Shown piece after piece: positions 1 through 36,773 of a DNA stretch of 36,773 nt. The stretch is from IMG/VR virus record IMGVR_UViG_3300029442_000014, positions 1 through 36,773 of that record; one strand, given 5' to 3'. The notes under the pieces were generated by a model. The model saw nothing but the letters and a program-made list of their open reading frames with translations, was not told where the DNA came from and did not search any database. Numbering within the stretch: the first letter of the stretch is position 1; each line of letters begins with the position of its first letter. A program made the translations under genes and the position numbers. The DNA is from a virus.

Positions 1-91
1 CGGCCGATTGGTCCTGCAGGTCGGCAGACTCGTCCCGCAGCATGGCCTCTTGTTCCGTCGTGATGATTCCGGTTGTGTTGTTCAGTTCCAT
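1..91 (-). CDS. Partial hypothetical protein (N-terminal 30 residues)
   Basis: The gene runs leftward out of the window, so only its first 30 codons are present. They begin MELNNTTGIITTEQEAMLRD and stay open to base 1. An ATG at 91 is preceded on the minus strand by GGAAGGTGG at good ribosome-site spacing, and further upstream by an extended -10 promoter (176-184). The visible residues are acidic and polar with no recognisable motif. Function unknown. Confidence 0.6.
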   Translation of the reverse strand, partial: MELNNTTGIITTEQEAMLRDESADLQDQSA

Positions 92-175
92 GATGATACC
101 ACCTTCCGCCGGGATTGCCGGCATTTAAGTACGACTGCTCTTGACTCTCGTTAACTTGCATTCGTCTTATGTCTA

Positions 176-184
176 ATTATAACA
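176..184 (-). promoter_or_regulatory. Extended -10 promoter for the leftward partial gene
   Basis: On the minus strand the bases read TGTTATAAT, a perfect TATAAT with the TG of an extended -10 element one base upstream. No good -35 is seen at 16-18 bases, which is typical of extended -10 promoters. The predicted start near 169 leaves an untranslated leader of about 75 bases before the ATG at 91. The same AT-rich stretch on the plus strand offers a weaker TTGCAT-16-TATAAC (156-183) that could feed the structured element to the right. Confidence 0.5.
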
Positions 185-219
185 TAGTATCTCGAGACAA
201 ATCTCTGTGAATTTTTAGA

Positions 220-503
220 CGGCTTGCCTAGCTTGCGGTCGCGGAGCCGGAATAGCCAGGGAGAAGGAATTTCAGTCTGTAAGGCACATTCGTCCGGAAT
301 AGTCGGCATAGTGAACCGGCGTACTGGTCCTCCGGCCGGTGTAAGTTGCTCCCCGGACGTTTATTTCGCACTGAAGTTCCGATTTTTAGGCAGATGGGGG
401 GCCCGGGGGAGATAAGTCCTCCCTACTACTCTACCTTATTCTGTTCTAGGAGAGCTGTTAGACTAGCTCTCTATGAAGCGTACTAACCGAAGCTAGTACG
501 CTT
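220..503 (+). ncRNA. Candidate structured non-coding RNA
   Basis: No convincing gene occupies 92-518, but inverted repeats are dense and nested. Helices: CGGCT 220-224 with 245-249; GGAATTTCAGT 266-276 with ACTGAAGTTCC 370-380 (11 bp, one wobble); CGTCCGG 291-297 with 353-359; ACCGGC 315-320 with 335-340; GGGGGA 405-410 with TCCTCC 417-422 (one wobble); GAGAGCT 450-456 with 465-471; AAGCGTACTA 476-485 with 494-503. The two imperfect positions are G-U pairs if the plus strand is transcribed but A-C mismatches if the minus strand is, so a plus-strand RNA is favoured. I do not recognise it as any known RNA family. The last two hairpins could instead act as an end-of-operon structure for the minus-strand genes, although no T-run follows them. 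Confidence 0.35.
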
Positions 504-518
504 GAAGAGAGTTAGGCT

Positions 519-851
519 TTATTTACTGGTGTTCTTTTTAGTGATGAAGTTCTTGATCTGCGTAGCAAGACCTTTGTGCATCTTATCACCAGCTTCCAGG
601 TCGCGAATCAAAGCATCCGCAGTGTAGATCAAGCCGGCAGCCGCTTTGTTGATGCGGAGTTCTTCCTTGGCTTTGAACCAGGACAACGCGGGCTCGGTAT
701 CGATCATAGGCTGAAGACCAGAACCGTTAGCTTTCATGACATGAGAGACATACTCCTTAGGAAAGGAACCATTTTCGAGCATAGGATAGATCTGTTGAGG
801 GTACTTACCTACGAGACGAGCGAACTGGATTACCGTAGATAGGTTCGACAT
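519..851 (-). CDS. Hypothetical small protein, paralogue of the gene at 2937-3341
   Basis: Encodes 110 residues, starting at an ATG behind a GGAGGTG ribosome site. No known domain is recognised. It aligns along most of its length with the 134-residue product of 2937-3341: both have a G-x-(4)-(I/M)Y-(P/S)M-(V/L)-x-NGS-x-PKE segment (NGSFPKE here, NGSVPKE there), then NG, then TEAKAFF/TEPALSWF, and a charged C-terminal helix. The N-terminal half with NGSxPKE resembles a short DNA-binding-like helical fold, but this is not established. It is the last gene of the minus-strand series and carries leader element 1 upstream. High expression is plausible from its clean ribosome site; role unknown. Confidence 0.75.
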   Translation of the reverse strand: MSNLSTVIQFARLVGKYPQQIYPMLENGSFPKEYVSHVMKANGSGLQPMIDTEPALSWFKAKEELRINKAAAGLIYTADALIRDLEAGDKMHKGLATQIKNFITKKNTSK

Positions 852-868
852 AATGCACCTCCGAAATA

Positions 869-899
869 GCAGCCTCTCACCTGCTTATGTCCTCGCTGT
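869..899 (-). promoter_or_regulatory. Leader hairpin element, copy 1 of 9
   Basis: Minus-strand layout: ACAGCGAGGAC, 4 bases, stem GCAG, loop GTGAGAGG, stem CTGC, then about 29 bases including GGAGGTG before the ATG at 851. The same layout recurs before nine consecutive small genes. The loop and the GAGGAC block are fixed while the stem sequence differs between copies with pairing kept, which is the signature of a selected RNA (or cruciform) structure. Likely acts on translation or mRNA processing of the next gene. The loop resembles, but does not match, the PyrR-binding loop (UCCAGAGAGG, from memory). The GTG of the loop sits 9-10 bases from GAGG, so it could also be a start codon for a leader peptide. 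Confidence 0.8.
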
Positions 900-908
900 T
901 ATGGAATA

Positions 909-1244
909 CTATTTGCCTACGCGATTGATCAAACGATGAAAGCCCATCCGACGATAAGCCTTATCGCATTCCATGTACGTGTAGCCGACGCCTTGGAACT
1001 TGACAACAACAACATCCATCAGCTCGTCGCTGTCATAGGTTTCGAAGATCGCATCCATGGCAGCCTTCAGGACATAGGTATCCTTCTGAAGTTTCGACCA
1101 TTTGCCGTCGTAACGGGAATAGTACGCGCGATCGAATTCCTTCTTGTTGATGCCCTGGAAAACGATCTCCATGTCGTCGAAGTCGCTCGCTCCGTCGAGA
1201 ACTGCGTTCAACGCGGCCAGGATAATTTTCTGTGTCTTAAACAT
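909..1244 (-). CDS. Hypothetical small protein with internal repeat
   Basis: Encodes 111 residues; ATG behind GGAGGTG. No family recognised. Two halves look alike: residues near 22-47 contain DFDDMEIVFQG followed by EFDRAYYSRYDG, and residues near 71-101 contain DSDELMDVVVVKFQG followed by ECDKAYRRMGF. This suggests an internal duplication of a roughly 30-residue unit ending in an aromatic, basic helix. It lies between leader elements 1 and 2 in the minus-strand operon; its stop codon TAG overlaps the 5' flank of element 1. Probably a cytoplasmic early or accessory phage protein; function unknown. Confidence 0.75.
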   Translation of the reverse strand: MFKTQKIILAALNAVLDGASDFDDMEIVFQGINKKEFDRAYYSRYDGKWSKLQKDTYVLKAAMDAIFETYDSDELMDVVVVKFQGVGYTYMECDKAYRRMGFHRLINRVGK

Positions 1245-1260
1245 AGAACACCTCCGATAT

Positions 1261-1292
1261 GAGAGCCTCTCACCCCTCTATGTCCTCGCTGT
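1261..1292 (-). promoter_or_regulatory. Leader hairpin element, copy 2 of 9
   Basis: Minus strand: ACAGCGAGGAC, 3 bases, stem GAGGG, loop GTGAGAGG, stem CTCTC (one G-U pair). The loop GTG is 29 bases upstream of the ATG at 1244. Same arrangement as copy 1 with a different stem. Confidence 0.8.
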
Positions 1293-1308
1293 AATGGAAT
1301 ACTACTAT

Positions 1309-1773
1309 TTACTTAGGAAAGTAATCCCAGCACAACTTGGCAGCCACCTCCTCTAATTCTTTCATCTTTCTGGCACGCTCCTGGATATCGCGGTCATCGG
1401 TCGGAACGATTTTAGGCTCTTTCCCAGGACACAGCTCGAGAATGTAGAACTGGTCTACACGCCCTTCCCAGTACATCTTTTTGACTCTACCACAGTACAC
1501 GCTGGAGTTCTGTGTCTTTCCTTCGCAAAGACCGGTCCAACCGGCTTTGCAGATCAAAGAGACTTTGTAACGGTATGACTCCTTGCCATCATCACTGGTA
1601 TACCGGATTAGAGAATCTGTTAGCTCGATATAGGCATGACGACGCATTATGCCTTCTGCATCAGGAAGAGACACCCAATTCTTCCAACCATCATTCTGGA
1701 TGCCTTTCTTTTGAGTCTTGACGGGTACACTGAGACCTGTGCCAGAATTGAATTGATTGATCTTTTTCTCCAT
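1309..1773 (-). CDS. Hypothetical protein
   Basis: Encodes 154 residues from an ATG with GGAGG 12 bases upstream. The N-terminal 35 residues are polar and lysine-rich; the central part (about 45-120) is predicted beta-rich with several aromatic residues and four scattered cysteines, and the C-terminus is a charged helix (RARKMKELEEVAAKL) ending CWDYFPK. No catalytic motif or known family is recognised. It is one of nine small minus-strand genes that each carry the leader hairpin. Function unknown. Confidence 0.75.
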   Translation of the reverse strand: MEKKINQFNSGTGLSVPVKTQKKGIQNDGWKNWVSLPDAEGIMRRHAYIELTDSLIRYTSDDGKESYRYKVSLICKAGWTGLCEGKTQNSSVYCGRVKKMYWEGRVDQFYILELCPGKEPKIVPTDDRDIQERARKMKELEEVAAKLCWDYFPK

Positions 1774-1803
1774 GGTGAAATAATACCTCCTTAAGGTATG
1801 TTT

Positions 1804-1834
1804 GTAAGCCTCTCACCTTACGAGTCCTCACTGT
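1804..1834 (-). promoter_or_regulatory. Leader hairpin element, copy 3 of 9
   Basis: Minus strand: ACAGTGAGGAC, 2 bases, stem GTAAG, loop GTGAGAGG, stem CTTAC. The loop GTG is 43 bases from the ATG at 1773. The A-T-rich stem is unlike the other copies but pairs perfectly, which is strong covariation evidence. Confidence 0.8.
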
Positions 1835-1873
1835 ATGACCCGAAAATACGCGATAAAGAACTACCAGAAGCGA

Positions 1874-2353
1874 TTAATCATTGAGATATACAGCGTTTAA
1901 AGCGCTATATGCGCGTCTTACATCCTCCACTGTATTTTTGTTGTAATGATTCGCGATCGCGTCGTCGGACATGCCTTCCGACCTTTCAAGAAGAGCTTCC
2001 AGAGCACCAAGCGCGACAACCAAATCATCCATAGCGATCATCATCTGTATCTCTCTAGGAGCTTTTCCGCAGAACATTTTGTACAGTTCGCGAGTTCTGA
2101 AACTGATATAGATACTGGTACAGCGCTTCCAGGATTCTGGAAACTGCTCTACGAGTATTCTCATGTTAGTCACCAGGTTCTGTGGATACACGTAGAAACG
2201 GTTGCGCAACGGATTACACCACATAACCACATAGCCATCCTTGTCGATACTATCGATATAGAACGTATGATTCTCGAGGTTGACGCCAGTGCAGATAGCG
2301 ACGCCTTCAGTAGACCAGGACAGGATAGCTTTGTTGATGTTGTTGTTAGACAT
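1874..2353 (-). CDS. Hypothetical protein
   Basis: Encodes 159 residues from an ATG preceded by AGGGGTG. The N-terminal 70 residues look beta-rich (alternating hydrophobic residues, WCNPLRNRFYVYPQNL), followed by helical segments; the C-terminal part NHYNKNTVEDVRRAYSALNAV resembles the end of a helix-turn-helix-like unit, though this is only an impression. No known family is recognised. Member of the leader-hairpin operon, between elements 3 and 4. Function unknown. Confidence 0.75.
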   Translation of the reverse strand: MSNNNINKAILSWSTEGVAICTGVNLENHTFYIDSIDKDGYVVMWCNPLRNRFYVYPQNLVTNMRILVEQFPESWKRCTSIYISFRTRELYKMFCGKAPREIQMMIAMDDLVVALGALEALLERSEGMSDDAIANHYNKNTVEDVRRAYSALNAVYLND

Positions 2354-2376
2354 GAATAAACACCCCTAATTTTTAC

Positions 2377-2406
2377 ACGGCCTCTCACCCGTTGAGTCCT
2401 CTCTGT
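2377..2406 (-). promoter_or_regulatory. Leader hairpin element, copy 4 of 9
   Basis: Minus strand: ACAGAGAGGAC, 3 bases, stem ACGG, loop GTGAGAGG, stem CCGT. The loop GTG is 35 bases from the ATG at 2353. A reading frame from this GTG stays open for 72 codons out of frame with the real gene. Confidence 0.8.
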
Positions 2407-2415
2407 TATGGAATA

Positions 2416-2862
2416 CTATTGATGCTTACGGCAATTCGGATTTTTATTAACATATTGCTTACAGCCGTAGCAATCAGCACAATCGGAGCAGGTGTCGCAT
2501 GCGCAGCTGTGGCAAGGGTTCGCCGGATACAGTCTGCCGCACATCTTGTTGATGATCAGCAAACCAGAGGCGAAATTGGCTTTGATGTCATCGGGCTGGT
2601 CGTGAGAATCAGCGATAACATCAGCATAGTCATTGTTTACGAGATCGAGACAATGTCCCAGCTGCAACTGGAGCGCTTTGTTCGACTGGTGATACTGCTG
2701 GACGTCGTAGAGTACGGAGCTGATGGTCTCGAACATCATCCAGCAACCTTCGCCGTCTTGGTGTTCGGCTTCAGCGATGTACTCTTCGCCAAGGATAGGG
2801 AACGCGATGCGGATGGACTCTTTGCATTCGTTGATCCAGGATTTGTTCGTGAAATTAATCAT
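2416..2862 (-). CDS. Hypothetical protein with cysteine-rich C-terminus
   Basis: Encodes 148 residues beginning MINFTNKSWINECKESI. The ATG at 2862 follows AGAGGTGTCACC; a longer in-frame start at the GTG in the leader hairpin (2895) would add 11 residues and is less likely but possible. The body is acidic and helical. The last 35 residues contain eight cysteines in CxxCxC, CxxC and CxxC spacings (CHSCACDTCSDC, then CYGC) plus two histidines, which suggests one or two bound zinc ions or an iron-sulfur site. No family recognised; a nucleic-acid or protein-binding zinc module is a reasonable inference only. Confidence 0.75.
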   Translation of the reverse strand: MINFTNKSWINECKESIRIAFPILGEEYIAEAEHQDGEGCWMMFETISSVLYDVQQYHQSNKALQLQLGHCLDLVNNDYADVIADSHDQPDDIKANFASGLLIINKMCGRLYPANPCHSCACDTCSDCADCYGCKQYVNKNPNCRKHQ

Positions 2863-2883
2863 GGTGACACCTCTACTATTTTT

Positions 2884-2913
2884 GCAGCCTCTCACCTGCG
2901 TAGTCTTCTCTGT
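2884..2913 (-). promoter_or_regulatory. Leader hairpin element, copy 5 of 9
   Basis: Minus strand: ACAGAGAAGAC, 3 bases, stem GCAG, loop GTGAGAGG, stem CTGC. The block has GAAGAC in place of GAGGAC. The loop GTG is in frame with the downstream gene (11 codons upstream of its ATG at 2862). The hairpin and the following dozen bases are identical to copy 7, indicating recent duplication. Confidence 0.8.
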
Positions 2914-2936
2914 AATGACCTAGATCGCGAGGGATG

Positions 2937-3341
2937 TTACTTCGTCTCAGTGGCAGGCGCGTTTTTGGCGGTCCAGTACTTGCGAAGAGCTTTGCCCAAT
3001 TTCTTGTCGTCCGCTTCGACCATCGCTATGAACGCTTCTGCAATCATCGCAGGATTAGCTTCGACTCTCTGAACGGCCTTCTTGTCTTTGACCTGTTCAC
3101 GAGCGGCAAAGAACGCTTTGGCTTCGGTGACTTTGATGTACTGCTGCTCTTCGCCGTTCTTGTCACGGCGAATGACGATGAGCTCCTTGGGAACGGAACC
3201 GTTCTTGACCATGGAGTACATGTGAGGACCTTGGATCCCTAACACCTTGGTACCGAAGTGGTAAATAGACATTTCATCGTAGCTCTTCACCATTCCATGC
3301 TCTGTCACCGTCCGCAGATAGCCTTCATAGTCTTTTAACAT
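2937..3341 (-). CDS. Hypothetical protein, paralogue of the gene at 519-851
   Basis: Encodes 134 residues; ATG behind GGAGGAG. Related to the 110-residue product of 519-851: shared MYSMVKNGSVPKE/IYPMLENGSFPKE, the following DKNG region, a TEAKAFFAAREQ segment and a charged C-terminal helix. Compared with its paralogue it has about 20 extra N-terminal residues. The conserved NGSxPKE turn between predicted helices suggests a small helical, possibly DNA-binding, fold, but no established family is recognised. Its leader hairpin (copy 6) lies unusually far upstream (86 bases) with a short ORF in between. Confidence 0.75.
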   Translation of the reverse strand: MLKDYEGYLRTVTEHGMVKSYDEMSIYHFGTKVLGIQGPHMYSMVKNGSVPKELIVIRRDKNGEEQQYIKVTEAKAFFAAREQVKDKKAVQRVEANPAMIAEAFIAMVEADDKKLGKALRKYWTAKNAPATETK

Positions 3342-3355
3342 GTTGACTCCTCCTA

Positions 3356-3427
3356 CTATTTGATTTTTACTAACGTAGTCTTTCCATCCTTGTCGGTTAC
3401 TTTGACGTAGCCCTGAGTGCCTCTCAC
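3356..3427 (-). CDS. Possible 23-residue leader peptide starting in leader hairpin 6
   Basis: Starts at the GTG of the hairpin loop, with GAGGAC positioned as a ribosome site, and reads MRGTQ then GYVKVTDKDGKTTLVKIK before TAG. The peptide composition looks protein-like rather than random. Its stop falls inside the ribosome site of the next gene (ATG 3341), so translation of the two could be coupled. It may equally be a remnant of a degraded gene. Confidence 0.3.
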   Translation of the reverse strand: MRGTQGYVKVTDKDGKTTLVKIK

Positions 3428-3445
3428 CACTCTAGTCCTCGCTGT
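3415..3445 (-). promoter_or_regulatory. Leader hairpin element, copy 6 of 9
   Basis: Minus strand: ACAGCGAGGAC, 2 bases, stem GAGTG, loop GTGAGAGG, stem CACTC. It is separated from the next annotated ATG by 86 bases instead of about 30. Just upstream GTTC-CC-GAAC could form a small extra hairpin. Confidence 0.8.
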
Positions 3446-3459
3446 TCGGGAACTGTGGG

Positions 3460-3873
3460 TTAGACTAGTCGACAATCCACCTCCAAGCCATCTTCGTCCA
3501 ACGCGTACCAGGTTACGTATTCACCCATCTCGGGATAGATGAGCGGGAGAAGTTCATTGACGATCGCTATTGCTTTAGCCTGAGTATCAACTTCCCACTG
3601 TACGTCTTTGATTCCAGTACCAGGAGAAAATCCTCCAGACACTTCGAATTCGTGATACTTTTTGGTATACTGATAGTACAACTCATCGCTATGAGTACCG
3701 AAATCCACTCCGTAGTTGATGATCTGAGACTTGATGTCGAAATCTTCGACGCAGATGTTGATGCGGTCCAGAGCACCCAGTACAAGAGCTTCAAGCTCTC
3801 CTTTGGTAATCCTGATGTTGTTGACATTGAAACTGATCGAGAAATTGTTGACTTCTGTTACTTTCTTGGACAT
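3460..3873 (-). CDS. Hypothetical acidic protein
   Basis: Encodes 137 residues; ATG preceded by AGAGGTGTAGT. Strongly acidic, with an N-terminal beta-type stretch (NNFSISFNVNNIRITKGELEALVLGALDRI) and aromatic-rich middle (DELYYQYTKKYHEFEVSGGF). No signal peptide, membrane segment or catalytic motif is evident and no family is recognised. Within the operon it lies between leader elements 6 and 7. Function unknown. Confidence 0.75.
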   Translation of the reverse strand: MSKKVTEVNNFSISFNVNNIRITKGELEALVLGALDRINICVEDFDIKSQIINYGVDFGTHSDELYYQYTKKYHEFEVSGGFSPGTGIKDVQWEVDTQAKAIAIVNELLPLIYPEMGEYVTWYALDEDGLEVDCRLV

Positions 3874-3893
3874 ACTACACCTCTACTATTTTT

Positions 3894-3923
3894 GCAGCCT
3901 CTCACCTGCGTAGTCTTCGCTGT
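3894..3923 (-). promoter_or_regulatory. Leader hairpin element, copy 7 of 9
   Basis: Minus strand: ACAGCGAAGAC, 3 bases, stem GCAG, loop GTGAGAGG, stem CTGC; loop GTG 32 bases from the ATG at 3873. Nearly identical to copy 5. Just upstream the palindrome AATGGCCATT may add a short second stem. Confidence 0.8.
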
Positions 3924-3944
3924 AATGGCCATTGACCGGATAGA

Positions 3945-3962
3945 TTAGATAGCAGCTACCAT
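3945..3962 (-). CDS. Five-codon micro-ORF MVAAI with strong ribosome site
   Basis: On the minus strand AAAGGAGGGTGAT precedes ATG, which reads MVAAI and then TAA. A near-perfect ribosome site in front of five codons suggests either a regulatory leader peptide or the stump of a lost gene. It sits between a terminator (3990-4018) and leader element 7. Confidence 0.25.
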   Translation of the reverse strand: MVAAI

Positions 3963-3989
3963 ATCACCCTCCTTTCTGATAGGCTCGAC

Positions 3990-4018
3990 AAAAGGGACTA
4001 ATTTCTTAGTCCCCTTTA
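3990..4018 (-). terminator. Rho-independent terminator (minus strand)
   Basis: Minus strand reads AAAGGGGACTAA, loop GAAA, TTAGTCCC and then TTTT: a stem of about 11 bp with one bulged G, a stable tetraloop and a T-run. It lies just after the stop of the gene at 4025-4237, so it would separate the upstream part of the leftward operon from genes below 3950, or act as an attenuator. Confidence 0.7.
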
Positions 4019-4024
4019 GCTTGC

Positions 4025-4237
4025 CTACCGATGGGTGTTGTAGCGTACGTCTTCTACGCAGCTCAGGAGGAAGTCGTCCATGATGTCGGAGTAATTTCTC
4101 ATCCAATAATCCTGATTGGCAGGATTATTGTTGGTCTGAGTACGAATCAGCGCTTTGATGATGTTACGACGACGATTTACGGGGAGTTGATTAGCTATGG
4201 CTCCGAGTTCGCGAATGATTGTTTCTACGGTTGACAT
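4025..4237 (-). CDS. Hypothetical small protein, paralogue of the gene at 4298-4507
   Basis: Encodes 70 residues starting MSTVETIIREL. The ATG at 4237 lies 6 bases after GAGGTG; a GTG three codons upstream overlaps the ribosome site and is rejected. It is mostly helical with a basic centre (VNRRRNIIKALIRTQ). The C-terminal segment YWMRNYSDIMDDFLL matches YWVRYHSNEMSPLVL of the neighbouring gene, marking the two as paralogues. Family and function unknown. Confidence 0.7.
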   Translation of the reverse strand: MSTVETIIRELGAIANQLPVNRRRNIIKALIRTQTNNNPANQDYWMRNYSDIMDDFLLSCVEDVRYNTHR

Positions 4238-4257
4238 GTATAACACCTCAGATAATT

Positions 4258-4288
4258 AAGGGCCTCTCACCCCTTGAGTCCTCACTGT
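4258..4288 (-). promoter_or_regulatory. Leader hairpin element, copy 8 of 9
   Basis: Minus strand: ACAGTGAGGAC, 2 bases, stem AAGGG, loop GTGAGAGG, stem CCCTT; loop GTG 33 bases from the ATG at 4237. Translation from this GTG would give only MRGP. Upstream GTT-CGT-AAC may form a small extra stem. Confidence 0.8.
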
Positions 4289-4297
4289 TACGAACTA

Positions 4298-4507
4298 CTA
4301 CCCGAGGAACTTGTTGGCAGCTTGCAGAACGAGCGGAGACATTTCGTTGGAATGATAACGGACCCAGTAACGGACATTGTTGACATTACCGTTGGCAAAG
4401 GAGATCATGAGGTTGGAAAGGATACGAACGATACGCTCTTCGGCGAGACCATTAGACTGCAGGTCACGAGCAACGATACTGAAATTACGGATGTCTTGAA
4501 ACAACAT
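4298..4507 (-). CDS. Hypothetical small protein, paralogue of the gene at 4025-4237
   Basis: Encodes 69 residues starting MLFQDIRNFSIVARDL. ATG at 4507 follows GAGGTGTTCATA; an in-frame GTG in the leader hairpin (4540) would add 11 residues. Helical, with the paralogue signature YWVRYHSNEMSPLVL near residues 48-62. The gene pair probably arose by tandem duplication together with its leader element. Function unknown. Confidence 0.7.
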   Translation of the reverse strand: MLFQDIRNFSIVARDLQSNGLAEERIVRILSNLMISFANGNVNNVRYWVRYHSNEMSPLVLQAANKFLG

Positions 4508-4527
4508 TATGAACACCTCGATTATTT

Positions 4528-4558
4528 TGAGGCCTCTCACCCTCATAGTCCTCACTGT
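4528..4558 (-). promoter_or_regulatory. Leader hairpin element, copy 9 of 9
   Basis: Minus strand: ACAGTGAGGAC, 2 bases, stem TGAGG, loop GTGAGAGG, stem CCTCA; loop GTG 33 bases (11 codons, in frame) from the ATG at 4507. It is the most upstream copy; genes above 4600 lack the element. The 5' flank AATAGTAGTTCGT is shared with copy 8. Confidence 0.8.
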
Positions 4559-4602
4559 TACGAACTACTATTCGTCTAAAGCGGCTCGCGAACGTTTATT
4601 TG

Positions 4603-4628
4603 CAGTTTAATGTCTTGCTTAGGACAAG
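4603..4628 (-). repeat. 26-bp intergenic repeat, copy A
   Basis: Matches 23 of 26 positions with 4860-4885. Minus strand reads CTTGTCCTAAGCAAG then ACATTAAACTG. CTTG and CAAG can pair as a small hairpin. Placed between the gene at 4676-4831 and leader element 9. Confidence 0.55.
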
Positions 4629-4654
4629 GCACATGTTTCTTCGGTAACATGTGC
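4629..4654 (-). terminator. Hairpin after the 51-residue gene, possible terminator
   Basis: GCACATGTT (4629-4637) pairs perfectly with AACATGTGC (4646-4654) around an 8-base loop, downstream of the stop at 4676. No T-run follows on the minus strand, so it may stabilise the mRNA 3' end rather than terminate. The loop ACCGAAG also occurs in the hairpin at 476-503 but on the opposite strand. Confidence 0.35.
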
Positions 4655-4675
4655 TATCGCTACGATTGCGATCGG

Positions 4676-4831
4676 CTATACTTCGGAGATCCACCGAAGT
4701 GCCTCCTCGCGATCAGCAGCTCCACATTCGATGGCCGCATCGATAGCCATCTCAGTGTCCCTCTTTTCGAGGTCGTCTGTGGAGCCATAATTATACTCCA
4801 TCAGATCTCGGATCATTTTGGAATAACCCAT
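4676..4831 (-). CDS. Hypothetical 51-residue acidic protein
   Basis: Reads MGYSKMIRDLMEYNYGSTDD to ...EEALRWISEV and stops with TAG. The ATG at 4831 follows AAAAAAGGAGGTGACATC, an optimal ribosome site, and codon use resembles its neighbours. It is a short acidic helical protein without a recognisable family. It lacks the leader hairpin but has repeat copy B (4860-4885) upstream. Confidence 0.65.
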   Translation of the reverse strand: MGYSKMIRDLMEYNYGSTDDLEKRDTEMAIDAAIECGAADREEALRWISEV

Positions 4832-4859
4832 GATGTCACCTCCTTTTTTATCGGATTGA

Positions 4860-4885
4860 CAGTTTAACGTCTTGTCTAGGACAAG
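4860..4885 (-). repeat. 26-bp intergenic repeat, copy B
   Basis: Second copy of the repeat at 4603-4628. Here the minus strand CTTGTC-CTA-GACAAG forms a perfect 6-bp hairpin followed by ACGTTAAACTG. It lies between the genes at 4895-5023 and 4676-4831, about 30 bases before the latter's start. Confidence 0.55.
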
Positions 4886-4894
4886 TAGTACAAA

Positions 4895-5023
4895 TCATAC
4901 AAAGTTGATGCTTCCGAGAAGACAGACAACCAGAGCAATGATCGCCACGATGATCTGCTCAACCCACCACTTGAAAGAGAACTGATACGCCGAGTTGGCT
5001 TTGACCTTTGACATTGTAGTCAT
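4895..5023 (-). CDS. Small single-span membrane protein (42 residues)
   Basis: Reads MTTMSKVKANSAYQFSFKWW, then a hydrophobic stretch VEQIIVAIIALVVCLLGSI of about 19 residues, then NFV and TGA. A good ribosome site (AAGGAGGTGAAATAAT) precedes the ATG. The basic N-terminus ahead of one hydrophobic helix predicts an inner-membrane protein with its N-terminus inside. Its start is two bases after the stop of the upstream ORF, so the two are translationally coupled. Role unknown; superinfection-exclusion or host-envelope modification is possible but not shown. Confidence 0.6.
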   Translation of the reverse strand: MTTMSKVKANSAYQFSFKWWVEQIIVAIIALVVCLLGSINFV

Positions 5024-5024
5024 A

Positions 5025-5150
5025 TTATTTCACCTCCTTTTTCGCTTGGATATGCTCTTCTGCTGGTTTTGATCCGTTCCTCATAACCATAATTTGTCTT
5101 TCCATAGTATCCCCTCCTATTATTCTGATAACTTGTTTATTATTATTCAT
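5025..5150 (-). CDS. Small hypothetical ORF with a possible internal start
   Basis: Open for 41 codons: MNNNKQVIRIIGGDTMERQI to ...IQAKKEVK, with GAGGAGTG upstream of the first ATG. A second in-frame ATG (5105) is itself preceded by AGGAGGGG at ideal spacing, giving a 26-residue form. The ORF end contains the ribosome site of the next gene. It may be a real microprotein or a translational-coupling leader. Confidence 0.4.
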   Translation of the reverse strand: MNNNKQVIRIIGGDTMERQIMVMRNGSKPAEEHIQAKKEVK

Positions 5151-5164
5151 AACAATCACTCCTC

Positions 5165-5629
5165 TTATTTACGAACCGTATACATACGTAGATGTATGTT
5201 TTCTCGAACAGCATAGGAAGCATACGTATATTTAACTTTACCATTATATGTTGTAGCGAATTTTCTCGCATCGATTTCAATTTCTTGATTCCAATAACTA
5301 TTAGCTTCCATATCTTCAAGCATGAAAGCCATACCAATATTTTCATATTGCCATATATGCCAAAACTCATGTCGGATAGTTTCAAGTACTTCTTCGGTAG
5401 GACGTAATGCTCCTATTTTAACGATACCCGTTTGCATACTAAACGAACCAGTAGGAGGAGCTTCCAAATCTTCAAAGTAATCGAAGTCTGTTATTCCTAT
5501 ATACTCCATCACATCAAAGCGATAGAGATCTGCGTCGATATTATGTTCTTCACAAAGAGCTCTGAAATACTTAGTATACTCTTCGCGGAGATGTTCCATA
5601 ACAGTGGCAGATACTATGTTAGTCAACAT
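5165..5629 (-). CDS. Putative zinc metallopeptidase (HExxH)
   Basis: Encodes 154 residues from the ATG at 5629 (AAAGGAG at 9 bases; an ATG two codons earlier is too close to it). Residues 86-94 read RHEFWHIWQ, an HExxH zinc motif (H87, E88, H91), and about 27 residues later EIEIDARKFA supplies a likely third ligand (E118 or D120), as in minigluzincin families related to SprT/ImmA. The phage context would fit an anti-repressor or host-protein-cleaving protease, but the substrate is unknown. Codon use is more AT-rich than the genes below 5000. Confidence 0.7.
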   Translation of the reverse strand: MLTNIVSATVMEHLREEYTKYFRALCEEHNIDADLYRFDVMEYIGITDFDYFEDLEAPPTGSFSMQTGIVKIGALRPTEEVLETIRHEFWHIWQYENIGMAFMLEDMEANSYWNQEIEIDARKFATTYNGKVKYTYASYAVRENIHLRMYTVRK

Positions 5630-5653
5630 AATCATCAGCTCCTTTATTGTATC

Positions 5654-5779
5654 CTATTTATCTTCATTATCCATATCTTCTAATAGCTTAGCTATTTCGA
5701 ATTTTAATATGAACAAATCGATTGCGAGACTATCATAGTCTCTCTTGTCTTGTTGAAGTTCTTTTTCTAAATCGATCAT
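5654..5779 (-). CDS. Small coiled-coil-like protein (41 residues)
   Basis: Reads MIDLEKELQQDKRDYDSLAI to ...LLEDMDNEDK. The ATG at 5779 has AAGGAGATG at 8 bases spacing; an earlier ATG overlaps the ribosome site. The sequence is a single acidic amphipathic helix with heptad-like leucines. Likely a small phage protein; function unknown. Confidence 0.5.
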   Translation of the reverse strand: MIDLEKELQQDKRDYDSLAIDLFILKFEIAKLLEDMDNEDK

Positions 5780-5804
5780 GTTGTTCATCTCCTTCATCAT
5801 TATC

Positions 5805-6200
5805 TTATTTAGCAAAATCATAATAATTTTCATGTACTATGAAGCTTTCGATATTATAATATTCAGCACCATAAGCTACATAATCATAATAATCATTACT
5901 AGCAACTACAACAATTTTATCTTCTTTAGTAATGTTATTTTTATTTAACAATTCTTTAATAACTAAATTACCCCATATTAATTTATCATTATGATTTAAT
6001 GAACCTAAATATAAATCATAATTATTCATTACAAATTCTAATTCAATTAAACCAAATTTACCCGATATAACATATACTTTATCACATGTTTCAATTAATT
6101 TATTTACATTATTTTGAAAGAATGGACTAGAATAAAGTTCTGCAGCTGAATGAGCACCACTTAATTTTTCTTTTGAACAAGAAAGCAAACCAATAATCAT
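5805..6200 (-). CDS. DUF6884/YaaA-like protein, AT-rich
   Basis: Encodes 131 residues. The N-terminus MIIGLLSCSKEKLSGAHSAAELYSSPFFQ, with the later VYVISGKFGLI, fits the pattern SCSK-K...A.ELY.S..F...W.I.SA+.GL of DUF6884/YaaA-like proteins, which are found in phages and islands and whose biochemistry is poorly defined. The usual SAKHGL appears as SGKFGL, a deviation at the likely active region. The gene is far more AT-rich than the rest of the window, consistent with recent acquisition. It is the first leftward gene of the divergent control region. Confidence 0.6.
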   Translation of the reverse strand: MIIGLLSCSKEKLSGAHSAAELYSSPFFQNNVNKLIETCDKVYVISGKFGLIELEFVMNNYDLYLGSLNHNDKLIWGNLVIKELLNKNNITKEDKIVVVASNDYYDYVAYGAEYYNIESFIVHENYYDFAK

Positions 6201-6227
6201 AATAACACTTCCTTACTAAAATTTAAT

Positions 6228-6280
6228 AATTAAATTATTATTATTTACTATATCCGGGTGGATATAATAATAATTTAATT
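6228..6280. promoter_or_regulatory. Long AT-rich palindrome in the divergent control region
   Basis: AATTAAATTATTAT (6228-6241) pairs with ATAATAATTTAATT (6267-6280), and TATATCC (6249-6255) with GGATATA (6260-6266) around loop GGGT. Only a 7-base bulge interrupts the 21 bp. Lying between divergent genes it is more likely an operator, origin or cruciform than a terminator. Confidence 0.45.
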
Positions 6281-6301
6281 ACTATATATGGCGCGCACAG
6301 G

Positions 6302-6383
6302 ACAAACAAAATTTACAAAAAGAGCTCGCTATACAAACAAAATTTACAAAAAGAGCTCGCTATACAAACAAAAATTACAAAAA
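6302..6383. repeat. 31-bp tandem repeat, 2.6 copies
   Basis: Two identical 31-bp units (6302-6332, 6333-6363) and a partial third (6364-6383) run head to tail; each starts ACAAACAAAATTTACAAAAA and ends GAGCTCGCTAT. They lie upstream of the terminase promoter, where iteron-like or protein-binding repeats or a packaging-recognition site would be expected. No coding frame of substance covers them. Confidence 0.8.
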
Positions 6384-6464
6384 AGTCAACACCTGTCCCC
6401 TCATCCCCTTTTAGCAAACACCCCCGGGGGCCCTGAATTGGTCACCCCCCTGACCCAAAAAAAG

Positions 6465-6494
6465 TTGACACCCCTGCAAGATGTGTAGTATAAT
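6465..6494 (+). promoter_or_regulatory. Consensus sigma-70 promoter for the structural operon
   Basis: TTGACA (6465-6470), 18 bases, TATAAT (6489-6494). Transcription would start near 6501, just ahead of the AAAGGAGG ribosome site of the small terminase. C-rich repeats (CACCCC-type blocks at 6390-6475) flank and overlap it and could be repressor sites. The -10 context TGTAGTATAAT recurs at 35392-35402. Confidence 0.8.
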
Positions 6495-6519
6495 TAATAC
6501 AATAAAGGAGGCGATTGAG

Positions 6520-7473
<954 letters not shown>

Positions 7474-7786
7474 CCTAAACCAGTTCATCCCAGCTGCATG
7501 GCCCTTGCTGGAGCCAAATAATCCATTTCTTCCAAACTGGCACATTGACTGTATGTCAGAGTATCTCACGGCAGTTTCTCAGGGCGAAATCCGTCGTCTC
7601 ATAATCAACATTCCGCCGAGGTACATGAAGCCTGTTTCTGTAGACTCCCACATTCTTCTACAGTCAGGGGAACGAAAACGTCTAGGGGATATTCAGGTTG
7701 GAGACATGGTTATCACTCATACAGGGCGTGCACAAAGAGTCAGCGCTGTCCATGGGCAGGGCCTTCTTCAATGCTTGGAAATTAGT

Positions 7787-7834
7787 TCTGCCGGCCGTTC
7801 TGCCGGCCGTTCTGCCGGCCGTTCTGCCGGCCGT
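7787..7834 (+). repeat. 12-bp repeat (TCTGCCGGCCGT)4 in the intein
   Basis: Four perfect units encode Ser-Ala-Gly-Arg four times, between intein blocks A and B. In-frame unit length permits harmless slippage. Confidence 0.9.
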
Positions 7835-7957
7835 AAAGTAATTACTGCTCCTGATCATCCGTTCTTAACTCCTCGTGGCTGGATCCAGGCACAGCACCTC
7901 ACACTAAAAGATAAACTATTCCAAACAAAAGACGAGAACGAACACCAATCTCCTCCA

Positions 7958-7978
7958 GGCGCAGGCGCAGGCGCAGGC
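7958..7978 (+). repeat. Short GGCGCA repeat in the intein spacer
   Basis: Three and a half GGCGCA units encode Gly-Ala-Gly-Ala where a homing endonuclease would sit in a full intein. Confidence 0.8.
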
Positions 7979-9593
7979 GTACGGCATTTTTTACTCACGG
8001 GTATACAAAATATTACCCCCTCTAAAGACATGCACGAATGTCGTTGTCTTACTGTAGAGAATGACCATAGTTTTACTGCTAACGACTTAGTAGTAAAAAA
8101 CAGTCTTAGTGTGAGTGTAATGTGGCCCGTCTGGACGTGGATTACAAATCCACATCTCAGATGGCTTTTTGCATCCTATTCATCGGGTCTGAGCACAAAG
8201 CACTCCATTGACCGGAGACAGATAATTCAGCACCCTTGGTATAAAAGTCAATGGGGTCATGTGTATCAATTGGCAGGAGACCAGAATATTAAAACGGAAT
8301 ACATGAACACTGCGCGGGGACACATGTTGGCGACATCCGTAGGAGGTACTGCCACTGGTAAGGGTGGCGATGTCATTGTAGTCGACGATCCACATAACCC
8401 TATGCAAGCGGAATCCACAGCCCTTAGAGAAGCAGCCGTTGAATTCTTTGACAGAACGTTGACAACTCGACTGGACAATAAGAAGACTGGTGCCATCGTC
8501 GTTGTTATGCAACGGCTGCATGAGATGGACCTGACCGGCCACCTGTTGAAGCAAAACAATACTCTTCGCCCACCCCCACTGTACGAGAACATCGATGATT
8601 ACGGTAACTTTATTGATCCGGCTGATTGGGAATCCTTACGAGATGAGCACACAGCTGAACAAGAGGCAAACCCGTTAACAGAATTAGAAAAACAGTTACT
8701 CCAGCCTGTCCCAGGTGAACGGCCGACTTCGGAGCAACTAGCCAAAGAAGAAGCTCGCCTGGAAACTAACATCAAAGACAATCAGGGGCAAATTTGGACG
8801 CACCTTTGTCTCCCAGTTACCGCTAGGAAAGAAACACAGGTTCACTTTCCGGTTAGTAATACTTACTATCTGAGAAAGGAGGGCTCTTTGTTATGGCCGA
8901 CTCGAGAAAACCGAAGCGACCTCCAAAACGTTAAGACGGCCCTCGGTACTTATGGCTATTCTGGACAATATGAACAAGATCCTGCACCTGAAGGAGGAGG
9001 AATCCTTCAAACAGCCTGGTGGAGATACTATGCTATTATGCCATCAGTTAAAGATATAGACCAAGGCGTAATCTCTATCGACTGTGCCTTTAAAGACTTG
9101 GCCGATAGCGATTACGCCTGTTTACAGGCATGGTGGAAGATAAAAGCCAATAGATACCTCATAGACCAAATTAGAGGCAAATGGTCGTTTCCGACGCTTT
9201 TAGCTAACGTACGTGCATTTATCCGTAAACATGACGAGTGCAAAGCAAGACTTATTGAAGATAAAGCAAATGGCAGCGCAGTAATTCAAACCATACGAGA
9301 TGAAGTTACTGGGATCATTCCAGTAGACCCAAGAGGTGGCAAAATCGCGAGAGCTCACGCCGTCTCTCCTCAGGTGGAGGCAGGAAATTTTCTGTTACCT
9401 GACCCACGCTTACAGCCATGGGTATCAGATTTCATTCTAGAATGTTCTAGATTCCCCAAAGCCCAAAACGATGACCAGGTGGATTGCTTTACTCAAGCAG
9501 CAACATATATGGAAATCAAACAATTCAGTACCTGGATGGCGAAGATTAATTGGCTGTAGGTACCGTCCATAATTACAAAGGAGGTTATTTAAG

Positions 9594-11147
9594 ATGGCGC
9601 AGGAAAGAATTACAGTTGAGAACAGTACGCTGTTGAAAGATTCCTATGAAGGAACTGGTGGTTTTCAAGACGGCTCGTACCTAGCACAGCATAAGCGAGA
9701 ATACATTACCAATTATCAGGTAAGACAAAGTCTTTGTTATTTTCTTAACTACATGCAACCGATTGTCAATTCCCACGTGAATCCGCTTTTCAGAACGTCA
9801 CCTACCAGAAACTGGGCAGGTAAAGCTGCAGGTACTAGTGATGGTATTACTGCTACTACTCAGATGACTACTACTAATGCAAGTGGTGCCCCTTCTGGAG
9901 GAGCGGGAGCAGGAAGCAGTGCTTACTGGGATGCTTTTGTCAATGACGTTGATATGCATGGTACAAACTTGACATCCTTTATGAAAAGGGTAGCACAAGC
10001 GGCAAAGTTGTATGGTGTCTGCTTTATTGTCTGTGATAATGTACCAGAACAGCCGGCTACACAAGCTCTTGCGCTTGCTACAAGATCATTCCCATATGCA
10101 TATATAATTGAGAAGCCAAGAATTACTTCGAGTTCGGTTGACCGTGCTGGTCGCTTGGTGAGTATTACTTACTCCGAAAACTTCAACCCAATTGTTGTAA
10201 GTTCCAAGCCGGGAGATCAGCAGTATCGCACATGGAATACAGCTGACACATTCTTGAGCGATAAAGACGGCAACGAATTAGTAGGTCAAAGCAATAAAGT
10301 GACGCACGGACTCGGTCTCCTTCCAGTGGTACCGCTGTATGCGCGGTTGCCCGTACCTGGAAATGTGCTCCCGGAGAGCGAATTCCTCTCGATTGCACGT
10401 ACAAATCTTCGACTTTTCAACCTTTGTTCAGAGTTGGATGAGCTTTTGAGAGGTCAAGCCTTCTCGATCCTGTGTTATCCTGGCAAAGATGCGTCATCCT
10501 TGACACTCGGACCCAATAATGCCCTCGGATTTGACGGAGTAGAGAGTAGATTCGCGCCATCATTTATCGCTCCAGCTGCAGCGCCCGCTGACTGGCTCCT
10601 AAAACTCATTGATAAACTCGTTACCGAGATGTACCGTATGGCCCTTTTGAGCCATGCCACTGACGGAGCACAGGCGGAACAACGAACTGGTGCGTCTAAA
10701 GCTTGGGATTTTGAGAGTACGAATCAAGTACTCGCAGATTTTGCTTCAAATTGTCAGTTAACGGAATTTAATTTGGCCAGAGTGTTTCAAGGATGGACAA
10801 AACAAGACCTGCAGTTCTCTTGTACGTACTCAAATGACTTCTCTGTCGAAGACATTACGAGTGAACTGACTCAGTTACAGACAGCTAAAGGTATTGTGCC
10901 ATTTGGACTGGCTGCTATCGCTATTATGAAGAAGGCAGTAACCAAGATCCTGCACGATGTCGATCCTGTTGCCTTGACTGCAATATTAGCGGACTTGGAC
11001 GCCAACGGGCAGACATATCTTAGTGAGGATACAAAGACAAAAGATACGTCTACAGCTGCAACTTCTTCATCTTCTACGGTATCCGGGACAAATACTTCAA
11101 CTAATAACTCACCGGGGAGTGACATAAGTACTACATCTGTAGTATAA
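9594..11147 (+). CDS. Portal protein (putative)
   Basis: Encodes 517 residues, ATG behind AAAGGAGG. Its place directly after the large terminase, its length and its layout fit a portal. The N-terminus EYITNYQVRQSLCYFLNYMQPIVNSHVNPLF resembles DUF4055-type portals; the long mixed alpha/beta wing (130-340) precedes helices with LLKLIDKLVTEMYRMALLSHATDGAQAEQRTGASKAWDFE, typical of the portal stem and clip. The last 45 residues are Ser/Thr-rich and disordered. It would form the dodecameric DNA channel at one capsid vertex. Confidence 0.75.
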   Translation: MAQERITVENSTLLKDSYEGTGGFQDGSYLAQHKREYITNYQVRQSLCYFLNYMQPIVNSHVNPLFRTSPTRNWAGKAAGTSDGITATTQMTTTNASGAPSGGAGAGSSAYWDAFVNDVDMHGTNLTSFMKRVAQAAKLYGVCFIVCDNVPEQPATQALALATRSFPYAYIIEKPRITSSSVDRAGRLVSITYSENFNPIVVSSKPGDQQYRTWNTADTFLSDKDGNELVGQSNKVTHGLGLLPVVPLYARLPVPGNVLPESEFLSIARTNLRLFNLCSELDELLRGQAFSILCYPGKDASSLTLGPNNALGFDGVESRFAPSFIAPAAAPADWLLKLIDKLVTEMYRMALLSHATDGAQAEQRTGASKAWDFESTNQVLADFASNCQLTEFNLARVFQGWTKQDLQFSCTYSNDFSVEDITSELTQLQTAKGIVPFGLAAIAIMKKAVTKILHDVDPVALTAILADLDANGQTYLSEDTKTKDTSTAATSSSSTVSGTNTSTNNSPGSDISTTSVV

Positions 11148-11182
11148 TAAAATTAGAAGTAACCCTAGGAGGTATTTTATTC

Positions 11183-11992
11183 GTGGCAAAATCAATAAGT
11201 GACGCCCTTGCCGCCCTCGAAGGGCTTGAAGGTGGAGAAGAACTCGTACAGGCTGTGCAAGCTGAACTTTCCAAGAAGAATAACGAGGCAAAAAATCTTC
11301 GGGATCGTTCGAAGGGTGCAGAAACCAAGCAAGCTGAAACCCTAGCCAAACTACAAAAAGTCGCAACGTCCCTAGGTATCGACCTTGAAGCAGAAGACTT
11401 TGACGGTGTCCTTGAAGGACAAAAGAAAGTTGTTGAGGATCTGAAAAAAGAGCTTATAGTTGCGAAGACTCAAGGCGACCAATCGAAACAAGAAGAGATT
11501 CGCAAAGCTCTTACCGAAGCTCAGGAAGCCAAGGATCAGACCGCTAAGCTTCAAAAAGAACTCGACAAACGGGCAAAAGAAGTAGCAGACGTCACAGGGA
11601 AATATACTACAGAGAAGGATAAGAGGATTGCCATCCTGAAGACACAGGGACTTACACAAGCCCTTGCAGAGGCAAAAGCCGTAAAACCGTCAGTAATTTC
11701 CAAGATGCTGCTGCCGAACGTTAAAGTCGACGAAACTTCTGATGAACTTCTGTTTGTTGACGAAAAGGGAGCCGAAGTGTCACTTTCAGAAGGAGTCAAA
11801 GCTTTCCTAGGAGCGAATCCGGAATTTGTAGTGAATGTACAGAATCCTGGCGCAGGCACTCCTCCGGGAACTGGAGCAGCTGGAGCTGCTGCGGCCCCGA
11901 TAAAAGTATCTCGAGCTCAGATGTCGGATGTATCTTTTTACCGGACACATCAGAAAGATTTCCTCAGTGGAAAAATGGTATGTGAAGAATAA
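11183..11992 (+). CDS. Capsid scaffold protein (putative)
   Basis: Encodes 269 residues from a GTG start 11 bases after AGGAGG. Residues 15-150 are a long Lys/Glu/Ala-rich coiled coil; 170-215 form a small acidic region; then a Gly/Ala-rich linker and a short basic-aromatic C-terminal helix (VSRAQMSDVSFYRTHQKDF), as in scaffolds that bind the coat through their C-terminus. Position between portal and coat genes supports the call. No protease domain is seen. Confidence 0.75.
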   Translation: MAKSISDALAALEGLEGGEELVQAVQAELSKKNNEAKNLRDRSKGAETKQAETLAKLQKVATSLGIDLEAEDFDGVLEGQKKVVEDLKKELIVAKTQGDQSKQEEIRKALTEAQEAKDQTAKLQKELDKRAKEVADVTGKYTTEKDKRIAILKTQGLTQALAEAKAVKPSVISKMLLPNVKVDETSDELLFVDEKGAEVSLSEGVKAFLGANPEFVVNVQNPGAGTPPGTGAAGAAAAPIKVSRAQMSDVSFYRTHQKDFLSGKMVCEE

Positions 11993-12011
11993 CAATAGGG
12001 AGGTCAAATAA

Positions 12012-13136
12012 ATGGCTGGCAACATTCTTAATTTTTATGATCCATTGTTTTATGCGCAGGAAGCTCTGATCGTCCTGGAAAAGGAACTCGGATTTGCCTC
12101 GCGTATTCACCGTGGATACAGCCCTACACCGCAACAGAAAGGTTCTACGATTAATATCAGCAAGCCCGGCACTTTCACAGCGAAAGATGCCCCTGGTTCT
12201 GATGCTCAGGCCGTAGAAGCTGGCGGAACCACGATCGTCCTCGATACGTGGAAAGAAGTCAAATTCAAACTGACCGACATGGAACTGACGTTCACCAAAG
12301 AAAAGATCGTCTCCGATCACATTCGCCCGGCTGCTTATGCGTTGGCTGACTCGATTGACCAGCGTTGCGCGGCTATGTACAAAGATATTTACAACTACAC
12401 CGGTGCGGTCAATGAGCTGCCGACGGCGATCACGGACATGACCAAAGTCCGCCGGATGTTCCAAGATCAATTGATTCCCGATGACGGACAGCGTCACTGG
12501 GCCATCAATAGTGCTACAGAAGAAGGCTTGCTTGCCCTCGCGATCTTCAACCAAAACGCTGGTGTACCGAGTGCAGCAGCTGAGGCTTTCCTGAAGGGTT
12601 CGCTGGGTAGCAAATTCAGTTACGAAATCTTCGCAACCCAAAATGCGCCTTCGCAGACCAATGGTACGGCTACTGCGGCTAATGCTTCGGGAACTGCCGG
12701 TGCATCTACCGTCACGCTCGCTTCTGGCTCTGGCGCGACTCATACTTTCAAACAAGGTACGATTTTCACGATCGCTGGAGATTCTCAAAAGTATGTTGTT
12801 ACCGAAAACCTCGCATTGGTATCTTCGGCCGGCGTATTGAAAATCTCTCCGAAACTGGCCGTCACTTGTTCGTCTGCTGCGATTACGCTCCTCGCCGCAC
12901 ATTCTGTCAACTTGGGCTTCCACCGGAACGCCTTCGCATTGGCTATGGCTCCTCTGTCCGAGCTGGGTAACAGCCTCGGTGTCCGCATGAACACATTGAG
13001 CTTCAATGACTTGTCGCTTCGTTCCAAAGTTTGGTACGATGCGGATTCCAGTGAACTGCGTGTGTCGCTGGATTGTTTGTACGGCGTTAAGACGCTCGAT
13101 CCTCAACTCGCATTCCGTTACATTGCCACTCCTTAA
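12012..13136 (+). CDS. Major capsid protein, P22-coat-like HK97 fold
   Basis: Encodes 374 residues, ATG behind GGGAGG. Features of the P22-type coat family: N-terminal NILNFYDPLFYAQEALIVLEK, a spine helix region, a central beta insertion at about 215-295 (TFKQGTIFTIAGDSQKYVVTE) and C-terminal VNLGFHRNAFALAMAPL with LSLDCLYGVKTLDPQLAFR. Codons are strongly biased to C-ending and CGT/CTG forms compared with neighbours, as expected for the most abundant virion protein. It would form the icosahedral shell on the scaffold. Confidence 0.88.
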   Translation: MAGNILNFYDPLFYAQEALIVLEKELGFASRIHRGYSPTPQQKGSTINISKPGTFTAKDAPGSDAQAVEAGGTTIVLDTWKEVKFKLTDMELTFTKEKIVSDHIRPAAYALADSIDQRCAAMYKDIYNYTGAVNELPTAITDMTKVRRMFQDQLIPDDGQRHWAINSATEEGLLALAIFNQNAGVPSAAAEAFLKGSLGSKFSYEIFATQNAPSQTNGTATAANASGTAGASTVTLASGSGATHTFKQGTIFTIAGDSQKYVVTENLALVSSAGVLKISPKLAVTCSSAAITLLAAHSVNLGFHRNAFALAMAPLSELGNSLGVRMNTLSFNDLSLRSKVWYDADSSELRVSLDCLYGVKTLDPQLAFRYIATP

Positions 13137-13152
13137 GTAAGGGTGTACGGCG

Positions 13153-13560
13153 ATGATCGAGTTTCAACAATACCTTGAGCAGGAATTGCGGGAAGTAGTA
13201 CGAGAAGTACCGTTAGATTTTATCGAACAAGCTACTCGTACACTCGATGGATTTTTTACACAGTTTGCTTCTGCAGAGCATAGTAGGGTAGCAATGCAGG
13301 CATTCGAGTACTCAATGGGGGCTCAATTGGAAATCGATTTAGGCGTACCGTTATCGTTTCTGCTCACAGGTACTGGTGAACATGGTCCTGATGCTTCTGG
13401 ATTTATTGTGGAGTCACCTACAAATAACATCCTGTCTTGGGAAGATAACGGAGTAAGGCGTTTTGCATCTCGCGTATACAACCCGGGACAAGAAGCCCAG
13501 TTTTCCGAACAGGATATGGTCGATGCAATTACGGATGCTTATGTTAGTGAGGAGGATTAA
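13153..13560 (+). CDS. Hypothetical head or neck protein
   Basis: Encodes 135 residues. Ribosome site is weak (AAGGG). The first 50 residues form an amphipathic helix pair (FQQYLEQELREVVREVP); the rest is acidic and beta-rich. Position right after the coat gene suggests a head-completion or connector component, but no family is recognised. Confidence 0.7.
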   Translation: MIEFQQYLEQELREVVREVPLDFIEQATRTLDGFFTQFASAEHSRVAMQAFEYSMGAQLEIDLGVPLSFLLTGTGEHGPDASGFIVESPTNNILSWEDNGVRRFASRVYNPGQEAQFSEQDMVDAITDAYVSEED

Positions 13561-13565
13561 TTTCA

Positions 13566-13949
13566 ATGGCAACTACTGTATACATTTCCGAAGATGATGT
13601 AGAAGATGAAGTCCTAAAGGATACGATGCTTATGGCAGATTATGTATTTGCATCTACTGAGTTGGAAACGCTCGTCATCAACAGATTTGCGCTTACTGTA
13701 GACGTTATTGCAACTCCCCTCCATCTGACAGTGAAAGAGTTCGTGCTTGCAGTGGCCTACGCTCGACGGTCAGAGCTCAATATCGGAATGGGCAATCGAT
13801 TAATGGATGGAATAGATGTGTATGCTTACAAGCATAAGATGTATTCTAAGAAAGTCATTGAACTTGCAGATCGAATTACTCCTTCAATGATAACGGGCGA
13901 CAGTACCTCCGGTAAATGGTCTCCATCGATCGATTTGTTTAGGAGTTAA
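13566..13949 (+). CDS. Head-tail connector protein (putative)
   Basis: Encodes 127 residues, ATG behind GAGGAGG. Helical throughout, with TVKEFVLAVAYARRSELNIG and a C-terminal YKHKMYSKKVIELADRITPSM segment; size and position match gp6-type adaptor proteins that sit under the portal. The family call rests on context, not on a diagnostic motif. Confidence 0.6.
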   Translation: MATTVYISEDDVEDEVLKDTMLMADYVFASTELETLVINRFALTVDVIATPLHLTVKEFVLAVAYARRSELNIGMGNRLMDGIDVYAYKHKMYSKKVIELADRITPSMITGDSTSGKWSPSIDLFRS

Positions 13950-13953
13950 GGAT

Positions 13954-14364
13954 ATGTGGTTAGTGCTTTTGAAAGACCTGAAAAACTATATAGCAGACCA
14001 AGACTCTACGTTGTATTGCTCTATTGGTGCTACAGGTAAAAAGCCTAATACATTTCCCGCGATGTACTTTATCAGAGGAAAAGAAACCAATGTAGATTTT
14101 CACCAGAACCGCAAAGGCACTTGTGTCATCATTGTGGAAATTTGGGAAAAAGCTACGGAAACTAATCCTCAGGAAGCTTACGAGAAGCTGGCAGTGATTG
14201 AAGAAAAATTCTGTGATTACTTGGATGCGTGGTCAAAGTTAACGGTCGCAAGAACAGGAGTAGCTGCAGTCATATCGATAAGCTCTTTTCGCGGCGATGG
14301 AGAAGCCAATCGACCCTTATGCGCAAGTCAGGCGTTTATTCTTGTAGAATGGCGTCGTTCCTAA
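13954..14364 (+). CDS. Tail terminator or tail-completion protein (putative)
   Basis: Encodes 136 residues and starts 4 bases after the previous stop. An N-terminal helix (WLVLLKDLKNYIADQ) followed by a beta sheet with FPAMYFIRGKETN and CVIIVEIWEKA, then a long helix, matches the alpha/beta layout of tail terminators. It lies immediately before the tail-tube gene, the usual position for the protein that caps the tube and joins it to the head. Confidence 0.6.
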   Translation: MWLVLLKDLKNYIADQDSTLYCSIGATGKKPNTFPAMYFIRGKETNVDFHQNRKGTCVIIVEIWEKATETNPQEAYEKLAVIEEKFCDYLDAWSKLTVARTGVAAVISISSFRGDGEANRPLCASQAFILVEWRRS

Positions 14365-14389
14365 TAAATTTGAAAGGTAGGTACACAAA

Positions 14390-15172
14390 ATGGCTATTGC
14401 AACCACTGCAACCCCGTCAGCTGAGAATCTTATGCTTGGTGCCGGCGTAGTCTACTTTGATCGCAAAGATGCCTCCGGCAATAAAACAGGTGAGCGTCAT
14501 CTCGGTAACTGTACGGACTTCACGGTCAACACGACCATCGAGAAAGTCGAGAAATTCTCCTCAATGCAATCCGCGAAGCGCTTGTACAAATCCACCATCA
14601 AAACCATTAAAGCGACCGGCAAAATTACGCTTGATGAATATGATGTCGAAAACCTGTCCCTCGCACTGCTCGGCGAAACCGGCGTAATCACCCAAGCTAG
14701 CGCCACTGTTACTGCCGAAACTTTTACCGCCCACCTCGGCCGTTGGACCAAATTGGCAAATCGTAATATTGCTTCGAGCGGCATTGTTGTCAAAGATGCT
14801 GCAGACGTCACTGTTCCGGCCAGCAATTACGAAGTGGATCTCGTCACCGGCCGTATCAAGATTATCTCTACCAATACCGCTTCTATTGTTGAAGGCGAAG
14901 CTTGCAAAATTGCATACACTTCCGCTGCTGAAACGTACCCGAAGATTGTCGGCGCAGCCACTGGTAAAATCGAAGGCCTGGTTCGCTTCATCGGCGATCC
15001 GACCTCCGGTCCGAAATACGAACTGGAAGCCTGGAATTGTTCCGTTCAGCCGGAAGCTGAAATCGGCCTGATCTCCGACGACTTCAAAAACTTCGTTCTG
15101 GATCTCGAAATCCAGGACGACTCCATTGCCCATCCCGATGATCCTATGTACCGCCTGATCAAACTTACCTAA
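14390..15172 (+). CDS. Major tail tube protein (putative)
   Basis: Encodes 260 residues. Beta-rich with the motif AENLMLGAGVVYF at the N-terminus and RFIGDPTSGPKYELEAWNCSVQPEAEIGLISDDF near the C-terminus, both shared with the next gene. Codon choice is as biased as that of the coat gene (GGC, CTG, AAC, CGT), indicating very high expression, as needed for hundreds of copies per tail. It would polymerise in hexameric rings around the tape measure. Confidence 0.8.
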   Translation: MAIATTATPSAENLMLGAGVVYFDRKDASGNKTGERHLGNCTDFTVNTTIEKVEKFSSMQSAKRLYKSTIKTIKATGKITLDEYDVENLSLALLGETGVITQASATVTAETFTAHLGRWTKLANRNIASSGIVVKDAADVTVPASNYEVDLVTGRIKIISTNTASIVEGEACKIAYTSAAETYPKIVGAATGKIEGLVRFIGDPTSGPKYELEAWNCSVQPEAEIGLISDDFKNFVLDLEIQDDSIAHPDDPMYRLIKLT

Positions 15173-15216
15173 GAAGTAAAACACTTACCGGGCGAAATAG
15201 TAGGAGGTTTAAGCAG

Positions 15217-16029
15217 ATGGCAGCTGTTCCAAGTGCCGATAATCTACTTTTAGGTGCAGGAGAAGTCTACTATGCAATGTATGATAACTTAGGCGTCGAA
15301 GGTACGACTCGGCATTTGGGACACTGCTCTGCTTTTTCTTTGCAAGTCGAAGTAATAAGTAAAGAGATTCCCTATATTCGTACAGCAATTACTGATTTAC
15401 CAAGATACAAAATAGTTGGTTTCAAAGTAAAAGGCTCTGTAACGATGGATGATATGTCTGCTGTTAACTTAGCAGGCTTTTTGGCTGGTGGAGTAGATTC
15501 GTCACATGTACAAGCAGCGTCTACAAATTCTGTTACTCTTCCTTACACAGTAGTTAAAGGTACATGGATTGGTCTTTATGATACAAATGACATCATGATA
15601 AGGCATAGAGTATTTGGCACGCGTTTAATAGATGTGTATGCAGGAGCTACTCATTACGTCGCAGGGAGGGATTACGTATATCATGCTCGTGCAGGCTTCT
15701 TATACATTCCGACAACATCAACCATGGTGGCAAATACTAGTTTGTATATCTCTTATGATATACCCGCAGCCGTTATCAATCAAATATCAATAGCTTCTAG
15801 TGATCCTAACCCAGGAAGACTTACTTTTATTGGAGACCCTACAACTGGTCCTGCATATATGGTAACTGTTAAATCAACATTAAATACCTCAACTGGTCCT
15901 GTAAGCTTTATCGGAGAGGATTTTGCTTCAGTATCAATTGAGTTTGAAGCTCTGGACCATTCTGGTAAGATGCTAGATGGTACTACAGGATTTTGGGACA
16001 TAGTAGAATTACCTCCCGCGCTGGTCTAA
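15217..16029 (+). CDS. Second tail tube paralogue (minor tube protein)
   Basis: Encodes 270 residues, ATG behind AGGAGG. Shares the tail-tube layout of 14390-15172: SADNLLLGAGEVYY, RHLGHCSAF, then RLTFIGDPTTGPAYMVTVKS and FIGEDFASVSIEFEALD. Identity is moderate and codons are ordinary and AT-leaning, unlike the first copy, so expression is probably much lower. It may form special rings at a tube end, decorate the tube or replace it under some conditions. Confidence 0.75.
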   Translation: MAAVPSADNLLLGAGEVYYAMYDNLGVEGTTRHLGHCSAFSLQVEVISKEIPYIRTAITDLPRYKIVGFKVKGSVTMDDMSAVNLAGFLAGGVDSSHVQAASTNSVTLPYTVVKGTWIGLYDTNDIMIRHRVFGTRLIDVYAGATHYVAGRDYVYHARAGFLYIPTTSTMVANTSLYISYDIPAAVINQISIASSDPNPGRLTFIGDPTTGPAYMVTVKSTLNTSTGPVSFIGEDFASVSIEFEALDHSGKMLDGTTGFWDIVELPPALV

Positions 16030-16075
16030 TTGCTTCCAGGTGAACGCGCGTTTTCAGGAGAGAGGAGAGTGCAAC

Positions 16076-16540
16076 ATGTTCGAAACTGGCGATTTACAAG
16101 TTCTATTTCCGAACAGAGAAATCACCCTTAACGGTGAAACAATTGAAATCAAACCCTTTCCATTCGGTAAGATTCCAAAAGTAATTAAACAAGCAAGTCA
16201 CCTCATACAAATAGTAATGTCACTTCCAGAAGGTCTTATCACCGAAGAGGGCGACATTAACCTAGAAGATCCTGCGACTGCTATTGTACTCGCCTCAATG
16301 ATGGAACACGGCGGCGGCGTTATTTTTGAAATACTAGCCATTGCTGCCAATAAACCGTTAGTTTGGGTTGAAGAGTTACAGCCGGACGAAGGAATTTTAC
16401 TTTTAGTAAAGGTATGGGAAATAAATAAAGATTTTTTTACGAAGCGGCTGGGCCCAATGCTCCAGCAGTTAAAGCTACCCAAAGGCTTAAAACAGCAGCT
16501 TCAGATCCCTTTAGGTGGGGAGCCGTTATCCACAAACTAA
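16076..16540 (+). CDS. Tail assembly chaperone, upstream frame (G-like)
   Basis: Encodes 154 residues starting MFETGDLQVLFPNREI; the ATG follows GGAGAG, and a longer GTG start at 16040 is rejected. Small acidic alpha/beta N-terminus and a helical C-terminus, placed between tube and tape-measure genes, as for lambda G. Codons 145-146 (CCT TTA) lie in the slippery heptamer CCCTTTA, from which a -1 shift yields a longer G-T product. Confidence 0.8.
   Translation: MFETGDLQVLFPNREITLNGETIEIKPFPFGKIPKVIKQASHLIQIVMSLPEGLITEEGDINLEDPATAIVLASMMEHGGGVIFEILAIAANKPLVWVEELQPDEGILLLVKVWEINKDFFTKRLGPMLQQLKLPKGLKQQLQIPLGGEPLSTN
16507..16513 (+). promoter_or_regulatory. Programmed -1 frameshift site CCCTTTA
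   Basis: The heptamer is in the X XXY YYZ phase of the upstream frame (atC CCT TTA), the canonical -1 slip arrangement, 27 bases before that frame's stop. After the slip reading continues as AGG TGG GGA GCC, entering the 75-codon downstream frame. Confidence 0.8.
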
Positions 16541-16740
16541 TAGCATCCGGGCATAGCTGGTCTGATATCATCAATGTTTATACTTTAGCACAAATTAAGC
16601 TATTTTATAAAGAAGCAAAGATAGCAGACCAGATAAAAGGTGCCGATGTGATAGAACAAACTTTCATAGGAGCACAAGGTAGTCATGACGGAGTAATTAA
16701 GCTAACTGACGCAATGAGGAATACGCGTGCGGAGGTGTAA
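16513..16740 (+). CDS. Tail assembly chaperone, -1 frame extension (T-like)
   Basis: Not translated alone: no start with a ribosome site is present. After the slip it adds RWGAVIHKLIASGHSWSDII and on to MRNTRAEV, giving a 221-residue fusion with the upstream frame. The segment WSDIINVYTLAQIKLFYKEA is typical of the T domain, which binds the tape measure and recruits tube subunits during tail assembly. The fusion is expected at a few percent of the short form. Confidence 0.8.
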   Translation, partial: RWGAVIHKLIASGHSWSDIINVYTLAQIKLFYKEAKIADQIKGADVIEQTFIGAQGSHDGVIKLTDAMRNTRAEV

Positions 16741-16776
16741 CAACCCTATTTTTATAGTTTGATAGGGTTGTTTTCT
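16741..16776 (+). terminator. Rho-independent terminator before the tape measure
   Basis: CAACCCTAT (16741-16749) pairs with ATAGGGTTG (16762-16770) around a 12-base loop, then TTTTCT. It directly follows the chaperone stop, so tape-measure expression needs readthrough or a lower-level transcript, which suits its low copy number. Confidence 0.75.
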
Positions 16777-16800
16777 ATATAGTTTAGGGGGTATTTCAAA

Positions 16801-19800
16801 ATGGCGAAAAAGGGCGACAAGGAAATAAAAGTAGTACTAAATGCGGATCTAAACATTAAAAAAGTATTAGCCGCGTTACCTGCATTATCAAAAGCAGTAG
16901 AGTCATCTACTAGCGGACTATCTGCAGAGTTGATTAAAGCTCTTAATGAAGGTTTAGGAGTTATTGAGCAGCATAGTGCATCGATATTAAAAAAGTTTCG
17001 GGATGACAAACAAGTAGGTAAAGCTTCTGCGATTAAAGCAGCTTTACCAGATTTTAAAAACCCGGCCGACTTCCTGTTGAATTTGAAAGATATGGAGCCT
17101 GCAATTGCGCAGTTGAAGAAACTGCTCTCTGATGCTGCCTATACAGATATTACACCTGCTGTACTTAACTCGGCAAAGCAAGTAGCTAGTTCTAAAAAGA
17201 AAATAAATGACGCTGCTAATAAAGAAGAAGTAAAAGCAACTAAAGCAAAAGTAGACGAGCAGTTAGCGGCAATTAAAGCGGCGGCAGCTGAGGCAGTAGC
17301 TAATGCGCCTACGTTAAAAGTTACTCTCGAAATAGAAGCAATTAAAGCTAAAATGGATGAAGCTGCTATTGCTCGGGATCCGAAAGCGTATGAAGCACTA
17401 CGTAAAACATATGAGCAAAAGAAATTACAAGAGTCACAAGAAATTGCGAAAGCTACCAAAGTAGAGTCAGATAGACTACTTGATATAGAGAAGAAAGCTG
17501 CTGTTGAGCGGCAACGTGTATTAGATAATATTAATCTCGAACAGCGATTAGCAGCGCAGCGTCGGCGTAAAAAGCAAGAAGACGATGATAAAGAAGCTGC
17601 TAGATTGGCTTTATTTAAACCCGGAGAGCGTTTAGATGAAGCTTTTGGCATGACTGTTACCCCTCCTTCTACATTGCGTAGAAAAGAGCTTATAGGAAGA
17701 GTGTTTACACCCGAAGAAAAAGAAGAGCTTCGTAAGGACGCTGAAGAACGCCGTAAGGCAATGACAGAGCAACAGAAGATAGATGATGCTCAAGCAGCAA
17801 AAGATTTTGCAGAAGAGCAAGCATTACTTGAAAAACGCGAGACGCTTCGAATTAACGCCGCTTTGCGTAGATATAGCAGGACTAAAACAAACCAACGCAT
17901 TATGCGAGATACAGCACGTAAAAGTACTATTGCTGATGTATATCCTATAGAAGAACTTCCTACATGGGATCCTGAACAGCCAGCAACTAAGCCCATGGGA
18001 GCTACCGATAACTATATAGCACATCAACAAAAATATGCAATTACTACTGCTCAATCGGAAGCAGCTACTTTAAGACTGGTTACTGCTTTGGAAGAGCTAA
18101 AAGCCGCACAACAAGGAGTATATTCTCTCGATACCGAAACAAATAAGAAAAAGTACCTCTATGATGATCCTGGCGTAGCTCCTAAAGTTGCAAGCGACGC
18201 GTGGATGACACGTTCTATTCAAACGGCAGCACCTGGCGTAGAAGGTACGATGACTGATATACTTCACATGACTGACAGAGGTAAGCTGTCGCAGAAAATG
18301 GCTACACAGTTACCTATGCTCCAGAAACTTTTGAATGATCCGAACTTACTACTTGTCGGTAATAATATTGCCTATGACGTATACCAGATGATACAAAACG
18401 GTTTCCAAGTTCAGAATAAGCCGTTGAATTTGAATACTTTTAGTAATATTATACGAAGCGAAGCTACAGCAAAGCCGCTAGATTTGCAACAACTAGCAGA
18501 AAGGTATGCCGCTGATGAGTATAAAAAAGGAGGCGCAAAAGCAGTTGTTAAAGACTCGGGAGTATCACAGACTACTAATAAAGGACAGAAGTTCTTAAAG
18601 CCTACAACTATTGACTATGGTAACTGGGATGCTGAAGCTGCAGTAAGTATTTATGCTGGTATGATGAAAGAGCTCAGAGCTGAGCTTACTACTAAATATA
18701 AAAATGCGGGTGTAAATCCTGCAGACGTAGATAAAGTAGTTGACCAGGTAGTTAAGCAGTTAGTCGACCTAGGCGTACGGATGTCTCAAACACTAGTAAC
18801 CAACTTCTATAAAGAGTCTAGTAAAATAGGCGGAGCCAATCAAGCAGATCCACGAATAAAAGAAAAAATAACTCGTCCCGCAATGATGTCTTTCGTAAAT
18901 GCTCCTATACTTGCTGAGCAGATAAAAAATAATGCTTTACCTGATGCTGCACTTGCAGCACTAACGGCACAACAACGAATTGCAGCTGCAAGAGATTTAC
19001 CAGCACAGGCAATTAAACTTGCTGGTGGTGTAATTGGTACTGATAGTGGTTTAAGCCCCGCTAATCTTATTAAACAATTAGAAAATCAGATAAACATATA
19101 TATGCAGGCTCAGAAGGAAGGCAGGCAAGGAAATGTTACGCCTACCTTTTTAGAGTCTTTTAAACATATACAGGCACAATTTTCTCCTGGTTCTTTGGTA
19201 GGACAGATTGACAGGAGTTCTGCCGATCCTAAGAAAATTATTAAGCAATTTCAATCATTGAAATTATCAGCGTCTATGGTGCCTAATGAGATGAAGCTTT
19301 TTGAGCCTACGGTAGAAAAGATCTCAGATAAAGCTAATGCGATACTGAAAGTAATTGATGAATTAAAATCCATCAGTGTATATATGAATGCCGAAAAGAG
19401 TACGGCTTCTAGAAAAGGAGCGGCTTCTGAGTATTTACAATTCACCAATCGTTTGGAAAATATGAAATCTACTGCTATGCTGATCAATAAGCTGAACACA
19501 CAGTTCAGAGAAATGTTACTGAGCGGTGCCGATTACGATAGTGCAGCTGTACAAGATGTACTGGCACAAATAAAGAAACAGACAATACCGTTTGATAAGC
19601 AAATTGCAGAAGCTGCATCGATCACAGTACCAAAAACTAAAAACTTCCCATCGCTGCAACAGCCTTATGACAATATTATAGATAGAATGTTTGACATGAT
19701 TCGCGATGCGCGTAGTATCAATGACGTAAGCTTATCTACTCCTAAAGGATGGACCGGTACACGTGCTGCATTACCTGCAGAAACATATGCTTTAAAAGAT

Positions 19801-22800
19801 ATCAAAGCATTAGCTGCACAAGTTAAAGGATCTGCTGCTCTTACTGAAAGCGGTGTAGCTACAGGAGCAGTTTCTGCGGACATGCTATCTAGTCTGCAAA
19901 AATCTATACTAGCAGACAATGCTAATATGATTATTTCTCAACTTGGTAAGCAAACACTGGACTTCAAGAAAATGGTTACTAAATTAGGTAAGATGGAGAC
20001 CAATATTTCTCCCGCAGCACAGCAGAATCTGATTGCTTCTATGGCAACAGTACAGCAAGCTGCTAAATATCAACAACGTATGGAAAAATATTTGGGCGGC
20101 CCTGTAGCGCAAGCAAATCCGGCAATTACTGATGATGTCAGAAGTAAAATGGAAACACGTGCCGCTACGATGATGCATCTGGCGTTCCGTCAGTTCCAGG
20201 ATACGTTAACTACTGCATTATCTGGAGCAATGAAAACACCCTTCGCGGTAGACGCACGTAAGCTACTGGATAATATGCCTTTAGTCAACGCAGGATTCCA
20301 ACGTGAAAAAGGCGACATGGAACAATTCCAATCTAAACTGTACGCCAATGCGGTATATTCATTATTGGGTAGAAAAGAACGTACTACTCATCGAGTAGAA
20401 GACAGTGATATATTTCAGCAAGCTAGTCAGTTTACTATTGAAGCAAACAATATGCAAGAACGTCTTTATGCAAAAGATGATATAGGTCAACGTGTTGCAT
20501 TTGAAGACCAGCGAACTACTGCCACTTTCTATAAGAATGACAAAGCAACCATAGGCGCTAAAGTAACTGAATTGGAAGCAATGGTACGAGATATCACTGC
20601 TAGCTTAGACGAATTAAAGGCTAAAGCAGTAGAATATGCTACTCCTCCTCCTGATTCAGAAGCTGCTTGGAATCCTAAAATAGTTGAAGCTAATAAAGCT
20701 GCTATTGGTAGAACTCAGGATTTATTGGCAGATGCTAAGGCCGAGGTAATGCAGGTTAAAACATTACTTGACCATCGTGTAGTAATGGATTCTCAACTAC
20801 TAGCATTTAAGGAACTGGATGAGACAGGGCGTACAGGTATTATAAACCCTGCAGCTATGGAAAATGCAGTGCGTAATGAGAAATCTATACGTGATGCTAT
20901 AGTAAGATTGACTAGTCAAATAAAGATTGCTCAAGAAGGTCTGAAAAGTGGCGTAAAGTATGCTATTAAAAAAGGTGTACCTGCCGATAGTGCAATTTTA
21001 GCCGACTATCAAGCAAAGGGTATAAGTACTCTTGATTCGGCTAATGAGCGATTAAGTCTACTACATAAACAATACATAGAAGTATTGTCAGCTAAACAGG
21101 AAGCAACAGATGCCATACTCGGCGCTACACCTGAAGGCAAAGAGAAGATAGCCGTACGTGACCTGAAAGCTAAAAAAGAGCAAATTCTTCGCCAGACCCG
21201 AAAGGCGTCTCCAGGCGAACGGGCCGAATTGACTGCACAATTAGATAGCATCGATAAAGAGTTATCACAGTATGTTGATTCCATTGATGTACGGTTAGCT
21301 AGTATTAAAGAGTTGTTAAAGATACATCGTGCAATAGCTACTGGTACAGATGCTGATAAAGTATATGAAAAGTCTTTAATAGACACCAGGGAAGAACTGA
21401 AGCGTACACGTCGCGGAGCCCCTCCAGGCGGAGGCGCCTCTGATAGAGAAAAACAAAGAGTTACTTTACAAGATATAGAAGCTGCTAAATTAGCTTATAC
21501 TGCTGATTATACTCGTGCTGTTACTACTGGTGGTACTGCAGGAGAATTGCAGAGTATTGAAAAGGCTATATCTGATTTAGAATTAGCTAGAGTATTAGAA
21601 ATCAAAAAATATACTGCACAACAAATGGAAGATCCAGGACTGATGCAGGCTCTTCAACGAGAAGCGAATGCTACAGCGATGGCAATGATTAAGAAATCAA
21701 TGAATAATGCTCTAGCGTCTGCTCCTACAGCAAGTGTAGAATCTGTACGCTTAAATATGGAGCTTACAGCTCTTAATAAACGTACCAAAATGCCGTTAAC
21801 AACTGAGCAATATCGTTCGGCGGAAAAGAAAGGGCTTGAACAAGAACGCCTAGGACTGTTACAAGATCTTGGTAAAGCTCCTGTAGATTCTGCTGAGTAT
21901 AATAAGCTGGTCAAAGCTCTTAATACACTCGACACCGTTTTTGAAACAATGTTTGGTCTCTATAATAAGCGTATATCTACTGCACGTGCTTTAATAACAA
22001 ATTTAGTTGCTAAAGGTGATATGGAGTCTCCTGCATATGCAGCAGCTATAAAACAGTTAGAAGAGGCAAAGAAACAAGCATTTTATGGTAAAGGAAATGC
22101 TCCCGGAACCTATCAAGCAAAAGCAGCACAGGAAGATAAAATAGCAAGTTCTGTCGGATTAGTCAATGCACGTTTAATGCAGTACGTAAACATGGCTGCT
22201 ACTTCTGATCCTAGCACTGCAGATAATAAACGTAGTTTACAAGATATTGAAGCAGGATTAAGTCATGCTATCTTTGATAAACTGAAACTCATAAGCAAGA
22301 CACCTATGACACAGCGTGATACTGCGTGGGAAAGAAGTTTATGGATAGAAGCGGACGCTCAAGCGTATATGATGATAAAAAATACGCTGGAGAAAAAGCT
22401 CAGTAGCGTATATGCAGGAGAAAAACCTGAACAAACTAATAATATTCAAATAGCTTACGAAGCTTTAAGGTTACGTAAACCTGCACCTCTTGGTTCTGGT
22501 AGGCCATTAGATGCAAAGATAAACGATTTACAGAAGCAATCTCAGGCAGAAATTACCAAGATAATGGGAGAATATTCTGCTGGACAGTTTACAGAGATGT
22601 ATACTGCTATTAAGAATGCTCTTGCAAATCCACAGTCTGCTTTAGGTAGTCTACAGGCACAGATAAATCAGGCAATGGGAATAAAAAATACCGCTGCAAA
22701 TTCTCAGAAAATGATGATGGCTGGTCCTATACAGGCAATGAAAATGTCTGCTACTACTGGGTTAAAAGATATCATGGACCAGGTAATGACTACTACTCCT

Positions 22801-25800
22801 AAAGGATCTGCTGGGTATCCTGCACTAATGCGACAAGCAGAAGCCTATAGAGATACACTAACTAAAATTGCTAATATTAATAAAGAAGTATTCGGCGAGC
22901 ATGCCACTGGTGCACAGGAGAAGACAAGAGGATTCTTCAGTTCTATGATTCGTGCAGCTACTGCTTTAGGAGCTGCTTGGTATATGATTAGTCGTATACA
23001 AGTAGCATTCCAAAGTCTTGTAATGCCGGGATTGACATATGCAAGATTAATTGAGACTACTAATGTAGGATTTGCTGCCATACTGATGTCAATGACTAAG
23101 TTGAATGGTCAGTCACTTACATGGGTTCAATCAATGAATATGGCCGCTGATTTATCTAAAGAAGTGACAGATAATGCTCTTCGTTTTGGACTAGATGCAA
23201 TTGAACTACAAAAGCTCATTCAAGGTGTCGTAGGTGCAGGTCTCGGTTCTAATATGTCACTCGAACAAATTATCAGATTATCTACAGTTGCAGCCTCTGC
23301 TATTAAGCAAATTGGATTACCTGATACACAGTTCATTCAAGAAGTTCGAGATATGATGCAGGGCGGTATTCAGATACAGAGTTCCGTTCTTGCTACGCAG
23401 TTAGGTTTGACTGACGCGATTGTCAATCAGGCCCGTGCATCTGGAACGGTATTTGAAATGCTTATGGAACGGATGTCTGGTTTCGCTGCTGGACAATCTG
23501 CCGTATTTGATACTCTTGACGGAAAAGTAAACATGACTGTTGACGCTTTCAAACGCCTTTCAGCTGAAGGCGTGGCTCCGTTGATTAATACGGCAAAGCC
23601 TGTGCTCGATTTCCTCTTGAAAGAAATGATTACAAACTTTGACGCTTTCAGAAAAGGTGCTTCTCCTGAATTCAATACTACTTTTATAACAAAAATGCAA
23701 GAGGCAATACGTACTTTTATAAAAGTATGTAGAGATGCTATTAATGTACTTGAAGTTCTATACAATGCTTTTAAAATAGTAAGTAAAGTATCAGATTGGT
23801 TACCTGGTTCTGGTACTTCTCAATTAGCAGCAGTACTTATTTACTGGTTCGGTATTAGGAAAATAATGGTAGCTCTTCCTGCAGCAGGTAAAGCAATTGT
23901 AGCAATGTATCAAGAAATTAAAGCGGCTGCATACGCTGCATCAATTGCACAAACACTTGCTGGAGGAACTGCAACTACAGGTACTACTGCTGTTGCCGGT
24001 GCTGCTGTTGCCGGTGCTGCTTCTAGAGTAATATTAGGCTCCGCAGGCCAGGTAATAAGTACTGTAGCACCTGCAGCTGCCGCTGGTACTGGTATAGCAG
24101 GAGCACGTGCTCTTGTAGCCGGCGGAGGATTAGGTGCGGGCATATTAGCTGCTTTTGGCGGCGCTGCTGGTATTGCTAGTGTTGCTCTTCCAATAATATT
24201 AGCAGTAATTGCTACAGGCGCGATTGCATATTATTTAAGTAAGAGCGGTTATGGTAGTGCTTTACCTACAGAAAAAGCTCCTTCTATAGCAAACTTTACT
24301 GCAATGCGTAAAAAGTATGATAGCCCTCTCGAAGGTGAAGATGCTGGAGAGATTGGTAGTCTCTACGAAACCTATCAACGAGAGATAGTTCTTATTGATG
24401 ACAAGCGTAAAGAACTGTTAGAGACGTTCCGCGTAGGTAATATTGATAAAGAAAAGCTCACCACCGAACTTACCGCCCTATATGAAAAAGAAGTTGCAAT
24501 GGATATCGAGCGACAAAAAGTTGTTAAAGAGGCTCTCGAGAAGCAATTACTAGCTTTAGGTGCTCCTTTAGTCGCGTCGCCAGATCTTGATATCAGCGAT
24601 ATTATCAATAGAGGCGAATATGTTGGTAATGTTACTGTAGGAGAATCTGATGCTGTACAGGCAGTTAGAGCTAAGATTGAAGCAGTAACCGCTGAGATAC
24701 AAGCACTGTTTAACATCGGTAAGTTAGCTAGAGATAAAGCAGCTACACTTGCTGGTATCGAAGCTAAAAATGCCACTGTTAAGCAACCAGAAATCGAAGC
24801 AATTCGGAAAGCAATTTCTGAGTATCACAGTAACCGTATTGACATGGAAGTATCAATTGCAAAGAAGAGCAATGAGCTTATACTGCAACGGTTAGAAAGA
24901 TTATACTCCGCTCGTGGTATTTCCTCAGCTGATTATGTAGCTAAGAAATTAGCAATTGAATTAGCTAATATTGATTTGGATATTGCAGCTGCGAGACAGA
25001 AGCAAGGACTCATTATTAATGAGATGAGATTGCTACTCAATAATATGGTTACTACAGTACGTGATGCCATTAAAAATGCAAACACTGATGTAACTAAACA
25101 AAAAGTTAGAGCTACAAGCATGGGGGATTTGGTTGATCTTACACAGAAAAATGTAGGTCAGTATAAAGTAGGTTGGATGCCAGGTAGATATAACGCACAA
25201 GAAGATGGCGTATATGGTCAAGTAAACAGCTCTATCCTGTTAGATTTTCAGCGGGTAATGAACTGGTTAAGTATTAATCAACCAGGACAAACAACAGTTA
25301 CGAGTACTAATCGTACAGGAGATCCTGGTGCTCATGGCGGAGGATTAGCATTCGATCTTCAAAATGCTAGCTGGTATGGTAAAGAGGTCAGAGCAGGTTC
25401 ACCTGAATGGGTTGAAGCACAGAAAATGATTAAAGCATTCACCGATATGGGTCTTACTGTATTGAATGAATTAAATCCCGAAGATGCACGTAAACAGTAT
25501 AAAGATCCAGCAAATGCTCCTGCTTGGGGAGGAGCGCATTTAGATGTACGTGTAGATAATTGGGCAGAATTACTATCAATGCCTAAGACAGGATCTGCAG
25601 CACAATTTAACCAAGACGTATATGGCGCTCCTACAGCAGAGAAGGAAGCTGTTAAACAAGGTTTAATAGCAGTAGCAAAAGCAGGTTTAGGGGGCCCCAT
25701 GTCGGCGGGTAATGGCATGGCACGTATTGATGCAGAAGTTGCTGCAGTAATGGCTAGACTAGGTATTAGGCCGAAAGAAGTTAGTCCTACAGTTGCTAAT

Positions 25801-27621
25801 GTAACAGATAAATCAACAGGTATCAATAGGCTGATATTAGATCGTTTGTTAGCTCTTAACTCATTAGGATCTAATGCTTTGGGTATACAACAAATATCTG
25901 AAACATTGAATACGCAAGGAGCATTTGAAAAATTAGGGGAACAAATATTCAATGCTGAAACACAAAAGACAATGGCTATTGAGAAGGCTTATTATGAGCT
26001 TATTGATAAACACATTGAAGATATTATGTCTACGCTTACTTTCCTGGACAAAGCAGAAAAAGCATCGCCTACTCCTATTAAAGCTTCTGAGTATAAAGCC
26101 ATATCTGCTCCTTCTCAGGCAGATTTCGAGCGTTGGGCAAATCTACAGAAAACTAAACCTATTGAGGCATATCCGGAAATACTTGCGGAATTGGTTAAGA
26201 AATATGAACTTGAGGCAAAAAGCAATCCAGAGGCTAGAGCGGTACTTCGTACAATTCTAGACTTCATCAAAGAGAATAGGCAGCAACTTACTGAAGGGGG
26301 CCCCAGTGCGTTAAAAGGCTTTACTACCGTATCACAAAATGCTGCAGCTACTGCTAATGTTACTAGTGCTATAACAACTGCTGAAACATCCGCAGCTGCT
26401 TTGGAAAAGGGTACTAATGAAGTATTACGTAAGAGTTATGGAAAATCTTTTGCACAGCTTAAAGCTGAGTTAGATAAAGTATTTGCCAACGATGAATATG
26501 CTGCTACTATCAGAGTATTAGAAAATGCAATGACTAATCTACTGACGGTAGCGGGTAAGACTATCAATGACAAAGAATACATCGCGTTACAGAAGACACT
26601 GGAAGAAACTAAGAACAAGGTAAATGATCTCAAAATAAGTTCTCTGGAAATGTTTGTTGCAATGGCTAAAGGTGATTACTCATTAGCCGAAGCTAATCGT
26701 AAACTGAAGAACTGGAAAGGCGGGCCTACTGGGGGCAATGCAGTAGATAATGCACAGAGACAAAAAGATGCACAACCGCAACTGCAAACATGGCAAGCAC
26801 AATGGGAATCACAACAAACGCAGCTAAATCAAGAGAATGCTTCTCCTAATAGAGATATAAGCAAAGTAATCGCACTCACCAATGCCATTGCAACTCTCAA
26901 GGGACAATACGCTGATTTGAACAAGGAAGTCAGCGGATTCTCCATATCAGGAGCTGCGTGGATTAATACAGCAGGGTTACATGAAGTAATGGCTACTAGT
27001 ATGGCAGATTCTTTCATGAGTATCATTGATGGTTCTAAATCCGTAGTAGAGGCCTTTAAATCAATGGCACTAAATGTGGTTAAATATATTCTCCAAATGA
27101 TGCTGCAGGAGCTGGCCTGGAAAGCAACTTCTTCTATTCTGAAGGGAATAGGATTTGGTGGAGGAGCTACTGCTTCTAGTGGTAAAGGATCCTTCCTTCA
27201 GGGTAATACTTCTGGTGGTATATCTGGTATTTTTGGACAGTATGCTGAAGGTGGTTTAATCAAAGGTCCAGGTACAGGTACTAGCGATTCCATATTAGCA
27301 CGAGTAGCCAATGGAGAGTTTATTGTAAGAGCAGCATCTGTTGATACTTACGGAGTAGATTTCTTCCAACGTCTGAATAAAGGATTGATTCTTTCTAATA
27401 AATTGCCACGCTTTGCTGACGGCGGATTAGTGACATCACAGTCGCAAACAGCCAATCTCTTCCAGGCGAACGGCGCATCTTCTGCTCCTGCTTCTACAAG
27501 CAATTCCCCGTCGATAGTAATGCATATACACACTCAAAACGCAGAATCTTTCCGACAAAGTAAAGGACAGATTACAGCAGATATGACCAGAGCCTTGATG
27601 CAAGGAAGGAGAAATATGTAA
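16801..27621 (+). CDS. Giant tail tape measure protein with exonuclease-like and peptidase-like domains
   Basis: Encodes 3606 residues, ATG behind AGGGGG. Long Lys/Ala/Glu-rich coiled coils surround: a DEDDy 3'-5' exonuclease-like domain at about 440-640; the conserved tape-measure region with a hydrophobic stretch at about 2045-2290 (ATALGAAWYMISRIQ...GFAAILMSMTKLNG); Gly/Ala-rich membrane-type segments at about 2360-2485 (VALPIILAVIATGAIAYYL); an M15-like peptidase region at about 2800-2925 (HxxGxAxD); and a C-terminal EGGLIKGPGTGTSDSILARV segment seen in many tape measures. By the usual 0.15 nm per residue the tail would be roughly 540 nm. It sets tail length and probably passes into the cell envelope during injection, where the embedded domains could act. 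Confidence 0.92.
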   Translation: MAKKGDKEIKVVLNADLNIKKVLAALPALSKAVESSTSGLSAELIKALNEGLGVIEQHSASILKKFRDDKQVGKASAIKAALPDFKNPADFLLNLKDMEPAIAQLKKLLSDAAYTDITPAVLNSAKQVASSKKKINDAANKEEVKATKAKVDEQLAAIKAAAAEAVANAPTLKVTLEIEAIKAKMDEAAIARDPKAYEALRKTYEQKKLQESQEIAKATKVESDRLLDIEKKAAVERQRVLDNINLEQRLAAQRRRKKQEDDDKEAARLALFKPGERLDEAFGMTVTPPSTLRRKELIGRVFTPEEKEELRKDAEERRKAMTEQQKIDDAQAAKDFAEEQALLEKRETLRINAALRRYSRTKTNQRIMRDTARKSTIADVYPIEELPTWDPEQPATKPMGATDNYIAHQQKYAITTAQSEAATLRLVTALEELKAAQQGVYSLDTETNKKKYLYDDPGVAPKVASDAWMTRSIQTAAPGVEGTMTDILHMTDRGKLSQKMATQLPMLQKLLNDPNLLLVGNNIAYDVYQMIQNGFQVQNKPLNLNTFSNIIRSEATAKPLDLQQLAERYAADEYKKGGAKAVVKDSGVSQTTNKGQKFLKPTTIDYGNWDAEAAVSIYAGMMKELRAELTTKYKNAGVNPADVDKVVDQVVKQLVDLGVRMSQTLVTNFYKESSKIGGANQADPRIKEKITRPAMMSFVNAPILAEQIKNNALPDAALAALTAQQRIAAARDLPAQAIKLAGGVIGTDSGLSPANLIKQLENQINIYMQAQKEGRQGNVTPTFLESFKHIQAQFSPGSLVGQIDRSSADPKKIIKQFQSLKLSASMVPNEMKLFEPTVEKISDKANAILKVIDELKSISVYMNAEKSTASRKGAASEYLQFTNRLENMKSTAMLINKLNTQFREMLLSGADYDSAAVQDVLAQIKKQTIPFDKQIAEAASITVPKTKNFPSLQQPYDNIIDRMFDMIRDARSINDVSLSTPKGWTGTRAALPAETYALKDIKALAAQVKGSAALTESGVATGAVSADMLSSLQKSILADNANMIISQLGKQTLDFKKMVTKLGKMETNISPAAQQNLIASMATVQQAAKYQQRMEKYLGGPVAQANPAITDDVRSKMETRAATMMHLAFRQFQDTLTTALSGAMKTPFAVDARKLLDNMPLVNAGFQREKGDMEQFQSKLYANAVYSLLGRKERTTHRVEDSDIFQQASQFTIEANNMQERLYAKDDIGQRVAFEDQRTTATFYKNDKATIGAKVTELEAMVRDITASLDELKAKAVEYATPPPDSEAAWNPKIVEANKAAIGRTQDLLADAKAEVMQVKTLLDHRVVMDSQLLAFKELDETGRTGIINPAAMENAVRNEKSIRDAIVRLTSQIKIAQEGLKSGVKYAIKKGVPADSAILADYQAKGISTLDSANERLSLLHKQYIEVLSAKQEATDAILGATPEGKEKIAVRDLKAKKEQILRQTRKASPGERAELTAQLDSIDKELSQYVDSIDVRLASIKELLKIHRAIATGTDADKVYEKSLIDTREELKRTRRGAPPGGGASDREKQRVTLQDIEAAKLAYTADYTRAVTTGGTAGELQSIEKAISDLELARVLEIKKYTAQQMEDPGLMQALQREANATAMAMIKKSMNNALASAPTASVESVRLNMELTALNKRTKMPLTTEQYRSAEKKGLEQERLGLLQDLGKAPVDSAEYNKLVKALNTLDTVFETMFGLYNKRISTARALITNLVAKGDMESPAYAAAIKQLEEAKKQAFYGKGNAPGTYQAKAAQEDKIASSVGLVNARLMQYVNMAATSDPSTADNKRSLQDIEAGLSHAIFDKLKLISKTPMTQRDTAWERSLWIEADAQAYMMIKNTLEKKLSSVYAGEKPEQTNNIQIAYEALRLRKPAPLGSGRPLDAKINDLQKQSQAEITKIMGEYSAGQFTEMYTAIKNALANPQSALGSLQAQINQAMGIKNTAANSQKMMMAGPIQAMKMSATTGLKDIMDQVMTTTPKGSAGYPALMRQAEAYRDTLTKIANINKEVFGEHATGAQEKTRGFFSSMIRAATALGAAWYMISRIQVAFQSLVMPGLTYARLIETTNVGFAAILMSMTKLNGQSLTWVQSMNMAADLSKEVTDNALRFGLDAIELQKLIQGVVGAGLGSNMSLEQIIRLSTVAASAIKQIGLPDTQFIQEVRDMMQGGIQIQSSVLATQLGLTDAIVNQARASGTVFEMLMERMSGFAAGQSAVFDTLDGKVNMTVDAFKRLSAEGVAPLINTAKPVLDFLLKEMITNFDAFRKGASPEFNTTFITKMQEAIRTFIKVCRDAINVLEVLYNAFKIVSKVSDWLPGSGTSQLAAVLIYWFGIRKIMVALPAAGKAIVAMYQEIKAAAYAASIAQTLAGGTATTGTTAVAGAAVAGAASRVILGSAGQVISTVAPAAAAGTGIAGARALVAGGGLGAGILAAFGGAAGIASVALPIILAVIATGAIAYYLSKSGYGSALPTEKAPSIANFTAMRKKYDSPLEGEDAGEIGSLYETYQREIVLIDDKRKELLETFRVGNIDKEKLTTELTALYEKEVAMDIERQKVVKEALEKQLLALGAPLVASPDLDISDIINRGEYVGNVTVGESDAVQAVRAKIEAVTAEIQALFNIGKLARDKAATLAGIEAKNATVKQPEIEAIRKAISEYHSNRIDMEVSIAKKSNELILQRLERLYSARGISSADYVAKKLAIELANIDLDIAAARQKQGLIINEMRLLLNNMVTTVRDAIKNANTDVTKQKVRATSMGDLVDLTQKNVGQYKVGWMPGRYNAQEDGVYGQVNSSILLDFQRVMNWLSINQPGQTTVTSTNRTGDPGAHGGGLAFDLQNASWYGKEVRAGSPEWVEAQKMIKAFTDMGLTVLNELNPEDARKQYKDPANAPAWGGAHLDVRVDNWAELLSMPKTGSAAQFNQDVYGAPTAEKEAVKQGLIAVAKAGLGGPMSAGNGMARIDAEVAAVMARLGIRPKEVSPTVANVTDKSTGINRLILDRLLALNSLGSNALGIQQISETLNTQGAFEKLGEQIFNAETQKTMAIEKAYYELIDKHIEDIMSTLTFLDKAEKASPTPIKASEYKAISAPSQADFERWANLQKTKPIEAYPEILAELVKKYELEAKSNPEARAVLRTILDFIKENRQQLTEGGPSALKGFTTVSQNAAATANVTSAITTAETSAAALEKGTNEVLRKSYGKSFAQLKAELDKVFANDEYAATIRVLENAMTNLLTVAGKTINDKEYIALQKTLEETKNKVNDLKISSLEMFVAMAKGDYSLAEANRKLKNWKGGPTGGNAVDNAQRQKDAQPQLQTWQAQWESQQTQLNQENASPNRDISKVIALTNAIATLKGQYADLNKEVSGFSISGAAWINTAGLHEVMATSMADSFMSIIDGSKSVVEAFKSMALNVVKYILQMMLQELAWKATSSILKGIGFGGGATASSGKGSFLQGNTSGGISGIFGQYAEGGLIKGPGTGTSDSILARVANGEFIVRAASVDTYGVDFFQRLNKGLILSNKLPRFADGGLVTSQSQTANLFQANGASSAPASTSNSPSIVMHIHTQNAESFRQSKGQITADMTRALMQGRRNM
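18118..18720 (+). other. DEDDy exonuclease-like domain within the tape measure
   Basis: Tape-measure residues about 440-640. Exo I: YSLDTETN with D444 and E446. Exo II: LLVGNNIAYDVYQM with D526. Exo III: YGNWDAEAAVSIYAGM with Y606 and D610 in YxxxD spacing. LDLQQLAERY between II and III matches the equivalent helix of the DNA polymerase I proofreading domain. All four acidic ligands and the tyrosine are intact, so two-metal catalysis is possible. Confidence 0.75.
25198..25575 (+). other. M15-like peptidase domain within the tape measure
   Basis: Tape-measure residues about 2800-2925. DPGAHGGGLAFDL gives the HxxGxAxD zinc motif (H2845, D2852), and WGGAHLDVRV supplies a third histidine (H2913), as in D-Ala-D-Ala peptidases and phage endolysins of family M15. 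The acidic residue usually three positions before the last His is Gly here, so activity is uncertain. It would help the tail cross peptidoglycan. Confidence 0.65.
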
Positions 27622-28235
27622 TGGCTACTGTACTAGGATTCCATGACGTACAATTTCCTAAAGAACTATCCTGGGGCGCTATTGGCGGTCCAGGATATAG
27701 TACAGGAATAGTTAAAACTGTTACGGGAGGAGAATCTCGTTTACCTATCTGGGCACAGGCTCGTTGTTCGTATCAAGTAGCACACACTATAAAAAGTCAA
27801 GCAGAGATGGATATACTACGTAATTTCTTCTTGGCACGAAAAGGTAAAGCGTATGGTTTTCGTTTTCATGATTGGATGGATTATAGTGTAAAAGGGCAGT
27901 ACTTGTTTACAGGACCAGATATTCAAGGACAACTAGTCAAGACATATATTGACGACAATGGTTATACTGATACTCGAATTATTAGTCGTCCGATAATGGA
28001 TACTATCGTATTATATGTCAATTCTGTAAAAGTAGCTACAGGTAGTGTATATTATATTAACTCTAATGGATTAATTACTTTAGGGTTTGAAATTCTCGAT
28101 GGCGATATTATATCAGCCGACTTTGAATTTGATGTACCTGTACGATTCAATATGGATAACATGGATATTGTGGTTGAAGATTTCGATTGTTTCTCTTGGA
28201 ATGGTATTACTCTTATTGAAGTAAGAGAGGTATAA
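27621..28235 (+). CDS. Tail-tip protein, DUF2460-like
   Basis: Encodes 204 residues; start overlaps the tape-measure stop (TAATG). Shows the DUF2460 pattern: FPKELSWGAIGGPGYSTGIV, HTIKSQAEMDILRNFFLARKGKAYGFRFHDWMDY, and FDVPVRFNMDNM with FSWNGITLIEVR at the end. These proteins form part of the distal tail ring below the tube. Complete in length for the family. A paralogue follows at once. Confidence 0.85.
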   Translation: MATVLGFHDVQFPKELSWGAIGGPGYSTGIVKTVTGGESRLPIWAQARCSYQVAHTIKSQAEMDILRNFFLARKGKAYGFRFHDWMDYSVKGQYLFTGPDIQGQLVKTYIDDNGYTDTRIISRPIMDTIVLYVNSVKVATGSVYYINSNGLITLGFEILDGDIISADFEFDVPVRFNMDNMDIVVEDFDCFSWNGITLIEVREV

Positions 28236-28239
28236 CATT

Positions 28240-29925
28240 ATGATAATGGATACTATTATACCCGATGTTGATGTTGAAGCATTACCTTTTCATGAAGCAT
28301 TATTTCCTGCAGCAATATCTAAAGGAGTTTCAGGAGGACCACGTTTCAATACTGGTATAGTTTGTGTAAGTTCTGGTAATGAGCAAAGAACACAAAATTG
28401 GGCAGATCCTGTTTACGCATTTAATGTCACACATGCAGTAAAAAGTCAAGCACAATTAAATATGCTAATTGCTTTTTTCAGGTTAAGAAAAGGTAAGGCA
28501 ACGGGTTTTCGTTTTCGAGATTTTACCGATTACAAAATTACTGGTGGCTGGTTGATGACAGGTGACGCTGCTACAAATATGAACGGCTTACAAATTGCAA
28601 AATATTATATTGATATCAATACTGCTTATTATACGAAGCGTATAATAAAGAAACCTGTAGCAGGTACTGTAGTATTATATCTTGACGGAGTAGTAGCAGG
28701 TGCACAGTATTACACAGTAGACTATACTACAGGTAAAATAACAGCAGATTATATACCTACAGTAGGAGAGATAATATCTATTGATTGTGAATTTGATGTA
28801 CCTGTCAGATTTGATATTGATGAGATGCCTGCCTCTATTGATGATTGGGATTCCTATTCCTGGAGCGGCATTACGCTGAATGAAGTAAAATTAGCTGACC
28901 CGTCCGCAGGTTCCGGTAATACTAATACCGGTGTATTGTTGTTTTTAGAGCAGCGGACTGTTGAAATTGAGTCCGATGGCTACTATGAAGAGATACAGCA
29001 GTTTTGGCTGGTGACTCGCAGTTTTACATCAAGCTTAACAACTGAAGTTCAAATCACGCCGCCTTATAGTTCACCAACGGATTATCCATATCAAGTAACT
29101 TTTTTTGTCGCGGAGGGGAACGATTATTTCATTTTGTGGAGTGGCGAAATACTGGAGCATAACGGCGTTCGCACAAATGTAGAAGCAGATGCGTATTATC
29201 AGGTTGTGCAGGATGCGAAGATTGAAAACGGCGAAGTTGCGTGGTGGGTATTAATACAAGGCACGGGTTATTATAACAACTCTACACAACACCGGCCTTG
29301 GGTTGTCAAGCTGCTTTGTTTCCACAATACACAGCTTTTTAGAACGGTGGATTATTCTGCTCAAATGGACGCGCTGGCACTTCCGGGTTACGTGGCCACA
29401 CTAACCAACATCTCGCCGCAACGGTGGACAAACACAATATATCTGACGGGCGACCAGTACAACGATTATTCAGCAGCGGACATCGTTATCAGACAGGGAT
29501 ATTGGATGCGTAGTTTGTTAGGGGAATGGCTGTATGTTAGAAATAAAATTCGAAATTCGCAGACAGGAGAGTATACTGAATCAAGCATTAATGCCTTCCC
29601 GACTAAAACGAGAACACTTGTTAACGACATCACAATAACGCAGGTATTCAAAGCTCGCTCAGATGGATGGGGGGGAGAATGGATATATACCGAATACGGG
29701 ATAGAAATTGGCCAAAGTACGTTTGCAGTCCCGGATGGAAATACAGGGTATAACAGCGGCTGTACCGTGTTTGGTAGCGGGAATGGCAAAGCGTGGGCAA
29801 TTAATCCGGAAGATGGTACGTGGGAACTTTATACGCCGGGCAAAAATATACAATCTGGTACGTTTGCGCCATGCTTGAATAGAACCGCTTATCTTTACAC
29901 GGGCACTTTACCCGCATTACGCTGA
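28240..29925 (+). CDS. DUF2460-like tail-tip protein with an acquired C-terminal module
   Basis: Encodes 561 residues. Residues 8-220 are a second DUF2460-like protein (VSGGPRFNTGIV, RLRKGKATGFRFRDFTDY, FDVPVRFDIDEM, YSWSGITLNEVKLAD). The family normally ends there, as the preceding gene does. From residue 221 a linker PSAGSGNT leads into about 330 extra residues rich in aromatic and beta-type sequence, with no family recognised; their codons are more GC-rich. The extra DNA is bracketed by identical 32-bp direct repeats, and the protein terminates in the second repeat read in another frame (LPALR). Likely a surface-exposed, perhaps receptor-binding, addition. Confidence 0.85.
   Translation: MIMDTIIPDVDVEALPFHEALFPAAISKGVSGGPRFNTGIVCVSSGNEQRTQNWADPVYAFNVTHAVKSQAQLNMLIAFFRLRKGKATGFRFRDFTDYKITGGWLMTGDAATNMNGLQIAKYYIDINTAYYTKRIIKKPVAGTVVLYLDGVVAGAQYYTVDYTTGKITADYIPTVGEIISIDCEFDVPVRFDIDEMPASIDDWDSYSWSGITLNEVKLADPSAGSGNTNTGVLLFLEQRTVEIESDGYYEEIQQFWLVTRSFTSSLTTEVQITPPYSSPTDYPYQVTFFVAEGNDYFILWSGEILEHNGVRTNVEADAYYQVVQDAKIENGEVAWWVLIQGTGYYNNSTQHRPWVVKLLCFHNTQLFRTVDYSAQMDALALPGYVATLTNISPQRWTNTIYLTGDQYNDYSAADIVIRQGYWMRSLLGEWLYVRNKIRNSQTGEYTESSINAFPTKTRTLVNDITITQVFKARSDGWGGEWIYTEYGIEIGQSTFAVPDGNTGYNSGCTVFGSGNGKAWAINPEDGTWELYTPGKNIQSGTFAPCLNRTAYLYTGTLPALR
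28868..28899. repeat. 32-bp direct repeat, left copy
   Basis: Starts GCATTACGCTGAATGAAG and ends TTAGCTGAC; identical to 29914-29945. This copy encodes the native C-terminus ITLNEVKLAD of the DUF2460-like domain. Confidence 0.95.
28900..28924 (+). repeat. 25-bp shared linker sequence, copy 1
   Basis: GC-rich; begins CCGTCCGCAGGTTCC and encodes PSAGSGNT. Identical to 30794-30818 and read in the same frame. Confidence 0.9.
28900..29913 (+). other. Inserted 1-kb C-terminal coding module
   Basis: Lies between the 32-bp repeats; removing the module plus one repeat restores a gene ending ...ITLNEVKLAD-TAA. It contains no transposase, recombinase or reverse transcriptase, only the extra protein domain. 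Composition and codon use differ from both flanks. Its first 25 bases recur at 30794-30818 in the next gene. Confidence 0.7.
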
Positions 29926-29945
29926 ATGAAGTAAAATTAGCTGAC
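29914..29945. repeat. 32-bp direct repeat, right copy
   Basis: Identical to 28868-28899 and followed by TAA, the presumed original stop of the DUF2460-like gene. Here it is read one frame off and gives the stop TGA after PALR. Confidence 0.95.
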
Positions 29946-29965
29946 TAATGTAGGAGGAGAGATTT

Positions 29966-31387
29966 ATGCCTGCTGTTACTGCTAAAGAATGGCTCAATGA
30001 TCCAGTAGTGCACCCTGCATGGTGCTGGTATTTGAAATTGACAGATGGTACTGAAATGGGATTTACTAGCCATGACAAAAATATAACATACAACAATGTG
30101 TTATATGAAGCTGCGACAGGTTTCGTACCCTCAGCAGTAGAAACAAGTAATAATATGGCAGTAGATAATTTAGAAGTACAAGGGTTCCTTAACAGTGATA
30201 GAATTACTTCTCATGATCTAATGTCCGGTCGTTATGATATGGCAGAAGTTTGGGTATATATTCTTAATTGGGCAGATTTAGGTAAGCTGCCTTTGATTGT
30301 ACGACGCGGTATGCTAGGAGAAGTAAAACACAGTAAGCAATCATTCACTGCGGATTTGCGCGGGCTCCTGGACGCGTATCAGGCTAAAGCAGGTAAGATT
30401 TATCAAAAGATATGCAGAGCGCATTTTGGCGATAGTAAGTGTCAGGCAGATGTTACTGCATATACTGCTTCTAGTTCAGTGTCTGAGATATATACTGACG
30501 GAAATATTGAGACTTACTTGTCACAAGCTACTACGTTTTTTAACTATGGTATACTTACCTGGACATCAGGAAAAAACAATGGACTAAAAATAGAAGTAAA
30601 ATATTATACGCTAACTACTTCTGGAGGAATAATTCAGCCGTTCACGCCCCCCATTTGGGTTCCAGCTGTAGGCGACACTTTTACAGTGATTGCCGGATGT
30701 GATGGTAATTTTACTACTTGTCAAGCAAGGGGAAATTATATAAATTTCAGAGCAGAACCCTATGTACCAGGTAACGACTATATGACCTCATATCCGTCCG
30801 CAGGTTCCGGTAATACTACTACTAATACTTCTGGTACAAGTGCTGTAACTTATCCCTTAATATCTAGTACAGGCGGAGCTAATACTTACTCATATACTGA
30901 TACGAATGGTGTTATACAACATACTGATCAAACCTGTACAGTAGTTACTATACAAATAGCAGCAGCTGTTGTAACAGATCCTACAAAATTGGCCTATATT
31001 ATATGGGTACCTTCTTTGACATATTTTTTAGAGGGAGGGCAACAATATACTATGGGACTAAATAATTCTTATATAGGATCAAGTAATGTACTTGCATCAG
31101 TTAATATAGGAGCGGCAGAATCAGAAGCTACAAGTACGTGGCAGCATTGCTCAACTACTGGTGCTTGGACTAAAGTACAAATTTATGGTGCTGATTACTG
31201 GCAAGCACCTGCAAGGACATTACTGACTGATCAGCCTTTAAATAGTACTTTTCAGATTGTTTGTAGAGCAGGTGAGGGTATTGATGCTGCTAATGTAATT
31301 TTAATATTTGGGGCTCTTGGTTCGATGTGTGATTGTGTTAGACCTCCTGCTGCTAATAATAATAATAATGATGGAGGTAATCAATAA
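29966..31387 (+). CDS. Tail-tip protein, DUF2163-like, with an extra C-terminal domain
   Basis: Encodes 473 residues, ATG behind AGGAGG. Residues 1-160 match the DUF2163 pattern (LTDGTEMGFTSHDKNITYN, MSGRYDMAEVWVYILNW, YQKICRAHFGDSKCQAD) and the C-terminal BR0599-type part ends with GCDGNFTTCQARGNYINFRAEPYVPGNDY near 270. After that the linker PSAGSGNT leads to a Thr/Ser-rich, beta-type domain of about 190 residues and an Asn-rich tail, all absent from ordinary family members. Its stop overlaps the next start (TAATG). Confidence 0.82.
   Translation: MPAVTAKEWLNDPVVHPAWCWYLKLTDGTEMGFTSHDKNITYNNVLYEAATGFVPSAVETSNNMAVDNLEVQGFLNSDRITSHDLMSGRYDMAEVWVYILNWADLGKLPLIVRRGMLGEVKHSKQSFTADLRGLLDAYQAKAGKIYQKICRAHFGDSKCQADVTAYTASSSVSEIYTDGNIETYLSQATTFFNYGILTWTSGKNNGLKIEVKYYTLTTSGGIIQPFTPPIWVPAVGDTFTVIAGCDGNFTTCQARGNYINFRAEPYVPGNDYMTSYPSAGSGNTTTNTSGTSAVTYPLISSTGGANTYSYTDTNGVIQHTDQTCTVVTIQIAAAVVTDPTKLAYIIWVPSLTYFLEGGQQYTMGLNNSYIGSSNVLASVNIGAAESEATSTWQHCSTTGAWTKVQIYGADYWQAPARTLLTDQPLNSTFQIVCRAGEGIDAANVILIFGALGSMCDCVRPPAANNNNNDGGNQ
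30794..30818 (+). repeat. 25-bp shared linker sequence, copy 2
   Basis: Identical to 28900-28924. It marks the junction between the DUF2163-like core and the additional C-terminal domain. Confidence 0.9.
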
Positions 31388-31821
31388 TGATTACAAGGCA
31401 AGCTATTATAAATGAAGCCCGTACATGGATAGGTACTAAATGGCAGCATCAGGCCAGTCTCAAAGGGGTAGCTTGTGATTGTGTAGGATTACTTCGCGGT
31501 ACTTTAGGTAATCTTACAGGAGAAAAATACATTGAAAATGTAGATTATCCGGCTACATGGCATCTTTTCAAAAAAGAAGAACAGCTGTATAATAACATGG
31601 CAATGTATACCAAAGAAATACCTAAAGAGGAAATGCTCCCAGGAGATCTTATCTTGTTTGGTTTCGGTAAAGGTCCTGCACATCATTGTGGGATACTTGC
31701 TACTCCTACGACGTTTATTCATTCGTGGGCAGATATTGGTAAGGTAGTCGAGACTCGTTTGGATGATTTTTGGACGAAGCATATTCGTAAAGTTATGCGG
31801 CATCCGGAGGTAATTGATTAA
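31387..31821 (+). CDS. NlpC/P60 family tail-tip peptidase
   Basis: Encodes 144 residues. ACDCVGLLRG places the catalytic cysteine at C32; AHHCGIL gives H100, and FIHSW gives H112, matching the Cys-His-His triad of NlpC/P60 cysteine peptidases. ARTWIGTKWQHQ at the N-terminus and LPGDLILFGFG before the histidine are also typical. It would cleave peptide cross-links of peptidoglycan during entry, as the equivalent gene-transfer-agent protein does. Coupled to both neighbours through overlapping stop/start codons. Confidence 0.9.
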   Translation: MITRQAIINEARTWIGTKWQHQASLKGVACDCVGLLRGTLGNLTGEKYIENVDYPATWHLFKKEEQLYNNMAMYTKEIPKEEMLPGDLILFGFGKGPAHHCGILATPTTFIHSWADIGKVVETRLDDFWTKHIRKVMRHPEVID

Positions 31822-34154
31822 TGGCAACTCTGATAATCGGCGCAGTATTAGCCGCGAGTCCCATCTTGGGTCCAGCTGCATGGCTCATTAGTTCTTTAAT
31901 CATGACAGGTGCTGGTTTTATCGATATGCTACTTTTTGCTCCTAAAACTCCAGATCAAGAAGGTCCAAGGATGGATGACCTAAAAATTCAGACGTCTACT
32001 TTTGGCGCTCCTATTCCTATTGTATATGGTACTACTCGTATCGCAGGTAATATTATTTGGGGTACTGATTATACTGAGCATACAAAAACAGAATCTGCCA
32101 GCAGCGGTGGAAAAGGTGGTGGAGGTGCTAAGGTTAAATCATATACGTACTCCATTACTTTTGCTGTGGGATTGGCGCAAGGTCCTTGTTCGTTTGATAA
32201 ATCTTTACAAAAAGTTTGGGCTGATGGTAAAATATTTGATATGACTGATATAGCCTATACTTTTTATGAGGGTACAGAAACTCAAATGCCAGATACTTAT
32301 ACTGAAGGTATTTTAGGTGTAGGTAATGTACCTGGGTATAGAGGATTATGCTACATAGTTTTTCATGATTTAAATGTAAGTCCTATGGGTAATCGTATTC
32401 CATCATTATCATTCGAAATTAAGTCCAATAAAAGTAATAAGCTTAATGAAATCCTGAGCGATATAAGTCTTGATGCTGGTTTAACCGTTGATGATATTGA
32501 TGTTACAGATCCTGCTATTTGTGATATTACTATTTCTGGTATGTATATTGATGGTAATAAATCGTTTAGAGAGCGTATAGAACCATTGTCTCTTGTGTAT
32601 TTGTTTGATGGCGTAGAGACGAACGGTAAAGTAGCATTCAAAAAACGAAATCTTACTAAAAATGTAGTAAAAATTACTGATTCTGAACTAGGAGCGTATG
32701 AGTCGTCGGCATCAGAAGATCCATATACAATTACTAGGAAATATGAACGTGAATTACCTGCATCTCTTTGGTTAGAGTATATTGCTAAAGATGGCGATTA
32801 TCAATTAGGAGGTATGCCTGCATATCGTATTAATACGGTTAGTAAAGAAGAGCAAAAGATTACAGTACCCATTGTAATGGAAGATGCTGATGCTAAGAGT
32901 GTAGCAGAATTACGACTATTTGAACAGTGGTCTTCTCGTAGTACTTTTGAAGCTGCTTTATCTTTACGATATGCGTATCTAATTCCTGGTAATCCTATTG
33001 AAGTTACGCTTAATGATGGCAGTGTTCATTTATTGATGATAGTCAAAACATCTTTTGGAGGGCCCGGCATATTCAAAATAACAGCAGTGTTCTCAGGTGC
33101 AACGGCATATACAACTGCAGGAGGAATTGTAAAAACTGTAGATACTATTACAGGGATTACTTCTTACACAACTACTACAGCCGCACGTATTGTGGATACA
33201 AGTGTAGTACAAACACCGGCATTACAACCTACTACTGTTTATCATGAGATAATGGATATTTGTCGCTTACCAGGTGATACCAGTACGGATTATGATTTTG
33301 CCTATGTAGCAGCAGGCGCTGTAGTTTTCTATGGTGCAAATACTTTACGCACCTATGACGGTGGTACTACTTGGCCATGGGCTGCAGAGAATGATGTCAA
33401 TGCTACTATTGGTGCTACTAATACTCTTCTCAATTCAGGACCTGTATACTTCTTTGATGAAGGTAACACTGTAACTGTTACACTGATAAACGGTACGTTA
33501 TCTAGTCATACGAAAGAAGAAGTATATGCTGGATATAACTTAGCAATAATCGGCAATGAGATTATTCAATTTAGAACGGCTACATTAATTGCAGAAAAAG
33601 TATATGTACTTTCGGGATTGCTACGTGGTTGTGGTGGTACAGATGATCAGATAGGAACGCATACAGTAACTGATAGATTTGTGCTGTTGATATTTTCTTC
33701 GTTAGAGCGAATGCCTATACCAACTACTGACAGAAATGTCATACGAAATTATAAATTCGGCCCCTACACAAAAGCTATAACTAGTAATCTTTATTCCGAT
33801 AAGACATTTACAAGTACTGGAAGATCTTATAGAAATTGGTCAGTGTGTCAGGTAAAAGGCGTAAGAGATGATACAGGCGAGTTGACTATTTCATGGGTAC
33901 CTCGTAGTAGAGTCGGTTCTACTTGGTCCGACTATATTGATGTTACTCTTACTAGTCCGGAAGTGTATACAGTTGAAATAATGTCAGAAAGTACGGTTGT
34001 AAGAGAAGTAACAGTAACTGCAGCTACTACATATGTATATACAGTAGCAAATCAAACAGCGGATTTTGGTTCTAGTCCTGATGAGGTTATGATACGTATA
34101 TACCAGATGGATACAGTAATAGGTCGCGGAATAGTAAAAGAAATTACAATATAA
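31821..34154 (+). CDS. Baseplate hub (megatron-like) tail protein
   Basis: Encodes 777 residues. A hydrophobic N-terminus (about 1-40), then the signature FGAPIPIVYGTTRIAGNIIWG, a Gly/Lys-rich loop (SGGKGGGGAK, about 95-104), VGLAQGPC, and YRGLCYIVFHDLNV correspond to the hub protein of gene transfer agents and related siphophages. The C-terminal half is beta-rich. It forms the central tip after the NlpC/P60 protein and probably holds the receptor-proximal fibre proteins encoded next. Confidence 0.85.
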   Translation: MATLIIGAVLAASPILGPAAWLISSLIMTGAGFIDMLLFAPKTPDQEGPRMDDLKIQTSTFGAPIPIVYGTTRIAGNIIWGTDYTEHTKTESASSGGKGGGGAKVKSYTYSITFAVGLAQGPCSFDKSLQKVWADGKIFDMTDIAYTFYEGTETQMPDTYTEGILGVGNVPGYRGLCYIVFHDLNVSPMGNRIPSLSFEIKSNKSNKLNEILSDISLDAGLTVDDIDVTDPAICDITISGMYIDGNKSFRERIEPLSLVYLFDGVETNGKVAFKKRNLTKNVVKITDSELGAYESSASEDPYTITRKYERELPASLWLEYIAKDGDYQLGGMPAYRINTVSKEEQKITVPIVMEDADAKSVAELRLFEQWSSRSTFEAALSLRYAYLIPGNPIEVTLNDGSVHLLMIVKTSFGGPGIFKITAVFSGATAYTTAGGIVKTVDTITGITSYTTTTAARIVDTSVVQTPALQPTTVYHEIMDICRLPGDTSTDYDFAYVAAGAVVFYGANTLRTYDGGTTWPWAAENDVNATIGATNTLLNSGPVYFFDEGNTVTVTLINGTLSSHTKEEVYAGYNLAIIGNEIIQFRTATLIAEKVYVLSGLLRGCGGTDDQIGTHTVTDRFVLLIFSSLERMPIPTTDRNVIRNYKFGPYTKAITSNLYSDKTFTSTGRSYRNWSVCQVKGVRDDTGELTISWVPRSRVGSTWSDYIDVTLTSPEVYTVEIMSESTVVREVTVTAATTYVYTVANQTADFGSSPDEVMIRIYQMDTVIGRGIVKEITI

Positions 34155-34169
34155 AAGGAGAGAGATGTA

Positions 34170-35051
34170 ATGAGCAGTAATTATACTACGAGAATAGCTC
34201 TTCCATACCTTGCAGTGGCACAGGCGCAAAAAGAATTAGCTCATAATGAGGCGTTGAACATACTGGATATTTTTGTTCAGCCAGTAGTACAAGCTATGCA
34301 AAACACTCCGCCAATCGCGCCTACATCTGGACAGGCTTGGATTGTCGGCAGTTCCCCTTCAGGCGTATGGGCGTCTCATGCTGATTCTATGGCTTATTAT
34401 CTCAGTGGCTGGTTTTATTACTCTCCTTTTTTAGGTATGAAATTCTACAGTGTGGCTGATGATGCTGATTATGCTTATGGTTCTACTGGTTGGAATATTT
34501 CTGTAGGAGCACAAGGGCCTACTGGAGCTACTGGTGCAACAGGTGCAACAGGTGCAACAGGTCCTGCTGGATTGTCTGCAGATATGGTTACTAATACCTA
34601 TTTAGCTAATATGGTCACAGGTACTATTAAAGGACGTGTGGCTGCAGGTACGGGTGATCCTTCTGATTTGACTGCCGCACAAGTACGTACTTTATTAAAT
34701 GTAGCAGAAATCGGTAGTACTCCGGTAGATTTCACAATGTTTTTTCCAGGTACGTATACTGCTTCGCAAATACTTGCGAAACTGAAAATGATACGTGAAA
34801 TAGTATTACCTGCATCGCTTACTGGATCTGTTGCTGATATAGGTATTAATCCTGCAGCCACTGCCGTATTATCTATATTACAAAACAATACAGAAATAGG
34901 TACGGCTTCTATAAGTACTGCAGGTGTTGTTACGTTTACTTTTACAGCAGAAATTACTTTAGCGGCAGGTGACATACTTAAGATATTGGCGCCTGCTTCT
35001 ATCGATGCTACTCTTGCAAATGTATCATTATCTTTGACAGGAGTGAGATAA
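34170..35051 (+). CDS. DUF2793-like tail protein with collagen-like repeat
   Basis: Encodes 293 residues, ATG behind AAAGGAGAG. The N-terminus TRIALPYLAVAQAQKELAHNEALNILD fits the DUF2793 pattern. Around residues 112-132 Gly-X-Y triplets (GPTGATGATG...) form a short collagen-like stalk encoded by GGTGCAACA repeats, followed by a beta-rich C-terminal head. Likely a trimeric tip fibre. Confidence 0.82.
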   Translation: MSSNYTTRIALPYLAVAQAQKELAHNEALNILDIFVQPVVQAMQNTPPIAPTSGQAWIVGSSPSGVWASHADSMAYYLSGWFYYSPFLGMKFYSVADDADYAYGSTGWNISVGAQGPTGATGATGATGATGPAGLSADMVTNTYLANMVTGTIKGRVAAGTGDPSDLTAAQVRTLLNVAEIGSTPVDFTMFFPGTYTASQILAKLKMIREIVLPASLTGSVADIGINPAATAVLSILQNNTEIGTASISTAGVVTFTFTAEITLAAGDILKILAPASIDATLANVSLSLTGVR

Positions 35052-35317
35052 ATGTCACTTATATTATTTGAGGGATTTGATATTTATAGTAATGTATTTC
35101 TAATAGATGCTGCAATAGTTGGTGCTACTGGAGCATCATTTCCAGCAGGTCGTTTTGGAGGTAAAGCACTTGCAATACATATGCAGTTACACAAATTCAA
35201 ACAGAAGTAATTACTCAGTCTACTGGTGAAATACGTGTATCATTACTGGCTCTATCAGTACTAAGCAGTACAGAGGCACCAAGTAGTACTTACTACCCAA
35301 TTATTTGCACGACTTAA
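35052..35317 (+). pseudogene. Frameshifted tail protein gene
   Basis: Starts behind CAGGAG with ATG and reads MSLILFEGFDIYSNVFLIDA to ...GRFGGKALAIHMQLHKFKQK, then stops. The opening LLFEGFD...GRFGGKAL resembles the start of lectin-like phage tail proteins. From about 35177 the -1 frame continues sensibly (TYAVTQIQTEVITQSTGEIR to ...STYYPIICTT) and ends at 35317. A small indel, or less likely a programmed shift, has broken the gene, which is also far shorter than such proteins usually are. Confidence 0.6.
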
Positions 35318-35340
35318 AGGGGCCCAGGTGCACGGGTCCT
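35318..35340 (+). terminator. GC-rich hairpin after the frameshifted gene
   Basis: AGGGGCCC (35318-35325) pairs with GGGTCCT (35334-35340) with one bulge. No clear T-run follows, so termination is possible but unproven. Confidence 0.35.
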
Positions 35341-35343
35341 AAT

Positions 35344-35358
35344 TAGTAATAATTACTA
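35344..35358. promoter_or_regulatory. Small palindrome upstream of the late promoter
   Basis: TAGTAAT-A-ATTACTA is a perfect inverted repeat 16 bases ahead of the -35 element and may be an operator. Confidence 0.3.
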
Positions 35359-35373
35359 TTTAAGCCAAAAGTG

Positions 35374-35402
35374 TTGATTTTTTTATAAGGGTGTAGTATA
35401 AT
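35374..35402 (+). promoter_or_regulatory. Promoter for the terminal fibre genes
   Basis: TTGATT (35374-35379), 17 bases, TATAAT (35397-35402). The preceding bases GTGTAG are the same as at the terminase promoter (6465-6494). It would drive the genes from 35427 independently of the main operon. Confidence 0.7.
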
Positions 35403-35426
35403 ATATAATATAGGGGGGTCTATAGT

Positions 35427-35855
35427 ATGGCATCTGGACGAGCAGATCTTATAATGGAAAAGGGCTCCGATTGGTACGTGCTGCTAACTACTAACCAAGT
35501 AGATGGCACTCCTACTGATCTTACTGGCTGGAATGCTCGTTGTCAGATACGTAAAACAGCTAGTACTTCTTCACCCGTAGTAGCAGTTCCTATTGCTACT
35601 ATTGACAATCCATTGGATGGAGAAGTAGTATTGACACTTACTGCAGCAGAGACTTCTACCATACCTACTTCAGGATCTAATTTTACAGAACCATCGCGTT
35701 ATCTATATGATTTGGAAATCTTCGTATTAGAAGACGTATTGGGTGTAGATGGCAATCCTGTATTAGATGCTAATGGTAATGTTACACAAGAAGAAACAAC
35801 AACGGCTAAACTACTTCATGGATTCATAAGTGTAATTCCGGAGGTACCTAAATAA
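35427..35855 (+). CDS. Small tail or baseplate protein (putative)
   Basis: Encodes 142 residues behind AGGGGGG. Beta-sandwich-like sequence MEKGSDWYVLLTTNQVDGTP, TDLTGWNARCQIRKTA, LDGEVVLTLTAAETSTIP, YLYDLEIFV is common in small phage proteins encoded near fibres, similar to the N-terminal part of upper-baseplate proteins. The exact role is unknown. Its stop overlaps the next start. Confidence 0.65.
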   Translation: MASGRADLIMEKGSDWYVLLTTNQVDGTPTDLTGWNARCQIRKTASTSSPVVAVPIATIDNPLDGEVVLTLTAAETSTIPTSGSNFTEPSRYLYDLEIFVLEDVLGVDGNPVLDANGNVTQEETTTAKLLHGFISVIPEVPK

Positions 35856-36418
35856 TGGCTGATGTAGAAGTTGTTGCTAATAATAAGACTACTGCCGTAA
35901 CAGTAACTTATCTACCTCGCGGACCTCAAGGCAAGCCCGGCAATCTCGGAGTTTCTGGTTCTAAAGGAGAAAAAGGTGATTCAGGTCCTCCGGGAGAACA
36001 AGGACCTCCTGGTAAAGAAGGAAATCCTGGTGTACCTGGTCTTCGTGGTGAATCAGGGGCTACGGATGCTCCCACTGATTACTTTTGTGGCGTAGGTGCT
36101 CTTAACTTGGGGCAACCAGTTTTCCTCACAGCTACAAATACAGTACTACCTGCGACAGCTGAGAATATTTCTCATGCTGGCAGAGTAGTTGGTATAGCCT
36201 TAAATGACGCTGTCACTGGTGAGATAGTACGAGTTAAACGTAGCGGAACCGTTACGAAAGATTCGTGGGACCTCACTCCTGGACAGCGTTATTATTTGGG
36301 CCCGGGAGGCGAATTTGTTCTTGATCCAGAAGGAATGGCGTTCGCACAGAAAATGGGATTAGCAGAAGCTGCAACATCGTTGTTTATTCAAATGGAGTCG
36401 CCTATAGTATTATTATAA
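35855..36418 (+). CDS. Collagen-like fibre protein
   Basis: Encodes 187 residues. Residues about 27-70 are Gly-X-Y triplets (GPQGKPG...GPPGEQGPPGKEG), a collagen-like triple helix, flanked by a short N-terminal attachment region and a beta-rich C-terminal domain with GRVVGIALNDAVTGEIVRVKRSGTV, as in tail fibres and head fibres. Probably trimeric and exposed on the virion. Confidence 0.8.
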   Translation: MADVEVVANNKTTAVTVTYLPRGPQGKPGNLGVSGSKGEKGDSGPPGEQGPPGKEGNPGVPGLRGESGATDAPTDYFCGVGALNLGQPVFLTATNTVLPATAENISHAGRVVGIALNDAVTGEIVRVKRSGTVTKDSWDLTPGQRYYLGPGGEFVLDPEGMAFAQKMGLAEAATSLFIQMESPIVLL

Positions 36419-36433
36419 GGGAGGAAAAATAAC

Positions 36434-36652
36434 ACGGCTAAAAAGTTTATTACTCTGGTAAATGGTGTACAGCATCTCATTCCGTCAATTGATACTTCAG
36501 CGGGTGCTGGAAGTGCAGGAGAAGTTATTGCTGCGGATGAGAATGGAAAACTCAACCCTAGCTTTCTTCCGACTGGTGTAGGTGCAGATAATGCATCGCT
36601 GCCCGCAACTGAAGCCCTTGCAGCGGGCGATTTCTGTAATATCGTAGTGTAG
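36434..36652 (+). CDS. Small fibre-type protein with apparent ACG start
   Basis: Reads (M)TAKKFITLVNGVQHLIPSI and on to LPATEALAAGDFCNIVV, 72 residues, then TAG. GGGAGG lies 9 bases before ACG; the only upstream codons before an in-frame stop are GGG AGG AAA AAT AAC, so ACG is the best-placed start and may be a mutated ATG. The N-terminus resembles small phage proteins beginning MA-KKFITLVNG. The reading frame ends where such proteins often continue with NG.V.VRKA, so the 3' end may be broken too. Confidence 0.5.
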   Translation, partial: TAKKFITLVNGVQHLIPSIDTSAGAGSAGEVIAADENGKLNPSFLPTGVGADNASLPATEALAAGDFCNIVV

Positions 36653-36773
36653 TGGCAAACGGGACGGCGTGCAGTATTCTGACGTAGCGGCTTACACCTA
36701 TGATGTGGAACTGATTACCATCTCGACCGGCAAGGTCCATCGGTGGCTGAACGGCAGCGTGTCAATCAGCCCG
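36651..36773 (+). CDS. Open frame running off the window edge
   Basis: The frame starting just past 36650 stays open for 41 codons to the end: SGKRDGVQYSDVAAYTYDVE to ...WLNGSVSISP. It is GC-richer than upstream DNA. No ribosome site is evident; it could be the rest of a disrupted gene or the beginning of another. Weak support. Confidence 0.2.

Follow-up and report, generated by a model that had tools for sequence, protein, structure and literature searches.

We identified a small RNA element that recurs nine times in a 36,773-nucleotide stretch of viral DNA (IMG/VR record IMGVR_UViG_3300029442_000014, positions 1 to 36,773; hereafter the window). The element is almost certainly a conserved RNA, and it represents an undescribed, strongly covarying family of leader RNAs that is absent from Rfam 15, whatever its ligand. 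The best explanation, to which we assign a probability of about one half, is a stand-alone tRNA-elbow-docking module that resides in phage mRNA leaders and controls translation. Judging from its sequence, the element probably has a T-loop fold. Its three-dimensional structure, the tRNA partner, translation as the controlled step, and the sign of the effect are what we infer.

Nine elements in the window and their relatives

The window contains nine copies of GTGAGAGG, all on the minus strand (Table 1), compared with 0.71 expected by dinucleotide shuffling; none of 100 shuffled sequences reached nine. Their positions are exactly those of the original prediction. In every element the sequence ACAGNGARGAC is located 7–8 nucleotides 5' of the loop, and a stem of four to five base pairs is present whose sequence varies. 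The seven different stems listed earlier are indeed paired, with a single G·U pair in element 2. A covariance-model search of the window retrieved the nine elements and nothing further, consistent with the earlier statement that the structural genes lack them. One gene had been placed behind each element, and this is correct for eight, where the start codon is 21–35 nucleotides from the end of the loop. Element 6, however, has no adjacent Shine-Dalgarno (SD) sequence or ATG; the nearest good start (position 3341) lies approximately 78 nucleotides away, counted from the loop, and a 23-codon reading frame intervenes.

Table 1. Elements and downstream genes in the window. All are on the minus strand, every octaloop is GTGAGAGG, and the function of each gene is unknown.
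Element	Position	T-loop 1	RGAC and linker	Stem	Octaloop	Gene	Protein (aa)	Remarks
1	869..899	ACAGCGA	GGAC-ATA	GCAG/CTGC	873-880	519..851	110	T-loop 2 TGAGA; 49.5 bits; ATG 21 nt past loop end; SD GGAGGTG; gene 6 paralogue
2	1261..1292	ACAGCGA	GGAC-ATA	GAGGG/CTCTC	1266-1273	909..1244	111	Stop codon ~9 nt 5' of element 1
3	1804..1834	ACAGTGA	GGAC-TC	GTAAG/CTTAC	1809-1816	1309..1773	154	
4	2377..2406	ACAGAGA	GGAC-TCA	ACGG/CCGT	2381-2388	1874..2353	159	
5	2884..2913	ACAGAGA	AGAC-TAC	GCAG/CTGC	2888-2895	2416..2862	148	
6	3415..3445	ACAGCGA	GGAC-TA	GAGTG/CACTC	3420-3427	2937..3341	134	Exceptional start distance; gene 1 paralogue (32% over 100 aa, E 1e-8)
7	3894..3923	ACAGCGA	AGAC-TAC	GCAG/CTGC	3898-3905	3460..3873	137	
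8	4258..4288	ACAGTGA	GGAC-TC	AAGGG/CCCTT	4263-4270	4025..4237	70	
9	4528..4558	ACAGTGA	GGAC-TA	TGAGG/CCTCA	4533-4540	4298..4507	69	

Isolated hairpins are weak (folding energy –4.6 to –7.3 kcal/mol across the nine elements), and when the elements are folded in context the hairpin is sometimes not the predicted minimum. The case for the hairpin rests on covariation, not on folding energy. Database scans yielded at least 68 distinct stem-bearing copies from approximately 50 phage contigs and prophage or mobile-element loci. In 36 of the 68 copies, 98.2% of stem cells are paired versus 57.7% after shuffling, with a covariation score of 0.867 versus 0.161. Double-changed stem cells number 66, versus 19 in shuffles, and the covariation signal is lost when the helix register is slid. 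The claim that the RNA structure is under selection is thus upheld.

In stem pairs 1–4, G·U pairs outnumber A·C mismatches (12 versus 3, p = 0.018), which favors coding-strand RNA. This bears on a possible DNA-acting element, such as a hairpin promoter for the virion RNA polymerase of an N4-type phage. Promoters of that type are 5–7 base-pair hairpins with a three-nucleotide loop on the template strand and are accompanied by a virion RNA polymerase gene. The window also encodes a 3606-amino-acid protein whose role is unknown. This protein, and the nine copies before early-looking genes, would suit a promoter. However, the loop has eight nucleotides rather than three, the G·U excess is on the coding strand, the spacing is set to the start codon, the 3606-amino-acid reading frame has no RNA polymerase domain in Pfam or PHROGs, and ordinary prophage genes carry the same element. 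We consider a DNA-acting element highly improbable.

The original prediction recognized no known family. At or above the gathering threshold, Rfam 15 has no match to the element in the window or in the other element loci (tRNA and skipping-rope matches occur elsewhere in those loci only), and matches with E < 10 are at chance level. A BLAST search of the element against named phages gave no convincing match, and a literature search found no report of it. The likeness to the PyrR binding loop (RF00515) mentioned earlier is real but partial. That loop carries CCAGAGAGG and its CAGAGA half resembles the T-loop 1 side of the element, but in four leaders that we checked the loop lacks the GUGNRA half. 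Since this second half is absent and RF00515 has no match in the window, a PyrR leader was rejected.

Carriers of the element are phages of Bacillota, Chloroflexota, Desulfobacterota, and others; loci in Cytobacillus NCCP-133 and Paenibacillus ferrarius CY1 are examples from lysogens. Several phages hold 2–9 copies ahead of different genes, and the downstream genes are unrelated between phages. A single trans-acting regulator for all nine genes, as first proposed, finds no support in this distribution: the hosts of the phages and mobile elements that carry the element are unrelated, as are the genes behind it, which makes a dedicated phage protein a less likely partner. Something common to every bacterium, either tRNA or the ribosome, is more likely. 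An alternative in the same vein is an RNA operator through which a host or phage RNA-binding protein represses or activates translation. A small fixed-loop hairpin beside the SD is the classical operator layout, and multiple copies before different genes would be in keeping with it. However, a common protein is not expected across phages of such diverse hosts, sequence variation tracks T-loop geometry and not a linear word for binding, and the match to RNase P and T-box elements extends to both halves of the element. We therefore regard an operator as unlikely.

Spacing between cistrons

The start codon is 21–35 nucleotides past the loop end in 50 of 67 copies. The upstream stop codon is 8–16 nucleotides ahead of the element in 26 of 51 and almost never nearer. 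With this spacing to both codons, the fold stays out of the way of either flanking ribosome. Leaders between cistrons are approximately 50–65 nucleotides long and conservation is confined to the module; the flanks have no conserved recognition sequence except an A-rich stretch ahead of the SD. In the Chloroflexota group an extra hairpin of approximately 30 nucleotides is inserted, and the distance to the start rises to 52–61 nucleotides.

These features point to another candidate, a ribosome-directed translation enhancer. The module would lie where the mRNA leaves the 30S subunit during initiation and would help to recruit or hold this subunit, by way of the E-site region, a ribosomal protein, or a tRNA bound to the ribosome, with no sensing of free tRNA. 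The narrow start spacing, the clearance from the upstream stop codon, the longer linear distance created by the Chloroflexota insert, and the unrelated downstream genes all speak for this possibility, as do copies ahead of eight of nine successive cistrons, which an enhancer predicts. However, a generic enhancer is expected to be common, whereas the element is rare in genomes (one strong and one weak match in 299 Bacillota, five in 251 Chloroflexota, and three weak matches in 247 of a third phylum). Moreover, the SD-masking helices and tandem arrays of antirepressor leaders suggest a switch and not a constant enhancer. We give this alternative perhaps one chance in a few.

An intercistronic location spaced from both translating ribosomes could also suit an mRNA processing or stability site, where the hairpin would be recognized by a nuclease or act as a protector between cistrons. 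However, the element is always near a start codon and not at 3' ends or mid-operon, some element-bearing antirepressor genes have no near upstream ORF, and a T-loop rule is unnecessary for cleavage. Such a site is very unlikely.

Other roles for the loop were also rejected. Its GTG is not a hidden start codon, given that it shows no frame preference relative to the real start (16 of 54 in frame, distances 18–43). The loop and GAGGA do not provide an extra Shine-Dalgarno or standby pairing, as copies at loci L040 and L041 drop GAGGA and keep ACAGNGA. Pairing of the loop with the anti-SD is contradicted by the variants GTGAAAGG and GTGCAAGG, which follow the T-loop rule instead.

T-loop rules and known tRNA-elbow RNAs

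The single-stranded ACAGNGA and the octaloop GUGAGAGG fit the T-loop pentanucleotide rules AGNRA (T-loop 1) and UG[A/C]RA (T-loop 2). Together they appear to form the consensus of a known tRNA-docking motif, a resemblance that the original prediction had missed. We tested the rules by loosening positions in separate database scans. The stem was kept only in copies obeying both rules, every stem-bearing match ahead of a gene followed them, and matches with changed loops were stemless chance matches, so that no loop-changed, stem-unpaired homologues emerged. Loosening residues 3–5 of T-loop 2 added stem-bearing copies with AAA or CGA only, loosening its residues 1–2 added none, and loosening residues 2–5 of T-loop 1 added ACAGTAA only; Chloroflexota copies contribute UGCAA and CCAG variants. 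In each T-loop, residues 1, 2, and 5 are fixed and residue 4 is a purine. Residue 3 of T-loop 1 varies freely, and that of T-loop 2 is either A or C. The fixed residues are those that form the two central base triples of T-loops (PMC4810234), which supports the T-loop identity. Assignment as an interdigitated double T-loop module (IDTM) draws on ten residues and their pattern of variation, part of which was fixed by the initial search patterns, a constraint mitigated by the relaxation scans.

Interlocked T-loops that grip the tRNA elbow are described from only three RNA classes: the 23S rRNA L1 stalk, RNase P, and the T-box. The review that lists them predicted that further classes would turn up (PMC4810234). 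In RNase P RNAs from element-carrying hosts, NCAGNRA and GGTGNRA occur in order in 11 of 11 cases versus 1.1% of control windows. These sequences correspond to J11/12–J12/13 (RF00010), and the 5' AC and 3' GG flanks mostly agree. In contrast to the phage element, the RNase P module is embedded in a ribozyme of approximately 370 nucleotides, helix P12 separates its T-loops, and there is no kinship in sequence or structure outside the module. The RF00010 covariance model has no match at the elements, and it finds RNase P elsewhere in the same genomes.

The T-box IDTM consensus is AGAGA and UGxRA (PMC7583486), and at least 11 of 26 T-boxes have the same ordered pair versus 1.6% of control windows. 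The distal IDTM of T-box Stem I (RF00230) shares both T-loop consensuses in the same 5'–3' order around a helix, as well as a place in an mRNA leader ahead of the gene under control. In tandem arrays, the upstream modules also show T-box-like extended loops (e.g., CC-GTGAGA-TGAT at L040). However, the phage module is only approximately 30 nucleotides and has no specifier loop, T-box bulge, discriminator, or terminator; neither a specifier codon nor T-box/discriminator pairing with the tRNA 3' end was found in the short leader. The genes downstream are phage genes and not amino-acid genes. T-loop 2 caps the stem directly as an eight-nucleotide loop, and T-loop 1 comes from the 5' single strand via RGAC. 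The connectivity of the T-loops thus differs from that of both T-box and RNase P. The RF00230 model has no match in the window or the element loci, although it detects T-boxes in the same hosts. The likeness to the L1 stalk double T-loop lies in the predicted class of fold and in its use at the tRNA elbow (PMC4810234, PMC5309774); its context is another.

In the tRNA-docking reading, each element would be a minimal stand-alone IDTM. T-loop 1, AGNRA within single-stranded NCAGNRA, would fold back across the linker of RGAC and 2–3 nucleotides. T-loop 2, UG[A/C]RA within the octaloop G-UGMRA-GG, would cap the covarying hairpin of 4–6 base pairs. The interlocked T-loops would form a flat platform for stacking of the tRNA elbow, as in T-box Stem I, RNase P, and the ribosomal L1 stalk, and a tRNA elbow docked beside the SD may set or switch translation initiation of the adjacent downstream gene. 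Neither a specifier that would read an anticodon nor a part that would sense the acceptor end was found in the element, so recognition would not discriminate between tRNAs. The weak hairpin in several copies and copy 6, whose spacing to a gene start is unusual, count against this reading, and double T-loops might have a function unrelated to tRNA binding.

Antirepressor leaders and implications

In three phage lineages, 3–5 tandem modules precede AntA/Bro-N antirepressor genes. The tandem modules of these leaders lie inside a predicted helix that would mask the ribosome-binding site, so that in this class the closing helix could be a switch thrown by tRNA occupancy. SD-masking helices are predicted in a subset of copies, and the 5' flank of element 8 is able to pair with its own SD region (duplex –14.6 kcal/mol). 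As a general rule, however, SD masking through the 5' flank was rejected, since flanks did not pair significantly better with their own SD than in swapped pairs (p = 0.068). A general tie to antirepressor genes was also rejected, as the element is absent from eight named phages whose antirepressors are related. Tandem arrays are not a common trait of Bacillota either: three matches in 398 genomes versus one in the reversed control is a chance result.

We tentatively suggest, at somewhat less than even odds, that the element adds a fourth class to the natural tRNA-elbow receptor RNAs, and the first one from viruses, through which tRNA abundance, charging, or damage during infection would govern how early genes and antirepressor genes are translated, in some phages via multi-module arrays that mask or free the ribosome-binding site. 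At approximately 30 nucleotides this candidate is of directly testable size, and it is spread across phages of several phyla. The tRNA pool is a target of many anti-phage defenses. If the element binds tRNA, it would give phages a concrete route for reading the tRNA state of the host, linked to early genes and, through antirepressors, to the lysis-lysogeny switch. If the match to RNase P and T-box RNAs is real, a miniature tRNA clamp would time phage protein production.

The nine elements of the window

The original prediction of nine hairpin elements was borne out. GTGAGAGG occurs nine times on the minus strand, against 0.71 expected, and every copy carries the upstream ACAGNGARGAC and a variable stem of four to five base pairs. 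Within the window, a covariance model constructed from homologues recovered exactly these nine copies. The consensus had been thought to match no known family, and no Rfam 15 family reaches its gathering threshold in the window, where matches at E<10 are due to chance. The loop ends 21–35 nt before an ATG in eight of nine elements. The further claim that each directly precedes a gene likewise holds for eight; it fails for element 6, where the nearest downstream Shine-Dalgarno (SD) and ATG lie 78 nt away and a 23-codon frame intervenes.

The phage is of siphovirus type: it encodes terminase, portal, major head, and gene-transfer-agent-like tail proteins, and these have relatives mainly in phages of Alphaproteobacteria. 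Family searches with the nine leftward genes gave no informative match. Gene 1 (519–851) is a paralogue of gene 6 (2937–3341; 32% over 100 aa, E 1e-8), thus the block grew partly by duplication. The consensus promoter of the terminase operon contrasts with this leftward block. A PHROG search with the 3606-aa open reading frame found no match.

Features of the window and of element-bearing loci (L-numbers)
Feature	Location	Strand	Remark
~32-nt repeat (ACAAACAAAATTTACAAAAAGAGCTCGCTAT)	window 6300-6390		about three tandem copies, intergenic, leftward block on one side and rightward block on the other
Second repeated hairpin (plus-strand CAGTTTAAYGTCTTG...CAAG)	window 4601-4631, 4855-4887		two copies upstream of nine-gene block
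Sigma-70 promoter	window 6465-6494	+	12/12 (TTGACA-18-TATAAT), head of terminase operon
3606-aa ORF, tail-gene region	window 16801-27621	+	DNA_pol_A_exo1 (3'-5' exonuclease), sub-threshold, residues 493-625, E 2.8e-4
Bro-N antirepressors after element	L009, L026, L063, L086
AntA antirepressors after element	L040, L041, L043
Rha antirepressor after element	L016
Tandem array, AntA	L040 4100-4300	-	four modules
Tandem array, AntA	L041 2310-2440	-	four modules, first less regular
Tandem array, AntA	L043 9190-9310	+	three modules
Tandem array, Bro-N/KilAC	L063 6900-7150	-	five modules, second less regular
Element before SpoVG gene	L079 3322-3703	-	Thermaerobacter bin, near ParAB and replication-relaxation genes
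Skipping-rope RNA (RF02924)	L086 7770-7855	-	~1.4 kb from element-bearing Bro-N gene
Chloroflexota group and one Bryobacteraceae bin	L062, L064, L065, L068, L069, L072, L075, L077, L078, L080, L081		shared layout

Sequence rules and covariation

Because the initial search pattern had fixed loop letters, positions were relaxed one after another and new matches checked for a stem. In the loop GTG-NNN-GG, new stem-bearing copies before genes carried only AAA or CGA; other words lacked a usable stem and ribosome-binding site (RBS). Every match gained by relaxing the TG was stemless, and positions 2–5 of AGNGA yielded a single stem-bearing variant, ACAGTAA. The GGAC linker, with variants GGTC, GGCC, AGCA, and ATAA, is not fixed. 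Together with GTGCAAGG and CCAG from model-based matches in Chloroflexota, these scans give the rule NCAG-N-R-A ... G-UG-[A/C]-R-A-GG, which contains AGNRA in the single strand (T-loop 1) and UG[A/C]RA in the octaloop (T-loop 2). The six invariant residues are residues 1, 2, and 5 of each T-loop, the ones that build the two central base triples of an interdigitated double T-loop (PMC4810234); residue 4 is a purine in both, and at residue 3 T-loop 1 accepts any base and T-loop 2 either A or C.

The hairpin by itself is weak. Among 36 distinct copies, stem pairing is 98.2% versus 57.7% when shuffled, with 66 double-changed stem cells versus 19, and a one-column slide of the helix lowers pairing to 40–52%. 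G.U outnumbers A.C in stem pairs 1–4 (12 versus 3, p = 0.018), which favours the coding strand as the acting strand; a hairpin promoter acting in DNA is unlikely.

Distribution and gene context

Exact-pattern scans of IMG/VR found at least 31 contigs with the element, almost all with perfect pairing, mostly differing stems, and then an RBS and ATG. Several phages have two to three copies ahead of different genes. A scan across 84,980 bacterial and archaeal genomes yielded at least 20 loci, mostly in Chloroflexota, others in Paenibacillus, Cytobacillus, Thermaerobacter, Desulfobacterales, and Bryobacteraceae. The element is rare among bacterial genomes: five of 251 Chloroflexota have it, 299 Bacillota yielded one strong and one weak copy, and 247 genomes of a third phylum three weak ones. 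Since the database scans were pattern-based and their totals of contigs and loci are lower bounds, the family is probably larger; hosts of metagenomic contigs are mostly unassigned.

Bacterial-genome copies, where examined, have neighbours resembling mobile-element genes. The L065 locus adjoins primase, SSB, DnaN-like, and RadC genes and is thus probably an integrated element or plasmid, and the surroundings of the SpoVG copy suggest that plasmids may also be carriers. The genes that follow the element are of many kinds (PAPS-reductase-like, PcfJ-like, ASCH, Csx3, SpoVG, and many of unknown function) and include at least eight phage antirepressors.

In 50 of 67 copies the start codon lies 21–35 nt past the loop end, 25 nt being the commonest distance; copies within one phage family are counted singly although not independent. 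The distance is 52–61 nt in the Chloroflexota group, with an extra hairpin of ~30 nt between; there a long terminator-like hairpin is followed by the element, a second conserved hairpin, and the gene for a 76-aa protein. Among 51 copies with a same-strand reading frame ending within 150 nt upstream, those of one phage family again not being independent, the stop codon lies 8–16 nt before the element in 26, 4 nt before it once, and overlaps it once. Judged by usual ribosome footprints, a ribosome ending upstream and one initiating downstream would both just clear the folded element. The main rival to the reading set out below is a ribosome-directed enhancer with the same fold that does not sense free tRNA.

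Antirepressor leaders and the proposed role

Three lineages carry tandem modules (paired T-loops), three to five per leader. Module 1 of L040 and L041 shows a compensatory change (GCGGA/TCCGC versus GTGGA/TCCAC). In L040, L043, L052, L063, and L016 a predicted helix that encloses one or more modules pairs with the SD (CCTCATAA/TTATGAGG in L043 and L063; 17 bp in L016); the L041 array likewise lies within a predicted helix covering the SD. As a rule for simple copies SD masking was rejected, since own flank-SD pairs did not do significantly better than swapped ones (p = 0.068). L040, L041, and L052 share a GGGTTATCAAA-type hairpin immediately upstream. Eight named phages with related antirepressors, when checked, lacked the element.

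NCAGNRA followed by GGTGNRA is present in 11/11 RNase P RNAs from element-carrying hosts (versus 1.1% of control windows) and in at least 11/26 T-boxes of four such hosts (versus 1.6%), both RNAs being known tRNA-elbow grippers. PyrR loops have only the first half in common. By sequence the element belongs to the interdigitated double T-loop motif, with a putative three-dimensional fold and tRNA binding. The host range is better fitted by a partner found in all bacteria than by a dedicated phage regulator; a protein operator ranks next after the ribosome-directed enhancer. Most likely, the module would dock a tRNA elbow beside the RBS, where the putatively bound tRNA would tune translation initiation in one direction or the other; in the antirepressor leaders, docking could act as a switch.
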